This document shows, in pieces, positions 1-64,000 of a stretch of 64,000 nucleotides of DNA. How positions within the stretch are numbered: the stretch's first letter is position 1; every line of letters starts with the position of its first letter. Where the stretch lies: assembly GCF_000711885.1 (NCBI RefSeq), contig NZ_JONK01000020.1:1-64000 (forward strand). The letters are read 5' to 3'. A model generated the notes under the pieces. That model saw only the letters and a program-made list of their open reading frames with translations. It did no database searches and was not told where the DNA came from. The translations under genes were made by a program, and so were the position numbers. This DNA comes from Chromobacterium haemolyticum DSM 19808 (GTDB lineage: Bacteria > Pseudomonadota > Gammaproteobacteria > Burkholderiales > Chromobacteriaceae).

Positions 1-35
1 CTAACCGATACTAATTGCTCGTGAGGCTTGATCCT
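1..35 (+). rRNA. rrl: 23S ribosomal RNA, 3' end only
   Basis: The window opens inside the last bases of a 23S rRNA. The string CTAACCGATACTAATTGCTC followed by GTGAGGCTTGATCCT matches the conserved 3' terminus of bacterial 23S (E. coli has CTAACCGGTACTAATGAACC then GTGAGGCTTAACCTT). The end near base 35 is set by that comparison. The rest of the gene and the 16S lie upstream of the window. Confidence 0.93.
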
Positions 36-107
36 ATCATTTGAGTGGCTTGGGAGACTGAGCGACGAAGTGTGGATGTGCGACACAATTGAATACCGAA
101 TATATGT

Positions 108-128
108 GGGCTGATCAAAGATCAGCCC
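108..128 (+). other. Stem in the 23S-5S spacer, probable rRNA processing site
   Basis: GGGCTGAT (108-115) and ATCAGCCC (121-128) form a perfect 8-bp stem with a 5-nt loop between the 23S end and the 5S start. No U-run follows and transcription must continue into the 5S, so a processing or pausing structure is more likely than a terminator. The function is inferred from position. Confidence 0.5.
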
Positions 129-155
129 AGGCTTCTTCTAGTTTGTACCAGTTTA

Positions 156-274
156 TGTCTGGTGGCCATAGCGAGGTGGTCCCACGCCTTCCCATCCCGA
201 ACAGGACCGTGAAACGCCTTAGCGCCGATGATAGTGTGGCATTCGCCATGTGAAAGTAGGACACCGCCAGACGC
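156..274 (+). rRNA. rrf: 5S ribosomal RNA
   Basis: About 119 nt, the usual 5S length. The 5' end TGTCTGGTGG pairs with the 3' end CCGCCAGACG to close helix I, and the interior contains the conserved GTGAAACGCC and AGCGCCGATG segments. It follows the 23S by about 120 nt and is itself followed by a strong terminator, so this is the distal end of an rrn operon. End positions are good to a few bases. Confidence 0.95.
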
Positions 275-284
275 CCGATTGCGA

Positions 285-311
285 AGCCCAGCTCAGACGA
301 GCTGGGCTTTT
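285..311 (+). terminator. rrn operon terminator
   Basis: AGCCCAGCTC and GAGCTGGGCT form a perfect 10-bp GC-rich stem around the loop AGAC, followed by TTTT. It lies ten bases past the 5S and is a textbook intrinsic terminator. Confidence 0.9.
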
Positions 312-621
312 GCATTGGTGTTGTCAGATCTTGCCAAGCCTCCCCATGGGAGGCTTTCGCGCGTCTGGGGCGCGCTGGAGGCAGAGTAAGCACAACGGCA
401 GTGCCGTTTTCTCTATTTCCTTCTTGTTTCTCTTCTTTAGAGTTGTTCGAGGCTTTGTGTTCGGCAGCCTGCAGCCGGAGCGGCACTTTTCATCACCATG
501 TCCTAATTGCCTGTGCAGTGAACTAAGTCGCTAACTATCATCTAATTAGATAGTTACTAAATAAAATTAAAAAACTTTATACCACTGTACCTTTATGTCA
601 CTACACTAGGAAAGGACGCGA
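312..621. other. Intergenic stretch with back-up hairpins and an AT-rich palindrome
   Basis: No gene is supported here; the open frames have no plausible ribosome site. Two more hairpins follow the rrn terminator: AAGCCTCCC/GGGAGGCTT (336-356, followed by T) and ACGG/CCGT (395-407, followed by TTT). They could be back-up terminators for the heavily transcribed rrn operon. Further on is an AT-rich segment (about 530-600) with the palindrome listed separately, likely the control region of the carbonic anhydrase gene. Confidence 0.5.
532..556. promoter_or_regulatory. 25-bp palindrome upstream of the carbonic anhydrase gene, candidate operator
   Basis: TAACTATC (532-539) and GATAGTTA (549-556) are perfect 8-bp arms around a 9-base AT-rich centre. 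It lies 66 bp before the start codon at 622 in an AT-rich stretch suited to a promoter. The size and symmetry fit a dimeric regulator site; no regulator is identified. Confidence 0.35.
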
Positions 622-1371
622 ATGAGCGAGCATCTGTGTCGGGAAGTGAATTGCGGCGAGTCTATCGGCCGACGGACGGTGATGAAAACCGCCTTGGGCG
701 CCGCGGCGCTATTTGCCATGGGTGCCGGCGGGGGCCTGAACGGCGTGGCGTATGCGGCGTCTTTGAGCAAGTCCCAGCGAGATGCGATGACGCCGGAGCA
801 AGTGCTGGCGGAGATGGCGAAAGGCAATGAGCGCTTCCGAAGCGGCAAGCCGATGCAGCACGACTACTTGGCGCAAAAGCGTTCCAGCGCCGAGGGGCAG
901 TACCCCTCCGCGGTGGTGCTCAGCTGCATAGATTCGCGCGCGCCGGCGGAAATCGTGATGGATGCGGGCATCGGCGAAACCTTTAATTCCCGGGTTGCCG
1001 GCAATGTGGTGAATGACGATTTGTTGGGCAGCATGGAGTTTGCCTGTGCGGTTGCCGGCGCCAAAGTGGTGCTGGTGATGGGGCATACCGCCTGTGGCGC
1101 TATCAAGGGGGCTATCGATCACGTGGAGTTGGGCAATCTGACGGGTTTGCTGGCGCGCATTCGGCCGGCGGTTTCTCTAACCAAGTATGATGGCGAGCGC
1201 AGCAGCAAGAATGCGGAGTTTGTCGATGCGGTGGCGCGCAGCAATGTGCTGCATACCATTGATCAGATTCGCAAGCGCAGCGATGTGCTGGCCAAGCTGG
1301 AGAAAGAGGGCCGGATCAAGATTGCCGGCGCGATGTATCACCTGAACGGCGGCCGCCTCGAGTTTCTGTAA
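622..1371 (+). CDS. Beta-class carbonic anhydrase with Tat signal
   Basis: Zinc enzyme interconverting CO2 and bicarbonate, 249 aa. The N-terminus has twin arginines (R17-R18) followed by a hydrophobic stretch and an Ala-rich cleavage region around residue 45, so export by the Tat pathway to the periplasm is likely. The core holds the beta-class zinc ligands: C102 in SCIDSR with the D104/R106 dyad, then H155 and C158 in GHTACGA. A purine-rich site (AGGAAAGGA) precedes the ATG. It is monocistronic, with a convergent gene downstream. The exported location suggests periplasmic CO2/bicarbonate handling rather than supply of biosynthetic bicarbonate; that role is inference. Confidence 0.9.
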   Translation: MSEHLCREVNCGESIGRRTVMKTALGAAALFAMGAGGGLNGVAYAASLSKSQRDAMTPEQVLAEMAKGNERFRSGKPMQHDYLAQKRSSAEGQYPSAVVLSCIDSRAPAEIVMDAGIGETFNSRVAGNVVNDDLLGSMEFACAVAGAKVVLVMGHTACGAIKGAIDHVELGNLTGLLARIRPAVSLTKYDGERSSKNAEFVDAVARSNVLHTIDQIRKRSDVLAKLEKEGRIKIAGAMYHLNGGRLEFL

Positions 1372-1399
1372 AGGTCGTTCACGAGAGCGTCTAGGGGAT

Positions 1400-1891
1400 T
1401 TACTCCCCAGGCGCTTTCAGCAATTCTTCCATGCGGTCCTCCGAACAGACCTTGATGCCAGCTTGTCGCAACAGGCTGGCAGTCACACCTTCCCCGTCCT
1501 TGAGCTTGCCGGAAAATTCGCCGTCGTAGATGCGGAGCGTGCCGCATGAGGGGCTGTTTGCCTTCAACAGCGCCTGTCGGCAGCCATGGGCCTGAGCCAG
1601 GCGCAGGCTGGCCTGGGCTCCGCGCACAAAGGCGGCGCTGACATTTTCGCCGGCGGCGGTTTCCACCGTGGCCTGACCGCGCAGCGCGGCAGCGCCGTCG
1701 CCACCGCGCAGCTCCGCCGCGGGCCTGGGCGTAGGTAGGCCACCCATGCATTCTGGACAGGCGGGGATCAGGGTGAATTCCCGGCGCAATCGCGTCCAGT
1801 CATGTTCAGCCAGCGGTTTGGCCTTGCCGTCGTAGCGTACGGGCTGCCCCAGCAGGCAGGCGCTGATCAGCAGCGTAGGTTTCACTTCCAT
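1400..1891 (-). CDS. DUF523 family protein
   Basis: A 163-aa protein starting MEVKPTLLISACLLG, the typical opening of DUF523 (YbbK-like) proteins. Cysteines are conserved-looking: C12 in SACLLG, C45 and C48 in CPEC, and C116 in NSPSCG, a pattern that suggests a metal or Fe-S site, though no activity is established for the family. The start at 1891 is chosen because the homologous region begins there; it overlaps the end of the regulator gene upstream by 10 bp, so the two are probably co-transcribed and translationally coupled. Confidence 0.85.
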   Translation of the reverse strand: MEVKPTLLISACLLGQPVRYDGKAKPLAEHDWTRLRREFTLIPACPECMGGLPTPRPAAELRGGDGAAALRGQATVETAAGENVSAAFVRGAQASLRLAQAHGCRQALLKANSPSCGTLRIYDGEFSGKLKDGEGVTASLLRQAGIKVCSEDRMEELLKAPGE

Positions 1892-3339
1892 CGCGTTTCC
1901 AATAGCGCCGCCAGCTTGAGCGCGGCGGCGTGAAGTTCCTGTTCTTCCACTCCGGCGTAGCCAAGCACTAATCCGTTGCGGTCCACCGGGCCGATGAAGT
2001 GCTTGGTCAAAGGACGCAGCCATAGTTGCTGCCGGGCGGCGGCGGCGCTGAGTTCCCATTCATCGAAGCCGGTCGGCAACTGAGCGACCAAGTGCAAGCC
2101 GGCCTCGCCGGCGGACAGTGGCAGCGCGTCGCCCAGCGCGCGCTGCAGAGTGCCGCGCAGCAGGTGTTGCCGCAATTGGTAGAGCTCGCGCATATGCTTG
2201 ATATGGCGGGCGAAATGACCTTGTTCTATGAAGTCGGCCAGCGCGGCTTGCACCTGGTAATTGCCCTCCCGGTACAAACGCGCCTGGACGCGGCGGAACG
2301 GCTCCACCAGCGTTTCGGGCAGGATCAGGTAGCCCAGTCCCAGCGCGGGAAACATGACTTTGCTGAAGGTTCCGAGATAAATGACGCGCTCGCTGTCGGC
2401 CAGCCCTTGCAGGGAGGCGATGGGGTGGGTGGTATAGCGGAATTCGCTATCGTAGTCGTCTTCTATGATCCAGCTGTCGTGTAGCTTGGCTAACTGAAGC
2501 AGCGCTAGTCGTCGTGCCAGCGACATGACGACGCCGGTTGGATATTGATGGGACGGGGTGATGTAAATCAGACGCGGAGGCGTGGCCTGATGCGCGGGCG
2601 ACGGGGCCATGCCTTGGGCGTCAACGGGAACCGGGACGATGTTCAGTTCCGCTGCTCGCAGCGCGGCCTGCGCGCCGCTGTAGCCGGGATCTTCCACCCA
2701 GGCGTCGTCGCCGGGGTCGGCCAATAGCCGGGCCAGCAGTTCCAGTCCTTGCTGCGCGCCTTGGGTGATGACGATTTGCTCCGGCTGGCAGCGCACCGAG
2801 CGCGATAGATACAGGTATTGGCTGAGGGAGCGCTTGAGTTCGGGCAGACCGCCGTCGTGGCGGTAGTGCAGATGGTCCAGCTGCGGGCGTTGGATATGGT
2901 TTTGCAGGCAGCGCTGCCATTGGGCGTGGGGGAATTGTTTCAGCTCTGGCGTCCCAGGGGCGAAGGCGCCAGCCAGCCCAGTGGGCAGCGTGCAGTGGCC
3001 GGAGACGCGCTGGCCGCGTTGCGACAGCCCCGGGTGTTGCTGAGCGCGCTGCGGCGGCGCGGAACGCGGGCTGAATAAGGCCGCGACATAAGTGCCGGAG
3101 CCGTGACGGCTTTCCAGATAGCCTTCGGCGCCCAGTTGTTCATAGGCGTTGAGAATGGTGTTGCGGCCCAGAGCCAGTTCCGCCGCCAGCGCGCGGCTGG
3201 CCGGCAAGGGCGCGCCGCCGGCCAACTGACCGGCGCGGATCAGTTCGCGCAATAAGCGGTACAGCTGGCGAGCCAGGCTTTCCGCGCCTTGACGTTGCAG
3301 CCGCTGGCGCAGGAAATCGATCAACCACTCGGTGGACAA
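1882..3339 (-). CDS. PdxR/MocR-type transcriptional regulator
   Basis: A 485-aa chimera of an N-terminal GntR winged helix (about residues 15-80, ending ESRHGSGTYVA) and a fold-type I aminotransferase domain. The PLP-binding lysine is K327 in GTFSKVMFPALGLGY, and IIEDDYDSEF supplies the usual Asp/Tyr pocket. Members of this family sense PLP or amino compounds and often control pyridoxine, GABA or taurine genes. It is divergent from a rhodanese gene with about 90 bp between, so its operator is probably there. The target is not evident; gabTD lies only 3 kb away, but that link is speculation. Confidence 0.9.
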   Translation of the reverse strand: MSTEWLIDFLRQRLQRQGAESLARQLYRLLRELIRAGQLAGGAPLPASRALAAELALGRNTILNAYEQLGAEGYLESRHGSGTYVAALFSPRSAPPQRAQQHPGLSQRGQRVSGHCTLPTGLAGAFAPGTPELKQFPHAQWQRCLQNHIQRPQLDHLHYRHDGGLPELKRSLSQYLYLSRSVRCQPEQIVITQGAQQGLELLARLLADPGDDAWVEDPGYSGAQAALRAAELNIVPVPVDAQGMAPSPAHQATPPRLIYITPSHQYPTGVVMSLARRLALLQLAKLHDSWIIEDDYDSEFRYTTHPIASLQGLADSERVIYLGTFSKVMFPALGLGYLILPETLVEPFRRVQARLYREGNYQVQAALADFIEQGHFARHIKHMRELYQLRQHLLRGTLQRALGDALPLSAGEAGLHLVAQLPTGFDEWELSAAAARQQLWLRPLTKHFIGPVDRNGLVLGYAGVEEQELHAAALKLAALLETRWK

Positions 3340-3430
3340 AGTGGTTCCTCCATATTTTGCATGGTGGCACTGTTTGGGGTATGACTTGTCGCTTAGGCTA
3401 ACAGCATTTACAAGGCCACAGGAGAAAAAA

Positions 3431-3814
3431 ATGTTGAGTCAGCAAGATTTTTACGCCGCCAAGCTGGCGTACGAGATGGACGCCGCCGATGTCTGGAGTG
3501 CTTTGCAAGCCGGAGAAAAATTGGTGTTGATCGACGCGCGCGCGGAAGAGGCCTTCCTTAAGGAAACCCTGCCCGGCGCCGTGTCCGTGCCGCATAGAAC
3601 CATGGACGAGGCAAGCACCGCGCACTTGCCCAGAGATGCGGTTCTGGTGTCGTTCTGCGATGGCATCGGTTGCAATGCGTCGACCAAGGGGGCCATGAAA
3701 CTGGCGCGTCTTGGCTTCAATGTGCGCGAATTGCAGGGCGGCCTGGATTGGTGGGTACGCGACGGCTATGCAACCACGGAGCGAGCTGGCGTCGCCGTGT
3801 CCTGCGCATGCTGA
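3431..3814 (+). CDS. Rhodanese-like sulfurtransferase
   Basis: A 127-aa single rhodanese domain. VLIDAREE-type strand (residues 32-39), PGAVSVPH (48-55) and the active-site loop SFCDGIGCNAS with C76 (nucleophile position) and C81 are visible, followed by the GGLDWW segment typical of the C-terminal helix. The extra C81 in the loop and a SCAC C-terminus are unusual and may allow a persulfide relay or disulfide. GGAGAAAAAA precedes the ATG. The stop overlaps the neighbouring acetyltransferase region, so the two genes form a pair. Substrate unknown. Confidence 0.88.
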   Translation: MLSQQDFYAAKLAYEMDAADVWSALQAGEKLVLIDARAEEAFLKETLPGAVSVPHRTMDEASTAHLPRDAVLVSFCDGIGCNASTKGAMKLARLGFNVRELQGGLDWWVRDGYATTERAGVAVSCAC

Positions 3815-3825
3815 AGGGGACGGCG

Positions 3826-4557
3826 ATGATTGAGGCGAGCATGGCGTCGGCGGGCACGGTCAATGCCTTGGGCCAGGCGGTGGGGCTGCCGGTGTCGGAG
3901 TGGCGCGAGGCGGCCTGGCCCCCTAAGACGGATCTGCGGGGAGAGTTCTGCCGGCTGGAACCGCTGCAGGCCGAGCGGCACGGCCCAGGCCTGTTCGCGT
4001 CGATGGGCGCGGACGCGGAGGGGCGCAACTGGACTTATCTGAGCTATGGCCCGTTTGCCGCTTACGCCGACTTCTCTGATTGGCTGGCCGAGCAGCAACG
4101 GCAGCGTGATCCGCACTTTTACGCGATCGTGGACGCTGTCAGCGGGGAGGCGCTGGGCGTAGCCGCCTATTTGCGCATTGACCCGAAGATGGGCTGCATC
4201 GAGGTGGGGCATCTGAATTTCTCTCCCTTGCTGCAGCGCAGGCCGGCGGCGACGGAAGCGATGTATCTATTGATGCGTCAGGCCTTCGCGCTGGGTTATC
4301 GCCGTTATGAATGGAAATGCGACGCCTTGAACCAGCCTTCACAGCGGGCGGCGCTAAGGCTGGGTTTCCGCTTCGAGGGTCTGTTTCGGCAGGCCATGGT
4401 TTACAAGGGGCGTAATCGCGATACCGCCTGGTTTTCCGTCCTGGATCACGAGTGGCCGGCATTGCGGCTGGGCTTCGAGAACTGGTTGTCCGCTGACAAT
4501 TTCGACGCGGCGGGCGAGCAGCGTCGAACATTGGCGCAATGGAGGGGAGAGGATTGA
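3826..4557 (+). CDS. GNAT-family N-acetyltransferase (RimJ/RimL-like)
   Basis: About 243 aa. The RimJ-type layout is visible: LEPLQAERH strand near the N-terminus, GVAAYLRIDPKMGCIEVGHLNFSPLLQ (motif with the conserved I-E-V-G and the aromatic/Pro region), then TEAMYLLMRQAFALGYRRYEWKCDALNQPSQRAALRLGFRFEG, where N-x-x-S-x-x-A marks the CoA-binding C-terminal motif. The start at 3826 has GAAGGGGA just upstream; an in-frame ATG at 3808 is an alternative. Such enzymes acetylate proteins or small amines; the substrate is unknown. It is likely expressed with the rhodanese gene. Confidence 0.85.
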   Translation: MIEASMASAGTVNALGQAVGLPVSEWREAAWPPKTDLRGEFCRLEPLQAERHGPGLFASMGADAEGRNWTYLSYGPFAAYADFSDWLAEQQRQRDPHFYAIVDAVSGEALGVAAYLRIDPKMGCIEVGHLNFSPLLQRRPAATEAMYLLMRQAFALGYRRYEWKCDALNQPSQRAALRLGFRFEGLFRQAMVYKGRNRDTAWFSVLDHEWPALRLGFENWLSADNFDAAGEQRRTLAQWRGED

Positions 4558-4571
4558 TTTGGCCAGCGGAC

Positions 4572-4600
4572 TTCAAGCCGCCACGCTAGGCAGGTACAAT
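4572..4600 (+). promoter_or_regulatory. Possible promoter of the unknown gene at 4636
   Basis: TACAAT (4595-4600) is one base from the -10 consensus; TTCAAG (4572-4577) is a weak -35 at 17-bp spacing. If used, transcription starts just past 4605, which favours the ATG at 4636 over the GTG at 4603 as the translation start. Confidence 0.35.
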
Positions 4601-4635
4601 GAGTGTTTGATTTATTGAATAGATTCGCTTGCCAG

Positions 4636-6084
4636 ATGAAATCCCTGCCGCGTAATGCCCGCATCAAGGGCGAGCCGTTTTTGCCCAACCGCTTCATTTT
4701 TGGTGATGCCGTTGACGATCAGGGCCTGGAAGGTTCCGAGTACCTGATTCACACCGAAGCGCCGGCTTTTGTTTGCCGTTTGGTTGGCGACGACGACACG
4801 GACTTTCCCGGACGCGATCGCGAAGGTCTGACTAGCGCCATGCTGTTCGACGAGGCGGACAATGTGACGGTCTATGTCTGCAATCTGCGTCTGCGTTTAT
4901 TCGACTTCAACTTCAGCAATGAAGACGAGATGCCGACCGTGGGCCAGTTGCAGGCGATCTGCGACGAAGCGATGCAAGCTTATCAGCGTCTGCACAAGGC
5001 CTATGCCGACCGCGAGGCCGCGGGGCCGGTTCCGCGCGAGATGCGCACCGGCCCTACCGAGCCGCTGCCTCCGGCGGAGCGCGGTCGAGCGGTGAAGCAA
5101 TTGGTGGAGCTGGCGCGCCGCGCGGTGGATCAGCCCATGGAGCGCGCGCAGCTGGCAGGCGAGGTGCAGATGGCGCTGGCGGCCGGCGACCAGGCCGTGT
5201 TCACCGAGTCGCAACTGGCGCTGTTGTCCCAACCGGCCGCGCGTCAGTTGCTGGTCAATTGCGCGCGCGACGCAATCGCTTTCCCCGAGGTGATGCGCAA
5301 GGATGGCTCGGTGGTGTCGTTCGAACTCTGGGCCTTGCCGTTCGCGTTTTCACGCGCCCAGGGCGGCGTGTGGTGGCATTTCCCTCAGCTGGAGCGGCTG
5401 GAAGTGGCGCTGGCGGATGCACTGGAGGTGCCGGAGCAGTCGATACTGTGGATTTCGCCCACCTTGTTCTCTCTGGAGATGCTGAACGAACGCGCCTGCC
5501 AAGACCTGGTGCAGTTGGCGCCGGTGATGGATGCGGGTTGCGATTTCGCGCCGCTGGATCCGGACTCCTCGCGCGCCACATACGAGGCGGCGCGCAAGAC
5601 CAACGAGCCGCAACTGGTGCTGGCCTGGATTCCCTTCTTGGTGGAGCGCGGGGCTTTGCCGCCGGAGCAGGCGCGCCGTTTGGCGCGCAAGGCACTGGAT
5701 GCGGCGATGCCGCTGGTACAGCAGGCGGTGGGCGCCGAGATGGAATACGGCGAGGCCGAACTGTTCGCGCCCTTGCCCTGGTGGGAGGCGGTGCAGACCG
5801 GTGTACGAGCCTGGAACCGCAAGCGCCTGGGCGTGACCGCGGCCTTGCTGGCCGCGAGCGCGGGCGGGGTGCAAGAGCTGGAGGCTGTTGCGGAATATCA
5901 GCCGGAAATGCAGGGCTACGAAGTGGGCTTCCGCCTGCGCGGCCGAGAGGAAGTGGCGGCGCACGCGCCGTGGCTGGTGACGCCGGATGTGGCGCCTGAG
6001 CGCGACGAGGCCTGGCGGGATCTGGCTGAATGCCTGAAAGAGGCCGGGATTCCCCTGTCGGAGACCTTGGCCAAGTTCCACTAA
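4636..6084 (+). CDS. Uncharacterised protein, 482 aa
   Basis: I do not recognise the family. The product is acidic and soluble-looking, with no signal peptide or membrane segment. It has a beta-rich N-terminal part (residues about 10-100, including TEAPAFVCRLVGDDDTDF and VTVYVCNLRLRLFDFNF), an alpha-helical middle rich in Ala/Arg/Glu, and a C-terminal part with paired Trp motifs (VWWHFPQ, PWWEAVQ). Third-position GC bias and length make it a real gene. A GTG at 4603 would add 11 residues. The TAA stop (6082-6084) is also the left target duplication of the mobile repeat that follows. Confidence 0.75.
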   Translation: MKSLPRNARIKGEPFLPNRFIFGDAVDDQGLEGSEYLIHTEAPAFVCRLVGDDDTDFPGRDREGLTSAMLFDEADNVTVYVCNLRLRLFDFNFSNEDEMPTVGQLQAICDEAMQAYQRLHKAYADREAAGPVPREMRTGPTEPLPPAERGRAVKQLVELARRAVDQPMERAQLAGEVQMALAAGDQAVFTESQLALLSQPAARQLLVNCARDAIAFPEVMRKDGSVVSFELWALPFAFSRAQGGVWWHFPQLERLEVALADALEVPEQSILWISPTLFSLEMLNERACQDLVQLAPVMDAGCDFAPLDPDSSRATYEAARKTNEPQLVLAWIPFLVERGALPPEQARRLARKALDAAMPLVQQAVGAEMEYGEAELFAPLPWWEAVQTGVRAWNRKRLGVTAALLAASAGGVQELEAVAEYQPEMQGYEVGFRLRGREEVAAHAPWLVTPDVAPERDEAWRDLAECLKEAGIPLSETLAKFH

Positions 6085-6318
6085 GAGTGGCTAACAAAAT
6101 ACCTGATGCTGCGTTGCGCCGACTTGCCGTACTCAAGTACTGCCTGCGTCGGCGCGCCTTGCCTCAGCCGTGAAACTGATTTTTGTTAGCCGTACTTGTT
6201 CAATGTGTGCTGAGCTTCGGCGGTGCGGCCTTGGAAGGCTCTTCAGAGTGCTTGTGTACCGTGTGTACATTCCACTTCTTCTGCGCTTGCTCTTGCTCGC
6301 GAGATTTTGAACAGGTTC
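6085..6318. mobile_element. Composite MITE-like element with TAA target duplication
   Basis: A 234-bp non-coding segment bounded by TAA on the left (6082-6084, stop codon of the preceding gene) and TAA on the right (6319-6321). The left half begins GAGTGGCTAACAAAA and has an inverted partner TTTTGTTAGCC at 6181-6191. The right half (about 6192-6318) is a minus-orientation copy of the 143-bp family, ending GATTTTGAACAGGTTC. It carries no transposase. It looks like two related elements merged into one transposable unit, or one inserted at the end of the other. Confidence 0.7.
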
Positions 6319-6340
6319 TAAGCGTCGCGACTGCGGCAAT

Positions 6341-6369
6341 AAAAAACGGGCTGGATATCCAGCCCGTTT
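6341..6369 (-). terminator. Terminator of the gabTD transcript
   Basis: A perfect 26-bp palindrome (AAACGGGCTGGAT/ATCCAGCCCGTTT, 6344-6369) is followed, on the minus strand, by a T-run (the A6 at 6341-6346). It lies 18 bp beyond the gabD stop codon. Confidence 0.88.
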
Positions 6370-6386
6370 CGCATTGGCGGGGCGCT

Positions 6387-7847
6387 TTACTGGTCGATGC
6401 CGCCTAGCAGTACGTATTTGATTTCCAGATAGTCCTCGATGCCGTACTTGGAGCCTTCACGCCCCAGGCCGGATTGCTTGACGCCGCCGAAGGGCGCGGC
6501 CTCGTTGGACAGAATGCCGGTGTTGACCGCCACCATGCCGTATTCCAGACCTTCTGACACGCGGAAAATGCGGCCGATATCGCGGGCGTAGAAGTAGCTG
6601 GCCAGGCCGAACTCGGTGTCGTTGGCCATCCGGATCGCCTCTTCTTCGGAATGGAAGCGGAACAGCGGCGCCAGCGGGCCGAAGGTTTCCTCCTTGGCCA
6701 CCTTCATTCGCGGCGTAACGTCGGTGATTACCGTCGGTTCGAAGAAGCTGTGACCCAGCGCGTGGCGCTTGCCGCCTGCCACCAGTTTGCCGCCCTTGGC
6801 CAGCGCGTCGGCGATGTGTTCTTCCACTTTGGCCACTGCGTTCATGTCTATCATCGGGCCTTGAGTGACGCCAGGTTCCAGACCGTTGCCCACTTTGAGC
6901 TTGGCCACCGCGGCGGCGAACTTCTCTGCGAAGGCGTCGTAGACGCCATCCTGCACCAGCAGACGGTTGGCGCAGACGCAGGTCTGGCCGGCGTTGCGGT
7001 ATTTAGAGATGATGGCGCCTTCCACCGCGGCGTCGAGGTCGGCGTCGTCGAATACGATGAAGGGCGCGTTGCCGCCTAATTCCATCGACACTTTTTTGAC
7101 GGTGTCCGCGCATTGAGCGATCAGCTTGCGGCCCACTTCGGTGGAGCCGGTGAAGGAGAATTTCTTTACCAAGTCGCTGCCGGTCAGCACCGCGCCGATT
7201 TCGCTGGAGCCGCCGGTGAGCACCGAGAACACGCCGGCGGGAATGCGCGCGCGTTCTGCAAGCACGGCCAGGGCCAGGGCCGAGAGCGGGGTCTGGCTGG
7301 CCGGGCGCACCACCATGGGGCAGCCGGCGGCCAGCGCCGGGGCCGCTTTGCGCGTGATCATCGCATTGGGGAAGTTCCACGGCGTGATCGCTGCGGTGAC
7401 GCCGATCGCTTCCTTGTTGACCAGGATGCGCTTGTCGGCTCCGGGAGAAGGGATGGTGTCGCCGTACAGGCGCTTGGCTTCTTCAGCGTACCACTCGATA
7501 TAGGACGCGCCGTAGGCGATTTCGCCCTTGGCTTCCGAGAGCGGCTTGCCCTGTTCGCTGGTGAGGATGACCGCCAGGTCGTCCTGATTCGCCATCACCA
7601 GATCGAACCAACGGCGCAGCAGGGCGGCGCGTTCTTTCGCCGGCTTGCGTTTCCAGAGAAGGAAGGCTTCAGCCGCGCCGGCCACGGCGCGCTCGGCCTC
7701 GGCCTTGCCCATTTTGGGCACGCTGGCGATAGTTTCGCCCGTGGCGGGGTTAGTGACGGGAATGGTTTCGCCGTTGTCGGCGTCTAGCCAGGCGCCGTTC
7801 ACATAGCACTGCTGCTTCAGCAGCGCGGGGTCTTTCAAATTCAACAT
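6387..7847 (-). CDS. gabD: Succinate-semialdehyde dehydrogenase
   Basis: A 486-aa aldehyde dehydrogenase oxidising succinate semialdehyde to succinate, the second step of GABA catabolism. Visible: the TPWNFP oxyanion region (155-160), the [11 protein letters not shown] nucleotide-binding turn (232-242), general base E256 in MELGGNAPF and the catalytic C290 in [11 protein letters not shown], close to E. coli GabD throughout. One oddity is R181 in [10 protein letters not shown], where a lysine is the usual cofactor-contacting residue. It sits 63 bp downstream of gabT on the same strand and ends at a strong terminator, forming a two-gene operon. Confidence 0.95.
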
Positions 7848-7910
7848 GGGTTCTCCAACGCAGAGATGTCGGACTAGGCCCGCGCCGGCGGCGCGGGCAC
7901 GGCGCGGCCT

Positions 7911-9176
7911 TTAAGCTTTGAGCGCGGCTTCCAGCTTGGCCAGGGCTTCTTCGAACACCGCGTCTTCTATGGTCAGCGGGAACAGGAAGCGCACCACATT
8001 GGCGTAGACGCCGCAGGTCAGCAGGATCAGGCCGGATTCCAAGGCCTTGGTCTGTACTTTCTTGGCGAAGTCCGGGTCGGGTTGCGGGCTGCCGGGCTGA
8101 TTGAATTCCACCGCCAGCATCGCGCCCAGCCCGCGGACCTCGGCGATCTGCGGCACCGCGCTCTTCAGGCCGTGCAGTTTTTCCTTCAGCAGCTCGCCCA
8201 GGCGGTTGGCGCGGTCCAGCAGCTTTTCTTCGGCGATGACGTCGATCACCGCCAGCGCTGCGGCCACCGCCAGCGGGTTGCCGGCATAGGTGCCGCCCAG
8301 GCCGCCGGGGGCGGGAGCGTCCATCAGCTCGGCCCGGCCGGTCAGCGCGGACAGCGGGAAACCGCCGGCCAGCGATTTGGCCATGGTGATCAGGTCGGCC
8401 TGCACCGGATAGTGCTCCATCGCGAACAGCTTGCCGGTGCGGGCGAAACCGGACTGCACTTCGTCGGCGATCAGCAGGATGCCGTGCTCGTCGCAAATCT
8501 TGCGCAGCCGGACCACCCACTCGCTGGGCGCGACGTAGAAACCGCCTTCGCCTTGCACCGGCTCAAAGATGATGGCGGCGACGCGTTTGGGGTCGACGTC
8601 GTACTTGAACAGCTTTTCCAGCCCGTTCAGGGAGTCTTCCACGGACACGCCGTGCAGCGCGTTGGGATAGGGAGCGTGATAGACGTCGCTGGGGAAGGGG
8701 CCGAAGCCCACTTTGTACGGAACCACCTTGCCGGTCAGCGCCATGCCCAGCAGGGTGCGGCCGTGGAAGGCCCCGCCGAAGGCGATCACCCCGGCGCGGC
8801 CGGTGGCGGCGCGCGCCACTTTCACCGCGTTTTCCACTGCTTCGGCACCGGTGGTGAACAGCGCGGTTTTCTTCGCGTGCTGGCCCGGCGTCAGTTGGTT
8901 CAGCCGCTCGGCAAGACGGATATAGGATTCGTACGGGACAACTTGATAGCAGGTGTGACTGAACCGGGACAGCTGTTCGGCGACCGCGGCCTGTACTTTG
9001 TCATGCAGATGGCCGGTATTCAATACGCCAATGCCGCCGGCGAAATCGATATAGCGTTTGCCGTCGGTATCCCAGACTTCGGCATTCTTGGCGCGCTCGG
9101 CAAAGAAGCCGCACATCACGCCCACGCCGCGCGGGGTGGCGTCGGCCTTGCGTTGCATCAAATCCTTATTGCTCAT
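7911..9176 (-). CDS. gabT: 4-aminobutyrate aminotransferase
   Basis: A 421-aa class III aminotransferase transferring the GABA amino group to 2-oxoglutarate, giving succinate semialdehyde for GabD. The PLP lysine is K267 in LITMAKSLAGGFPLSAL, preceded by the IADEVQSGFARTGKLFAMEH signature (235-254); TTGAEAVENAVK (108-119) is the phosphate-binding turn. Length and motif positions match E. coli GabT (K268). GAGGAGATAG precedes the start. It is the first gene of gabTD; its upstream region (9177-9682) is occupied by two mobile repeats, which may have altered its control. Confidence 0.95.
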   Translation of the reverse strand: MSNKDLMQRKADATPRGVGVMCGFFAERAKNAEVWDTDGKRYIDFAGGIGVLNTGHLHDKVQAAVAEQLSRFSHTCYQVVPYESYIRLAERLNQLTPGQHAKKTALFTTGAEAVENAVKVARAATGRAGVIAFGGAFHGRTLLGMALTGKVVPYKVGFGPFPSDVYHAPYPNALHGVSVEDSLNGLEKLFKYDVDPKRVAAIIFEPVQGEGGFYVAPSEWVVRLRKICDEHGILLIADEVQSGFARTGKLFAMEHYPVQADLITMAKSLAGGFPLSALTGRAELMDAPAPGGLGGTYAGNPLAVAAALAVIDVIAEEKLLDRANRLGELLKEKLHGLKSAVPQIAEVRGLGAMLAVEFNQPGSPQPDPDFAKKVQTKALESGLILLTCGVYANVVRFLFPLTIEDAVFEEALAKLEAALKA

Positions 9177-9316
9177 CTGCTATCTCCTCGACGTTGTGCG
9201 GTCGGCACCGCGTCTGGCGGACCGCCGCGAATCGGTGTCGGAGCGATGCCGGTCTATCGTGGCGCCGGCTGGCCGCTCCGTGGCTTGGCTTTCATTATTC
9301 TTGTCTGACCGTCTCA

Positions 9317-9454
9317 GCACCTGTTTACGATCTGTTGCGCGTTGGCGGAATAGTTTAGACAAGGGCGTTAAAAACGGTTTCGAAATGCGTACATTCCGCT
9401 CTCTTAGCCGCAATGCCTTGTCTCGCCCACGCTCGCGATATCGTAAGCACGTTC
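9317..9454 (-). mobile_element. Degenerate copy of the 143-bp MITE-like element
   Basis: A 138-bp copy in minus orientation, flanked by TCA on both sides (9314-9316 and 9455-9457). The ends GCACCTGTTTACG and CGTAAGCACGTTC are imperfect inverted repeats matching those of the copy at 59773. The internal landmarks TTTCGAAATG and CCTTGTCTCGC are kept, with small deletions between. It has no coding capacity. Confidence 0.75.
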
Positions 9455-9508
9455 TCAGGCATTCTATGTTTGTGTTTAGCAAAAAGCTACACGCGCACTA
9501 AAAAATTA

Positions 9509-9672
9509 AACACCTGTTGCGCGGATGCCAGCGGAGGAGCGTGGAAGGGGCGGGGAGACGGCGGCCATGCCTGCTGGCATGGCTGCGGAGAGCCTAAGCC
9601 AAGGCGCGCCGACGCAGGCAGTACTTGAGTACGGCAAGGCGGCGCGCAGCATCAGGGGTTTGTTAGCCACTC
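9509..9672. mobile_element. Composite element sharing the left half of the 6085 element
   Basis: About 164 bp between TTA (9506-9508) and TTA (9673-9675). The right end, read on the minus strand, is GAGTGGCTAACAAA followed by TGATGCTGCG and the block GCCGTACTCAAGTACTGCC, matching 6085-6155 almost base for base. The left end AACACCTGTTGCGC resembles the GAACCTGTT end of the other elements. The left boundary is less certain than the right one. Confidence 0.55.
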
Positions 9673-9682
9673 TTAGCGGGGG

Positions 9683-10993
9683 TTAACGGCGGATGACGGC
9701 GTTGAGCTTGCTCAGTACCTCGCTATCCAATTGGCCGGCGGCTTGGGACAGCGACAGCCGCGCGATCAGATACTCATACTTGGCGGTGGCCAGGCTGGTG
9801 AGCGTCGAGTAGTAAGCCTGTTCGGCCTGCAGCAGGTCGATATTGGTGCGGATGCCCACTTCCTTGCCCAGGCGGGTGGACTCCACCTTGCTCTTGGCGG
9901 AGATCAGCAATTGCTCCTGAGCGCGCACCAGAGCCGCGCCGTTTGTAACGCCCAGGAAGGTGCGGCGCACGTCTTCGCGCACTTGGCGGCGGACGGCTTC
10001 CAGCTTGTCTTTGGCGGACTCCTGCTGCGCCGCCGCCTCGCGCACTTGCGAGTTGATGCCGCCGCCGGCGAACAAGGGCAGGGTGATGCCGACGCCTATG
10101 CTGCTGCCGCGGGTGTGAGGCTGCTGCATCGGGGCGCGGGTCTGGGTATCGCTGTAGCCGGCGGTCAGGCTGATCACCGGCAGGTGGCCGCCTTTTTTCT
10201 CGGTGACGTTCTTGCCGGCGATTTCCAGCGTTTGCTCGGCGGCCTTGATGCTCAGACTGTTGCGCAGGGCGATCCCGATCCAGGCTTCCAGGGTAGCCGG
10301 CGTCGGCAGTTCCAGCGGCAGCTTGTCCAACACCGGTTGGATGGTCTTGGGGTCCAGCCCGGTGATGCGGCGCAGATTGTTCTCCGCCAATTCCAGGCTG
10401 TTGATCGCCTTGATTTCCTGGGCCACCGCGCCGTCGTAGCCGGCTTGGGCTTCGTGGGTGTCGGTGATGGTGGCGGTGCCCACTTCGAAGGCGGTCTTGG
10501 CTTGTTCCAATTGTTGCTGGAACGTTTTCTTGCTGGCGCTGGTGGCGGACAGGGTGTCCTTGGCCAGCAGCACGTTGAAATAAGCTTGGGAGGTATCCAG
10601 GATCAGCTGTTGTTCAGCTGCGCCGTAGCTGGTTTCCGCTTGCTGAGTGGCCAGCTTGCCTTTTTGGTAGCCGGTGTATTTGCTGACATCGAACAGCGGC
10701 TGTTGCAAGTTGACGCCGTAGGTGGTGGAGTCGTAACCGCCTTGGCCCGCGGGTGCGATTGGATTGGTGTAATTGTAATTGGCGGTGGCGCCCACCTGGG
10801 GCATCAGCAGCGCGCGGCCTTGCGTCGCTTTTTCCCGGCCGGCGTCGAGGTCGGAGCGCGCGGCGGCGAAGTCCGCGTTGTAGTCGCGGGCGGCGCGCCA
10901 GGCTTCAACCAGGTCGAAGGCGTGGGCCGGCAGGGCGAAACCCAGCAGCAACAGGCTGCCCAGTAGGGGCAATCGGAATCGGGTCTTGTTCAT
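9683..10993 (-). CDS. TolC-family outer membrane efflux channel
   Basis: A 436-aa protein with a signal peptide (residues 1-25, ending ALPAHA) and the duplicated outer-membrane-factor repeat: two long helical hairpin regions (about 50-200 and 260-420) with the paired motif of strand-forming sequences (VGATANYNYTN, ISLTAGYSDTQTR). It forms the outer membrane exit duct of the tripartite pump encoded just upstream by the RND and MFP genes; the spacing of 50 bp supports one operon. Substrates are unknown. Confidence 0.92.
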   Translation of the reverse strand: MNKTRFRLPLLGSLLLLGFALPAHAFDLVEAWRAARDYNADFAAARSDLDAGREKATQGRALLMPQVGATANYNYTNPIAPAGQGGYDSTTYGVNLQQPLFDVSKYTGYQKGKLATQQAETSYGAAEQQLILDTSQAYFNVLLAKDTLSATSASKKTFQQQLEQAKTAFEVGTATITDTHEAQAGYDGAVAQEIKAINSLELAENNLRRITGLDPKTIQPVLDKLPLELPTPATLEAWIGIALRNSLSIKAAEQTLEIAGKNVTEKKGGHLPVISLTAGYSDTQTRAPMQQPHTRGSSIGVGITLPLFAGGGINSQVREAAAQQESAKDKLEAVRRQVREDVRRTFLGVTNGAALVRAQEQLLISAKSKVESTRLGKEVGIRTNIDLLQAEQAYYSTLTSLATAKYEYLIARLSLSQAAGQLDSEVLSKLNAVIRR

Positions 10994-11043
10994 TTGTGTT
11001 TATATGCTCGGTTTGTTTTGTCTCGTCGCGCGGCAAGGTGTCG

Positions 11044-14000
11044 TCAGGCCTGAGGCCGCCGTACCTTGAACCATTGCGCGTACAGCGCCGGCAGGAACAG
11101 CAGGGTTAGCACCGTGGCCACCAGCAGCCCGCCCATGATGGCCACGGCCATCGGTCCCCAGAACGTGCTGCGGCTCAGCGGGATCATCGCCAGGATGGCC
11201 GCCAATGCCGTCAGCATGATAGGTCTAAAACGTCTAATTGTGGAGCCGACAATAGCGTGCCAGGGATCGATGCCGTCGCGAATGTCGTGTTCGATCTGGT
11301 CAACTAGGATAACCGAGTTGCGCATGATCATGCCGGACAGCGCGATGACCCCCAGCATGGCGACGAAGCCGAACGGCGCGCTGAAAGCGATCAGGGTCAG
11401 CGTCACGCCTATCATGCCCAGCGGCGCGGTCAGCAGCACCATGATGCTGCGTTGCACGCTGTGCAGCTGCAACATCAGCAGGGTTATCACCACCACCAGC
11501 ATCAACGGCGCCACCGCCGCAATGGCTTTTTGCGATTTGGCGCTGGATTCCATGCTGCCGCCGGTTTCGATGTGATAGCCCAGCGGCAGCGTCTGCTCCA
11601 GCGCTTGCATCTTGGGCAGCAGTTGCCGGGAGATGTCCGCGCCCTGGGCGCCTTCCGCCGGATCCGCGCTCACCGTGATGGCGGGCAGGCGGTTGCGCCG
11701 CCAGATGATGCTTTCTTCCGGCTGGTATTCGATGTGTCCTATCTGCGACACCGGCACAAAGCGGCCGCTGCCGGTTTGTATCATCAAGTTGCCGAGGCCG
11801 GCGACATTCTTGCGTTCGTCCGGATTGAGCCGCGCGACGATGGCGATGGCCTGGTCGCCTTCGCGGAAGCTGGTCACGGTGGCGCCGGAAATCAGCATCT
11901 GCAATTGCTGCGACAATTGCTGAGAGGACAGGCCGAGCGCGCGCGCCTTGTCCTGATCGATGCGGATGCGCAGGGCCTTCACCTGCTCGCCCCAGTTGAT
12001 ATTGACCTGGCGGGTGGATGGATGCGCGCGCATCAGCGCTTCCACCTGGGCGGCGATGGCGCGCACCTTGACGTGGTCCTCGCCCATCACCCGAAATTGC
12101 ACCGCGTAGCCCACCGGCGGACCGTTCTCCAGCCGGGTCACCCGGCCGCGGACATTGGGGAAGTCGTTGTCGAATAGCTTTTCCAGCCGTTTCTTCACGT
12201 CTTCGCGCACATGTTCGTCCCGGGTCATCAACATCAGCTGCGCATAGTTCAAGTGTTGCAGCTGCTGATCCAGCGGCAGATAGAAACGCGGGCTGCCGCT
12301 GCCGACGTAGCTGGTGACGCTGACGATGTCCGGGTCGCGTTTGAGCAGGGCTTCCAGTTTTTCAACTTCGCGCTCGGTGGCCTGATGACTGGCGCCGCGC
12401 GGCAGCCACATGTCCACCATCAGTTCGGGCCTGTTGGACGAGGGGAAAAACTGTTGAGCCACCAGCAGCTTGAAGGCCAGCAGGGATAGCACGAAGGCGG
12501 CCAGCGTCAGGGCGATCACGGTCTTGCGCCGTTCCAGGCACCATTCCACCACCCTGCGGAAGCGGCGGTAGAACGGTTTGTCGTAAACATCGTGCGCCTC
12601 GTGGTGCTGGAGGTTTTCCGGCAACAGCTTGTAGCCCAGGTAGGGGGTGAACACCACCGCGACGATCCAGGACAGCACCAGCGCGATGCCGACCACGGCG
12701 AACAGGCTGAACACGTATTCGCCGGCGTTGGACTTGGCGATGCCCACGGGCAGGAAAGTGGCGGCGGTGATCAGGGTGCCGGTCAGCATGGGGAAGGCGG
12801 TGCTGGTGTAGGCGAAGGTGGCGGCCTGAAACTTGCTCCAGCCTTGTTCCAGCTTCAGTGCCATCATTTCCACCGCGATGATGGCGTCGTCCACCAGCAG
12901 CCCCAGCGCGATGATCAAGGAACCCAGCGAGATACGCTGCAGGTCGATATTGAAGAAATACATGGCCAGAAAAGTCATCGCTAGCACCAGCGGGATGGAC
13001 AGCGCCACCACGATGCCGGTGCGCAGGCCCAGGCTGAAGAAGCTGACGGCCAGCACGATGACTACGGCCTCCACCAGCGAACGCATGAATTCGCCAACCG
13101 CGTTCTTGACCACCTTGGGCTGGTCGGAAACCGAATGGATTTCCAGGCCCACGGGCATCTTGGACTGGATCTGCAGCATGGCGGCATCCAGGTTTTTGCC
13201 CAAGCGCAGCACGTCGCCGCCGCCCTTCATGGTGATGGCCATGCCCAGCACCGGTTTGCCGTTGAAGCGCATGGTGCTGAGCGGCGGATCAATGTAGCCG
13301 CGTTTGACCGAGGCGATGTCGCCCAGGCGGAAGGTTTTGCCGTTGACGGTGACCGGGGTGGCGGCGATAGCCTCCACGCTGGCGTAGTTGCCGGTGGGGC
13401 GGACCCAGATGCGGTCGCTGGCAGTTTCGAACACGCCGGATGGCGTCATCGCGTTTTGTTGTTGCAAGGCTTTCCAGATGGCGCTGGTGTCCAGCCCCAG
13501 CGAAGCCAGCTTGGCGGTGGACAGGTCCACGTAGACGCGCTGCTCCTGCACGCCCAGCAGGCTGACCTTGGCCACGTCCGGCACGCGCAGGATCTCGCGT
13601 TTGGCGTCCTCCAGGTATTGGCGCACTTCCTCGTAGCTGAAACCGTCGCCGGCGAAGGCGTAGATATTGCCGAAGGTGTCGCCGAACTCGTCGTTGAAGA
13701 ACGGTCCCTGGACTTCCGCGGGCAGGGTGGCGCGGATATCGCCTATCTTCTTGCGCACCTGGTACCACAGTTGTTGCACGTTCTTGGGCGGCACGTCTTC
13801 GCGCACCGAAATCAGCAGCAGGCTCTCGCCCGGTTTGGTATAGCTTTGGACGTAGTCAATCTCGCCCATCTCCTGCAGCTTTTCCTCCAGCTTGTTGGTG
13901 ACCTGCTGTTCCATCTCCAATGTGCCGGCGCCGGGCCAGTAAGCTTGCACCAGCATGGCCTTGAAGGTGAATTCCGGGTCTTCCTTCTGGCCCAGCTGGG

Positions 14001-14097
14001 TGTAGGCCCAGACTCCGGCCAGCATCAGCATCACCATCAGGTAGCGCACCAAGGACTGGTGACGCAGCGCCCATTCCGACAGATTCAGTTTTTTCAT
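11044..14097 (-). CDS. RND-family efflux permease
   Basis: A 1017-aa inner-membrane proton/drug antiporter with two repeats of one transmembrane helix, a large periplasmic loop and five or six helices. The first helix follows WALRHQSLVRY; the proton-relay Asp pair is in GLLVDDAIIAVEMM in the fourth helix, and the second repeat starts near RRKTVIALTLAAFV. The N-terminal GQKEDPEFTF motif matches the branch of RND pumps often paired with small lipoprotein adaptors. It is 7 bp from the adaptor gene and 50 bp from the outer membrane channel gene. Substrate range cannot be read from sequence. Confidence 0.93.
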   Translation of the reverse strand: MKKLNLSEWALRHQSLVRYLMVMLMLAGVWAYTQLGQKEDPEFTFKAMLVQAYWPGAGTLEMEQQVTNKLEEKLQEMGEIDYVQSYTKPGESLLLISVREDVPPKNVQQLWYQVRKKIGDIRATLPAEVQGPFFNDEFGDTFGNIYAFAGDGFSYEEVRQYLEDAKREILRVPDVAKVSLLGVQEQRVYVDLSTAKLASLGLDTSAIWKALQQQNAMTPSGVFETASDRIWVRPTGNYASVEAIAATPVTVNGKTFRLGDIASVKRGYIDPPLSTMRFNGKPVLGMAITMKGGGDVLRLGKNLDAAMLQIQSKMPVGLEIHSVSDQPKVVKNAVGEFMRSLVEAVVIVLAVSFFSLGLRTGIVVALSIPLVLAMTFLAMYFFNIDLQRISLGSLIIALGLLVDDAIIAVEMMALKLEQGWSKFQAATFAYTSTAFPMLTGTLITAATFLPVGIAKSNAGEYVFSLFAVVGIALVLSWIVAVVFTPYLGYKLLPENLQHHEAHDVYDKPFYRRFRRVVEWCLERRKTVIALTLAAFVLSLLAFKLLVAQQFFPSSNRPELMVDMWLPRGASHQATEREVEKLEALLKRDPDIVSVTSYVGSGSPRFYLPLDQQLQHLNYAQLMLMTRDEHVREDVKKRLEKLFDNDFPNVRGRVTRLENGPPVGYAVQFRVMGEDHVKVRAIAAQVEALMRAHPSTRQVNINWGEQVKALRIRIDQDKARALGLSSQQLSQQLQMLISGATVTSFREGDQAIAIVARLNPDERKNVAGLGNLMIQTGSGRFVPVSQIGHIEYQPEESIIWRRNRLPAITVSADPAEGAQGADISRQLLPKMQALEQTLPLGYHIETGGSMESSAKSQKAIAAVAPLMLVVVITLLMLQLHSVQRSIMVLLTAPLGMIGVTLTLIAFSAPFGFVAMLGVIALSGMIMRNSVILVDQIEHDIRDGIDPWHAIVGSTIRRFRPIMLTALAAILAMIPLSRSTFWGPMAVAIMGGLLVATVLTLLFLPALYAQWFKVRRPQA

Positions 14098-14104
14098 GGC
14101 CGTC

Positions 14105-15169
14105 TCAGTGCTCCAACAGTTTCACGGCCTGGCCGTCGCGCAGCAGGTGGATGCCGGCGGTGACGATTTTGTCGCCAGGCCGCACGCCCTGGGACAGGGT
14201 GGCGGAGTCGGCGTCTACGCGGCTGACTGTCACCGCGCGGCGAGCGACCTTGCCGTTGGGGGCGATCAGCCAGACATAGTGCTTGCCCTGTTCGTCCAGC
14301 AAGGCGGTCAGCGGCAGCCGCATCTGCGCGTCCGCGGCGTTAGGCAAGGCGACGCTGGCGGTCATTCCCAATTGCAGGCGGCTGGAGTCGCCGCTGATGG
14401 CGACGCGGGCGGCGTAAGTGCGGGTAGCGGGATCGGCGTCGGCCGCCAGCTCGCGCAGCGTGCCTGACATCGGCGCGCCGCCGTTCCATAGACTCACCTG
14501 GAATTGGCCGGCGCGGCGCACCTTGTCCAGCGCGTTCTCCGGCACTTGGACCGCGACCTCGCGCGCGCCGTCCTGCGACAGTCTAGCCATGGCCTGACCG
14601 GCGGCCACGACCAGGCCGGGCTCGGCAACCATCTGGCTCAGCACGCCGTCGGCGTCCGCCACCAGGCTGGTGTAGCCGGTTTGATTGCGGCTGGCGGCGA
14701 GCTGCGCCTTGGCTTGATCCACCTTGGCCCGAGCGGCGTTGACCGCGTTCTGTTGCCCGTCCACCTGAGCCTGGCTGACGAACTGCTTGGCCAGCAGCTC
14801 GCGGTAGCGTTTCAGGTTCAGCTCTTGTTGGCCCAGGTCGGATTGCGCGGCGGCCAACTGAGCTTGTTTGGCCGACAGGTCCAGCGCGTAGTCGCTGGGG
14901 TCCAGCCGCGCCAGCACCTGACCTTTTTTCACCCGGTCGCCGCTATTGGCCAGCTTGGCCACCACTTTGCCGGCCACGCGGAAGGCCAGATTGGTCTCGT
15001 GACGGGCGCGGATTTCGCCGGAGTAGCTATCGCCTTGTTGCTGGGCGGTGGCGCCCGCCACCACGTAACGGACGGGGCGAGGCGCTTCCGGAGGCGCCTC
15101 CGGTTTGCCGCAGGCGGCGAGGGTCAGACTGACGATGCCTAGCCAGAGGCAGTGAGCGGCGGTTTTCAT
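14105..15169 (-). CDS. RND efflux periplasmic adaptor, lipoprotein
   Basis: A 354-aa membrane-fusion protein linking the RND permease to the TolC-type channel. The signal sequence ends in a lipobox, LTLAACGKP, with C20 as the lipidated residue. Biotinyl-lipoyl half-motifs (GEIRARHETNLAFRVAGKVV and ADGVLSQMVAEPGLVVAAGQ) flank an alpha-helical hairpin (about 95-165), followed by beta-barrel and membrane-proximal domains. The ATG at 15169 is preferred; an in-frame GTG at 15181 would overlap the tetR gene. It is second in the tetR-MFP-RND-TolC operon. Confidence 0.92.
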   Translation of the reverse strand: MKTAAHCLWLGIVSLTLAACGKPEAPPEAPRPVRYVVAGATAQQQGDSYSGEIRARHETNLAFRVAGKVVAKLANSGDRVKKGQVLARLDPSDYALDLSAKQAQLAAAQSDLGQQELNLKRYRELLAKQFVSQAQVDGQQNAVNAARAKVDQAKAQLAASRNQTGYTSLVADADGVLSQMVAEPGLVVAAGQAMARLSQDGAREVAVQVPENALDKVRRAGQFQVSLWNGGAPMSGTLRELAADADPATRTYAARVAISGDSSRLQLGMTASVALPNAADAQMRLPLTALLDEQGKHYVWLIAPNGKVARRAVTVSRVDADSATLSQGVRPGDKIVTAGIHLLRDGQAVKLLEH

Positions 15170-15170
15170 G

Positions 15171-15827
15171 TCAATTCTCACAGGTTGGATTCTTCAGGCC
15201 TTGCAGCACCAACTGCAAGGCTTCGCTCAGGTGCGCGCGGGAGTACTGATGCGAGTAGCCGCAAACATCGGGCACCACCTTGGCGAAGGAGTGGGCCCAG
15301 GTCATCGCCATCACCAGGGGGGCCAGCAGAGCGTCGCTGCTGCTGGCGATGGGCAGGACGCGGAATTCTCCGCTATCCATGCCGCGGCGCAGGATGTGCT
15401 CGATCATGCTCAGACAAGGGGAAATCACTTCCGTGGTGTAGAAGCGCGCCAGTTCCGGGAAGTTGGTGGCTTCGGCAATGGCCAGCTTGCACAGGCCGGC
15501 GGCGGGCGTGGCGCCCACTTCATCCCACCACTTGAGCAGGAGGATTTGCAGCAGCTCGCCCACCGGCCCCGTATGTTGTTGTTCCAGTTCTACGAAGGCG
15601 CTGAGCCGGCTGGATAGATGGTGGCGCACCATGGCTTTGAAGATCTCTTCCTTATTTTGGAAGTACAGATAAGGCGTGCCCTTGGTCACGCCGGCGGCGC
15701 GGGCGATGTCTTCCATCTTGGTGGCGCTGAAGCCTTTTTCTACAAACAGGGTCAGCGCGGCGTCCAGGATTTCGCTGGGACGCGCGTCTTTTTTGCGCTG
15801 CCAGCGCGAGGCGGGGACTTGTGCCAT
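15171..15827 (-). CDS. TetR-family regulator of the efflux operon
   Basis: A 218-aa regulator with an N-terminal TetR helix-turn-helix (ILDAALTLFVEKGFSATKMEDIARAAGVTKGTPYLYFQNKEEI, about residues 19-63) and a divergent ligand-binding C-terminal part. It is the first gene of the operon and ends 2 bp before the adaptor start, so it very probably represses its own operon. The gap to argB contains repeated GTTCATTAA motifs that could be its operator. Confidence 0.9.
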   Translation of the reverse strand: MAQVPASRWQRKKDARPSEILDAALTLFVEKGFSATKMEDIARAAGVTKGTPYLYFQNKEEIFKAMVRHHLSSRLSAFVELEQQHTGPVGELLQILLLKWWDEVGATPAAGLCKLAIAEATNFPELARFYTTEVISPCLSMIEHILRRGMDSGEFRVLPIASSSDALLAPLVMAMTWAHSFAKVVPDVCGYSHQYSRAHLSEALQLVLQGLKNPTCEN

Positions 15828-15837
15828 GGGGATATAG

Positions 15838-16878
<1,041 letters not shown>

Positions 16879-17039
16879 CGCGCCGCAAGGTCTCGGCTTG
16901 GGGATGGCGGGCAGGCTTGCGTGCTTACCGAGGCGTCGCAGCCTGCGCTATAGTGGATTGGTAGGCGCTCGTCCGCGTCGTCCGGCGGTGGGAGAGGGCT
17001 ACGGGAACGGCCGGATTGCCGGTTTGAAAGGGGACATGC

Positions 17040-17474
17040 ATGCAAACGGTAAGACAGTTGTTGGACAGCAAGCCAAACCGCGCCTTGGTCTATGTGAACC
17101 CGGAGAGCACGGTGTTCCAGGCTTTGCAGGTGATGGCGGAAAACGATATTGGAGCGGTGCTGGTGATGGAGGAGGGCGGCATCGTCGGCATCTTCTCCGA
17201 GCGCGATTACGCGCGGCGCATCGTGTTGCAGGGACGCACTTCCGCCGGCACCAAGGTGCGAGACATCATGACCAGCCGCGTGGTCTACGTGACGCCCAGC
17301 CAAACGTTGGACGACTGTATGGGCCTGATGACCGAAAAGCGCATTCGCCACCTGCCGGTATTGGAAGGCAGCGATGTGATGGGCATGTTGTCCATTGGCG
17401 ACTTGGTCCGCGCCACCATAGAGGAGCAGGAGCAGGTGATCAATCACCTGGTCCATTACATCCAGTCCGCCTGA
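17040..17474 (+). CDS. CBS-domain pair protein
   Basis: A 144-aa protein made only of two tandem CBS domains (about residues 8-65 and 76-135), with the SERDYARR adenosyl-contact motif in the first and IRHLPVLEGSDVMGMLSIGDLV in the second. Stand-alone CBS pairs bind AMP, ATP or related nucleotides and regulate partner proteins. The neighbours give no clue to the partner. GGGGACATGC precedes the start. Confidence 0.88.
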   Translation: MQTVRQLLDSKPNRALVYVNPESTVFQALQVMAENDIGAVLVMEEGGIVGIFSERDYARRIVLQGRTSAGTKVRDIMTSRVVYVTPSQTLDDCMGLMTEKRIRHLPVLEGSDVMGMLSIGDLVRATIEEQEQVINHLVHYIQSA

Positions 17475-17500
17475 ACCCGGCGAGCGGTCTCGCGCGCTTA

Positions 17501-17643
17501 GAGCCTGTTCAAAATCTAGCGAGCAAGAGCGAGACAAGGCGAAAACGGCCGAGAAAGCGGAGTGTACACACGGTACATGAGCATTTCGAAGCCGTACTCA
17601 CCGTGCAACGCTCCACGACGCACAGCCAATCGTAAACAGGTTC
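17501..17643 (+). mobile_element. 143-bp MITE-like element, TTA target duplication
   Basis: Ends GAGCCTGTTCAAAATC and (reverse complement) GAACCTGTTTACGATT are imperfect inverted repeats; TTA flanks both sides (17498-17500 and 17644-17646). The right-hand TTA is, on the minus strand, the TAA stop codon of the iclR gene. The body shares long blocks with the copies at 43661 and 59773, for example AGCGAGCAAGAGCGAGACAA and TGAGCATTTCGAA. There is no coding capacity; mobilisation by a transposase elsewhere is inferred. Confidence 0.85.
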
Positions 17644-18420
17644 TTAGCCCAGCGGTGCCAGCCGCTGACGCAAGGCCTTCAAGGCCGGCGCGATGCGTTC
17701 GCGCATCGCGCTTTCGTTCAAGGCGAAGGCCGGGCCGCTGGCGTTCAGCGCCATCGCCGGCTGGCCGGGCACGGCCAAGTGCACGCCCACCGCCATCACA
17801 TCCGGCTCGTACTCTCCAAAGGACGCGGAATAGCCTTGGTGCAGATAGTCTTGGCGGGCCTCCTCCAAGCGCGCGCTGATTTCCCCCCATTCCGCGCCGT
17901 AGCGCGCGGCCAGCACCGGCTGCAGCTTGAGTTGCTCCGTCGCCGTCAAGCCGGCGTAATAAGCGCGGCCTATAGCGGTGGTGGCTAGCGGTACCCGCGA
18001 ACCCACGGTCAGCTGTACCGAAATGCGCGCCGGGCTGCGGCAGGTCTCCAGATAGACCATATCGCTGCCGTCGCGCAGCGCCAGGCTGATGGACATGCCC
18101 TGTTCCAGAGCGAACTCGCGCATCAGCGGTCCGGCGATCTGGCGGATGTCGTAGCTGGCCAGGACAGTGGAGCCCAAAGCCAGCACAGCCAGCCCTAGCC
18201 GGTAGTGGCCGCTGGCCTCGTCCTGGGCCAGATAGCCCAGCCGGGTCAAGGTGTAGCTCAAACGCGACACTGTTGATTTGGGCAGGCCGGTGCGTTTGGC
18301 CAGCTCCTGGTTGGACAGCGCCAGCTCGCCAGGGCGAAACGCCGCCAGTACTTCCAGCCCGCGCGCCAGCGCGGTGACGAACAACCGGTCCTTATCTGTT
18401 TCCAAATCCATTGCATCCAT
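17644..18420 (-). CDS. IclR-family transcriptional regulator
   Basis: A 258-aa regulator: winged helix (about residues 12-75, with ALSNQELAKRTGLPKSTVSRL) and a C-terminal effector domain (85-255) with the usual GRAYYAGL and SFGEYEPDVMAVGVHL segments. It is divergent from gcdH and the class III CoA-transferase, with a perfect 17-bp palindrome between, so control of that pair by glutarate, glutaryl-CoA or a related acid is likely. The TAA stop is shared with the target duplication of the adjacent mobile element. Confidence 0.9.
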   Translation of the reverse strand: MDAMDLETDKDRLFVTALARGLEVLAAFRPGELALSNQELAKRTGLPKSTVSRLSYTLTRLGYLAQDEASGHYRLGLAVLALGSTVLASYDIRQIAGPLMREFALEQGMSISLALRDGSDMVYLETCRSPARISVQLTVGSRVPLATTAIGRAYYAGLTATEQLKLQPVLAARYGAEWGEISARLEEARQDYLHQGYSASFGEYEPDVMAVGVHLAVPGQPAMALNASGPAFALNESAMRERIAPALKALRQRLAPLG

Positions 18421-18533
18421 CTTGTTTGGTGAGCCTCCGCTTGGGTTGCGCGCTGCGGGCGGGCGTCGAGTTTCGCAAAAACGCTTTACATCCGTCCAGA
18501 CGGCGATTAGCCTATTCTGCAATGTGAAACCAA

Positions 18534-18550
18534 GTTCCGCAATGCGGAAC
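18534..18550. promoter_or_regulatory. Palindromic operator between iclR and gcdH
   Basis: GTTCCGCAATGCGGAAC is a perfect 17-bp palindrome 24 bp upstream of the gcdH start. A degenerate second copy, TTCTGCAATGTGAAAC, lies just upstream (18515-18530). The size and TTCCGC/GCGGAA arms fit IclR-family sites, and the only nearby regulator is the divergent IclR protein. Confidence 0.65.
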
Positions 18551-18573
18551 AAGATAACGCGGAGACAGAACTT

Positions 18574-19761
18574 ATGGCAGCCCCTTCCAGTCGCGCGCCG
18601 TTCAGTTGGGACGATCCTTTGCTTTTGGCGGAATGCCTGAGCGAAGAAGAACGCATGGTGCAGCAGAGCGCCCATGACTACTGTCAGGACAAGCTGTTTC
18701 CGCGGGTGTTGAGCGCCAACCGCGAAGAACGCTTCGACCGCGAAATCATCAACGAGATGGGCGAGCTCGGGCTGCTGGGTTGCACTATCGAAGGTTATGG
18801 CTGCGCAGGCCTCAGCCACGTGGCCTACGGCCTGGTGGCGCGCGAGGTGGAGCGGGTGGATTCCGGGTATCGCTCGGCGATGAGCGTGCAGTCCAGCCTG
18901 GTGATGCATCCGATCTGGGCTTACGGCTCGGACGCGCAGAAAGACAAATACCTGCCGCGATTGGCCAGCGGCGAATGGCTGGGCTGTTTCGGCCTGACCG
19001 AGCCAGACTCCGGCTCGGACCCGGCCAGCATGAAGACGCGGGCGCGCAAAGTGGACGGCGGCTATCTGCTCAACGGCAGCAAGATGTGGATCACCAACAG
19101 TCCGCAGGCCGATGTGTTTGTGGTTTGGGCCAAGGACGACGAGGACGAAATCCGCGGCTTCGTGTTGGAAAAAGGCATGGCGGGTCTATCCGCGCCCAAG
19201 ATCCACGGCAAGTTTTCGCTGCGCGCCTCCATCACCGGCGAGATCGTGATGGACGATGTGCTGGTGCCGGAAGACGCCATCCTGCCGGGCGTCAAGGGCT
19301 TGAAAGGGCCGTTTGGCTGCCTGAACAAGGCGCGCTACGGCATCGCCTGGGGGGCGCTGGGCGCCGCCGAATTCTGCTGGCACGCGGCGCGTCAGTACAC
19401 GCTGGACCGCAAGCAGTTTGGCCGCCCGCTGGCCGCCAACCAACTGATCCAGCTGAAGCTGGCCAATATGCAGACTGAGATCGCGCTGGGCCTGCACGCC
19501 GCGCTGCGCGTGGGACGTTTGATGGACGAGGGCAAGGCCGCGCCGGAAATGATCTCGCTGATCAAGCGCAACAACTGCGGTAAGGCGCTGGACATCGCCC
19601 GGCTGTCGCGCGACATGCACGGCGGCAACGGCATCGCCGACGAATTCCACGTAATCCGCCATGTGATGAACCTGGAGGCGGTCAACACTTACGAAGGCAC
19701 GCACGATGTGCATGCCTTGATTCTGGGCCGAGCCCAGACCGGTATTCAGGCGTTCGCCTGA
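18574..19761 (+). CDS. gcdH: Glutaryl-CoA dehydrogenase
   Basis: A 395-aa acyl-CoA dehydrogenase that oxidises and decarboxylates glutaryl-CoA to crotonyl-CoA, passing electrons to ETF. Diagnostic features: [17 protein letters not shown] and [17 protein letters not shown] in the FAD-binding core, and the C-terminal [20 protein letters not shown] with the catalytic base E374, which is the GcdH signature. It is followed by a CoA-transferase gene and, further on, ETF-ubiquinone oxidoreductase, so the locus can take glutarate through glutaryl-CoA to crotonyl-CoA. The IclR protein divergent from it is the likely regulator. Confidence 0.94.
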
Positions 19762-19815
19762 TAAGCCGGCGCGGCCGGGAGGCCGGCCGCGCCGTTATTC
19801 CTGTCTGTCCTTGGA

Positions 19816-19842
19816 GGCCCGGCTTGCCGGGCCGCTTTTTTT
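19816..19842 (+). terminator. Intrinsic terminator after gcdH
   Basis: GGCCCGGC (19816-19823) and GCCGGGCC (19826-19833) form an 8-bp GC stem followed, after GC, by T7. It lies 55 bp past the gcdH stop and just before the CoA-transferase start, so the two genes may be only partly co-transcribed. The 2-nt loop implies that one or two base pairs open at the apex. Confidence 0.75.
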
Positions 19843-19870
19843 CGATGGACCGATGTATCGGGAGACGCAG

Positions 19871-21064
19871 ATGACGGGCGCGCTGGAAGGCATCAAGGTA
19901 TTGGATTTGTCCAGGGTATTGGCCGGGCCGTGGACCGGCCAGTTGCTGGCCGACCTGGGCGCGGAAGTGATCAAGGTGGAGCGCCCGGGCTGCGGCGACG
20001 ATACCCGGCAATGGGCGCCGCCCAGCCTGCCGGACGGTACCGCGGCCTATTTTCTGTGCGCCAACCGCGGCAAGAAATCGCTGACCGTGGACATCGCCAA
20101 GCCGGAGGGGCAGGAGATCGTCCGCCGGCTGGCCGCCGACGCCGACGTGCTGATCGAAAACTACAAGGTGGGCGGGCTGGCCAAATACGGGCTGGATTAC
20201 GCCAGCCTGGCCGAACTCAACCCGCGGCTGGTGTACTGCTCGGTCACCGGCTTCGGTCAGGACGGACCGTACGCGCAGATGGCCGGCTACGACTACATCG
20301 TGCAGGGCATGTCCGGGTTGATGAGCATCACCGGTCCGGCCGACGGCGAACCCCACAAGGTGGGGGTGGCAGTCACCGATCTGTTCACCGGGCTCTACGC
20401 CGCCAACGCGATTCAGGCCGCCTTGTGGGCGCGGCAAGGCAGCGGTCGCGGTCAGCATATCGACATGGCTTTGTTCGACTGCGCGTTGGCGATGCTGGCC
20501 AACGTCAACATGAATTGGCTGGTGGGCGGCGCGGTGCCGCCGCGCCTGGGCAACGCCCATCCCAATATCGTGCCCTATCAGGTGTTCAAGTGCGCCGGCG
20601 ACGGCCACTTCATCCTGGCCTGCGGCAACGACCGGCAGTTCCGCTCGGTCTGCGAACTGATTGGCCACCCGGAATTGGCCGACGATCCCCGCTTCGCCAG
20701 CAATCCGCAGCGCGTCGCGCACCGGGACGTGTTGGTGCCCTTGTTGACCGCCGGCTTCTTGGCCCAGCCGCGCGACGCCTGGCTGGCGCAACTGGACCAG
20801 GCGGGCGTCCCCTGCGGGCCGATCAACACCGTGGACGAGGCCTTCGCCGACCCGCAAATTCGGCACCGGCGGATGCAGATTGAACTGCCGGGTTTGGATG
20901 GCGAGGCGGTGCCTCTGGTGGCCTGCCCGATCAAACTGTCGGACACGCCGCCTCAATATCGCGACGCGCCGCCCCGGCTGGGACAGCACACCGACGCCTT
21001 GCTGGAGCAGGCCGGTTACGACGCAGAGGCTATCGCCCGTTTGCGCGGCGCGGGGGTGATCTGA
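19871..21064 (+). CDS. Class III (CaiB/BaiF) CoA-transferase, probably succinyl-CoA:glutarate
   Basis: A 397-aa family III CoA-transferase. GIKVLDLSRVLAGPWTGQLLADLGAEVIKVE is the N-terminal family signature and D170 in GVAVTDLFTG is the expected catalytic aspartate. Next to glutaryl-CoA dehydrogenase, the likely reaction is activation of glutarate with succinyl-CoA, as for human SUGCT; this is inference from context. The ATG at 19871 follows GGAGACGCAG; longer in-frame starts would begin inside the terminator hairpin. Confidence 0.85.
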   Translation: MTGALEGIKVLDLSRVLAGPWTGQLLADLGAEVIKVERPGCGDDTRQWAPPSLPDGTAAYFLCANRGKKSLTVDIAKPEGQEIVRRLAADADVLIENYKVGGLAKYGLDYASLAELNPRLVYCSVTGFGQDGPYAQMAGYDYIVQGMSGLMSITGPADGEPHKVGVAVTDLFTGLYAANAIQAALWARQGSGRGQHIDMALFDCALAMLANVNMNWLVGGAVPPRLGNAHPNIVPYQVFKCAGDGHFILACGNDRQFRSVCELIGHPELADDPRFASNPQRVAHRDVLVPLLTAGFLAQPRDAWLAQLDQAGVPCGPINTVDEAFADPQIRHRRMQIELPGLDGEAVPLVACPIKLSDTPPQYRDAPPRLGQHTDALLEQAGYDAEAIARLRGAGVI

Positions 21065-21176
21065 AGCATGGAGATGCTTTCGGCATTTTAGGCGTCTGGG
21101 TGTCGCGCGCGGATTCGTGCGAAAATGCGCCGTCGAGTTGCCGCCGGCGGTCTGCGCCAGGGCAAGGTCCACCGTC

Positions 21177-23510
21177 ATGTTGAATGAAATGCCTAGCGTG
21201 AAGAGCCGCTTCATTTTCGCCTGTTGTCTGCTTGCCGGGTTTTTGTCGAGCTCCGCGGCTTACGCGGCTCTGCCGACAATGCCCAAGCCCGCGGCGAAGC
21301 AGGCGGCTTCGGCGCCCGCTGTCAGCCTGACGGACAAGCTGGCCGAGGCGCAGCAGGCGCTGGATCAATTGGAAACCATCAAGCTGGACAAGCTGCCGGC
21401 CGGCGTGACGCCGGGAGAGCTGTTGTTTCGCCGTGCCTTGCTGGAGCGTCTGGTGGCGTCCTACGCCTGGCAGCTGGATCTCGCGGGCGAACGCGATCAG
21501 CGGCTGAGGCAGCAAGCCGAGGCCGAGGAGGCTTTACGGAACTGGAGCGGCTTCGCGCAAGCCGGCCCTTATCCGGTGTCCTTGGTGGAAGGCTTGCGCA
21601 GCCGCTTGCAGACTGGAGGCTGGGAGAAAGAGACCCAGCAGGCTCAGCAACTGATGCTGTCGCAGATGCAGGAAGCGATGCGCAACAGCCTCAAGCTTAA
21701 TGAAGTGAGCTTGCGCCAGGCGCGGGAACAGTTGGAGGGCGCGGCTGCCGGAGAGGCCGAGGCGCTGCGCTGGAAGATGGACGGCGCGCGTTGGCGTCGC
21801 GACATCAGCGCGTCGGAGTTGCTGCAGTTCGATGCCTTGGGACAGGTGCTGCGCATCCGCCAGCAAACATTGCAGGCGCAGTTGGCACTTTGGCGCAAGC
21901 AACTGGACGGCATCGGCAAACAGGTACGCTTTCAGCCGGCCGAGCTGGACGGGGTGCAAAGGCGGCTGGGAGAGGAACGCCTGCGACTGGAGCGGGAAAT
22001 GGGAGCGCATGAGCAGCGCCGCCGCCGGGCCAAGGCCGAGTTGGAGGAGTTGGAGAGGCAGCTGGCCGCGTTGAAGCTTAAAAAGGACGCGCCGGCGCAG
22101 GCTGCCCTGCTACAGGATTTGACCCAGCGCACTGTCGAGCAACGCCAGGCTCTGGACAATAGCGACCTCGCGGTGCAACTGACGCGCATCCGGCAAGAGG
22201 CCAACTCACAGGAAGGCGGTATTTGGGAATACCGCTACCAGCTGTACGCCGGCAAGGCGGCCAACCTGGCCGAAGTGGCCAGCGCCAGCCGCCAGGCCGG
22301 CGAGGAGTTGGGCGCGGTGCGCGACTATCTGCAAAAAGAGGCCGAGCTGACGATGGCCAAGATGGCGGACGTGCAGCATGAGATCGGCCTGGACCGCGGC
22401 AGCGGCCACGCGCTGGCCATGCTGCAACTGCTGCGCCAGCGGCTGGACATCGTCAACGCCGCTCAGCAGCCGGTGCAGGCGGCTTTGACCGGCATTCTGC
22501 TGCTGCAGCAGGAGTTCGATGTCGGCGCGCCGGCGGAGGGCACGCCGCAGGAGGTGTCCCGCCGGCTAAGCGAGCGCGTGTTGCAGGCGTCGCGGGCGCT
22601 GTGGAATTATGAGCTGTTCAGCGCCGACGACAGCGTGGAAATCAACGGCCAGAAAGTGCAGGCCACCCGCAGCGTGACCATCGGCAAGAGTCTGGGTGCC
22701 ATCCTGGTGCTGCTGATAGGCTACGCCGCCAGCACTGCGCTGCTGCGCGCTTTGCGGCGTTTGGCCACGCATCGCTTGGGCGTGAGCGAAGCCGCCGCCA
22801 ATATCTGGTGGCGTTGGAGTTATGTCTGCGTGATCGCTCTGCTGGTGGTGTTCGCGCTTAATCTGGTCAAGATTCCGCTGACGGTGTTCGCCTTCCTGGG
22901 CGGCGCCTTGGCGATCGGCATCGGCTTCGGCACTCAGAACCTGCTGAAGAACCTGATCAGCGGCGTGATGCTGCTGGTGGAGCGGCCGCTGAAAGTGGGC
23001 GATTTCGTTCAGGTCGGCGGCATCAGCGGCACCGTCAGCAGCATAGGGCTGCGTTCTTCGGTGGTGCGCGCCGGCGACGGCATCGAAACGCTGATCCCCA
23101 ACTCCACCTTCGTGGAGAGCGCGGTGACCAACTGGACGTACAGCAACCGGCGAATTCGCCGGAAAATCGCCATCGGCGTGGCTTACGGCAACCCGCCGCG
23201 CGAGGTGTGCAATCTGTTGCTGGCGGAGGCGGAGCGTCATGGCCTGGTGCTCAAGGAACCGCCGCCTCGGGTGCTGTTCAGCAACTTCGGCGTCGACGCG
23301 CTGGAGTTTGAACTGGAATACTGGCTGGACATCGGCGACGCCGACTCCGTGCAGGTGGCCAGCGACTTGCGCCACATGATAGACGGCGCGCTGGCCAAGG
23401 CCGGCATCGAGCTGCCTTTTCCGCAGCGCGATGTGCATTTGCAACAGGGCGAGCCCTTACAGATTGAAGTCAGACGCGCGGGCGACGGTCGGGCGTCTGA
23501 CAGTTTTTAA
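21177..23510 (+). CDS. MscS-family mechanosensitive channel with large periplasmic domain
   Basis: About 777 aa. A signal peptide (ending SSSAAYA) is followed by a long coiled-coil periplasmic region (about 40-470, rich in Glu/Gln/Arg heptads), two or three membrane helices (near SLGAILVLLIGYAASTALL and WWRWSYVCVIALLVVFALNLV), then the pore helix and beta domain: FLGGALAIGIGFGTQNLLKN, VERPLKVGDFVQVGG and NSTFVESAVTNWTYS. This layout matches the KefA/YbdG-type branch rather than small MscS. It should open on osmotic downshift. The ATG at 21177 is preferred; 21189 is possible. Confidence 0.87.
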   Translation: MLNEMPSVKSRFIFACCLLAGFLSSSAAYAALPTMPKPAAKQAASAPAVSLTDKLAEAQQALDQLETIKLDKLPAGVTPGELLFRRALLERLVASYAWQLDLAGERDQRLRQQAEAEEALRNWSGFAQAGPYPVSLVEGLRSRLQTGGWEKETQQAQQLMLSQMQEAMRNSLKLNEVSLRQAREQLEGAAAGEAEALRWKMDGARWRRDISASELLQFDALGQVLRIRQQTLQAQLALWRKQLDGIGKQVRFQPAELDGVQRRLGEERLRLEREMGAHEQRRRRAKAELEELERQLAALKLKKDAPAQAALLQDLTQRTVEQRQALDNSDLAVQLTRIRQEANSQEGGIWEYRYQLYAGKAANLAEVASASRQAGEELGAVRDYLQKEAELTMAKMADVQHEIGLDRGSGHALAMLQLLRQRLDIVNAAQQPVQAALTGILLLQQEFDVGAPAEGTPQEVSRRLSERVLQASRALWNYELFSADDSVEINGQKVQATRSVTIGKSLGAILVLLIGYAASTALLRALRRLATHRLGVSEAAANIWWRWSYVCVIALLVVFALNLVKIPLTVFAFLGGALAIGIGFGTQNLLKNLISGVMLLVERPLKVGDFVQVGGISGTVSSIGLRSSVVRAGDGIETLIPNSTFVESAVTNWTYSNRRIRRKIAIGVAYGNPPREVCNLLLAEAERHGLVLKEPPPRVLFSNFGVDALEFELEYWLDIGDADSVQVASDLRHMIDGALAKAGIELPFPQRDVHLQQGEPLQIEVRRAGDGRASDSF
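23469..23508 (+). terminator. Terminator overlapping the 3' end of the MscS-type gene
   Basis: GTCAGACGC (23469-23477) and GCGTCTGAC (23493-23501) make a perfect 9-bp stem, followed by AGTTTTTAA. The stop codon lies in the T-run, so the terminator is built into the last codons. Confidence 0.65.
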
Positions 23511-23596
23511 ACGGTTGTTTGATTTTTGATCGCGCGCCATGCAACATGCATGCGGTAGCGGGGCTTTTGAACCCGGCGCGCGATTAAGGAGATGCA

Positions 23597-25231
23597 GTGG
23601 AACGCGATTACATGGAATACGATGTGGTGATCGTCGGCGGCGGCCCCTCCGGGCTGACCGCGGCGATTCGCCTGAAGCAACTGGCGGCGGAGCAGGGCCG
23701 GGAGGTCAGCGTCTGTCTATTGGAGAAGGGCTCGGAAATCGGCGCCCACATCCTGTCCGGCGCGGTGATCGAACCGCGGGTGCTCAATGAGCTGATTCCG
23801 GACTGGAAGGAAAAAGGCGCGCCGCTGAACACCGAGGCCAAGTCCGACCGCTTCCTGCTGCTGACTGAGACCGAATCCATCCAGCTGCCGACGCCGCCGC
23901 AGATGCACAACCACGGCAACTACATCGTCAGCCTCGGCAATTTCTGTCGCTGGCTCGGCCAGCAGGCCGAGGAGCTGGGCGTGGAGATCTACCCCGGCTT
24001 CGCCGCCGCCGAAGTGCTTTATCACGAAGACGGCTCGGTCAAGGGCGTGGCCACCGGCGACATGGGCATCGGCAAGGACGGCGAAAAGACCGACGCCTGG
24101 CAGCCCGGCATGGAGCTGTGGGCCAAGCAAACCATCTTCGCGGAAGGCTGTAGGGGCTCCTTGACCAAGGCCTTGTTTGAGCGTTTCCGCCTGCACGACG
24201 GTGCCGATCCGCAAACCTACGGCATCGGCATCAAGGAGTTGTGGGAAGTGAAGCCGGAACTGCACCAGCCGGGCAGCATCACCCATACCGTGGGCTGGCC
24301 GGTGGACACGGCCACCTACGGCGGCTCCTTCATGTACCACTTGGAGAACAACCAAGTGGTGGTGGGCTTCGTCATCGGCCTGGATTACCAGAACCCCTAC
24401 CTGTCGCCGTTCGAGGAATTCCAGCGCTTCAAGACCCACCCGGCGATCCGCAAGGTGTTCGAGGGCGGCCGCCGTCTGTCCTACGGCGCGCGCGCCTTGA
24501 CCGAAGGCGGCCTGCAAAGCCTGCCGCGGCTGACTTTCCCCGGCGGCTTGCTGGTGGGCGACACCGCCGGCTTCCTCAACGTGCCCAAGATCAAGGGCAC
24601 GCACACCGCGATGCAGTCGGCGATGCTGGCGGCGGAAGCGGTGTTCGAACTGCTGGGCCAGGAGCAGCCCGCGCGCGAAGCCACCGCCTATAGCGAGAAG
24701 TTCAAGCAGAGCTGGCTGCATGAGGAGTTGCACCGAGTACGCAATATCCGGCCGTCGTTCCGCTGGGGCCTGTGGCCTGCGATGATTTATTCGGCGCTGG
24801 ACACCTTCCTGTTCCGCGGCAAGGCCCCGTGGACGCTGCGTCATCACCAGGCCGACCATCAAAGCCTGAAGCCGGCCGACGAGTGCTCGCCCATCGCCTA
24901 CCCCAAGCCGGACGGGGTGTTGACCTTCGATCGCCTGTCCTCGGTGTTCATCTCCAACACCAATCACGGAGAAGATCAGCCGCCGCATTTGAAGCTGAAG
25001 GACGCCAGCGTGCCGGTGGCGCTCAATCTGGCCAAATACGATGCGCCGGAACAGCGTTACTGCCCGGCCGGCGTTTACGAAATCGTCGGCCGCGAAGAAG
25101 GCGAGCCGCGCTTGCAGATCAATGCGCAGAACTGCGTGCATTGCAAGACCTGCGACATCAAGGACCCAAGCCAGAACATCGTCTGGACCACGCCGGAAGG
25201 CGGCGGCGGCCCCAACTATCCCAATATGTGA
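23597..25231 (+). CDS. Electron transfer flavoprotein-ubiquinone oxidoreductase
   Basis: A 544-aa flavo-iron-sulfur protein at the inner membrane that takes electrons from reduced ETF to ubiquinone. [19 protein letters not shown] (about 8-26) is the FAD dinucleotide-binding motif; the C-terminal region carries the [4Fe-4S] cysteines in RYCPAGVYE and [13 protein letters not shown], followed by the typical ending [12 protein letters not shown]. The GTG start at 23597 has TAAGGAGATGCA before it; an ATG at 23612 lacks a site. It can receive electrons from GcdH through ETF, which is not encoded in the window. Confidence 0.94.
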
Positions 25232-25247
25232 ACGGGATGATTTGGCG

Positions 25248-25275
25248 AAACCCCGGAGCGCGCTCCGGGGTTTTT
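25248..25275 (+). terminator. Terminator after ETF-ubiquinone oxidoreductase
   Basis: AAACCCCGGAGCG (25248-25260) and CGCTCCGGGGTTT form a perfect palindrome running straight into a T5 run, 16 bp beyond the stop codon. Confidence 0.9.
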
Positions 25276-25313
25276 CTTGACAAGCCGGGCCGATTATTGG
25301 CAGCATGGACGAC

Positions 25314-25403
25314 ATGACTCAATCTTTCGCCTTCTTCAACAGCTATTTTTATTGGTACCGCACACCGGCGGCGCCAAGGGATGGCTGTGAACTGAAAGAT
25401 TGA
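25314..25403 (+). CDS. Aromatic-rich leader peptide, 29 aa
   Basis: A short ORF starting MTQSFAFFNSYFYWYR: eight of residues 5-15 are Phe, Tyr or Trp (three F, two Y, then F/Y/W mixed), a composition expected only of attenuator leader peptides for aromatic amino acids. An upstream in-frame ATG at 25305 would add MDD. A good -35 (TTGACA, 25277-25282) is present but no clear -10 and only a weak ribosome site. It is followed by an attenuator-type terminator. Unlike known pheA, trp or aro leaders, the next gene is not recognisably aromatic; see the findings. Confidence 0.6.
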   Translation: MTQSFAFFNSYFYWYRTPAAPRDGCELKD

Positions 25404-25464
25404 TCCAGCACTAGTAAAGATTCCCGATAAATGCCGCCGCGCTACCGGCGGCATTTGTTTTTCC
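25364..25464 (+). promoter_or_regulatory. Transcription attenuator with competing hairpins
   Basis: ACCGGCGGC occurs at 25364-25372 (end of the leader ORF) and identically at 25444-25452. Between them ATGCCGCC (25431-25438) can pair with GGCGGCAT (25447-25454) to form a terminator followed by TTTGTTTTT, or its GCCGCC can pair with the upstream GGCGGC (25367-25372) as an antiterminator. Two copies of one arm competing for a single partner is the classical attenuator layout. The pause stem (1:2) is not obvious. Confidence 0.6.
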
Positions 25465-25478
25465 TCCCCGAAATACAT

Positions 25479-25512
25479 GACCTCCGGAAGCCAGGCCAGA
25501 CCCCAGGAGGTC
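25479..25512 (+). promoter_or_regulatory. Inverted repeat sequestering the ribosome site of the gene at 25519
   Basis: GACCTCC (25479-25485) is perfectly complementary to GGAGGTC (25506-25512), which contains the AGGAGG Shine-Dalgarno of the downstream gene. In the mRNA this 7-bp GC-rich stem (20-nt loop) would hide the ribosome site, a second possible control layer after the attenuator. Confidence 0.45.
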
Positions 25513-25518
25513 CGTTCC

Positions 25519-26088
25519 ATGAATGAAGTCAGCGATGCCGCGCAAATCGCGCGCCAGTCTTGGTCCCTGCTATGTCCTTGCGACGCCGTGCCGGTGAGAG
25601 TGTTGACCGACGGCGAACGCTACGCCAACCATCCGGCGCCGGACGCCGCGTGGATGGCCGCCGCGCGACGCGACGGCGGCGTGCTGGAAAGCCGCTTGCC
25701 GCAACTGCGCGCGATGGCCATGCTGCTGGCGGCGCAACGCTGGCGCGAACGGAGCGGGGAGACCTCTGCGCGGTTGGCCGATGCGGCGGATTGGCTGGCG
25801 GCGCGCATTCTGCTGCTGGGTCTCAGCCATGTGTTGGTGACGGCGGAGAGCTTTTCCCTGCTGGATTTGGCGAACCGTCGCTGCCGCGCGTGGTCCGAAC
25901 AGACCGGCCAGCCGTTTGCGCCGGCGCTGCCCATCCTGGTGGCGGATGCCGGCGGCGAATCTTGCCTGCAAGCCTGGAGCCGCAGCGCCGAAGTGGCGCT
26001 GGCTTTGGCCGGCGGCAGAGCGGAGGCGGCATTGACGCGGCATTGCGAGCAGCGCTTGCAAGCGCTGCTGGCTAGGGTATCTTGTTAA
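25519..26088 (+). CDS. Uncharacterised protein behind an aromatic attenuator, 189 aa
   Basis: I do not recognise the family. The ATG at 25519 follows a strong AGGAGG site. The product is soluble, Ala/Arg/Leu-rich and mostly helical, with a CPC motif at about residues 20-22, several Trp residues (SWSLL, AAWMAAARR, AQRWRER, DWLAAR) and two C-terminal cysteines; no signal peptide. The upstream leader peptide suggests that its expression responds to charged Phe/Tyr/Trp tRNA. A two-gene unit with the DUF4870 gene 34 bp downstream is possible. Confidence 0.7.
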   Translation: MNEVSDAAQIARQSWSLLCPCDAVPVRVLTDGERYANHPAPDAAWMAAARRDGGVLESRLPQLRAMAMLLAAQRWRERSGETSARLADAADWLAARILLLGLSHVLVTAESFSLLDLANRRCRAWSEQTGQPFAPALPILVADAGGESCLQAWSRSAEVALALAGGRAEAALTRHCEQRLQALLARVSC

Positions 26089-26122
26089 TTGTTTTGCATA
26101 AATTTTGAGCCGGGGAGGCATG

Positions 26123-26467
26123 ATGTCGATGGACGTGATTACGCAAGAAGACGAACGCAAACTGAATAATCTGACCCTTGTGGTCTATATCCTGCAGGCA
26201 ATCAGCCTGTTTGTCGGCCTGACCGGCCTGGTGGCGGTGATCATCAACTACGTCAAGCGCGACGATGCGCGCGGCACGCGCTATGAGAGCCATTTCAACT
26301 GGCAGATCCGCACTTTCTGGTGGGCCTTGCTCGGCACCGTGCTGGGCGTGGCCCTGGCCTGGATCCTGGTGGGCTTCGTGATCCTGGGCGTCACCTGGGT
26401 GTGGTACGTCTACCGCATTGTGCGCGGTTTTCTGAATTTCAACGACGGCAAGCCGATGCCGGAGTAA
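26123..26467 (+). CDS. DUF4870-type small membrane protein
   Basis: A 114-aa protein with three hydrophobic helices: LTLVVYILQAISLFVGLTGLVAVIINYV (about 18-45), WWALLGTVLGVALAWILVG (68-86) and FVILGVTWVWYVYRIV (87-102). The motif YESHFNWQIRTFWW between helices one and two is typical of DUF4870 proteins. Function unknown. The start is taken at 26123, after GGGGAGG; ATGs at 26120 and 26129 are alternatives. Confidence 0.82.
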   Translation: MSMDVITQEDERKLNNLTLVVYILQAISLFVGLTGLVAVIINYVKRDDARGTRYESHFNWQIRTFWWALLGTVLGVALAWILVGFVILGVTWVWYVYRIVRGFLNFNDGKPMPE

Positions 26468-26713
26468 AGCGGTAAAAAAGGCGGGTGCGGACATGGATGA
26501 TGCCCGGCGCCCGCAAGGGTTCTGCGCGAACCGGAAAATGGGCGGCGAACGCCGCTGGTTTTTGAAGGCCGCCTACATGCTAAACCCCGTGCCTGCTCGT
26601 CCCCAGCTAAACCCCGCCCGCGTTTGCGCCATGTCAAGCCGTAGCCGGGCAACGGGCATGGTCAGAGCGCCGCGGTTTTGGCACAATGCGCAACTTGCTT
26701 GAAGGGAGCCGCA

Positions 26714-26926
26714 ATGCAAGCCGATGATTTGCAAAGCCTGGTGACCCGGGCCATGCCGTTTGGCAAACACAAGGGCACGCTGATCTGCGATCTGCCCGGC
26801 AACTATCTGAACTGGTTCGCCCGCGAAGGATTTCCCCCCGGCGAAATTGGCCGCCTGCTGCAATTGATGCAGGAGCTGGACCATAATGGTCTAACCTATC
26901 TACTTGATCCGATAAGAAAGCGCTAG
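26714..26926 (+). CDS. DUF3820 family small protein
   Basis: A 70-aa protein with the pattern MPFGKHKGTLICDLPGNYLNWF, which is the DUF3820 core (also found in exonuclease-like proteins); some family members were described as quorum-sensing-regulated virulence factors, but no activity is known to me for this one. GAAGGGAG precedes the ATG. It ends 4 bp before rbgA, so the two are co-transcribed. Confidence 0.82.
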   Translation: MQADDLQSLVTRAMPFGKHKGTLICDLPGNYLNWFAREGFPPGEIGRLLQLMQELDHNGLTYLLDPIRKR

Positions 26927-26930
26927 AAGC

Positions 26931-27866
26931 ATGGCAATCCAATGGTTCCCCGGCCATATGAACAAGGCCCGCAAGGATGTGGCCGAGCGATTGAAAGACA
27001 TCGACGTGGTCATTGAAATGCTGGACGCGCGGCTGCCGGCTTCCAGCGCCAATCCCATGCTGGCGCGCATGGCCAAGGGCAAGCCGCGGCTGATGATTCT
27101 GAACAAGCAGGATCTGGCCGACGCCGCCGCCACTTCGCAGTGGCTGGAATGGTATCGCGCCAAGAAGAACACCCAGGCGCTGGGCATGGATGCCGGCGAA
27201 CGCGCGCCCGCTCAGAAGCTGGTGGCGGCCTGCCGCGAGCTGGCGCCGACGCGCGGCGGCCTGGAAAAGCCGCTGCGGGTGTTGATCTGCGGCATCCCCA
27301 ACGTTGGCAAATCCACGCTGATCAACAGCATGAGCAGCCGCAAGGTGGCCAAGACCGGCAATATGCCGGGCGTTACCAAGAACGAACAGCGCATCATTCT
27401 GGCCGACGACGTGGAGTTGTTCGACACCCCGGGCATGCTGTGGCCCAAGATCGAGGTGGAAGAGGGCGGCTACAATCTGGCGGCCAGCGGCGCGGTGGGC
27501 CGCAATGCGATGGACGAGGAGGAAGTGGCGCTGGAGCTGCTCAAGTATCTGCTCCAGCACTATGCGCCGGAATTGACCGCGCGCTACAAGCTGGACGACA
27601 TCGCCGGCCAGCAGGACTGGCAGGTGCTGGAAATGATAGGCCGCAAGCGCGGCGCGGTGCAGTCCGGCGGCAAGATCAATGTGCAAAAGGCGGCCGAGAT
27701 CGTGCTGACCGATTTTCGCGATGGCAATATTGGCCGCATCACGCTGGAACGTCCGGCCGAATGGCTGGCGTGGGAAAAGCGGGCCAAGGAGTTGGCCGCC
27801 ATCCGGGCCGCCGAGCGCGAAGCCAGGCAACAGGAGAGAGACAGCAAGAAATCCGGCAGCCGTTGA
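26931..27866 (+). CDS. ylqF: Ribosome biogenesis GTPase YlqF/RbgA
   Basis: A 311-aa circularly permuted GTPase acting in late assembly of the 50S subunit. The permuted motif order is visible: G4 NKQD (58-61) comes first, then G1 GIPNVGKSTL (about 121-130), G2 PGVT and G3 DTPG (about 165-168). The N-terminal WFPGHMNKA is the family hallmark. A C-terminal ANTAR-like helical region and an Arg/Lys-rich tail follow. It is the last gene before a strong terminator. Confidence 0.93.
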   Translation: MAIQWFPGHMNKARKDVAERLKDIDVVIEMLDARLPASSANPMLARMAKGKPRLMILNKQDLADAAATSQWLEWYRAKKNTQALGMDAGERAPAQKLVAACRELAPTRGGLEKPLRVLICGIPNVGKSTLINSMSSRKVAKTGNMPGVTKNEQRIILADDVELFDTPGMLWPKIEVEEGGYNLAASGAVGRNAMDEEEVALELLKYLLQHYAPELTARYKLDDIAGQQDWQVLEMIGRKRGAVQSGGKINVQKAAEIVLTDFRDGNIGRITLERPAEWLAWEKRAKELAAIRAAEREARQQERDSKKSGSR

Positions 27867-27893
27867 GCCGGCGTCCATTCTCGCCCCGCCCAT

Positions 27894-27920
27894 ACGCGGC
27901 CCGATTCCGGGCCGCGTTTT
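27894..27920 (+). terminator. Terminator after ylqF
   Basis: ACGCGGCCCG (27894-27903) and CGGGCCGCGT form a perfect 10-bp stem with a short ATT-C loop, followed by TTTATTT. It separates ylqF from the convergent response regulator gene. Confidence 0.85.
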
Positions 27921-27930
27921 ATTTGCCTGG

Positions 27931-28617
27931 TCAAAGCGGCTGGCAGGGTTCGCTGAACCCATAGCCCACGCCCCGGGCCGCCAGGATGGGATTGTGCTGC
28001 GGCGCGATGCCGCTGAGTTTGCGCCGCAGCCGGCTGATCAAGGTTTCCAGCCGGCGCTCATCGTAGTGCAGGTAATTGGCGCCCAGCGCTTCCGCCAATT
28101 CGCGGCGGTGCGCCGGTTCCGGCGCGCGCCGCAGCATTGCGCTCAGCACTTGGTGTTCCGCGTGGGTCAGGTGCAACTGTTGGCCGTTGGGCGCGGTCAG
28201 CATGCGGTTGGCGGCGTGGTAGCGCCACCCGTCGGCGCGTTCCGCCGCGTCGCCGTCCAGCCGCCGCAGCACGCTGGCCAGCGTGGCCAGCAATTCCGCC
28301 AGCGGGGTGGGCTTGACCAGATAGGCGTCGGCGCCTTGCTGCAAGCCTTGAACCTTGTCGTCCAGCGCGCCGCGCGCGGTGAGCATGACTTGTCCCAGGC
28401 CTGGGTGGCTGGCGCGCAGCCTCCGGCTGAGCGCCATGCCGTCGATATCGGGCAAGCCCAGATCCAGAATCAGCAAGCGGCAGGGATGCTCGGCCAAGTG
28501 CCGCTCCAACTCCTGGCCGCAAGCCAGGCCGGTGGCTTGATAGCCGCAGCGTTTGAGCTGGAACAGCAACTCTTCGCGCAGGTCCGGATTGTCTTCAAGC
28601 AAGGCTATATGCGTCAT
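27931..28617 (-). CDS. OmpR-family response regulator
   Basis: A 228-aa regulator with a receiver domain (E8-D9 acidic pair, phosphoacceptor D52 in LLILDLGLPDIDG, K102 in YLVKPTP) and a C-terminal winged helix (about 130-225, with RLETLISRLRRKL as recognition region and RGVGYGF wing). Its gene overlaps the upstream histidine kinase gene by 23 bp, so the two form one system. The target promoters are not apparent. Confidence 0.92.
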   Translation of the reverse strand: MTHIALLEDNPDLREELLFQLKRCGYQATGLACGQELERHLAEHPCRLLILDLGLPDIDGMALSRRLRASHPGLGQVMLTARGALDDKVQGLQQGADAYLVKPTPLAELLATLASVLRRLDGDAAERADGWRYHAANRMLTAPNGQQLHLTHAEHQVLSAMLRRAPEPAHRRELAEALGANYLHYDERRLETLISRLRRKLSGIAPQHNPILAARGVGYGFSEPCQPL

Positions 28618-30511
28618 GAGCGGCTTTCGGTAGATACAAGATGAAACTAGCGCCGTGAGGCCAGTCAGGGTCCAGGCCCAGTTCGCCGCCGTGCTGAACG
28701 GCGATGCGCCGCGCCAGATGGAGGCCTAGCCCCAGGCCGGGACGGTTGCTGGTCTCCGCCAGCCGAGTGAAACGCTGGAAAATCGCTTCTTCCTGGCCCG
28801 GCGCGATGCCGGGGCCGTGGTCGCTGATCTGCCAGACGATGCGGTCGGCTTGGCGGCGGATGCCGATTTGAATGGGGGTGTCCGGGTGCGCGTATTTCAG
28901 GGCGTTTTCCATCAGGTTCTGCAACAGCACCGACAGCAGCTGCGCGTCTCCGTAGAGCGGCATGCGCTCTTGGCCGATTTGCAGCCGGAACCGCCGCTGC
29001 TCATCCGCGTCCAGCTGTTCCAGGCTGTGGCGGGTCAGCTCCAGCAAGTCCAGCGATTGCGCGTGCAGTCTGGCGTCGCTCACATCGGCGCGGCCGTGTT
29101 GTTCGGCCAGCCGCATCAATTCCTGCATCCGCAGCAGCGCGCGCTGAATGCGCTCGTGGCGGGCCTGGCGCTGTGCGAGCACCGTCGGCTCCGGCGCGTC
29201 CTCCTCCAGCAGACGCAAGCTGCTGCTGGCGGCGTCAATGATGGCCACCGGGGTGCGGATTTCATGGGTGATCATCGCCAGCAGGTCGGTCTGCTCCTCG
29301 CGCGCCTCCCGCTGGCGCAGGCTATCGGCCTGGGCCTGGCTGGCCTGGTGCAGCGCCTCGATGCGTTCGCGCTCCAGCGTGCGCATGCGCAGGAACAGAC
29401 CAATGTAGAGCAGGGTGATGGGCGGCAGGTCGGCCAGCCGGCCGTATTCCTGGATCCAGGATTGATACGGGATGTGCCCCAGGTGCAATAGCAGCGCGGG
29501 GATATTGAGCGCCAGATTGGTGGGCAGGTGCAGCGCGATCAGGCGGTCGCCGCTATCGTTGCGTTGCCATAGACGCCAGCAGACCGGCAAGGTCAGCAGA
29601 TTGATGAAGATGACGGCGTAGAGCGTGACCGGAATGCTGTAGGCCAGGCCAAACGGCCAAAACAGCGCGCACAGCACGGTGGCGGCGCCGGTGGCGGCCT
29701 GCAACTGGTATAGCCGGTAGGTGCGCGGGTAGTCTCGCTTCAGCTCCAGCAGATGGGCGAAGTAGGCGCAACCCAGAATGACGGCGGCGCCCAGGCCGAC
29801 GTAATTGCACAGCAGCGCGATCTTGGGCTGCTCCGGAAACAGCAGCAGGCGTGCCATGCCGTCGGTGGCGAATCGATGGCAGGCCACCGCCAGGATGTAG
29901 CCGAACAGCTTGGCGTGCTGCGCTTGGCGGGTGATCAGCCAGGCCGCCAGCGCTATCAGCACCATGGTGAGCATATAGCCGTAAATCAGGCCCAGTTGCA
30001 GCAGGCGCTCGTTGTGGTGGGCGACCAGATCCGGCTCGCTCCACAGGCGCGGCTGCGCGTTCAGAGCCAGGGACTGGATCTTGACGAACACGGTCTGTTC
30101 GTGCGGCTGCAGGGAAAAGCTGGCGGCCATCAGCGGCAGCTCCATCGCGGACATCGGCCGCCAGGAGCCGATGTCCTGCCTTCGCCAGCCGCCGTCTGGC
30201 AGGGGTTGAAATAAGCTTAAGCGGGCCAAATAGCTGGGGATCAGCTCCAGCCAGGGCCGTGGCGGCACATCATGTAGCTGGAGCCGCAGCCAGCAGGTGT
30301 CGTGGCCGTAGCCGCGCGCCAGTTTGCCGTCTGGCAGCGGCTGGAAACGCGCTTGCCAGCCGGGGCTGGATATTTGATTGATGCCGAGACCGGCGTCGGC
30401 GCTGCAAAAGGCGCTGGCGTCCCGTTCGCTGAACGAGCGGAAGCCGGCTTGCGCCGCGTTGACGGCGAAGAGCAGGCATAGCAAGAGCAAGATCGGCAAC
30501 GCGCGAGGCAT
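28595..30511 (-). CDS. Sensor histidine kinase with 7TMR-DISM input module
   Basis: A 638-aa membrane kinase. A signal peptide (1-22) leads into a periplasmic 7TMR-DISMED2-like beta domain (about 23-165), then seven hydrophobic helices (about 170-385), a short coiled coil, the HisKA dimerisation domain with H in AMITHEIRTPVAI (about 413), and the HATPase with N box NLMENALKYA, DHGPGIA and GLGLGLHLA. This input module often senses carbohydrates or other small ligands in the periplasm. It is co-expressed with the downstream response regulator. Confidence 0.9.
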   Translation of the reverse strand: MPRALPILLLLCLLFAVNAAQAGFRSFSERDASAFCSADAGLGINQISSPGWQARFQPLPDGKLARGYGHDTCWLRLQLHDVPPRPWLELIPSYLARLSLFQPLPDGGWRRQDIGSWRPMSAMELPLMAASFSLQPHEQTVFVKIQSLALNAQPRLWSEPDLVAHHNERLLQLGLIYGYMLTMVLIALAAWLITRQAQHAKLFGYILAVACHRFATDGMARLLLFPEQPKIALLCNYVGLGAAVILGCAYFAHLLELKRDYPRTYRLYQLQAATGAATVLCALFWPFGLAYSIPVTLYAVIFINLLTLPVCWRLWQRNDSGDRLIALHLPTNLALNIPALLLHLGHIPYQSWIQEYGRLADLPPITLLYIGLFLRMRTLERERIEALHQASQAQADSLRQREAREEQTDLLAMITHEIRTPVAIIDAASSSLRLLEEDAPEPTVLAQRQARHERIQRALLRMQELMRLAEQHGRADVSDARLHAQSLDLLELTRHSLEQLDADEQRRFRLQIGQERMPLYGDAQLLSVLLQNLMENALKYAHPDTPIQIGIRRQADRIVWQISDHGPGIAPGQEEAIFQRFTRLAETSNRPGLGLGLHLARRIAVQHGGELGLDPDWPHGASFILYLPKAAHDAYSLA

Positions 30512-30541
30512 GGCTAAGCGGCTTGTAGTTTCAGATGGGGC

Positions 30542-30561
30542 GACATTGTGACGGCAATGTC
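30542..30561. promoter_or_regulatory. Palindrome upstream of the kinase gene
   Basis: GACATTG (30542-30548) and CAATGTC (30555-30561) are perfect arms around 6 bp, 31 bp upstream of the histidine kinase start. On the plus strand ATTTTTT follows, but no plus-strand gene precedes it, so an operator is more likely than a terminator. No binding protein can be assigned. Confidence 0.3.
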
Positions 30562-30644
30562 ATTTTTTGTCAGTGGCTACTACTTGGTGATTAGAAAAAT
30601 TTCATACCGTAGTAGTTATAGCCATAAAAATGACTTTGGTATTT

Positions 30645-31592
30645 TCAGGCTTGTGCCGTTGCGGCTGAAGGCGGGATAAGCGGGGAATGGCCGCGGCCGT
30701 AGAGGCGGCATTCCGCCGCCAGCGCCAGCAGATTGGGATCGCGCTCGCGTTTGCTGGCCAAGAGTAAATGGATGTGCTGGGTCCGCCGATACGGCGCGGC
30801 CAGCGGAATCAGCTGCAACTGCGGGCTGAACAAGGCCACGCGGCGCGGCAACAAGGAATAGCCGATGCCGCCGCACACCAGATTGCTCAGCGAAAAAATG
30901 TCGGCCACCCGCATCACCACATTCGGCAGGACGCCGGCTATGGCGAAGGCTTGCATGAAATCCTGGCCGGTGGCGAAGCTGTCATGCAGGCTGACAAAAG
31001 GCAGCTTGGGCAGCGTGGCCAAATCGATGCTTTCGGATTGCCCCAAGGGCGAGTTGAGCGGCGCGGCGAAGCAGATTTCGTCTTCGAACATGGGGATGCT
31101 CACCCAGGCCGGGTCGGCGCGTGTTTCCCGCGCGACAATGACCACAGCGTCCAGCACGCCATCGGCCAGCTTTTGCCGCAGTTCCTGATTGGAGGCCAGC
31201 GTCAGGTCCACCGTCAATTGCGGCCTGCGTGTTTTCAGGCCCGCCAAAATGCGTGGCAGCGCGCCTGCGGTCAGCGAGTACAGTGCGCCCACCCGCAGCC
31301 TGGCCGAACCGAAGCCCGCAGCCTCCCGAGTCTGGCGCACGCCATGCTCCAACTCCAGCAAAGCCCGTTCAGCGCTGAGCAGCAAAGCCTGGGCGGACTC
31401 CAATGGAATCAGCCGGCGGCCGCTGCGCTGGAACAACGGGCAGGCCAAGGCTTGCTCCAGCGAGTGCAGGGCGCGGTGCACGCTGACCGGGCTTTGTCCC
31501 AGCGCTTCCGCCGCGCGGCTCATATTTCCCAAGCGCATGAAGGCCAGGAACACCCCCAGCTTTTTCAACGTGACTTCATCGTGCGTCCACAT
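30645..31592 (-). CDS. mdcR: LysR-family regulator of malonate utilisation
   Basis: A 315-aa LysR-type activator. The N-terminal helix-turn-helix is unmistakable (LKKLGVFLAFMRLGNMSRAAEALGQSPVSVHRALHSLEQAL, about 8-48), followed by the two-lobed effector domain. It is divergent from mdcA across 130 bp containing an inverted repeat, the standard mdcR-mdc arrangement; malonate is the expected inducer. The start MWTHDEVTLKK at 31592 follows GGGAGGTCGC and matches MdcR proteins; an upstream in-frame start is less likely. Confidence 0.9.
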   Translation of the reverse strand: MWTHDEVTLKKLGVFLAFMRLGNMSRAAEALGQSPVSVHRALHSLEQALACPLFQRSGRRLIPLESAQALLLSAERALLELEHGVRQTREAAGFGSARLRVGALYSLTAGALPRILAGLKTRRPQLTVDLTLASNQELRQKLADGVLDAVVIVARETRADPAWVSIPMFEDEICFAAPLNSPLGQSESIDLATLPKLPFVSLHDSFATGQDFMQAFAIAGVLPNVVMRVADIFSLSNLVCGGIGYSLLPRRVALFSPQLQLIPLAAPYRRTQHIHLLLASKRERDPNLLALAAECRLYGRGHSPLIPPSAATAQA

Positions 31593-31620
31593 GCGACCTC
31601 CCAGCGGCTGGCTGAAGCCA

Positions 31621-31643
31621 ATCATTAACTTATTAGTAATGAT
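31621..31643. promoter_or_regulatory. Candidate MdcR operator
   Basis: ATCATTA (31621-31627) and TAATGAT (31637-31643) form a perfect inverted repeat with a 9-bp centre, midway between the divergent mdcR and mdcA starts (29 bp from mdcR, 80 bp from mdcA). It has the T-N11-A style symmetry of LysR-type sites. Confidence 0.55.
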
Positions 31644-31722
31644 GCGCCAGTGTGCTTGATTGATGGCCGCGTTGCCAAGTCCTTAAGGTAGCTGCATCAA
31701 GTGAAGGCCTGGAGGATGGTTC

Positions 31723-33378
31723 ATGGGCGATACGCGCGGCTGGGAACACCGGCGGCAGGACAAGCGGCGGCGAGTGGAGCGCTTGGGGGCGATGGCGAAG
31801 GGCAAGCTGTTGGCCGGCGCCGACATCGTCCCCGCTTTGCAGGCCTTGTTGCGGTCGGGCGACAAGGTGGTGCTGGAGGGCAACAACCAGAAACAGGCCG
31901 ATTTCCTGTCGCGGGCCTTGGCGCAGCTGGACCCGGAGCGGGTGCGGGATTTGCACATGATCATGCCCTGCGTCAGCCGCAGCGAGCACCTGGACGCGTT
32001 CGAGCGCGGCATCGCCCGCCGGCTGGATTTTTCTTTCGCCGGGCCGCAAAGCCTGCGCATCAGCCAACTGTTGGAAGACGGCTTGTTGGAGATCGGCGCG
32101 ATTCATACATATATCGAGCTGTATGCGCGGCTGCTAGTGGATTTGCAGCCCAATGTGGCCTTGGTGGCCGCTTTCAGCGCCGATCGCGCCGGCAATCTCT
32201 ATACCGGTCCCAGCACCGAGGACACTCCGGCGCTGGTGGAGGCCGCCGCCTTCAGCAACGGCATCGTCATCGCCCAGGTCAACCAAGTGGTCGACGACGC
32301 ATCCGAACTGCCGCGCGTCGACATCCCCGGCGACTGGATAGACTTCGTGGTGGCGGCGGATCGGCCTTTCCATATGGAGCCCTTGTTCACCCGCGATCCG
32401 CGCCACATCAAACCCTTGCAGGTTCAGATGGCGATGCTGGCGATACGCGGCATCTACCAGCGGCATCAGGTGCAGTCGCTGAATCACGGTATCGGCTTCA
32501 ATACCGCCGCCATCGAATTGATCCTGCCCACCTATGGCGAGCGCTTGGGCTTGAAGGGGCGGATCTGCCGGCATTGGGCGCTGAATCCGCATCCGACGCT
32601 GATTCCCGCGATTGAGAGCGGCTGGGTCGACAGCGTGCACTGTTTTGGCAGTGAAGTGGGCATGGAGAACTACGTCGCGGCGCGGCCGGATGTGTTCTTT
32701 ACCGGCCGCGACGGCGCTTTGCGCTCCAACCGCCTGCTGTGCCAACTGGCCGGGCAATACGGCGTGGATCTGTTCATCGGCGCCTCGCTGCAAGTCGATG
32801 GCGACGGCAACTCCTCTACCGTGACGAGTGGTCGCCTGGCTGGTTTTGGCGGCGCGCCCAATATGGGCCATGATCCGCGCGGCCGTCGTCACGCCACGCC
32901 GGCCTGGCTGGCCATGCGCCCCCCAGCGCCGGAACCGATGCTGGAGCGCGGCCGCAAGCTGGTGGTGCAGATGGTGGAAACCTTTCAGGAAAACATGCAG
33001 CCCACCTTCGTCGAAACGCTGGACGCGTTGGCGGTAGGCCGCAGCAGCGGCATGCCGCTGGCCCCGGTGATGATTTACGGGGACGACGTGACCCATCTTC
33101 TGACCGAGGACGGCATTGCCTATCTCTATCGGGCGGAATCGCTTGAGCAACGACAGCAGATGATCGCGGCGGTGGCTGGAGTCACGCCGGTAGGGTTGCG
33201 CAGCGATCCCGCGCAAAGGGCAAGCTTGCGCCGGCAGGGGCTGGTGGCCTTGCCGGAGGACCTGGGCGTGGCGCGTGGCGAGGCCGGCCGCGAATGGCTG
33301 GCGGCCAAAAGCATGGCCGAACTGGTGGAGTGGTCCGGCGGCCTGTACCGGCCTCCCGCGCGGTTTCGGAGCGGATGA
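31723..33378 (+). CDS. mdcA: Malonate decarboxylase alpha subunit
   Basis: A 551-aa CoA-transferase-like subunit that moves malonate onto the acyl carrier protein, releasing acetate in exchange (acetyl-ACP:malonate ACP transferase). The near full-length match to MdcA is visible in KGKLLAGADIVPALQALLRSGDKVVLEGNNQKQADFL, LHMIMPCVSRSEHLD, FTGRDGALRSNR and SGRLAGFGGAPNMGHDPRGRRHATPAW. TGGAGGA precedes the ATG. First gene of the operon; its stop overlaps the next start (ATGA). Confidence 0.96.
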   Translation: MGDTRGWEHRRQDKRRRVERLGAMAKGKLLAGADIVPALQALLRSGDKVVLEGNNQKQADFLSRALAQLDPERVRDLHMIMPCVSRSEHLDAFERGIARRLDFSFAGPQSLRISQLLEDGLLEIGAIHTYIELYARLLVDLQPNVALVAAFSADRAGNLYTGPSTEDTPALVEAAAFSNGIVIAQVNQVVDDASELPRVDIPGDWIDFVVAADRPFHMEPLFTRDPRHIKPLQVQMAMLAIRGIYQRHQVQSLNHGIGFNTAAIELILPTYGERLGLKGRICRHWALNPHPTLIPAIESGWVDSVHCFGSEVGMENYVAARPDVFFTGRDGALRSNRLLCQLAGQYGVDLFIGASLQVDGDGNSSTVTSGRLAGFGGAPNMGHDPRGRRHATPAWLAMRPPAPEPMLERGRKLVVQMVETFQENMQPTFVETLDALAVGRSSGMPLAPVMIYGDDVTHLLTEDGIAYLYRAESLEQRQQMIAAVAGVTPVGLRSDPAQRASLRRQGLVALPEDLGVARGEAGREWLAAKSMAELVEWSGGLYRPPARFRSG

Positions 33379-34589
33379 TGCCGGGCCGGATGAGCTGTGC
33401 TCCCGAGCCGAGGACAGGACATGTGTCGCCTACGGCTTTGGCCGACGCCGCCGTGGCGGCCTTGTTGGCGGAGGCGACATTGACGCCCAAGCCCGGCCTG
33501 GTCGACCTGCGAGGCGGCGGCGCGCACCGGGACATGGATTGGGCGCTGCTGTGCCGGTCGGCGCGGGCGCTGCGGCCTGGCTTTCTGGCCATGGCGGAGG
33601 CGGGAGAACAGGGAGCAGGAGAGGACCGATTGCCGGAGCTGCGCGCCCGGATCGGTGCGGCTGGAAGGCAAGCCGAGGCGGCGATGCTGGCCGCCAGCGG
33701 CGGCGTCAATACGCATCGCGGCGCGATTTGGGCTCTGGGTCTGCTGGTGACGGCCGCCGCCGCTTGGCCTGTGCTGCCGCTAAGGGCCTTGGGAGCGCGG
33801 GCTGGGGAGCTGGCGCGGGTCGAGGATGCCGGCGCGCCGCCGCTGCTTGCCTTGCCGGGTGGGCGCGTCTGTGCCCGCTATGGAGTGGGCGGCGCGCGCC
33901 ATCAGGCGGCAGCCGGTTTCCCGCAGGTGATGGATCACGGACTGCCGGCCCTGCAAGCGGCGCGGCGGCGCGGCGCGGCTGAGACGCCGGCGCGGCTGGA
34001 CGCGCTGCTGGCGATCATGCGGCAGCTGGACGACACCTGTTTATTGGCCCGAGGCGGCAGGTTCGGCCTGGAACTGGCGCAAGACGGCGCGGCGGCGGTA
34101 TTGCAGGCGGGGGGCTGCGCCAGTCAAGAGGGATGGCGGCTGTTGTTGAAGCTGGACCAGCGCCTGCGCCGCCGCCGTTTGTCGCCGGGCGGCGCGGCGG
34201 ATTTGCTGGCGGCGACCTTACTGTTGGACAGCCTGGCGCAGACGCAGGCAAGGGAGGACTACGAGATGGAACGCTACACATTCACTTACTCGGCAGCGGC
34301 TGGTCCTGGTGTCCGGCGGAGCTTGGCCGGGGTCGTGGGATCCGGGGATTTGGAGGTACTGCTGGAGCCGTCAACGTCCGGCGTGAGCCAAGTCATGGTG
34401 AGCACCGCCTTGGCGGGAACCGAACTCATTTGGCGCAGGGTGCTGGAGCGCGTGTTCGCTGAGACGGCCTGGCCGCCGGTCCGTTTGGAAATCCATGACT
34501 TCGGCGCCAGCCCCGGGGTGATCCGGTTGCGGCTGGCGCAAGCGCTGGAGACTGGCCGGCGGACAGGGGGCGACGATGGCCGCTGTTGA
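33375..34589 (+). CDS. mdcB: Triphosphoribosyl-dephospho-CoA synthase MdcB, fused in frame to MdcC
   Basis: The first about 297 residues are MdcB, which makes the prosthetic-group precursor 2'-(5''-triphosphoribosyl)-3'-dephospho-CoA from ATP and dephospho-CoA: TPKPGLVDLRGGGAHRDMDW, SGGVNTHRGAIWALGLL and LDALLAIMRQLDDTCLLARGG are conserved blocks. No stop separates it from the MdcC region; the frame reads GCAAGGGAGGACTACGAG into the MdcC ATG at 34266. TAC there could be a former TAG or TAA. The product is thus a 404-aa MdcB-MdcC fusion unless a base is wrong. The start ATG overlaps the mdcA stop; 33378 and 33390 are alternatives. Confidence 0.82.
   Translation: MMPGRMSCAPEPRTGHVSPTALADAAVAALLAEATLTPKPGLVDLRGGGAHRDMDWALLCRSARALRPGFLAMAEAGEQGAGEDRLPELRARIGAAGRQAEAAMLAASGGVNTHRGAIWALGLLVTAAAAWPVLPLRALGARAGELARVEDAGAPPLLALPGGRVCARYGVGGARHQAAAGFPQVMDHGLPALQAARRRGAAETPARLDALLAIMRQLDDTCLLARGGRFGLELAQDGAAAVLQAGGCASQEGWRLLLKLDQRLRRRRLSPGGAADLLAATLLLDSLAQTQAREDYEMERYTFTYSAAAGPGVRRSLAGVVGSGDLEVLLEPSTSGVSQVMVSTALAGTELIWRRVLERVFAETAWPPVRLEIHDFGASPGVIRLRLAQALETGRRTGGDDGRC
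34266..34589 (+). CDS. mdcC: Malonate decarboxylase acyl carrier protein (delta subunit)
   Basis: The 107-residue C-terminal part of the fused frame, with its own start: ATG at 34266 with GGGAGG 8 bases upstream. It is a full-length MdcC, beginning MERYTFTY and containing GVVGSGDLEVLLEPSTSG, where the serine in GSGDLEVL is the expected attachment site of the phosphoribosyl-dephospho-CoA group, and the closing IHDFGASPGVIRLRLAQALE. Independent translation is likely, giving free MdcC besides the fusion. It overlaps mdcD by 14 bp. Confidence 0.8.
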   Translation: MERYTFTYSAAAGPGVRRSLAGVVGSGDLEVLLEPSTSGVSQVMVSTALAGTELIWRRVLERVFAETAWPPVRLEIHDFGASPGVIRLRLAQALETGRRTGGDDGRC

Positions 34590-35445
34590 GATTCTGCAAC
34601 GTGACCGCCTGAGCGAGCATGGCGCGCGCCAGCGGCTGAAAAAGCTGTTGGACCCCGGTAGTTTCCGAGAGCTGTTGGATCCGTTTCAGCGGCTGGAGTC
34701 GCCATGGCTGGAGCGGCAGGGCATCGTCGCTCAGTCCGACGACGGCGTGGTGGCGGCGCGAGGCCGGCTGGATGGCCATGAAGTCGCCGCGCTGGCGATA
34801 GAGGGCGCTTTCCTCGGCGGCAGCCTGGGCGAAGTCTCCGGCGCCAAGATCGCCGGCATGCTGGAACTGGCCGCCGAGGCCAACCGTCACGGCCGGCCGA
34901 CGGCCGCCTTGCTATTGCTGGAAACCGGCGGAGTCAGGCTGCAGGAAGCGAATCTGGGCTTGGCCGCGATTGCCGATATCCATGCAGCCATCGTCGACCT
35001 GCGCCGCTACCGGCCGGTGATCGCGGTCAGCGTTGGACCGGTGGGGTGTTTTGGCGGCATGGGCATCGCCGCCGGCTTATGCAGCTATTTGTTGCTGACC
35101 CGCGAGGCGCGCCTGGGGCTGAATGGGCCGGCGGTGATCGAGCAAGAGGCCGGGCCAGCGGAGTACGACGCAAGCGACCGCGAGTTGATCTGGAGCCTGA
35201 GCGGCGGCGAGCAGCGCCATGCCACCGGCTTTGCCGATGTGTGTTGCGTCGATGACGCGGCGGCGATCCGCCGGCAAGTGCAGGACTGGTTGCGACGAGG
35301 CCCGCCGCCGCGGCACCGCAGCCAGCGCATTGATGATTACCGCGCGGTGCTGGCGCGGCTGGACGCGGCGGAACAGGCTGACGCGGGGCGAGCGCGGAGC
35401 GCGTTCTCCCTGACGCAAGGCGATGTCATGGAAGGAGGGCTGTGA
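34576..35445 (+). CDS. mdcD: Malonate decarboxylase beta subunit
   Basis: A 289-aa carboxyltransferase-fold subunit which, with MdcE, decarboxylates malonyl-ACP to acetyl-ACP. MdcD hallmarks: GSFRELLDPFQRLESPWLERQGIVAQSDDGVVAARG, EGAFLGGSLGEVSGAKIAGMLELA, and VGPVGCFGGMGIAAGLCSYLLLTREARLGLNGP, an oxyanion-type Gly stretch. The stop overlaps the next start (TGATG), but that next gene is an M20 hydrolase rather than mdcE, which lies 2.8 kb further on. Confidence 0.95.
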   Translation: MAAVEILQRDRLSEHGARQRLKKLLDPGSFRELLDPFQRLESPWLERQGIVAQSDDGVVAARGRLDGHEVAALAIEGAFLGGSLGEVSGAKIAGMLELAAEANRHGRPTAALLLLETGGVRLQEANLGLAAIADIHAAIVDLRRYRPVIAVSVGPVGCFGGMGIAAGLCSYLLLTREARLGLNGPAVIEQEAGPAEYDASDRELIWSLSGGEQRHATGFADVCCVDDAAAIRRQVQDWLRRGPPPRHRSQRIDDYRAVLARLDAAEQADAGRARSAFSLTQGDVMEGGL

Positions 35446-36866
35446 TGATGACTGGACAACAAGTCGCCGCGCAGGCGCAGGCTTTCTTTGACCGCGGCGA
35501 GCTGCGGCAAGCGTTGGCGCGGCGGGTGGCGATGGCGACCGAAAGCCAGGATCCGCAGGGCAGGGAGAGTTTGCTGCGGTATTTGCAAACTGAAATCGCG
35601 CCAGCCCTGAGCGCCATCGGTTTTACCTGCGAATTGCTCGACAATCCGGTGCAAGCCGATTGCCCGTTTTTGCTGGCGGAACGGCGGGAAGGGGCGGATT
35701 TGCCAACCTTGCTGTGTTACGGCCACGGCGACGTGGTGTTCGGGCAGGCGGAACATTGGCGCGAGGGCTTGCAGCCTTGGACGCTGCTTGAGGAGGGCGA
35801 TCGCTGGTATGGCCGCGGCAGCGCCGACAACAAGGGTCAGCACACGATTAATTTCGCAGCCTTGCAACAGGTGTACCAGGCCAGGGGCGGGCGCTTGGGC
35901 TTTAACTGCAAGATCCTGTTCGAAATGGGCGAGGAAATCAGCTCTCCCGGCCTGGCGGAAATCTGTCTTCGGCATCGGCGGCGCTTGGCGGCGGATATTT
36001 TCATCGCCTCGGACGGCCCGCGTTTGAGCGCGGAACGGCCCACCCTGTTTTTAGGCTCTAGGGGCTGTATTAATTTTAGGCTCAGTCTGCAGGCGCGCCA
36101 ACAGGCTTATCACTCCGGGAACTGGGGCGGTCTCTTGAGCAACCCCGCCATTCAATTGGCCAACGCCATCGCCTGCCTGGTGAATCAGCATGGGCAGATT
36201 CAGGTGAGCGCCTTGAAGCCTCCGGCGCTGAGCGCCGGCCTGAAGGCGTTGTTAAGCGATATTGCGCTTGAGCCGCAGCCTGGTGATCCGCTGATTGATC
36301 CGGACTGGGGCGAGGCCGGCTTAAGTCCGACGGAGAGACTTTACGGCTGGAATAGCCTGGAGGTGTTGTCTTTCCTGGCCGGGGATCCGGTGAAACCAGT
36401 CAATGCGATTCCTCCTTCCGCCGCTGCGGTGTGCCAGCTACGTTTCGTCGTAGGCACGGATTGGCAAGCCTGCGGTCAGCATGTGCGCAGGCATTTGGAC
36501 GCGCATGGTTTTGAACAGGTGGAGGTTGAGGTATTGAGTAGCTCCCCCGCCACGCGTTTTGATCCGGAAAGCCGATTGGTGTCGTGGGCCTTGCAGATTA
36601 TTCAACAAGCTTCCGGGAAAAAACCGGCCTTGCTGCCCAATATCGGCGGTTCGCTGCCGAACGAGGTGTTTGCCGACATCCTGCAACTGCCCACTTTATG
36701 GATTCCCCATTCCTATCCCGCTTGTGGCCAGCATGGCGCGAATGAACATATGTTGAAATCCATCGCCAGAGAAGGTTTGCAAATCATGACCCGGCTTTTT
36801 TGGGAATTGGGAGAGTCGGGAAAACATAGGGTGCCATTGTGCGGCAAGGATTTGGCCGAGCGGTGA
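35445..36866 (+). CDS. M20-family metallohydrolase inside the mdc operon
   Basis: A 473-aa M20 peptidase/deacylase. Metal ligands are in place: H94-x-D96 in CYGHGDVVFG, bridging D128 in GRGSADNKGQH, catalytic E163 and E164 in FEMGEEISSPG, and the C-terminal His in CGQHGANEH. The lid domain lies between about 205 and 330. No signal peptide. Relatives cleave amide bonds of N-acyl amino acids, dipeptides or carbamoyl compounds. GGAGG precedes the start, which overlaps the mdcD stop by one base, so it is translationally coupled. Placement suggests release of malonate from an N-malonyl or related amide; that is inference. Base composition is lower in GC than the flanking mdc genes. Confidence 0.85.
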   Translation: MMTGQQVAAQAQAFFDRGELRQALARRVAMATESQDPQGRESLLRYLQTEIAPALSAIGFTCELLDNPVQADCPFLLAERREGADLPTLLCYGHGDVVFGQAEHWREGLQPWTLLEEGDRWYGRGSADNKGQHTINFAALQQVYQARGGRLGFNCKILFEMGEEISSPGLAEICLRHRRRLAADIFIASDGPRLSAERPTLFLGSRGCINFRLSLQARQQAYHSGNWGGLLSNPAIQLANAIACLVNQHGQIQVSALKPPALSAGLKALLSDIALEPQPGDPLIDPDWGEAGLSPTERLYGWNSLEVLSFLAGDPVKPVNAIPPSAAAVCQLRFVVGTDWQACGQHVRRHLDAHGFEQVEVEVLSSSPATRFDPESRLVSWALQIIQQASGKKPALLPNIGGSLPNEVFADILQLPTLWIPHSYPACGQHGANEHMLKSIAREGLQIMTRLFWELGESGKHRVPLCGKDLAER

Positions 36867-36941
36867 AATAGGTGGTCATTTCAGGCATGGCTAACAATAT
36901 ATTGCCTGCGAATAGCGTTCGCCGGGCAAAGAGGATAGAAC

Positions 36942-38255
36942 ATGGCTAATTCTGTTGCGGTTGCGCCGAGTGAGGAAAAGCTGGGCAAGCCCAATTTATA
37001 CCGTACCTTGATAGCCACATGCATAGGCAATGGCCTGGAGTGGTTTGATATCACCATTTATGTGTTTTTTGCCAGCTATATCGGCCATGCCTTTTTCCCT
37101 AGCGAGGATGTCAGCAATTCCCTGTTGATCACATTCGCCAGCTTTGGCATGTCTTTCATGATTCGCCCTTTGGGCGCGATTGTCTTGGGCGCTTATGCGG
37201 ATAGGGCCGGTCGCAAGGCTTCTTTGCTGGTGTCGATCTCGCTGATGATGTTGGGCAGTTTGATGATTGCCGTGATGCCCGGTTATGCCGTCATCGGCAT
37301 GGCCGCGCCGGTGCTGATCGTGCTGGCGCGGCTGATCCAGGGTTTCTCGGCGGGAGGGGAGTTTGGCAGCTCCACCGCTTTTCTGGTGGAACACTTCCCC
37401 GAGCGCAAGGCATTCATCGCCAGCTGGCAGTTTGCCACGCAAGGGGCCAGCACCTTGTTGGCGGCCGGGTTCGGCATGGGCTTGGCGAGCGCTTTGAGCG
37501 AGCAGGATATACAAGATTGGGGGTGGCGCATTCCCTTCTTTTTTGGCCTGCTGATCGGCCCGGTGGGGCTGTATATTAGGCGCCATATCGATGAATCTCC
37601 CGGTTTTCACCAGGGTTTGCAAGATGAGCAGCCGCTGAAAAATATATTTTTACGGCAAAAAACCTGATTTTTTACCGCTATCGGTTTAATGATGGTCTCC
37701 ACCGCCATTAATTATGTCATTAGTTATATTCCCACCTATGCCACTCAAACCCTGAAGTTGCCCAGTCTTGACGCTTATACCTCCACCTTTGTCGGGGGAG
37801 TGATTCTGACGGTGGTCACCCCGCTGGCTGGACTGTGGGCGGAAAAAATAGGGCGTATGACTTTGATGAAATGGTCGGTGCTGCTGGTAGTGCTCACCAC
37901 GTATCCAGGCTTCTATCTATTGGGCCAGCAGCTCAGTCAAACCAGTCTGATATTTTTGGTGATGTGGCTGGCTTTGCTCAAGGCGCTGTATTTTTCCGTG
38001 ATTCCTTCGGTGATGGCGGATTTGTTTCCGCCGGCAAGCCGGGCCACAGGCATTGCCTTGAGTTACAACATCGCCGTGACTCTATTTGGCGGTTTTGCGC
38101 CATTGATCTGCATCTGGTTGATTAAATCGACCGGCGACGATTTGGCCCCTGCTTATTATCTGGTGGTTTTGGGGATATTCAGTTTGGCGGCGGTTTATCA
38201 GGCAAGGCGGAGTATTGAACAGAAAAAAACCGGCGCCGGCGTCGGTCTGGAATGA
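36942..38255 (+). pseudogene. MHS-type MFS transporter interrupted by an in-frame TGA
   Basis: Two in-frame halves of one transporter: 36942-37667 (241 aa, first six helices, with the family motif GAYADRAGRKASLL and RLIQGFSAGGEFGSSTAFLVE) and, 21 bp later in the same frame, 37689-38255 (second six helices). The only interruption is TGA at 37665-37667; reading through it gives 437 codons, the normal metabolite:H+ symporter length. The stop lies between A6 and T6 runs, so either a nonsense change, paired indels or a sequencing error is possible. GGATAGAAC precedes the ATG. It would have imported an organic acid for the adjacent enzymes. Confidence 0.8.
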
Positions 38256-38290
38256 ACTTGGCGACCATCGACTGAAGGAGGCGTGAAGAG

Positions 38291-39121
38291 ATGGGAGAGC
38301 ATGGGATATCGCGGAATCGGGCCAGCCGCTGGCTGGCGGCGCTGAGCGGTGCGCCAGCGCCGGACAGTGGCGCCTATGGCACGGCGCTGCGGGTGGTCGA
38401 TGCCAGCCTGAGGGGACAGGCCGCGCGCTATATCGCCCTGACGCCGGATCCGGACAACCGCTTTGTTCGGGCCCGCCATGGGGAGGTGGGGCTGGAACAG
38501 GGCTGGGCGCTGGCGCAAGCGGTGAGGGATGGCATGGCGGCGGATGCCGGCTGCGCCGACAAACGCGCCATCATCGCGGTGATCGATACTCCGGGCCAGG
38601 CTTATGGCCGCCGAGAGGAGGCTTACGGCATCCACCTGGCCTTGGCGGCGGCAGTGGACGCCTATGCCAGCGCGCGGCTGGCCGGCCACCCGGTGATTGG
38701 CCTGATGGTTGGCCAGGCCATGTCCGGAGGCCTGCTCGCCCACGGTCATCAGGCCAATCGTTTGCTGGCCTTGGACGCCGCCGAGGTCATTACGCAGGCG
38801 ATGGGCAAGCAGGCGGCGGCGCAGGTGACGCTGCGCTCGGTGGAGGCGCTGGAAGCCTTGGCTGCGGAGTTGCCGCCCATGGCTTACGACATCCGCAGTT
38901 ATGCCGGCTTGGGGCTGCTGTGGCGCTTATTGCCGGTGGAGGCCATCGACGCCCCCACGGCGGCCGACATCGTTCGGGTTCGCATTGCCTTGGGCGAGGC
39001 CTTGGCCGATATCCGGCAGGCTGGCGATCAGGGCCGGCGGCAAGGCGCGGGGATGGCGCAAAGGGCGTCGCGCCTGGTGCGGCAACGGCTGCGCGAGCAA
39101 TGGGAGCAGAGCTCATGGTGA
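38291..39121 (+). CDS. mdcE: Malonate decarboxylase gamma subunit
   Basis: A 276-aa partner of MdcD in the malonyl-ACP decarboxylase. Conserved blocks include AIIAVIDTPGQAYGRREEAYGIHLALAAAVDAYASARLAGHPVIGLMVGQAMSGGLLAHGHQANRLLALDAAEVITQAMGKQAAAQVTLRSV (about 95-185). GAAGGAGGCG precedes the ATG. Normally it follows mdcD directly; here two foreign genes separate them. The stop overlaps the madL start, as in intact mdc-mad clusters. Confidence 0.94.
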   Translation: MGEHGISRNRASRWLAALSGAPAPDSGAYGTALRVVDASLRGQAARYIALTPDPDNRFVRARHGEVGLEQGWALAQAVRDGMAADAGCADKRAIIAVIDTPGQAYGRREEAYGIHLALAAAVDAYASARLAGHPVIGLMVGQAMSGGLLAHGHQANRLLALDAAEVITQAMGKQAAAQVTLRSVEALEALAAELPPMAYDIRSYAGLGLLWRLLPVEAIDAPTAADIVRVRIALGEALADIRQAGDQGRRQGAGMAQRASRLVRQRLREQWEQSSW

Positions 39122-39363
39122 CTTATTGCGTGGTCTTACTGGCGGCCTGCGTTTTGTGTGGCCTGCCGCTGGGGGACGTGCTGGGGTGGCTGATCGGCGT
39201 CACAGCCGATGTCGGCGGCGTGGGCTTCTCCATGTTGCTGCTGATCGCCAGCAGCGAGTGGCTGCGTGGTCGGGGGGCGCTGGTAGTGTTTCACGCAGCG
39301 CAGCAGGTCGTAAATACGTTCTTAAGTCCCCAACCAATAGCAGGAGGCCGCTATGTCGCTTGA
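39115..39363 (+). pseudogene. madL: Truncated malonate transporter subunit MadL
   Basis: The ATG at 39115 overlaps the mdcE stop. Residues 1-55 match MadL: MVTYCVVLLAACVLCGLPLG, then VTADVGGVGFSMLLLIASSEWL, giving one and a half membrane helices. After residue 55 homology stops, and the frame continues through a remnant of the TNA-target mobile element to a stop at 39361-39363. The family is about 130 residues or more, and the partner madM is missing. The protein cannot be a working MadL; uptake must depend on the MFS gene that follows. Confidence 0.72.
39283..39321 (+). mobile_element. Right-end remnant of the 143-bp element at the madL break
   Basis: The stretch ending AGCAGGTCGTAAATACGTTC, followed by TTA (39322-39324), matches the right end of the family (AGCAGATCGTAAACCGGTTC then TCA at 59916). 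Upstream, GTGTTTCACGCAGCGCAGCA parallels 43771-43789 of the intact copy. The left two thirds are absent. It lies exactly where MadL homology ends, consistent with a deletion ending in or promoted by the element. Confidence 0.6.
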
Positions 39364-40678
39364 GACTTCTTCCCGTTCTCGCATTCAACAGGTGGCGGCA
39401 GCCATCATAGGCAATGCCTTGGAATGGTACGACTTCATCATCTACGGCTTCATGACTGGGGTGATTTCCAAGCAGTTCTTTCCCGCCGATGGTCAGGAGT
39501 ACACCTCTTTGCTGCTCGCCACAGCCACTTTCGGCGCCGGTTTTGTGATGCGGCCGGTGGGCGGAGTGCTGTTGGGCGTCTACGCGGATCGCAAAGGCCG
39601 CAAGGCGGCATTGCAACTCATCATGGGATTGATGAGCCTGGCCATCCTCATCATTGTGCTGGCGCCGCCTTATGCCGCCATTGGAGTGGCCGCGCCGGCG
39701 CTCATTCTGCTGGCGCGCTTGATCCAGGGCTTCGCCACCGGCGGCGAGTACGCCAGCTCCACCGCTTTTCTGGTGGAAATGGCGCCGCCGGGCAAGCACG
39801 GCTTGTATGGTTCCTGGCAGTTGTTCGGCCAGTCGCTTGCGGTGTTGACCGGTGCGGCCATGGGCGCCTTGGTCAGCTATGCTTTCACCCCGCCGCAATT
39901 GGAGGCGTGGGCTTGGCGCTTGCCCTTTGTCTTTGGTTTGCTGATTGTGCCGGTGGGATTGTGGATGCGGCGTCATATGGAGGAAACCGAAGCCTTCGTC
40001 CACGCCAGCCGTCAGCCGGCCGCCACGCCGCTTGCGCTGGGTTTGGCCGGCAACATGGGGGGTATGTGGACGACGCTGGCGCTGATCGTGCCGGGCACCG
40101 CGGTGTTCTATGTGGTCCTGATCAGCATGCCTGGCTATGCCAGCCGTCAGTTTGGCCTGCCGCTGGAGCAGGCTTTCGCGGCCCAGACCGTTGCGGTGGC
40201 AGTGCTGACTCTGGTGACGCCGTTGTCCGGGTGGTGGTCGGACCGAATTGGACGGTGGCCGATCCTGCTGGGCGCGCAGGGGATGATGCTGCTGCTGGTC
40301 TATCCGCTGTTCTGGTGGCTGGAGCAGACGCCTAGCATTGAGCGTTTGCTGGCGGTTCAAGTGACCATGTGCGTGTTGCAAGGCCTGTGCAATGGCCCGG
40401 TACCGGCCGCGGTCAGCGAACTGTTCCCGGTCAAGGTGCGCTCCACGGCGATGTCGATTTCCTACAATCTGGCGGTGATGCTGTTTGGCGGTTTCGCGCC
40501 CTTCATCGTCACCTTGCTCACTCAGCACAGCGGCTCCTCATTGGCGCCGGCCTTCTATCTGATGTTCTGTCTGCCAATTGGACTGCTGGGCGCTTACCGG
40601 CTGCGCGCGCCGGCCCGCGCCGTCGGATTCGAGAACCGCGGCCAGCCGCCCCACAAGGAAGGAGCAAGCCGTGTTTAG
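39353..40678 (+). CDS. MHS-family MFS transporter
   Basis: A 441-aa, 12-helix proton symporter of the metabolite:H+ family. Visible: GNALEWYDFIIYGF at helix one, GVYADRKGRKAAL in loop 2-3 (MFS signature), RLIQGFATGGEYASSTAFLVE, and a repeat signature GWWSDRIGRWPIL in loop 8-9. AGGAGG sits just before the ATG, which overlaps the end of the madL remnant. Relatives carry citrate, 2-oxoglutarate, proline or shikimate. Here it probably replaced MadLM and may import malonate or the substrate of the neighbouring amidase. It resembles, but is not identical to, the interrupted transporter at 36942. Confidence 0.9.
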   Translation: MSLETSSRSRIQQVAAAIIGNALEWYDFIIYGFMTGVISKQFFPADGQEYTSLLLATATFGAGFVMRPVGGVLLGVYADRKGRKAALQLIMGLMSLAILIIVLAPPYAAIGVAAPALILLARLIQGFATGGEYASSTAFLVEMAPPGKHGLYGSWQLFGQSLAVLTGAAMGALVSYAFTPPQLEAWAWRLPFVFGLLIVPVGLWMRRHMEETEAFVHASRQPAATPLALGLAGNMGGMWTTLALIVPGTAVFYVVLISMPGYASRQFGLPLEQAFAAQTVAVAVLTLVTPLSGWWSDRIGRWPILLGAQGMMLLLVYPLFWWLEQTPSIERLLAVQVTMCVLQGLCNGPVPAAVSELFPVKVRSTAMSISYNLAVMLFGGFAPFIVTLLTQHSGSSLAPAFYLMFCLPIGLLGAYRLRAPARAVGFENRGQPPHKEGASRV

Positions 40679-42134
40679 GATCGAAACGCCTGCCGGCGTA
40701 CGGGAAATTGTTGAGTTGGACGGGGGCGAGCTGTCCGCCGCCTTGCACGAGCGGCGCTTGTCCTGCCGCGATGCGATGCAGGCTTATCTGCAGCAGATTG
40801 AAACTCTGAATCCGGGCGTCAAGGCCGTGGTGTCGCTACAACCCGTCGACGTCTTGCTGGCTGAAGCCGAGCGTTGCGACGCCGAGCTGAGCCGCGGTTT
40901 CAGCCGCGGCTGGATGCATGGCTTCCCGCTGGCGGTCAAGGACCTGGCCGCCGCGCGCGGTTTGATCGCCAGCATGGGCTCGCCCCTGTATCGCGGCCAA
41001 GTGTCCACGCAGGACGACATCATGGTGGAGCGCATGCGTGCGGCGGGGGCCATCATTATCGGCAAGACCAACACACCGGAGTTCGGTGCCGGCTCCCATA
41101 CTTACAACCCGGTATTCGGCGCTACCGGTAATGCCTATGATCCGGCGCGCAGCGCCGGCGGCAGCAGCGGCGGCGCTGCGGTGGCCCTGGCTTTGCGCAT
41201 GCTGCCGGTGGCGGACGGCAGCGACATGATGGGCTCCTTGCGCAACCCGGCGGCGTTCAACAATATTTTTGGTTTCCGTCCCAGCGCCGGCGTCGCGCCG
41301 CTGGGCCCCTCGCCGGAGCTCTACCTTCAGCAACTCGCTACCGTGGGGCCGATGGCGCGGTCGGTGCCGGACCTGCTGGCCTTGCTGCGCATTCAGGCCG
41401 GGGCGGACCCGCGCGCCCCGCTGGCCTACGATCCGCCGGATTGGCGGCAGCCGTTGGAGCGTGACCTGCGCGGCGCGCGGCTGGGCTGGCTTGGCGACTA
41501 CGATGGCTATTTGCCGATGGAAGACGGTGTGCTGGCGTTGTGCCGCGGCGCCTTGGCGGATTTCGAAGCGCTGGGTTGCGCGGTGGCGCCGGCGTCGCCG
41601 GCTTTTGATATGAGCGCGCTATGGCAAAGCTGGCAAACCTTGCGTCACTGGTTGGTGGCCGGCAGCTTGGAGCACCATTATCGCGACCCGGAGCAGCGAC
41701 GGTTGTTGAAGCCGGAACTGAAATGGGAAATCGAGGGCGGACTTGGGCTGAGCGCGCTGGATGTCTATCAGGCGTCCAAGGTGCGCAGCGATTGGTATCG
41801 CGCCATGCTGGCGCTGTTCGAAGACTACGATTACTTGCTGTTGCCCAGCGCCCAAGTGTTTCCATTCGAGTTGGAGCGGGCCTGGCCTGAGCGGATTGCC
41901 GGTGTGCGGATGAGCAGCTACCACCGCTGGATGGAAGTCGTGCTGGCCGCGACCATGGCCGGCTTGCCGGCGGTCAGCGTGCCGGTGGGTTTTAATCGGC
42001 AAGGGTTGCCGATGGGCATGCAGATCATTGGGCGGCCGCGCGCGGATCTGGCGGTGTTGCAACTGGCCCATGGTTATGATCTGCGTACCGCCTGGACCCG
42101 CCGCAGGCCGCCGCCGGCTTTGAGGGCGGTCTGA
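40671..42134 (+). CDS. Amidase-signature hydrolase inside the mdc operon
   Basis: A 487-aa amidase-signature enzyme with an intact Ser-cisSer-Lys triad: K90 in FPLAVKDLAA, the cis-Ser in SAGGSSGGAAVAL (165/166) and nucleophile S189 in GSDMMGSLRNPAAF. The family hydrolyses amides; rhizobial malonamidase E2, which releases malonate from malonamate, belongs to it, making a malonyl amide the attractive substrate here (inference). GTG start at 40671 after AAGGAAGGAG, overlapping the transporter stop by 8 bp; mdcG starts 2 bp after its stop, so it is fully embedded in the operon. Confidence 0.87.
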   Translation: MFRIETPAGVREIVELDGGELSAALHERRLSCRDAMQAYLQQIETLNPGVKAVVSLQPVDVLLAEAERCDAELSRGFSRGWMHGFPLAVKDLAAARGLIASMGSPLYRGQVSTQDDIMVERMRAAGAIIIGKTNTPEFGAGSHTYNPVFGATGNAYDPARSAGGSSGGAAVALALRMLPVADGSDMMGSLRNPAAFNNIFGFRPSAGVAPLGPSPELYLQQLATVGPMARSVPDLLALLRIQAGADPRAPLAYDPPDWRQPLERDLRGARLGWLGDYDGYLPMEDGVLALCRGALADFEALGCAVAPASPAFDMSALWQSWQTLRHWLVAGSLEHHYRDPEQRRLLKPELKWEIEGGLGLSALDVYQASKVRSDWYRAMLALFEDYDYLLLPSAQVFPFELERAWPERIAGVRMSSYHRWMEVVLAATMAGLPAVSVPVGFNRQGLPMGMQIIGRPRADLAVLQLAHGYDLRTAWTRRRPPPALRAV

Positions 42135-42136
42135 GC

Positions 42137-42766
42137 ATGCCTTGTTGGCGGGCGCATGATCTGCTGCGGGTGGGCGATGTCGCCGGACTGCGCTTGCCGG
42201 CGGGACGGCCGGACTGGCTGGCCGCGGGCCGGCCATTGGCCGATCTGGTGGTGGTGCGGCGCGATGTGCGCTCCGGCGGCGACATCCCCGTGGGCTTGCG
42301 CGCTTGGCGACGGGAACAGCGGCTGGCGGCCTGGCTGGCGCCGGAGGCGGTGGCGAAGCGGCTGAGCCCGGAAAGCCTGTTGGCGAGGCTGGACGATTGG
42401 AGCGGTTTCAGGCAGCCGGCCCTGTCGGCGCTGGCCGCGTTGCGGCCATGGATGGACGCGTGCGGCTGGGCCTGGGGGCCCACGGGTAGCTGCGGCTTTG
42501 CACTGGCCAGCGGTTTGCCGCTGCTGCGCGCGGACAGCGATCTGGATCTGCTGATCCGGCTGCCGAGCCGGCCTGACCCGGCGCGATTGAACGAGCTGCG
42601 GCGTTTGAATGCGTGGCGGGGGTGCCGGCTAGACGTGCAGATCGATGTCGGCCATGGCGGCTTCGCGTTGGTGGAATGGTTGTCGGCGCGTGGCGACGTG
42701 CTGTTGAAGACCGGGCGGGGGCCGCGCTTGCTTAGCGATCCCTGGAGGTGGGAGGACGGCCTGTGA
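42137..42766 (+). CDS. mdcG: Phosphoribosyl-dephospho-CoA transferase MdcG
   Basis: A 209-aa nucleotidyltransferase that attaches the prosthetic group made by MdcB to the serine of MdcC. GPTGSCGFALASGLPLLRADSDLDLLIRL carries the catalytic Asp pair D135 and D137 in the family pattern. Its TGA stop overlaps the GTG start of mdcH. All partners for holo-ACP formation (MdcB, MdcC, MdcG, MdcH) are therefore present. Confidence 0.92.
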   Translation: MPCWRAHDLLRVGDVAGLRLPAGRPDWLAAGRPLADLVVVRRDVRSGGDIPVGLRAWRREQRLAAWLAPEAVAKRLSPESLLARLDDWSGFRQPALSALAALRPWMDACGWAWGPTGSCGFALASGLPLLRADSDLDLLIRLPSRPDPARLNELRRLNAWRGCRLDVQIDVGHGGFALVEWLSARGDVLLKTGRGPRLLSDPWRWEDGL

Positions 42767-43740
42767 GTGTGCTGTTTGCTTTTCCCGGACAAGGAGAGCG
42801 GCATGCCGGCATGCTGCGCCGCTTGCCGAATCACCCGCTGGTTGCGCAAACCTTGAGTCAGGCGGAGGAGATTCTGGCCGTCGATCCGTTGGTTCTGGAT
42901 GGGGCGGCGGCCTTGCGCTCGACCCGCGCGCATCAGCTTTGCCTGCTGATCGCCGGCGTCGCGGCGACGCGCTTGTTGGCGGTCTCAGGCTGGCGACCGG
43001 CGATGGTGGCGGGGCTTTCCATCGGCGCCTGGCCCGCGGCGGTGGCGGCGCAAGGGCTCAGCTTCGACGACGCTCTGTGTTTGGTGGCCTTGCGCGGCGA
43101 ATTGATGGAGACGGCTTTCCCCGCCGGCTACGGCATGCTGGCGGTGACCGGTTTGAGCCAAGCGCGCTTGGAGAGCCTGATCGCCGCGATACATAGCGCG
43201 GCGACGCCGCTGTATCTGGCCAATCTGAATAGTGATGTCCAGTTCGTGGCCGCTGGACATGAAAACGGCCTGATGGTGTTGGAGACAGCGGCCAAGGCGG
43301 CGGGAGCGCGAGCTTGCCGCCGTCTGGAGCTGGGCGTGCCGTCGCATTGCCCGCTGCTGACGCCGGCGGCCGAAGCATTGCGGGCGGCTATCGCCGGCGT
43401 GGAAATACGCGCCCCGGCCGTGCCCTATCTGAGCGTCGGACGCGCGCGGGTAGTGTTCGGCGCGGAGGCCCTGGCCGATGATCTGGCTTTCAATATGGCG
43501 AGGCAGCAGCGCTGGGCTGACGCGGCGCGCCACGCGTGGGAACGCGGCATGCGCATCTTGCTGGAGCTGCCGCCGGGGCGGGTGTTGAGCGGCCTGAGCC
43601 GGGAGACGTTCCGCGAGGGGAAAGTGCTGGCGTGCGAAGCGATGGATCTGGCGGTGCTTAGAGCCAGTTCAAAATCTAGCGAGCAAGAGCGAGACAAGGC
43701 GAAAACGGCTGAGAAAGCGGAATGGTCAAGTGGTACATGA
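42763..43740 (+). CDS. mdcH: Malonyl-CoA:ACP malonyltransferase MdcH with element-derived C-terminus
   Basis: A FabD-like malonyltransferase that primes MdcC. Nucleophile S86 is in GLSIGAWPAAV and FPGQGERHAGML (7-18) is the N-terminal motif. GTG start at 42763, overlapping the mdcG stop, with GGAGGTGGGAGG upstream. The last 26 residues (from R300, RASSKSSEQERDK onwards) are encoded by a 143-bp mobile element inserted at codon 299/300. Removing the element and one TTA restores a frame ending TNLFKVL after 306 residues. The catalytic core is untouched, so activity may survive. Confidence 0.88.
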   Translation: MSVLFAFPGQGERHAGMLRRLPNHPLVAQTLSQAEEILAVDPLVLDGAAALRSTRAHQLCLLIAGVAATRLLAVSGWRPAMVAGLSIGAWPAAVAAQGLSFDDALCLVALRGELMETAFPAGYGMLAVTGLSQARLESLIAAIHSAATPLYLANLNSDVQFVAAGHENGLMVLETAAKAAGARACRRLELGVPSHCPLLTPAAEALRAAIAGVEIRAPAVPYLSVGRARVVFGAEALADDLAFNMARQQRWADAARHAWERGMRILLELPPGRVLSGLSRETFREGKVLACEAMDLAVLRASSKSSEQERDKAKTAEKAEWSSGT

Positions 43741-43803
43741 GCATTTCGAAGCGGTACTCATCGTGTCACGCCTCGCGAAGCGCAGCAGATTATGAACAGA
43801 CTC
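43661..43803 (+). mobile_element. 143-bp MITE-like element inside the 3' end of mdcH
   Basis: Ends GAGCCAGTTCAAAATC and GATTATGAACAGACTC are imperfect inverted repeats; TTA flanks both sides (43658-43660 and 43804-43806). The length equals that of the copies at 17501, 49476 and 59773. Close beyond it, GAACCTGTTCAAAGTC (43808) and its inverted partner TTTGAGTTCAAACAGG (43825-43840) look like the fused ends of an older, collapsed copy. Confidence 0.88.
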
Positions 43804-43893
43804 TTACGAACCTGTTCAAAGTCCTTTGAGTTCAAACAGGCCCTTGGCTACGAGCATCGATGAAGGATCGTTGCTCGCGGGTTGCGGTACTTG

Positions 43894-44349
43894 TCAGCGC
43901 CGCAGCAGCCATAGGCCGACAAGGACCACCAGCGCGCCCACGGCCTGGGCCAGCCACGCCGACCAGTGCTTGCCTGGTTCCAGGCAGGCCTCCTCTGGGT
44001 TTTGCGGATTGTAAAACACCTGCACGGCTTGGCTTGCCGGGTAGCGCTGAACGATTTCGAGCGCTTGTTGATCGCTGCTGCCGTAGCCGGGATTGGGGAA
44101 GCGCAGCCGCTCGGCGCGGTGGATACGGCCGGCCACGCGGTATTCATAGCGTACGACGGCGCGGTATTCCCTGCGATCCGAGCTGTCGCCGCCGCGAATA
44201 GGTCGCCAATCCACTTCGCTGGAGACAATTTGGCCGACGACGCTGGGCCAGCCGGCGGCTTCTTGCGCCTTGGCGGACTGCTGCCACAGATAGACGGAAA
44301 TGGCCAAGCCGATGGCGATGACCAGCAGGGCGATGACTTTTTCGCTCAT
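43894..44349 (-). CDS. DUF3592 family membrane protein (second of pair)
   Basis: A 151-aa protein with an N-terminal helix (VIALLVIAIGLAISVYLW), a central beta domain (VVGQIVSSEVDW, YRAVVRYEYRVAGRIHRAERL, VQVFYNPQNPEEACLEPG) and a C-terminal helix (WLAQAVGALVVLVGLWLL). This helix-beta-helix layout with the YNPxxPxxAxL motif is DUF3592; function unknown. Its start overlaps the stop of the paralogue upstream (ATGA), so the pair is translationally coupled. Confidence 0.82.
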   Translation of the reverse strand: MSEKVIALLVIAIGLAISVYLWQQSAKAQEAAGWPSVVGQIVSSEVDWRPIRGGDSSDRREYRAVVRYEYRVAGRIHRAERLRFPNPGYGSSDQQALEIVQRYPASQAVQVFYNPQNPEEACLEPGKHWSAWLAQAVGALVVLVGLWLLRR

Positions 44350-44864
44350 GGGGCGCGGATGCCTCGGTGAACGCGCCGGCGCGGCAGCGGCAGCTTGGCC
44401 CGCAGCCGATACAGCAGCGCCCAGCCGAACAGCGCGCTTAGCGCCGCCAGGATGAATTTGGCGCTGCCGATATCGCTGTCCCCGCCCTTGATCAGCACGG
44501 ACTCGGCGGGGCTGCGCGGATTGTAGTAGACGGTGATCGCCTTGCCGGCGGGAAAGCGCCGCGTCAGGTCGTCGGCGTTGCTGCGGTCGCCGGGCAGGGC
44601 GTTGTCGACGGCGAACAGCCGGTCGCTGTGGTAGACCTGACCGCGCACCGTGTACAGGTATTGCACATGCGGCTGCCAGTAAAGTTGATCGGGGTGTTCG
44701 GCGCTGGACACTACCAGCATGCGGCTGCTCTCCACGTGGCCCGGCGCGTTGCGCCATTCGCGCAATTGATGGCTGGGTGTCAGCAAGACCGCGATCAAGC
44801 CCAGCAGGCTGGCGAGAAAGGCCAGCATCAGCGCGCTGACCCGGGCTTGCGGCGAGAGTTTCAT
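44346..44864 (-). CDS. DUF3592 family membrane protein (first of pair)
   Basis: A 172-aa paralogue of the following protein: helix at about 10-30, beta domain with VQYLYTVRGQVYHSDRLF and ITVYYNPRSPAESVLIKGG, helix at about 135-155 and a basic tail (RRRVHRGIR). The two genes probably arose by tandem duplication. It starts 7 bp after ruvX on the same strand, so it may belong to the yqgE-ruvX transcript. Confidence 0.82.
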   Translation of the reverse strand: MKLSPQARVSALMLAFLASLLGLIAVLLTPSHQLREWRNAPGHVESSRMLVVSSAEHPDQLYWQPHVQYLYTVRGQVYHSDRLFAVDNALPGDRSNADDLTRRFPAGKAITVYYNPRSPAESVLIKGGDSDIGSAKFILAALSALFGWALLYRLRAKLPLPRRRVHRGIRAP

Positions 44865-44871
44865 GATGGGG

Positions 44872-45309
44872 TCAGACGGCTTGTCCGGGGTGCTCGAACC
44901 AGGTCAGCAGAATGGCCTGGGCCGCCACCTGATCCAGCGCCGGCTTCTGCTTGCGGCCGCGCACGCCTGCTTCTTCCAGCATGGATTCGGCCACCACCGA
45001 GGTCAGCCGTTCGTCCACCAGCCACACCGGCAGGCCGTAGCGGCCCTTGAGCCGGTTGGCGAAGCGGCGCGCCAGTTGCGTCATCTGGTGTTCGGTGCCG
45101 TCGATGTGCATCGGCAGCCCCACCACCAGCTGCGCCGGCCGCCATTCCGCGATTAAAGCGGCGATGGCGGCGAAGCGCGCGTCGTTGATTTCCGTGTCTA
45201 TGGTGATGAGCGGGTGGGGAATGCCGAGCAGGGTGTCCCCGACGGCGACGCCAATGCGGCGCTCGCCGAAGTCGAATGCCAAGGCGCAACCTTCAGGCAT
45301 GGCCGACAT
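44872..45309 (-). CDS. ruvX: Putative pre-16S rRNA nuclease / Holliday junction resolvase RuvX (YqgF)
   Basis: A 145-aa RNase H-fold protein: [15 protein letters not shown] carries the first catalytic Asp, [10 protein letters not shown] the middle strand, VDERLTS the Glu motif and [13 protein letters not shown] the final Asp. The YqgF family processes the 5' end of 16S rRNA in E. coli. The start overlaps yqgE by 17 bp; an ATG at 45300 would shorten this to 8 bp. The yqgE-ruvX order is the standard one. Confidence 0.92.
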
Positions 45310-45856
45310 CCGTGGACAATAGGGAAGGATCGAAGCCCAGCAGCGCCATCGCGGCGTCGTAGCGCTCCTCGCAGGGCAGTCCGAAGATGATGTCCGGCCG
45401 CGCCGGCACCGTCAGCCAACCGTTGTCGGCGATTTCCTGCTCCAGCTGACCGGCGCTCCAGCCGGAATAACCCAGCGTGATCAGCATGCGGTCCGGCTGC
45501 TTGTGGTTTTCGGACACCGCCATCAGCACGTCCTTGGACGTGGTCAGCGCGATGTCGTCGGTGACCAGCAGGCTGGATTGCCAATTGCCCACCGGCATGT
45601 GCAGCACAAAGCCCCGGTCCGGCTGCACCGGGCCGCCGAAGTAAATCGGCTCGGCGCGGAGCGAGTCGCCGTCCAGCGGCAGATCGATCTGATCGAACAA
45701 CTGCGCCATGGCGATGCCGGAAGGCTTGTTGACGATCAGGCCCATGGCGCCGTGCTCGCCATGCTCGCAGACGAAGACCAGCGAGCGAGAGAACAGCGGG
45801 TCCGCCATATTGGGCATGGCGATCAAGAATTGATTGGACAACGATAGCGGTTCCAT
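45293..45856 (-). CDS. yqgE: UPF0301 protein YqgE
   Basis: A 187-aa member of the AlgH/YqgE family: [40 protein letters not shown] at the N-terminus and [38 protein letters not shown] later are family constants. No biochemical role is established. Its gene is divergent from smc and overlaps ruvX. The start at 45856 fits the family's N-terminus. Confidence 0.92.
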
Positions 45857-45989
45857 GCGGCCATTATGGCATAAGTGGGCTGTCTGGGTAGATGCGGCTG
45901 CGCGACGCGCAACAGGTCCGCGCGCGACGCGCGGCCGGCGCGGGCAACTGCTAAAATGCCGATTTTCGCCCAGCCATTGCGAGGACATC

Positions 45990-48900
45990 TTGCGTCTCAC
46001 CCACATCAAGCTTGCCGGTTTCAAGTCATTCGTCGATCCCACCAGCATTGCCGTGCCCGGTCAACTGGTGGCGGTGATCGGCCCCAATGGCTGCGGCAAG
46101 TCCAATGTGATAGACGCGGTGCGCTGGGTGCTGGGCGAGTCCTCGGCCAAGCAACTGCGCGGCGAATCGATGCAGGACGTGATCTTCAACGGTTCGTCCA
46201 CGCGCAAGCCGGTTAGCCGCGCTTCGGTGGAACTGGTGTTCGACAACGGCGACGGCGCGCTCACCGGCGCATGGGGTCAGTACGCGGAGGTGGCGATCAA
46301 GCGGGTGCTGACCCGCCAGGGCGAATCCAGCTACTTCATCAACAACCAGCAAGTGCGCCGTCGCGACATCACGGATCTTTTCCTCGGCACCGGCGTGGGT
46401 GCCCGTGGCTACGCGGTGATCGAGCAGGGCATGATCTCCCGCATCATCGAGGCGCGGCCGGAAGAACTGCGCGCCTATCTGGAAGAAGCCGCCGGCGTGT
46501 CCAAGTACAAGGAGCGCCGCCGCGAAACCGAACACCGCATCGCGGACACCCGCGCCAATCTGGAACGCATCGCCGACTTGCGACAAGAGCTGGAGCGGCA
46601 GGTGGAGCGCTTGTCCGAACAGGCGGAGGTGGCCGCCCAATACCACGATCTGCGCGGCGCGCTGACCCATAAGCAAAACCTGCTGGCTCTGGCGCGACGG
46701 GAAGAGGCCGCGCGCAACGAGGCGGCGGCGCGCGGGGAACTGGCGCGTATTGAAACCGAAGAAGCGGCGCTGGAAGCGGCGGTCACCCATGTGGAGGCCG
46801 AGTCCGAAACCGTTCGCGAAAGCCATTTCGCCGCCAGCGACGAAGTGCACGAGGCGCAGCAGCGCTTGTTCGAGGCCAACGCCCAACTGGCGCGGCTGGA
46901 AGAGGCGCAGCGCCACCGAGAGCAAAACCGCGCCCGCGTCGACCGAGAGCTGAGTGCCGTGCGCACCGAGCGTCAGGTGCTGGCCGAAAGCCGCGGCCAA
47001 GTGAAGGCTGAGCTGGACGATTGGCTGCCGCGGCGCGAAGAAGCGCAGATGAGGCTGGAAGAGGCGCAGATGACGCTGGAAGACGGCGCCGACGAATTGC
47101 CCACCGCCGAGTCGGAATACCGCGCGATAGAGCAGCAGCTGAACGGGCTGACCGCGCAGCAGGCCAAGCTCAGCCGGGATCGAGACCTGGCGCGCCAGAA
47201 CGGCGAGCATCAGCGTCGCAATCTGGAGCAGCTGTTCGGCCGCGAAGACGCGTTGCGCCGAGAACTGAGCGATTTGAATCTGCCGGACCAAGAGCGGCAG
47301 CAAGCCGCCGCCGCCGAAGTGGAACGCGCGCGCGGCGCGCTGGAGACGGTGCGAGGCCGGCTGGTGGCCGACGAGGCCAAGCAGGCGGACCTGGCCGCCG
47401 AGCGCGAAAAACTGGACGAACAACTGGCCGCGCTGCGCGGCGAACAGGCGCGGGCCGAGGCCGAGGCCGCCGCGCTGGCCGGAATGCTGGCGCGCGAGGC
47501 GGCCAGCGAGCAATTGGACGGCTGGCTGCAGCGCCGGGGCCTGGCCGAGGCGCCGCAGTTGTGGCAGAGCCTGCAGGTGGAGCCTAAATGGCAGCCGGCG
47601 CTGGAAGCGGCGCTGGGCGAACGCCTGGCCGCGCGCGCCGCAGCGCTGTCCGGCGAATTGCCGCCGGCGGCGCTGGCGTTGGCGGACGGCGCGACGGCGC
47701 GCGACTGGGAAGCGGAGCGCTCGTGGCCGACGCTGTTGCAACAGGTGCGAGCCGCCCAACCCTTCCAGGCCGCCTTGCAAGACTGGCTGGCCGGCGTCTA
47801 CTTGGCCGGATCGTTGGACGAGGCACTGGCCTTGCGCGAGCAATTGCCGACCGGCGCTTGCCTGCTGACGCCGGAAGGCCACCGCGTTTACGCCGCCAGC
47901 CTGTGCCTGCACGCCGAAGCCGGCGGCGACGGCCTGATGGCGCGCAAGGCGCTGTTGGAAGCGGCCCAGGCGCGCTTGGAGACTTTGTCGCCGGAAATCG
48001 ACGCCTTGCAGCGGCGCCGCGAATCATTGCAAAGCCGCGGCGGCATGCTGGCCGAGGCGGTGCGGGCGCAAAAGGGCGCGTTGACCCGTTTGGAGGCGGA
48101 GCTGAACGCGGCGACCCTGGAGCACGTCAAGCTGGACCAGGCCGCGCGCCAGGGCGCGGCGCGGCTGGCGGCGATCGAGGCCGAGCGCCGGCGCATCGCC
48201 GAAGAGGGCGAATTGGCGCGCCAGAGCATCGCCGAAGCCGAAATGCTGGGCGAAGAGACGGCGTTGACGCTGGAAGAACTCACGGTGCAATTGGAGGACA
48301 TGCGAGTCGACCGGCTCAATGCCGAGACGGGTTTGCAGTTGGCGCGCAACAAGACGCGCGACGCCGAGCGCATGCTGCACGAGATCAAGCTGGAAATGAG
48401 CACCGCCGAGCAGAAGGTGGCGGAACTGGCGCGGCGAGGCCGCGAACTGGATGAGCGCGATCAGCAACTGGCCGAGCGTTTGGAGACTCTAGCCGAGGAA
48501 GCCGAGGCGGTGGAGGAGGCGGTGCCCGAAGAGGCCTTGCAACTGGCCTTGGCCGAACGCGAACAGCGCGAGCACAGCCTGGGCGCGGTGCGCGACCGGC
48601 TCAACGGCCTGACCGAGAAACTGCGCGAATTGACTCAGCAACAACAGCAAGCCAACGCCGCTTTGCCGGCGCTGCGCGAAGCGCGCTCGGACTGGTTGCT
48701 CAAGCACCAGGAGGCGAGGCTGGCGATGGAGCGTTTCGCCGAAGAACTGGCCAGCGCCGGGGCCGACGAAGCCGCGCTGATGGCCGATCTGAGCGAGTCG
48801 GTGAAGCCGAACGCGCTGGCCGCCGAGATCGCGCGGCTGGCGCGCGCGTTGGAAGGGCTGGGCGCTGTCAACCTGGCGGCGCTGGAAGAGCTGGATGAAG

Positions 48901-49475
48901 CCAGGAAGCGCGGCGACTACCTGGCCAATCAGTCCGAAGACCTGAATCAGGCAATGGCCACCTTGGAAGAGGCGATCGCCAAGATAGACGGCGAAACCCG
49001 CGAGATGCTGCAAGCCACTTACGATGCGGTCAACACCAAGATGCGCGAGTTTTTCCCCACGCTGTTTGGCGGCGGCCGCGCCGAGCTGGTGCTGACCGGC
49101 GAGGACTTGCTGGACGCCGGCGTGCAGATCATCGCCCAGCCGCCGGGCAAGAAGAACAGCACGATTCACCTGCTGTCCGGCGGAGAAAAGGCGCTGACTG
49201 CGATGAGCCTGGTGTTCTCGCTGTTCTCGCTGAACCCGGCGCCGTTCTGCCTGCTGGACGAGGTGGACGCGCCGCTGGACGACGCCAATACCAGCCGTTT
49301 CTGCGATCTGGTCAAGCAGATGTCGGAGCGAACCCAGTTTCTCTATATTTCTCATAACCGCCTGACCATGGAAATGGCCGAACAACTGGTGGGCGTGACC
49401 ATGCAGGAACAGGGCGTCAGCCGCATTGTGGCGGTGGACATCGTGGAAGCGTTGAAAATGCGGGAAACCGCCTGA
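45990..49475 (+). CDS. smc: Chromosome partition protein Smc
   Basis: An 1161-aa SMC ATPase that organises and segregates the chromosome with ScpA/ScpB. N-terminal Walker A GPNGCGKSNVIDAVRW (31-46), two long coiled coils (about 165-500 and 660-1000) around a hinge (about 505-650), and the C-terminal LLSGGEKALTAMSLVFSLF signature with Walker B PFCLLDEVDAPLDDAN. The TTG start at 45990 gives the family's MRLTHIKLAGFKSF opening, with GAGGAC upstream. The TGA stop (49473-49475) is also the left target duplication of a mobile element. Confidence 0.95.
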   Translation: MRLTHIKLAGFKSFVDPTSIAVPGQLVAVIGPNGCGKSNVIDAVRWVLGESSAKQLRGESMQDVIFNGSSTRKPVSRASVELVFDNGDGALTGAWGQYAEVAIKRVLTRQGESSYFINNQQVRRRDITDLFLGTGVGARGYAVIEQGMISRIIEARPEELRAYLEEAAGVSKYKERRRETEHRIADTRANLERIADLRQELERQVERLSEQAEVAAQYHDLRGALTHKQNLLALARREEAARNEAAARGELARIETEEAALEAAVTHVEAESETVRESHFAASDEVHEAQQRLFEANAQLARLEEAQRHREQNRARVDRELSAVRTERQVLAESRGQVKAELDDWLPRREEAQMRLEEAQMTLEDGADELPTAESEYRAIEQQLNGLTAQQAKLSRDRDLARQNGEHQRRNLEQLFGREDALRRELSDLNLPDQERQQAAAAEVERARGALETVRGRLVADEAKQADLAAEREKLDEQLAALRGEQARAEAEAAALAGMLAREAASEQLDGWLQRRGLAEAPQLWQSLQVEPKWQPALEAALGERLAARAAALSGELPPAALALADGATARDWEAERSWPTLLQQVRAAQPFQAALQDWLAGVYLAGSLDEALALREQLPTGACLLTPEGHRVYAASLCLHAEAGGDGLMARKALLEAAQARLETLSPEIDALQRRRESLQSRGGMLAEAVRAQKGALTRLEAELNAATLEHVKLDQAARQGAARLAAIEAERRRIAEEGELARQSIAEAEMLGEETALTLEELTVQLEDMRVDRLNAETGLQLARNKTRDAERMLHEIKLEMSTAEQKVAELARRGRELDERDQQLAERLETLAEEAEAVEEAVPEEALQLALAEREQREHSLGAVRDRLNGLTEKLRELTQQQQQANAALPALREARSDWLLKHQEARLAMERFAEELASAGADEAALMADLSESVKPNALAAEIARLARALEGLGAVNLAALEELDEARKRGDYLANQSEDLNQAMATLEEAIAKIDGETREMLQATYDAVNTKMREFFPTLFGGGRAELVLTGEDLLDAGVQIIAQPPGKKNSTIHLLSGGEKALTAMSLVFSLFSLNPAPFCLLDEVDAPLDDANTSRFCDLVKQMSERTQFLYISHNRLTMEMAEQLVGVTMQEQGVSRIVAVDIVEALKMRETA

Positions 49476-49618
49476 GAATCTGTTCAAAGTCTGCGGCGCT
49501 TCGTGAAGCTTTGCACGGTGAGTGCAAGCTCAAAATGCTCATGCACCACTTGACCATTGCGCTTTCTCAGCCGCTTTCGCCTTGTCTCACTCTAGCAGGC
49601 GAGGCTTTGAACAGGCTC
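49476..49618 (-). mobile_element. 143-bp MITE-like element, TGA target duplication at the smc stop
   Basis: Minus-orientation copy: ends GAATCTGTTCAAAGTC and GCTTTGAACAGGCTC; TGA on the left (49473-49475, the smc stop codon) and TGA on the right (49619-49621). Inner blocks CTCATGCACCACTTGACCAT and CCGCTTTCGCCTTGTCTCAC match the reverse complement of the copy at 59773. Confidence 0.88.
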
Positions 49619-49759
49619 TGAAGGCTCGAGCTGCCCGCAGACTGTTTTCATTAGTTTCGGTTTGACGGCGCGCAAACTGTAGCGCGCGCGCGAATGGCAT
49701 ACTGCGCAGCTTCCCGGCGGCAGCGGCCGCCGGACGATATCATTGCTGGATGAATAGGC

Positions 49760-51136
49760 ATGACCGTAAGCATCAAGCGTTGGGAGCCTGAAAACCCTAT
49801 TTTCTGGCTGCGCCGCGGGCGGCGCATCGCCAATCGCAATCTCTGGCTGTCCATCCTGTCGCTGCACCTGAACTTCAATATCTGGATGATGTGGAGCATG
49901 GTGGTGGTCAACCTGCCGGCGGTCGGGTTCGCGCTCAGCAATCAGCAGCAGTTCCTGCTGGTGTCGATTCCGCCGCTGGTCGGCGCCTTGATGAGGCTGT
50001 TGTACTCATGGATATGGAGCTGGGTGGGCGGCGGCCTGTGGCTGGGCATTTCCACCTTGCTGCTCTTGCTGCCGGCTTTGGGCGTGGCCACGGTGGTGCA
50101 GGATATTTCGACGCCGTTTCCCATGCTGTTGCTGGTGTCCGGCTTGTGCGGCATCGGCGGCGGCGCTAGCGCTTCCCATCTGTCCAATACCAGCTTTTTC
50201 TTTCCCAAGGCGGCCAAAGGGCTGGCGATGGGGTTGAACGCGGGGTTGGGAAATCTGGGCGTGTCGGTGGCGCAACTGGCGATCCCGGTGGTGATTCTGC
50301 TGCCCTTGTTCGGCGCGGCCGGCGGGCCGCAGATCTGGGGCGTTGGCGGCGCCGTGCACCCGGTGTGGCTGCAGAACGCCGGGTATCTGTGGCTGCCCTT
50401 CATCATCGTCATCGCGCTGGCCTGCTTGCTGTACGCGCATGATCTGCCCAAGCTGCGCATCACGCCGCATGATCAGCTGGACGCGATGCGCGATCCGCAC
50501 ACTTGGTATATCTGCCTGCTGTACATGGGCAGCTACGGCACTTTCCTCGGCTTCGCCGCCGCCTTTCCTCTGCTGGCGCGCAATATGTTCCCGCTGATCG
50601 ATGTCACGCCCTACGCCTTTATCGGGCCCATGGTCTGCGCCTTGTCGCGGCCGCTGGGCGGCTGGATGGGCGACCACATCGGCGGCGGCATCGCCACCAT
50701 GCTCAGCAACGGGGTGATGGCGCTGGCCACCGTCGGCGTTTATCTGAGCATGCCTTCCGCCGGCAACGGCGGTTCGTTCTGGCTGTTCCTCGCCATGTTT
50801 CAGTTGATTTTCTTCGCTGCGGGCGTGGGCAACGGTTCGTCTTTTCAATTGGCGCCCAAGGTTTTTCTGTTGCAAGCGGGCCAGCGGGCCAAGGCCGCGG
50901 GTCTGGACGTTGCGGAAGCCTACGCGCGCGGCGGGCGGCGCGGCGCGTCGGCGATGAATGTCAGTTCGGTGATGGCGGCGTTCGGCGGCTTCGTGATTCC
51001 CAAATCCTTCGGCAGCGCGCTGGCCGCCTTCGGCAGTTTCCTGCCGGCTTTCGGCATGTTCTTTGTGTTTTATCTGGTGTCCATGCTGGTGGCCTGGTGG
51101 CATTACAGCCGGCCGGGCAGCCGGATGCGTTGCTGA
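49760..51136 (+). CDS. NarK-family nitrate/nitrite transporter
   Basis: A 458-aa MFS protein of the nitrate-nitrite porter family with about 12 helices. The signature glycine stretch GLNAGLGNLGVSVAQLAIPVV and the second-half counterpart GRRGASAMNVSSVMAAFGGFVIP are present, as are Arg residues in helices 2 and 8 expected to bind the anion (ALMRLLYSW, ALSRPLGGWMGD). The N-terminus is short, as in NarK2-type proteins. No nar or nas genes are in the window, so direction and role (uptake or nitrite export) are open. Confidence 0.88.
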   Translation: MTVSIKRWEPENPIFWLRRGRRIANRNLWLSILSLHLNFNIWMMWSMVVVNLPAVGFALSNQQQFLLVSIPPLVGALMRLLYSWIWSWVGGGLWLGISTLLLLLPALGVATVVQDISTPFPMLLLVSGLCGIGGGASASHLSNTSFFFPKAAKGLAMGLNAGLGNLGVSVAQLAIPVVILLPLFGAAGGPQIWGVGGAVHPVWLQNAGYLWLPFIIVIALACLLYAHDLPKLRITPHDQLDAMRDPHTWYICLLYMGSYGTFLGFAAAFPLLARNMFPLIDVTPYAFIGPMVCALSRPLGGWMGDHIGGGIATMLSNGVMALATVGVYLSMPSAGNGGSFWLFLAMFQLIFFAAGVGNGSSFQLAPKVFLLQAGQRAKAAGLDVAEAYARGGRRGASAMNVSSVMAAFGGFVIPKSFGSALAAFGSFLPAFGMFFVFYLVSMLVAWWHYSRPGSRMRC

Positions 51137-51144
51137 GGCGAAAG

Positions 51145-51807
51145 ATGGGCGCGCGCCCTGTCTGTTGGGCTTTGTTGGCGTCGCTGGCGCTGCATGCCTT
51201 GCTGTTGTTCGCTTGGCAATGCCGTCCGCCTCAGCCAAGCGTGGCTGCGTTGACGCTGAGACTGGCGCAGCCCGCGGGCGGACCTGAGCCCGTTATCGCT
51301 CAAAATGCGGCCAAGGCCGGGAATCAGGCCGGCAACAAGGTTGAAAATAAAGCGGCGGCCAGGCTACGCCCCAAGCCAAGCGCCCGTTTTGCGGTGCCTC
51401 CGCTTTTACCTGAGGCCGGCCTGGCCGGGCCGGCGACAAGCGCCGTTGAGTCCGCCGGCGACAGTGGTGCGAAGAGCGGGGCCGCCGCGCAGCCGGGGGG
51501 CGGCGGCATATCGCAGGGCGGCGCGGACAGCGTGGCATTGTACCGCGCGGAATATCTTAACAATCCGCCGCCGGAATACCCGGAACGCTCGCGGGAAAAC
51601 GGCGAGCAGGGCACGGTTTTACTGCGGGTGAGCGTTAGCGCCGCCGGCCGCGCCGGCGAGGTGACGGTGGCCGTCAGTAGCGGTTATCCGCGGCTGGACC
51701 GAGCGGCCAAGGCCGCGATGGAGCGTTGGCGCTTCGCGCCGGCCAAACGCAATGGCCAGGCGGTGGATTCGGTGTTGATGGTGCCGGTGCGTTTTCAGAG
51801 CCCTTGA
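51145..51807 (+). CDS. TonB-like energy transduction protein
   Basis: A 220-aa protein with an N-terminal anchor (WALLASLALHALLLFAW, about 8-24, including the S-x-x-x-H motif of TonB helices), a Pro/Ala/Gly-rich linker (about 30-130) and a C-terminal TonB domain (PPPEYPERSRENGEQGTVLLRVSV ... AAKAAMERWRFAPAKRNGQ). It starts 9 bp after the NarK-type gene but is functionally unrelated. No exbB/exbD nearby. It may serve TonB receptors such as the haem receptor at the window's end; that is a guess. Confidence 0.85.
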   Translation: MGARPVCWALLASLALHALLLFAWQCRPPQPSVAALTLRLAQPAGGPEPVIAQNAAKAGNQAGNKVENKAAARLRPKPSARFAVPPLLPEAGLAGPATSAVESAGDSGAKSGAAAQPGGGGISQGGADSVALYRAEYLNNPPPEYPERSRENGEQGTVLLRVSVSAAGRAGEVTVAVSSGYPRLDRAAKAAMERWRFAPAKRNGQAVDSVLMVPVRFQSP

Positions 51808-51912
51808 GCCGTGGGCGCGGCCGGAATTGAAAATGCAATGGCGGCGAGGGCGCGGGCCGCATCGCGGGGCCGCGTCTCGCCGCCGGGTAAAGGGCGGTGA
51901 CGGCTGGAGAGA

Positions 51913-52380
51913 TTAAGCCGTGACTTCTTCCTGTTCCTCCAGCGCCAGGCTGAAGCCTTCGCGCAGACGGCCCAGTTCCTGGCAGAAACCGGACAGGTCG
52001 TGTTCGCCAAAGCGTTTGAAGGCGATCTGCATATAGTCGATATGAGCGGGGAAGGCCTGATCGAACAGACGTTCTCCGTGTTGGGTCAAGGAAACGAATA
52101 CGCTGCGGCGATCGTTTGGCTGCATGGTGCGGGTAACCAGACCCTTGTCTTCCAGCCGGTCGATGACGCCGGTCAGCGTCCCTTTGGTGATCAACGTGCG
52201 GTCGGACAGCTCCTTGCAATTCATGCCCTTGCTATGGCCCAGGGTGGCGACCACGTCGAATTGCGGCGGAGTCAGGCCCAGCTGACGAATGTGCTGGCTG
52301 GCAAACTGTTCGAATGCCTGGTAGGTGCGCGCCAGCTCGTGGACCACCGGAAGGAAACTGGCTTGAGAAGTGTTTTTCAT
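51913..52380 (-). CDS. MarR-family transcriptional regulator
   Basis: A 155-aa winged-helix regulator: LGLTPPQFDVVATLGHSKGMNCKELSDRTLITKGTLTGVIDRLEDKGLVTRTMQPNDRRSVFVSLTQHGERLF covers the HTH and wing, with the D-x-R-S motif on the wing (PNDRRS). Helical dimerisation ends flank it. It stands alone, with two palindromes in the upstream gap that could be its operators. Ligand and targets unknown; no single oxidation-sensing cysteine at the OhrR position. Confidence 0.9.
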   Translation of the reverse strand: MKNTSQASFLPVVHELARTYQAFEQFASQHIRQLGLTPPQFDVVATLGHSKGMNCKELSDRTLITKGTLTGVIDRLEDKGLVTRTMQPNDRRSVFVSLTQHGERLFDQAFPAHIDYMQIAFKRFGEHDLSGFCQELGRLREGFSLALEEQEEVTA

Positions 52381-52962
52381 CGATCTATCCCTTGCTTTCC
52401 TAAGCAGTGTTTAAGACGATTTGGAATCATTCATTTGCATGAACACGAAATATTCTGGCACGAGATATTTCAGAGCGCCCCTGTCAGAAATGTCATCTGC
52501 CGGACCTTTCGGCACTGAAAATGACGTTCCGCTTCCATTTGGCCCGCTTGCGGCGGGCCGATTCGCGACGTACAACGGCTGGCTGGAGCCGTTCTACGCG
52601 GTCTGATGGAACCAGCAGGGGCGATTCGGCATCCAATTCAGGTTGAGAACCCGGTTTGAAGCGCCAAATTGCCCGCATCAGCTATCGCCCCGGCTTGATT
52701 TACGCTGGCGGCAAGGCATTTACGGCTAAATTGCCGCCAAATGATGCGCAAGCTGAGGCTTTCGTTATAATAACCGTGGTCTATCGCCGTTCTCGACTGG
52801 CCGAAACGCCAGATTCGAACGGTTTTGTTGCCGAATACTTAAAGGGAGGCTGTCGGCCCGGCTATTGCCGAATGACGCCGCATCGCGCATTGAGAGATGC
52901 GCCGGCGCGCGGCGAGGAGGCTGCCGACGGCTTCGATTATTCGCCTTAATGCGGACTGGCTG
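52381..52962. other. 582-bp gap between marR and zipA
   Basis: No convincing gene. The marR-proximal part holds two palindromes (TTCAT/ATGAA at 52430-52443 and GAAATAT/ATATTTC at 52447-52471). A GC hairpin GGCCCGC/GCGGGCC (52541-52559) lacks a T-run. A perfect TATAAT (52766-52771) without a good -35 is the best zipA promoter candidate, about 190 bp upstream of its start. An open frame over 52656-52949 has no ribosome site and covers this promoter, so I do not call it. Confidence 0.5.
52430..52471. promoter_or_regulatory. Paired palindromes upstream of marR, candidate operators
   Basis: TTCAT-TTGC-ATGAA (52430-52443) and GAAATAT-N11-ATATTTC (52447-52471) lie side by side 50-90 bp upstream of the marR start, the usual site of MarR self-regulation. 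The first resembles AT-rich MarR-type boxes in form. Assignment is inference. Confidence 0.4.
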
Positions 52963-54141
52963 ATGAGCGAATTACAGATTGGTGTATTGATACTGGGCGG
53001 CGCGGTGATCGCTCTGGTGTACGGATTCAATGCTTTTCAGGAATGGCGTTTTCGCAAGAAGACTCGCCAGGCCTTTACGCGCGGCCACGACGACGTGCTG
53101 CTGGACGTACCCAAGAACAATGTGCGCGACGGCGTGAGGCAGGACCGGATGGAACCGGTGCTGGTGGACGCCTCGCCGGAGCCGGACGATTACGCCGCGG
53201 CTTACTTTGAGCCGCAAATCCCCGTGGAGCCGGCGCGAGCCGAGCCTGACCGGCCGCGCGAGGCGGTCTTCGACGCGGTGCCGGTGGTGGAGGAAGAGGA
53301 CGAAGCCCCGCAGATGGACTCCGCTGATCACCAGGCGCTGGTGGTGGCGATGCTGGACCCGTCTTTGGATTTCATCGCCGAAGTGGTGTTCCATGCGCCG
53401 CACGAGCTGGCGGCGATTCCGCGTTTCAACGTGGGCAAGCGCACCCAATTGATAGGCCGCACGGAAAAAGGCCTGTGGAAGCCGGCCGAAGCCCTGCCTG
53501 GAACCCGTTACAAGCAGATCAACGTCAGCATGCAGATGGTGGATCGCAGCGGTGCGGTAACTGAGCAGGAACTGGCCGGTTTCTGCCAACAAGTATCGCG
53601 TTTCGCCGAGGAGCACGACGCCGCGGTCAGCTTCCCGCAGCGTCAGCAGAAGCTGGTGGCGGCGCGCGAACTGGACCGTTTCTGCGCCGACGTGGACGTG
53701 CTGATCGGCATCAACATCGTGCCGCAGGGGCCGATAGAAGGCACCCGGCTGCGCAGTTTCGCCGAGGCCGCCGGCCTGCAACTGGAGCCGGACGGCGCCT
53801 TCCATTACCTGGCGGACTCCGGCAACACCCTGTATTCGCTGATGGCGGCCGACCAGATGCCGTTCACCTTCCACACGCTGCTGGACAAATCCTTCCCGGC
53901 GCTGACTCTGTTGTTCGACGTGCCGCGCGTGGCCGGCGGGGTCGAGGTGTTCGACCGGGCCGTGTATTTCGCGCGCCAGTTGGCGCAGGAGTTCGACGCC
54001 CAACTGGTGGACGACAACCGCCGTCCGCTGTCCGACGCCGGCCTGACCCGCATTCGCGACCAATTGCTGCACATCTACGGCAGCATGGACGACCGCGGCA
54101 TCGCCCCCGGCAGCGTGGCCGCGTTGAGACTGTTTGCCTGA
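52963..54141 (+). CDS. zipA: Cell division protein ZipA
   Basis: A 392-aa FtsZ-membrane tether. An N-terminal membrane helix with the N-out topology of ZipA (LQIGVLILGGAVIALVYGFNAFQEWRFRKK, 4-33) is followed by an acidic Pro-rich linker (about 60-130) and the C-terminal FtsZ-binding domain (about 245-390, with DVDVLIGINIVPQGPIEGTRLRSFAEAAGL and FDRAVYFARQLAQEFDAQLVDDNRRPLSD). The sequence is diverged from the enterobacterial protein, but domain order and position before ligA agree. Confidence 0.9.
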   Translation: MSELQIGVLILGGAVIALVYGFNAFQEWRFRKKTRQAFTRGHDDVLLDVPKNNVRDGVRQDRMEPVLVDASPEPDDYAAAYFEPQIPVEPARAEPDRPREAVFDAVPVVEEEDEAPQMDSADHQALVVAMLDPSLDFIAEVVFHAPHELAAIPRFNVGKRTQLIGRTEKGLWKPAEALPGTRYKQINVSMQMVDRSGAVTEQELAGFCQQVSRFAEEHDAAVSFPQRQQKLVAARELDRFCADVDVLIGINIVPQGPIEGTRLRSFAEAAGLQLEPDGAFHYLADSGNTLYSLMAADQMPFTFHTLLDKSFPALTLLFDVPRVAGGVEVFDRAVYFARQLAQEFDAQLVDDNRRPLSDAGLTRIRDQLLHIYGSMDDRGIAPGSVAALRLFA

Positions 54142-54225
54142 AGCCGGCAGGAAGCCCCGGTGTCGCCTTGCTGTCCAGCCGCTACACTGGGGTAATTGGC
54201 CCGCTCGATAATCTTCCGTTTCCAA

Positions 54226-54248
54226 GGCCGGCGCCACGCCGGCTTTTT
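54226..54248 (+). terminator. Terminator between zipA and ligA
   Basis: GCCGGC (54227-54232) and GCCGGC (54238-54243) pair around the loop GCCAC and run into TTTTT, 85 bp past the zipA stop and 20 bp before the ligA start. Confidence 0.7.
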
Positions 54249-54256
54249 CTGTTTGA

Positions 54257-56689
<2,433 letters not shown>

Positions 56690-56703
56690 GCCAAGGAGCG
56701 GAT

Positions 56704-58128
56704 ATGGCGGACCAAGCCTTCGAACAAGGCAATCAATTCGCGGCGGAAGGCCGCTGGCGCGAGGCGGAGCAGGCGTTTGATCAATGTCTGAGGCGGAACG
56801 CCAAGGATTGGCAGGCGCTGGCCAACCGCGCCAACGCCCGCCTGCGCCAAGGCGACAGCGCGCGCGCGCTGGACGACTACCTGGCGGCCGCCGCGCTCAA
56901 TCCGCAGTCCGTCAACATCAAATGCAATCTGGCAGTGCTGCTCAAGGAATTGGGCGAATTGGAGCTGGCGGAGGCGCTGTTGCGCGAGGCGCTGGCGGCG
57001 GAGCCCGAGCATGCGGACGCCTGGAGCAACCTGGGCGTGGTTTTGCAGCACCGCTTGCAATATCAGGAAGCCATCGCCTGCCATTTGCGCGCCATCGAGC
57101 TGGCCGGCGTCAGTCCAGCGCGATGCAACAACCTGGGCTATGCCTGCACCTGCGCCTTATTGCTGGACGACGCCATCGCTGTGCTGCAAGGCGGTCTGGA
57201 ACTGGACCCGGAAGACGCCAATCTGCGTTTCAGCCTGTCCATCGCGCTATTGCTGGCCGGCCGCTACGCCGAGGCCTGGCCGTATTACGAGGCGCGCTGG
57301 GAGGCCATTCTGCAGCCGCGTCACCGCGATCGGCGCTGGCAAGGCGAGGCGCTGGGCGCATCCACCTTGCTGCTCTGGGCTGAACAGGGCTTGGGCGACA
57401 GCCTGCAGATGGCGCGTTTCCTGCCGCGGTTGCGAGCCGAGCACCCGCGGGCGCGCCTGCTGTTGGCCTGCCCCAAAACCTTCCACCGCCTGTTCGCTCA
57501 ATTCGACGGCGTGGAATTGTTGGAGCCGGAGGCCGCGCCGGTGTTCGATTGCCAACTGCCGCTGATGTCCTTGCCCGGCGTATTGGGCGTCACCTTGGAC
57601 AATCTGCCGGCTCAGCCTTATCTGGCTGCGACGCCGGCCGCGACAATCCCGCCTCGCAGCGGCGGCCGTCCGCGCGTCGGCGTAGTGTGGGAGAGCGGGC
57701 AATGGGGCGTGGGCAAGGCCGATCATTGGCGTCGCCACAAATCGGTGCCGCCGGAAGAGTTCGCCGCGCTGTGCCGGCTGCCGGGCATCGATTTTGTTTC
57801 CCTGCAGCCGGGCGAGCCGCCTTCGGTTTTGCAAGGTTTGTTGGCCACGCCGGCCTTGAGCGATTTCGCCGACACCGCCGCCTGGGTGGCGGAGCTGGAT
57901 CTGGTGATCACCGTGGATACCGCCGTCGCCCACCTGGCCGGGGCGATGGGCAAGCCGGTTTGGGTATTGATGCGCGCGGAAAGCGCGCCCTTCTTCCTGG
58001 CCGCCGGCGAGCGAGCCCCGTGGTACGACTCGATGCGGGTCTGGCGTCAGGCGGAGGCCGGCGTTTGGGGGCCGGTGCTGGAAAGCGCGGCTCAGGCGCT
58101 GGCGCGGGGTTTTCCCGCCGGTTTGTGA
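56704..58128 (+). CDS. TPR protein with glycosyltransferase-family-9-like domain
   Basis: A 474-aa fusion: about five tetratricopeptide repeats (residues 2-205, for example AWSNLGVVLQHRLQYQEAIACHLRAIEL) and a C-terminal GT9/heptosyltransferase-like domain (about 215-470) with LLLWAEQGLGDSLQMARFL, RPRVGVVWESG and ELDLVITVDTAVAHLAGAMGKPVWVLM. The D-T-A-V-A-H-L-A-G motif is the nucleotide-sugar-binding signature. Similar TPR-GT proteins modify proteins or flagellin; substrate unknown. CCAAGGAGCGG precedes the start, 14 bp after ligA. Confidence 0.84.
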   Translation: MADQAFEQGNQFAAEGRWREAEQAFDQCLRRNAKDWQALANRANARLRQGDSARALDDYLAAAALNPQSVNIKCNLAVLLKELGELELAEALLREALAAEPEHADAWSNLGVVLQHRLQYQEAIACHLRAIELAGVSPARCNNLGYACTCALLLDDAIAVLQGGLELDPEDANLRFSLSIALLLAGRYAEAWPYYEARWEAILQPRHRDRRWQGEALGASTLLLWAEQGLGDSLQMARFLPRLRAEHPRARLLLACPKTFHRLFAQFDGVELLEPEAAPVFDCQLPLMSLPGVLGVTLDNLPAQPYLAATPAATIPPRSGGRPRVGVVWESGQWGVGKADHWRRHKSVPPEEFAALCRLPGIDFVSLQPGEPPSVLQGLLATPALSDFADTAAWVAELDLVITVDTAVAHLAGAMGKPVWVLMRAESAPFFLAAGERAPWYDSMRVWRQAEAGVWGPVLESAAQALARGFPAGL

Positions 58129-58202
58129 GGCTGGGACTTTCACCAGCGGGCCGCGGCGCGGTAGAATGCGCGCCTGTCAACGCTTGTTAACGAGAAATGG
58201 GT

Positions 58203-59075
58203 ATGAAAAAAATCACGAAAGCGGTCTTTCCCGTTGCCGGGCTGGGCACCCGCTTCCTGCCGGCCACCAAGGCCAGCCCCAAGGAAATGCTGCCGGTGGT
58301 GGACAAACCGCTGATCCAGTACGCGGTGGAAGAGGCGATTGCCGCGGGCATGACCGAGCTGATTTTCATTACCGGCCGCAACAAGCGTTCGATTGAAGAC
58401 CATTTCGACAAGGCTTACGAGCTGGAAACCGAACTGGAAAACAAGAACAAGCAGAAGCTGCTGGAAACCGTTCAGGGCATTATTCCGCCGTCGGTGTCCT
58501 GCATTTTCATCCGTCAGACCGAGGCGCTTGGGCTGGGCCACGCCGTGCTGTGCGCGCGACCGGTGGTAGGCGACGAGCCGTTCGCGGTGATCCTGGCCGA
58601 CGACCTGATTGAAGGCGCGCCGGGCGCGATGGAGCAGATGGTCAAGCTGTTCGACGAAACCCATGCTTCGGTGCTGGGAGTGGAAACCGTGGCACCGGAA
58701 GAAACCAGTTCCTACGGCATCGTCAAGGTGGCGCCGGACGCGCGCGGCCATCAGCAAGTCGAGCACATTGTGGAAAAGCCGCGTCCGGAAGTGGCGCCGT
58801 CCAATCTGGCGGTGGTGGGCCGGTACATCCTGACCCCGCGCATCTTCGACAAGTTGGTCAACACCACGGCCGGCGCCGGCGGCGAAATCCAGCTGACCGA
58901 CGGCATCGCGGCGCTGATGAAGGACGAGCCGGTGTTGGCGCTGCCGTTCAAGGGCGTGCGTTACGACTGCGGCTCCAAGCTGGGCTATCTTAAAGCCACG
59001 GTCAATTACGGTTTGCAGCATCATGAGGTGGGCGCCGAGTTCGCCGCCTATCTGCGCTCGCTGGCCAAGAACTAA
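58203..59075 (+). CDS. galU: UTP-glucose-1-phosphate uridylyltransferase
   Basis: A 290-aa nucleotidyltransferase making UDP-glucose. [40 protein letters not shown] (5-44) holds the nucleotide-binding loop and catalytic Lys; [12 protein letters not shown] carries the metal-binding Asp; [21 protein letters not shown] and [13 protein letters not shown] complete the family set. The ATG at 58203 has GAGAA six bases upstream; 58197 is an alternative two codons earlier. It supplies UDP-glucose for envelope polysaccharides. Confidence 0.95.
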
Positions 59076-59156
59076 TCGTTTTTTCAATCACGCCGCTCCT
59101 GTTTTTTGATGATATGGGCAAGAGCGGCGTTTGCGTGTGTGAATCAAGGAGTCATC

Positions 59157-59699
59157 ATGCCCAATATTGCCGAGGCCCGTGGCCTGATCAACAGCTCCGA
59201 CGTGCTGTTTACCGCCGAGGAAGTCAGCGCGGCCGTTGACCGCATGGCGGTGGAAATCACCGAGGAACTGGGCGAAACTTATCCGCTGGTCTTGTCCGTG
59301 ATGGGCGGCGCCGTGGTGTTTACCGGCCAGTTGCTGCCGCGCCTGGCTTTCCCGCTGGACTTTGACTACGTTCACGTGTCTCGCTACGGCGACAAGACCC
59401 AGGGCGGCGAGCTGGTGTGGAAACAAGCGCCCAAGGAAGATGTGCGCGACCGCGTGGTGCTGGTGTTGGACGACATCCTGGACGAAGGCCACACCATGGC
59501 GGCGATCCGCGACAAGGTAATGGCCATGGGCGCCAAGGCCTTCTACAGCGGCGTGTTCGCCAACAAGCTGATCAGCAAGGAAAAACCGATGCTGGCGGAT
59601 TTCGTCGGTCTGGACGTACCGGACCGCTATGTGTTTGGTTACGGCATGGATGTGCGCGGCGCCTGGCGCAATCTGCCGGCGATCTACGCGTTGAAATAA
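59157..59699 (+). CDS. hpt: Hypoxanthine-guanine phosphoribosyltransferase
   Basis: A 180-aa purine-salvage enzyme converting hypoxanthine or guanine with PRPP to IMP or GMP. The PRPP signature VVLVLDDILDEGHTMAAI (about 101-118), the MGGAVVFTGQLLPRL catalytic loop region and FVGLDVPDRYVFGYGMD (purine contacts) are visible. AAGGAG precedes the ATG. Single gene, ended by a strong terminator. Confidence 0.92.
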   Translation: MPNIAEARGLINSSDVLFTAEEVSAAVDRMAVEITEELGETYPLVLSVMGGAVVFTGQLLPRLAFPLDFDYVHVSRYGDKTQGGELVWKQAPKEDVRDRVVLVLDDILDEGHTMAAIRDKVMAMGAKAFYSGVFANKLISKEKPMLADFVGLDVPDRYVFGYGMDVRGAWRNLPAIYALK

Positions 59700-59720
59700 G
59701 CGTAACTCGATAGCGAAAAA

Positions 59721-59752
59721 TCCCCGGCTTGCTTGCGCGAGCCGGGGGTTTT
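59721..59752 (+). terminator. Terminator after hpt
   Basis: CCCCGGCT (59722-59729) pairs with AGCCGGGG (59740-59747) over a 10-nt loop, followed by GTTTTTATTTT. It lies 22 bp past the hpt stop. Confidence 0.88.
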
Positions 59753-59772
59753 TATTTTTGGACCGGGTCTCA

Positions 59773-59915
59773 GAGCGTGTTTACGCTCTTGCGAGCAAGA
59801 GCGAGACAAGACGAAAACGGCTGAGGAAGCGGAATGGTCGAGTGGTGCATGAGCATTTCGAAGGGGTGCTCACCGTGCAACGCTCCACAAGGCCCAGCAG
59901 ATCGTAAACCGGTTC
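59773..59915 (+). mobile_element. 143-bp MITE-like element, TCA target duplication at the chuV stop
   Basis: Ends GAGCGTGTTTACG and CGTAAACCGGTTC; TCA flanks both sides (59770-59772 and 59916-59918). The right-hand TCA is, on the minus strand, the TGA stop of chuV. Internal blocks are those of the copies at 17501 and 43661. A stem formed by its ends could also act as a transcription end between hpt and chuV. Confidence 0.88.
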
Positions 59916-60731
59916 TCAGGCCCCGGCTGCCAGTGCCGTGGGCTTTTGTGCCTGCGCCAAGGCGGCGTTGACCTGCCAGTCGTTGCCGTTGCGCTGCAAA
60001 CGCACTGGCCAGCGGTAGACCGCCAGCAGCCGCTCCGGCGTCAGCACCTGTTCCGGCGCGCCGGCCACCACCAGCCGGCCCTGTTCCAGCAAGGCCACGT
60101 GGTCGGCGTAGCTGGCGGCCAGCGCCAGATCGTGCAGTACCTGCACCACGGTGCGGCCCTGGCGGGACAGCTCCAGCAGCAGTTGTTGCAAGCGGTGCTG
60201 GTGGCGCAGGTCCAGGTGATTGGTGGGCTCGTCCAGCAGCAGCACCGGCGCTTGCTGCGCCAAGGCGCGGGCGATGGCCGCGCGCTGGCGTTCGCCGCCG
60301 GATAATTGATCCAACCGTTTGTCGGCGTAATCGTCCAGCTCCACCGTGCCCAGGGCATCAGCCACCGCGCTTTTGTCCTCAACCCGCGGGCGAGAGAAAG
60401 CGCCGAGGTAGGGCACGCGGCCCAGCATTACGAACTCGCGCACCGTCAGCGGAATGCCGGAGGGAATGTGCTGCGGCACCCAGGCGATGCGGCGGGCGCG
60501 CACCGCCGGCTCCATGCGGCCGACGCACTGGCCGGCCAGGCGCACCGCGCCGGCGCTGGGCGTGTCCAGGCCGGCCAGCAGCCGCATCAAGGTGGTTTTG
60601 CCGGCGCCGTTGGGGCCTAGCAGCGCGCTGACCCGGCCGGTGGGCAAATCCAGGTTGATGTCGTCCAGAATCCGCTTGCCGCCGATGTCGCAGGCCAGCT
60701 GGCGCACGCACAGGGTTGTGGTTTCAGCCAT
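59916..60731 (-). CDS. chuV: Haem ABC transporter, ATP-binding protein
   Basis: A 271-aa ATPase of the haem importer ChuTUV (HmuV type). Walker A GPNGAGKTTLMR (39-50), Q-loop in WVPQH, signature LSGGERQRAAIARAL (143-157), Walker B PVLLLDEPTNHLDL and the switch His in QVLHDLALAA. It overlaps the permease gene chuU by 8 bp. Its stop codon is shared with the target duplication of a mobile element. Iron (Fur) control is expected from the operon upstream end, which lies outside the window. Confidence 0.93.
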   Translation of the reverse strand: MAETTTLCVRQLACDIGGKRILDDINLDLPTGRVSALLGPNGAGKTTLMRLLAGLDTPSAGAVRLAGQCVGRMEPAVRARRIAWVPQHIPSGIPLTVREFVMLGRVPYLGAFSRPRVEDKSAVADALGTVELDDYADKRLDQLSGGERQRAAIARALAQQAPVLLLDEPTNHLDLRHQHRLQQLLLELSRQGRTVVQVLHDLALAASYADHVALLEQGRLVVAGAPEQVLTPERLLAVYRWPVRLQRNGNDWQVNAALAQAQKPTALAAGA

Positions 60732-61710
60732 TGATCAGACTCCTTTGTTGTCGCCGGAACAGCCATACGAAGAACGGCGGGCCGGCGAATGCCGCCATCA
60801 GGCCCACAGGCAGATCAATGGGCCAGGCGATGGTGCGCGCCAGCGTGTCCACCGCCAGCAGGAACAAGGCGCCGGCCCAGGCCGACAGCAGGATCAGCCT
60901 GCGGCGGCAGCCGCCCATCAGCAGGGCCAGCGCGTTGGGGATCATCATGCCGACGAAGCCGATCACTCCGGACAGCGCTACCGCGCCGCCGGTGGCCAGC
61001 GCCGCGCCGACGGCGGTGAGCCGGCGGGTGCGACGCACGTCGATGCCCAGGGATTGGGCGGCGTCTTCGCCCAGTAGCAGGCAGTCCAGATCGCGGCCCA
61101 CCGCGATCAGGATCAGCAAGCCCAGAGCGGCTACGCCCAGGCAGGCCAGCAGCCGTTCCGACGAAGCGGAGGACAGATTGCCGGCCAGCCAGCTGGTGGC
61201 GGCGCGCAGGGTCAGGTCGTCGGACATGAAAATCATCAGGCTGGTGACCGCGCCGCAGAAGGCGCCCACCACTAAGCCCATCAACAGCAGACCGGCCAGG
61301 CCGCCGCGGACCAGCCGCGACAGCAACAGGATCAGCCAGGTGGCCAGCAGGCCGCCGCCAAAGGCGGCCAGCGGCAAGGACAGGCCGGCGGCGCCGACGG
61401 CCAGCATGCCGACCACCGCCAGCGCCGCGCCGCTGGAGGTGCCGATCAGGCCGGGGTCGGCCAGCGGATTGCGAAACAGGGCTTGCAGCGCAGCGCCGCT
61501 GGCGGCCAGCGCCGCGCCCACGCCCAGCGCCGCGGCGATGCGCGGCAGCCGCAGCTGGGTCAGCAGCGGATCGTTGAAGTCCGGCCAGGCCAGGCCGTTG
61601 CCGCCGCTGGACAAGGCCAACAGCGGCAGCAGCAGGCTGGCGGCGATCAGGCCCAGCAACAAGCAGCGGCCGCGGTGGGGCGTGGCGGCGTCCAGGGTCA
61701 GCGCGCTCAC
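60724..61710 (-). CDS. chuU: Haem ABC transporter, permease
   Basis: A 328-aa FecCD/BtuC-family permease with about ten membrane helices. LRLPRIAAALGVGAALAASGAALQALFRNPLADPGLIGTSSGAAL (about 53-97) is the family's diagnostic segment; GVIGFVGMMIPNALALLMG is the coupling-helix region contacting ChuV. It overlaps chuT and chuV by a few bases at either end, so the three subunits are coupled. Confidence 0.93.
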   Translation of the reverse strand: MSALTLDAATPHRGRCLLLGLIAASLLLPLLALSSGGNGLAWPDFNDPLLTQLRLPRIAAALGVGAALAASGAALQALFRNPLADPGLIGTSSGAALAVVGMLAVGAAGLSLPLAAFGGGLLATWLILLLSRLVRGGLAGLLLMGLVVGAFCGAVTSLMIFMSDDLTLRAATSWLAGNLSSASSERLLACLGVAALGLLILIAVGRDLDCLLLGEDAAQSLGIDVRRTRRLTAVGAALATGGAVALSGVIGFVGMMIPNALALLMGGCRRRLILLSAWAGALFLLAVDTLARTIAWPIDLPVGLMAAFAGPPFFVWLFRRQQRSLING

Positions 61711-62498
61711 ATTTTCACCATCTGATCGACTACCGCCGGGCTGTTCAGGCCCACCATCATCGCGTCCTTGGCCGGCAGCAGGTAGATGCGGCCTTGTTTT
61801 CCGGCCGGCGTGGAAGCGATTTCCGGCCGTTTGGAGAAGGCCTCCTTGCCGCCGTGCACCGCGCCGGTGTGGCTGCCCAGAATGATCACGTCCGGCCGCA
61901 GGCTCTGCCAGGCGTCGCGCGCCATCGGTTTGAAGCCGGACAACTGGCTGGCGACGTTGACGCCGCCGGCGGCGCGGATCAGGGTGTCGGCGGCGGTGTC
62001 GCGGCCGGCCACCAGTTGGCCGTCATAGCTGACCAAGTAGCGCACGCCGCGCGCCGGGCGCGGCGTCATCTCGCGCTGCCAGCGGCTGGCCAGTTGCTGG
62101 GCGTGGGCGTCGCGGCCCAAGAGTTGCCCCACTTTGCGGATCGCGTCGGCGAAATCCGCGCCGTCCTCGCGGCGCGTCACTTCCTCGGCGCGCACCTGCA
62201 ATTGGCGCAGCTGGGCCCACACCGTGGGCGGTTGCGCCTCGGCGCTGCCCAACACCAGAGTGGGTTTGAGCCGGGCGATGGTTTCGGCGTTCAGCGCGCG
62301 GGAGAAACCCACCACTTGCGCCTGGGCCAAAGCCGGCGCTTTGCTGGAACGGTCGCGGCCGACGACTTCCTTGCCGGCGTCCAGCGCCACTACGATATCG
62401 GCGATGTCGGGAGTCATGACCACGATGCGTTGTGCTGCCCAGACGGGCAAAGCGGCAGCCAGGCCCAGCAGAGCGGCGAAGGCGAATTTAGGCGACAT
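61707..62498 (-). CDS. chuT: Haem-binding periplasmic protein
   Basis: A 263-aa solute-binding protein: signal peptide 1-21 (ending LPVWA), then a type III binding fold with the pattern QRIVVMTPDIADIVVALDAGKEVVGRDRSS and FSRALNAETIARLKPTLVLGS, as in HmuT/ShuT. The haem-ligating Tyr is likely in RYLVSYDGQLVAGRDTAAD. The start at 62498 overlaps chuS by 11 bp; an upstream in-frame start would run into chuS and lack a signal peptide. Confidence 0.92.
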   Translation of the reverse strand: MSPKFAFAALLGLAAALPVWAAQRIVVMTPDIADIVVALDAGKEVVGRDRSSKAPALAQAQVVGFSRALNAETIARLKPTLVLGSAEAQPPTVWAQLRQLQVRAEEVTRREDGADFADAIRKVGQLLGRDAHAQQLASRWQREMTPRPARGVRYLVSYDGQLVAGRDTAADTLIRAAGGVNVASQLSGFKPMARDAWQSLRPDVIILGSHTGAVHGGKEAFSKRPEIASTPAGKQGRIYLLPAKDAMMVGLNSPAVVDQMVKM

Positions 62499-63531
62499 CG
62501 GCGCGCTCCAGTACCGGCAGTTCGCCCAGCAGTTTGATCCATTCCACGCGTTCCGCTTGGCCTGGCTTGCGCTCGCCAAAGAAAGTGGCCAGCGACAGGC
62601 CCTGGTCGTCGAACAGTTCCAGCGAGGTCACCACGCCGTGGTCGCCCGGCTTGCGGGTGACCCAAGCCTCGGCAATCAGATCGGTGCGCAGATGCAGGTT
62701 GAAGTGAGAGTCCAGCACATTGAGCCAGTTGCCGACGATCTGCACATTGCGCACCGGTCCGGTGTGGATCTGGATCATGCCGCGGTTGCCGGCGAATACC
62801 ATGATGGGGGCTTCGATATGGGCGGCGCGGCGCAGCAATTGCTCCACCGCTTCCGGCAGCACGCGCCAGGCCTGGCCTTCAGGCGCCAGGCGAAAGCCTT
62901 GTTGACGGGACACGCCCCAGCGGCGCAGGAAGGGGTGGAAGGCGTGCACGTCTTTAAGGCTCCGCCATTCCTGCTGGAAGCCGGCCTTGTCGATGGCCTC
63001 GTCGTCCAGCTCCTCCGCTTGGGCTTCCAGAGGGTCTATCCGCAGCGCTGTCTTGGGCGCGGCGAAGGCCTCCACTAGGCGCTGGTAGGCGATCACGTCG
63101 CTATTGGCGGTGAGATAGATCTTGTGCACCGCTTCGCCGAAGCGGTCGAAGAATTGCAGGCTGCGCTGTTCGCCGCGCGCGCCGGTCGTGGTGACCGCGA
63201 AGGCGTGCTGCCAATGGAACAGGAAAATGCGCAGGTCGATGACCGGGTTGATGGCCAGGCCGATCTTGCCGTCGATCTGCACATTGCGGTAATCGCCGGT
63301 GGTTTCATGCACGCAAGCGTGATTGCGCGTTAGCGCCATCACCGGGCCCAGGTGGCCGATCTGGCTCAAGATGTCGTTCCAATGCGGCTGCAGGGCTTGG
63401 CTCGCCGGATCGGCGGCCACCAGCTCGGCTTCGCTGACCCCCAGCGCGTCGGCGGCGTCGCGCGCGCGCAGTTTCGGCTGGCTGGCTTTCAGGATTTGGA
63501 AGCGATCCCACAGCTGGCTGAAGTCGGTCAT
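62488..63531 (-). CDS. chuS: Haem utilisation/degradation protein ChuS (HemS family)
   Basis: A 347-aa cytoplasmic protein made of two HemS/ChuX repeats (about 25-165 and 195-335). GPVMALTRNHACVHETTGDY and the counterpart APIMVFAGNRGMIQIHTGPV carry the tandem motif; a His of the family binds haem. It receives haem from ChuTUV and either opens the ring or passes it on. GGAGAACC precedes the ATG. It lies between the receptor gene and chuT, the order known for chuPRSTUV in Chromobacterium violaceum. Confidence 0.93.
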   Translation of the reverse strand: MTDFSQLWDRFQILKASQPKLRARDAADALGVSEAELVAADPASQALQPHWNDILSQIGHLGPVMALTRNHACVHETTGDYRNVQIDGKIGLAINPVIDLRIFLFHWQHAFAVTTTGARGEQRSLQFFDRFGEAVHKIYLTANSDVIAYQRLVEAFAAPKTALRIDPLEAQAEELDDEAIDKAGFQQEWRSLKDVHAFHPFLRRWGVSRQQGFRLAPEGQAWRVLPEAVEQLLRRAAHIEAPIMVFAGNRGMIQIHTGPVRNVQIVGNWLNVLDSHFNLHLRTDLIAEAWVTRKPGDHGVVTSLELFDDQGLSLATFFGERKPGQAERVEWIKLLGELPVLERADVA

Positions 63532-63591
63532 ATTCGGGTTCTCCTTGGAGCGATCAAAGGCGGGCGCCCGCCAAGGGGCGGGCGCTCGCGG

Positions 63592-64000
63592 TCAGAAGGT
63601 GTATTCGACGCTGGCGCTGACATTGCGGCCAGGCTGAGTGAACAGGTCCAGCGTGCGGTCGCTGCTGGTCTTGCCGCGCACGTCGGCGGCTTTCCAGTAT
63701 TTCTGGTCGAAGACGTTGAACACGCCGGCGCGCAGCACCGTGTTCTTGGCCGGCTTCCAGTAAGCGGTCAGGTCCAGCACGGCGTAGCCGGGGGCCTTGA
63801 ACGGCGGGGAGGTCTGGCTGCTGCCCAGTTGCTCGATATTGGGCAGGCGGTTGTTGGCGCTCGCCAGTTTCAGCAAGGCTTCGGCGCCGAAGACGGCTTG
63901 GTCATAGCGCAGGCCCAGCGTGGCGTTCAGCGGGGTAATGCTGGCCAAGGGCTCGTTCTTCTGCTTGTTCTGGCCATGGGTGTAGGCGATGGACGCCATC
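63592..64000 (-). CDS. chuR: TonB-dependent haem receptor, C-terminal part
   Basis: The last about 136 residues of an outer-membrane beta-barrel, cut by the window edge. Alternating strands (LNATLGLRYDQAVFGAEALLKLA, PGYAVLDLTAYWKPAKNTVLRAGVFNVFDQKYWKAADVRG) and the terminal VSASVEYTF with C-terminal Phe are hallmarks of TonB-dependent receptors; NVFDQKYW is the typical penultimate strand. Position upstream of chuS makes it the haem receptor. The 5' part, any chuP and the Fur-controlled promoter lie beyond 64000. Confidence 0.88.
   Translation of the reverse strand, partial: MASIAYTHGQNKQKNEPLASITPLNATLGLRYDQAVFGAEALLKLASANNRLPNIEQLGSSQTSPPFKAPGYAVLDLTAYWKPAKNTVLRAGVFNVFDQKYWKAADVRGKTSSDRTLDLFTQPGRNVSASVEYTF

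Follow-up and report, generated by a model that had tools for sequence, protein, structure and literature searches.

A malonate decarboxylase of the mdc system is known from Pseudomonas (PMC5534430, excerpt), and the usual operon order, mdcABCDE-madLM-mdcGH, occurs free of inserts in relatives at L033, L210, L217 and L221 (L numbers denote homologous loci and G numbers genomes; L030 is the locus of congener G010). Two activities that release malonate from amides have also been described: bacterial malonamidase E2 converts malonamate to malonate and ammonia (PMC8393822, excerpt), and ureidomalonase activity is credited to Soong et al. (2001), as cited in PMC3758960 (excerpt).

The window, which is the whole 64,000-nucleotide stretch of Chromobacterium haemolyticum DSM 19808 DNA analysed here, shares with mdcABCDE-madLM-mdcGH operons the decarboxylase, ACP, prosthetic-group and regulator genes in their usual order. 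Unlike them, it carries two inserted transporter-hydrolase pairs, a cut madL and no madM, and has mdcB and mdcC in one frame. We regard it as fairly probable, from comparison of sequences and gene neighbourhoods, that this decarboxylase operon has been extended upstream by malonyl-amide salvage. An earlier note knew of no described system of this composition, and none appeared by title or abstract in the literature searches; the composition is not unique, however, as one of the 18 congeners searched (G010) has it too, a recurrence that speaks against chance.

Operon layout

The gene order on the plus strand is mdcA-mdcB/mdcC (one frame)-mdcD-M20-MHS1-mdcE-madL remnant-MHS2-amidase-mdcG-mdcH (Table 1). 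The order and coordinates agree with the earlier proposal that the usual arrangement is broken at two places, a description that left out the splitting of MHS1, the disappearance of madM and the single mdcB/mdcC frame. The mdc gene set is complete, comprising the alpha, ACP, beta and gamma subunits together with MdcB, MdcG and MdcH. MdcA, MdcB, MdcC (TIGR03130), MdcG and MdcH exceed NCBIfam cut-offs, while MdcD and MdcE were assigned by Pfam only; against a second model, NF002293, MdcC scores 110.7 bits, just below the cut-off of 115. In the combined frame the MdcB domain comes first, with an approximate start, and MdcC begins at ATG 34266, just 5' of which lies AGGGAGGA. Such a frame was seen in none of the 26 other mdc loci having both genes, which are neighbours in at least 13 of them. 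The divergent LysR-type regulator is 62% identical to the one near the same operon in L030.

Table 1. Positions of the operon genes and the divergent regulator in the window, with the profile or other basis for each assignment
Feature	Position	Strand	Basis
LysR-type regulator, MdcR-like	30645..31625	-	divergent from mdcA; Pfam LysR_substrate 121.7 bits, HTH_1 54 bits
mdcA, malonate decarboxylase alpha	31723..33378	+	TIGR01110 956 bits, cut-off 789
mdcB+mdcC, single open frame	33366..34589	+	CitG and ACP Pfam domains in one ORF
mdcD, carboxyl transferase	34576..35445	+	PF01039 63 bits; 75% to L030 mdcD
M20 metallohydrolase, PRK07079 type	35445..36866	+	NF005478 759 bits, cut-off 330
MHS1, MHS-like transporter, interrupted	36942..38255	+	two same-frame ORFs
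mdcE, gamma subunit	38291..39121	+	PF06833 195.6 bits
madL remnant	39115..39363	+	PF03817 60.9 bits, profile positions 1-57 of 118
MHS2, intact MHS-like transporter	39353..40678	+	best match TIGR00883
Amidase-signature hydrolase, PRK07486 type, proposed malonyl-amide hydrolase	40671..42134	+	NF005686 756 bits, cut-off 465
mdcG, holo-ACP synthase	42137..42766	+	TIGR03135 139.9 bits, cut-off 99.7
mdcH, epsilon subunit	42748..43740	+	TIGR03131 300.8 bits, cut-off 297.9

Junction coordinates were read from the sequence, with start codons of our own choice. The overlaps and the short gap noted earlier are all there: the mdcD TGA (35443-35445) overlaps the M20 ATG at 35445, the amidase begins (GTG at 40671) before MHS2 reaches its stop (40676-40678), and 2 bp separate the amidase stop at 42134 from the mdcG ATG at 42137. 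Wider gaps precede MHS1 (75 bp, after M20) and mdcE (35 bp). A promoter consensus scan found no plus-strand site in either gap; an internal promoter could nonetheless lie in one of them. The reading-frame overlaps are compatible with a single operon under MdcR.

The amidase and its malonate neighbourhood

Residues K90, S165, S166 and S189 of the amidase are invariant across 48 aligned homologues, and we take K90, S165/S166 and S189 to be the Lys-cisSer-Ser catalytic triad. R191, Y417, H418 and R419 are likewise invariant. Its dN/dS is 0.146, with dS near saturation. It shares the amidase-signature superfamily and a proposed product, malonate, with malonamidase E2, an enzyme of Bradyrhizobium, which is not named among its 45 solved-structure matches at E<=1e-20.

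Gene neighbourhoods were clustered with a codon-usage gene caller, as long antisense ORFs otherwise displaced real genes. Among the 80 best amidase loci listed, other malonate genes (matA/matB, matC, madLM or mdc) were present in 10 and adjacent in nine; the remaining 70 had none within flanks of up to 10 kb, 16 loci being less than 15 kb long. Random placement of the amidase in those 10 loci gave a mean of 1.3 adjacent cases, and none of 20000 trials reached nine. Homologues directly adjoin matA, madL/madM or mdcA in five Pseudomonas, Halomonas, Collimonas, a Herbaspirillum and a Woeseiaceae, and a Streptomyces homologue (L114) lies one gene away from a MatC-type carrier. Profile checks identified MatA (PF05292) in all five Pseudomonas and Halomonas loci, MatB (NF005702, over cut-off) in L042, L050, L063 and L107, MadL/MadM in L041 and L107, MadM in L063, MdcA in L062 and MatC_N in L114. 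The acyl-CoA synthetase of L114 was rejected as matB (363.5 against a malonyl-CoA synthase cut-off of 558); because it fits another subfamily, NF005858, better, this locus was counted through MatC alone. Weak MatB-like matches in L054, L097, L110, L155 and L184 were left out of the counts. On the amidase tree the malonate label changes seven times, at least five of these changes being forced by well-supported branches.

At the genome level, all six amidase genomes in the window's family carry mdcA, unlinked cases included (seven mdcA genomes among 42), whereas outside the family mdcA occurs in 3 of 19 amidase genomes, which is no enrichment (p 0.23, kinship ignored). A close parallel is a Pseudomonas cluster of ABC importer, amidase, matA and matB (L042, L043, L045, L048, L050), in which a homologous amidase, 61-62% identical, is likewise coupled to a malonate route; that route is CoA-dependent and served by an ABC importer, whereas the window has mdc and MHS genes. 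Because its relatives adjoin malonate genes in several unrelated bacteria, the window amidase probably releases malonate from a malonyl amide.

The M20 enzyme and its transporter

The idea that both hydrolases open malonyl amides for the decarboxylase is well supported by neighbouring genes in the case of the amidase; for the M20 enzyme the support is weak and consists of co-occurrence at the genome level. Residues H94, D96, D128, E163, E164 and D190, presumably those of the metal site, are invariant among three M20 homologues, and dN/dS against L030 is 0.087, with dS near saturation. Homologues were found at 51 places in 49 genomes, of which only the window and L030 are inside mdc, and a general link between M20 homologues and malonate genes was rejected on that count. 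At L156 a matA-like gene lies two genes from M20 on the other strand.

In a sample of 399 genomes, mdcA is present in all eight genomes with the M20-MHS1 cassette and in 2 of 41 with M20 but without MHS1, a co-occurrence uncorrected for kinship, the eight genomes spanning three families. M20 was missing, at the thresholds used, from three mdcA genomes of the window's family (G019, G032, G283). MHS1-type transporters occur in 12 genomes, 10 of them with mdcA, but were given little weight as a marker because several copies adjoin other genes, one of them beside what look by eye like methylcitrate-cycle genes. A link of the M20-MHS1 cassette to malonate is no more than suggested by these data.

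The main alternative, unlikely in our judgement, is hitch-hiking: at least one of the cassettes would be a mobile unit of transporter and hydrolase, serving amides or dipeptides unrelated to malonate, that landed in the operon and gained from it only a promoter. Both pairs do stand free elsewhere, MHS2-amidase in L031 and L192-L194, and M20-MHS1 in L145-L148, L150 and L172, where a LysR-like gene diverges from it. At least seven of the 51 M20 places accompany apparent Dpp-type peptide importer genes (by eye), the six solved-structure matches of M20 are all peptidases, four of them named dipeptidases, and M20-MHS1 has a GC3 below the rest of the operon and an interrupted transporter. Against this stand the adjacency of the amidase to malonate genes in several unrelated lineages, the confinement of the M20-MHS1 cassette to mdcA genomes in the sample, and the preserved reading-frame overlaps.

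Transporters and the decay of madLM

Both transporters had been assigned to the MHS family. TIGR00883 is indeed their best match, although both fall under its curated cut-off of 443 (MHS2, 64% to L030, at 358.7 bits; the MHS1 pieces at 247 and 107). Each insert does pair a transporter with an amide hydrolase, as proposed, but MHS1 is interrupted: an in-frame TGA (37665-37667) splits it into ORFs 36942-37667 and 37689-38255, whereas its L030 counterpart is an intact frame of 436 aa. The madL remnant could be aligned to MadL of L030, which scores 163.7 bits against PF03817 over positions 1-117. The operon lacks madM, and no MadM match turned up in the strain's own genome or in 14 control genomes, with a model that does match MadM of L030, L041, L063 and L107. 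MHS2 is therefore the only intact transporter left in the operon.

Because the matching operon of G010 retains intact MHS1, madL and madM, the inserts are, on this comparison, older than the damage. The same observation weakens a second alternative, that MHS2 took over malonate import after the loss of madLM and the amidase is incidental. The madL remnant, the missing madM and the intact MHS2 favour such a replacement, but full madL and madM stand beside MHS2-amidase in G010, so that MHS2 probably arrived before they were lost, and the MHS2-amidase pair is also found outside mdc; we consider this explanation very unlikely. Since madLM is lost and MHS2 alone is intact, the strain may rely on imported amides, or MHS2 may carry malonate itself.

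Barbiturase and ureidomalonase

In Rhodococcoides fascians (L110), an amidase homologue 54% identical to that of the window lies directly 3' of a gene whose product has the residues published for barbiturase, with uracil-related genes nearby. Because of this arrangement, the amidase family probably includes ureidomalonase, which cleaves malonyl-urea to malonate and urea. At L117, too, a barbiturase-family gene is found near the amidase; it was disregarded, having cyanuric-acid-hydrolase residues and lying four genes off on the opposite strand. PF09663 was detected in none of 13 genomes (that of the window, G010, G032 and 10 with malonate-linked amidases), while the same search was positive in 4 of 20 further genomes carrying the amidase; with the search shown to work, a barbiturate route in the window genome was rejected. 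That the window amidase itself completes oxidative pyrimidine breakdown of barbiturate to urea and malonate, as the L110 arrangement might suggest, is thus highly improbable. The window enzyme and ureidomalonase would share malonate as product, and because the window genome yielded no barbiturase, another malonyl amide, malonamate or an N-substituted malonamate, is the likelier substrate here.

Proposed pathway and its implications

Under the favoured reading, that of malonyl-amide salvage, MHS2 would import an anionic malonyl amide, and the amidase, judging from the comparative evidence, would hydrolyse it to malonate and ammonia or an amine. MdcABCDE-GH would then turn malonate into acetate and CO2, the reaction known for this enzyme family. 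Malonamate or N-substituted malonamates would be the likeliest substrates, with cleavage of ureidomalonate as a sister reaction within the same enzyme family. The other cassette, M20-MHS1, would have evolved separately and entered between mdcD and mdcE in a common source of the window and G010 operons. Its substrate would probably be an amino acid bearing an N-acyl (perhaps N-malonyl) group, or something dipeptide-like; the window copy would since have lost its transporter, with the M20 enzyme intact.

A bolder, joint reading would make the PRK07486 amidases malonyl-amide hydrolases wired into mdc, matAB and barbiturate routes, the ureidomalonase gene included, with M20 and amidase acting successively on a substrate that holds two amide bonds, M20 freeing an amino acid and the amidase then freeing malonate. 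It would amount to a malonyl-conjugate pathway not described so far, and we hold it to be speculative and unlikely. The amidase, an M20-type enzyme of another subfamily and an MHS-like transporter do occur together in Ralstonia and P. alcaligenes (L058, L093, L094, L101).

N-aryl malonamic acids are biologically real, as a Fusarium product of the detoxification of maize benzoxazolinones (PMC4726666, excerpt). If malonyl-amide salvage is correct, malonate catabolism in some bacteria starts one step earlier than supposed, with malonate freed from amides, and one amidase family would connect the decarboxylase route with the CoA-dependent and pyrimidine ones. A gene candidate for ureidomalonase that can be tested would follow, as would the prediction that the Pseudomonas, Halomonas and Collimonas strains named here grow on malonamate, N-substituted malonamates and N-malonyl amino acids.

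The malonate decarboxylase operon and its inserts

Open reading frames and Pfam and NCBIfam matches give the gene order mdcR (minus strand), mdcA, mdcB/mdcC in one frame, mdcD, an M20 metallohydrolase (NF005478), an MHS-like transporter (MHS1), mdcE, a madL remnant, a second MHS-like transporter (MHS2), an amidase (NF005686), mdcG and mdcH. The earlier note, which described a malonate decarboxylase (mdc) operon with two transporter-hydrolase inserts that may feed malonate to the decarboxylase, had this order right, but overlooked the split in MHS1, the absence of madM and the common frame of mdcB and mdcC. MHS1 consists of two ORFs in the same frame, separated by a TGA codon, and the madL remnant matches positions 1-57 of the 118 in its profile and loses register thereafter. 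TIGR00883 is the best match of MHS2 and of both MHS1 pieces, all of which score below its cut-off. The uninterrupted mdcB/mdcC frame has no counterpart in the 26 other mdc loci in which both genes were detected, at least 13 of which have them as neighbors. A ribosome-binding-like site precedes an ATG of mdcC, and separate initiation is possible. The two promoter-like sites returned by a consensus scan both lie on the minus strand, and shuffled sequences gave equally many (1.8).

Only the window genome and its congener G010 carry mdcA among the 19 genomes of the genus that were searched, and both also contain the amidase and M20. The G010 locus (L030) reads mdcA-B-C-D-M20-MHS1, an opposite-strand amino-acid permease gene, and mdcE-madL-madM-MHS2-amidase-mdcG-mdcH, with MHS1, madL and madM as full frames. 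Because these three genes are complete in G010, the inserts were probably in place before the loss of madLM and the interruption of MHS1, provided that the two operons share a source; by eye, their flanks look different. M20 and MHS1 have lower GC3 in the window (0.60-0.69) than the remaining operon genes (0.75-0.83). Between the window and L030, with dS near saturation, dN/dS is 0.087 for M20, the second-lowest value in the operon, 0.069 for mdcA, and 0.116 and 0.191 for MHS1 upstream and downstream of the TGA, respectively.

In a sample of 399 genomes of the order, mdcA was found in 40, the amidase in 25 and M20 in 49 (E<=1e-140 for both hydrolases), and by coordinates either hydrolase lies close to mdcA only in the window genome and G010. 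Inspection covered 26 of the 40 mdc loci (the window, L030, L032, L034-L036 and L205-L224) and L033 of G019, several of them cut by contig ends (L032, L220, L222); apart from the window and L030, none had M20, MHS1, MHS2 or a window-type amidase inside the operon. Absence of madLM between mdcE and mdcG was also seen in L209 and L215 (G283 and G396, of another genus, g7, in the window's family). A search of the open-licence PMC literature by title and abstract found no paper describing hydrolases of this kind in an mdc operon.

Features and gene arrangements at the loci compared
Feature	Locus or genome	Coordinates	Arrangement
mdcB/mdcC common frame	Window	33366-34589	
ATG of mdcC	Window	34266	
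TGA within MHS1	Window	37665-37667	
Amino-acid permease gene	L030 (G010)	8635-10284	Opposite strand; lies between MHS1 and mdcE, splitting the operon
More distant amidase (37% to window amidase)	L216 (G190)	5515-6930	Convergent, just after mdcH
PF09663 barbiturase-signature gene and amidase homologue	L110 (Rhodococcoides fascians)	8747-11419	Barbiturase-signature gene about 0.1 kb upstream of amidase homologue
matA-matB	Five Pseudomonas (L042, L043, L045, L048, L050)		Directly downstream of amidase
matA-matB-madL-madM	Halomonas organivorans		Upstream of amidase
madL-madM	Collimonas		Adjoin amidase
madL-madM, matB	Woeseiaceae genome		madL-madM adjoin amidase; matB next to madL
mdcA, mdcC-mdcD	Herbaspirillum genome		Amidase lies between mdcA and mdcC-mdcD
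MatC-type carrier	Streptomyces (L114)		One gene from amidase

Linkage of the amidase to malonate genes

A scan of GTDB species genomes for the amidase yielded at least 599 stretches and at least 587 relatives; the 80 top-ranking loci were analyzed using gene maps from a home-made codon-usage gene caller. Other malonate genes occur at 10 of these best 80 loci (Table) and are immediate neighbors of the amidase at nine; with the amidase placed randomly in the same 10 loci, a mean of 1.3 were adjacent and nine was reached in none of 20,000 trials. The other 70 show no malonate gene, and 16 of the 80 are shorter than 15 kb. PF05292 (MatA) matches in all five Pseudomonas and in Halomonas, MadL and MadM in L041 and L107, MadM in L063, MdcA in L062 and MatC_N in L114, while NF005702 (MatB) is above cut-off in L042, L050, L063 and L107 and below it in L114; the remaining matB genes were called from similarity alone. 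On an amidase tree of 86 rows, 12 of them labeled as malonate-linked (including the window and L030), the label changes seven times by gain or loss, and well-supported branches force at least five changes; leaving out L114 removes one malonate-linked lineage. In the five Pseudomonas, four genes of one ABC importer precede the amidase, matA and matB (Pfam checked for L042), and one of its permeases is closest to PotB, below cut-off.

The window's family is probably the Chromobacteriaceae, to which Aquitalea, the source of the nearest named homologue, belongs. Within this family (42 genomes), all six amidase genomes are among the seven with mdcA (p 1.3e-6, uncorrected for kinship). In the four g7 genomes that have both mdcA and the amidase, the MHS2-amidase pair does not lie near mdc, the mdc contig of one (G032) stopping soon after mdcC. 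Across the 399-genome sample, mdcA occurs in 9 of 25 amidase genomes (p 2.6e-4), and outside the family in just 3 of 19 (p 0.23).

The M20-MHS1 cassette

M20 homologues (E<=1e-140) occupy 51 places in the 49 genomes, all of which were inspected, some on short contigs. MHS1 adjoins M20 at eight: the window, L030, L145-L148, L150 and L172. At the last six, the cassette lies away from malonate genes, with M20 flanked by MHS1 and a LysR-like gene. By eye, apparent peptide-importer genes accompany at least seven other M20 places. All eight cassette genomes, which span three families, contain mdcA, versus 2 of 41 with M20 without MHS1 and a background of 40/399 (Fisher 1e-7, uncorrected for kinship). 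However, three genomes of the window's family (G019, G032 and G283) carry mdcA and lack this M20. Of the 399 genomes, 12 contain MHS1-type transporters (E<=1e-110), 10 of them with mdcA, and several copies adjoin other genes. A malonate role for M20 is a guess based on co-occurrence. In L058, L093, L094 and L101, the amidase, an MHS-like transporter and an M20 enzyme from a different subfamily are neighbors, so the combination exists elsewhere too.

Ureidomalonase and the proposed pathway

PF09663 (barbiturase/cyanuric acid hydrolase) had no match in the window genome or 12 others (G010, G032 and the 10 whose amidase locus contains malonate genes), and matched in 4 of 20 further amidase-bearing genomes. 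According to passages of PMC3758960, AtzD positions 195, 321, 325, 345 and 346 are Asn, His, Lys, Val and Ser/Ala in barbiturase and Arg, Thr, Arg, Gly and Gly in cyanuric acid hydrolase. When the sequence pattern was compared by eye, in an alignment without AtzD, the residues of L110 agreed with barbiturase and those of L117 with cyanuric acid hydrolase. The same 21-kb L110 locus encodes a uracil phosphoribosyltransferase, a xanthine/uracil permease and a molybdopterin-dehydrogenase FAD domain. Literature passages on barbiturase and ureidomalonase give malonic acid and urea as products of this route and name no gene for ureidomalonase. Because a gene with the barbiturase residues lies beside the L110 amidase homologue and the route yields these products, ureidomalonase is probably a member of this amidase family. 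The L110 homologue is a gene candidate.

The sequences directly show the gene content, the reading frames, the conservation of catalytic residues and a linkage that recurs. In the proposed pathway, MHS2 would import an amide, the amidase would free malonate from it, and Mdc would decarboxylate the malonate. Malonamate and N-substituted malonamates fit best as substrates of the amidase.
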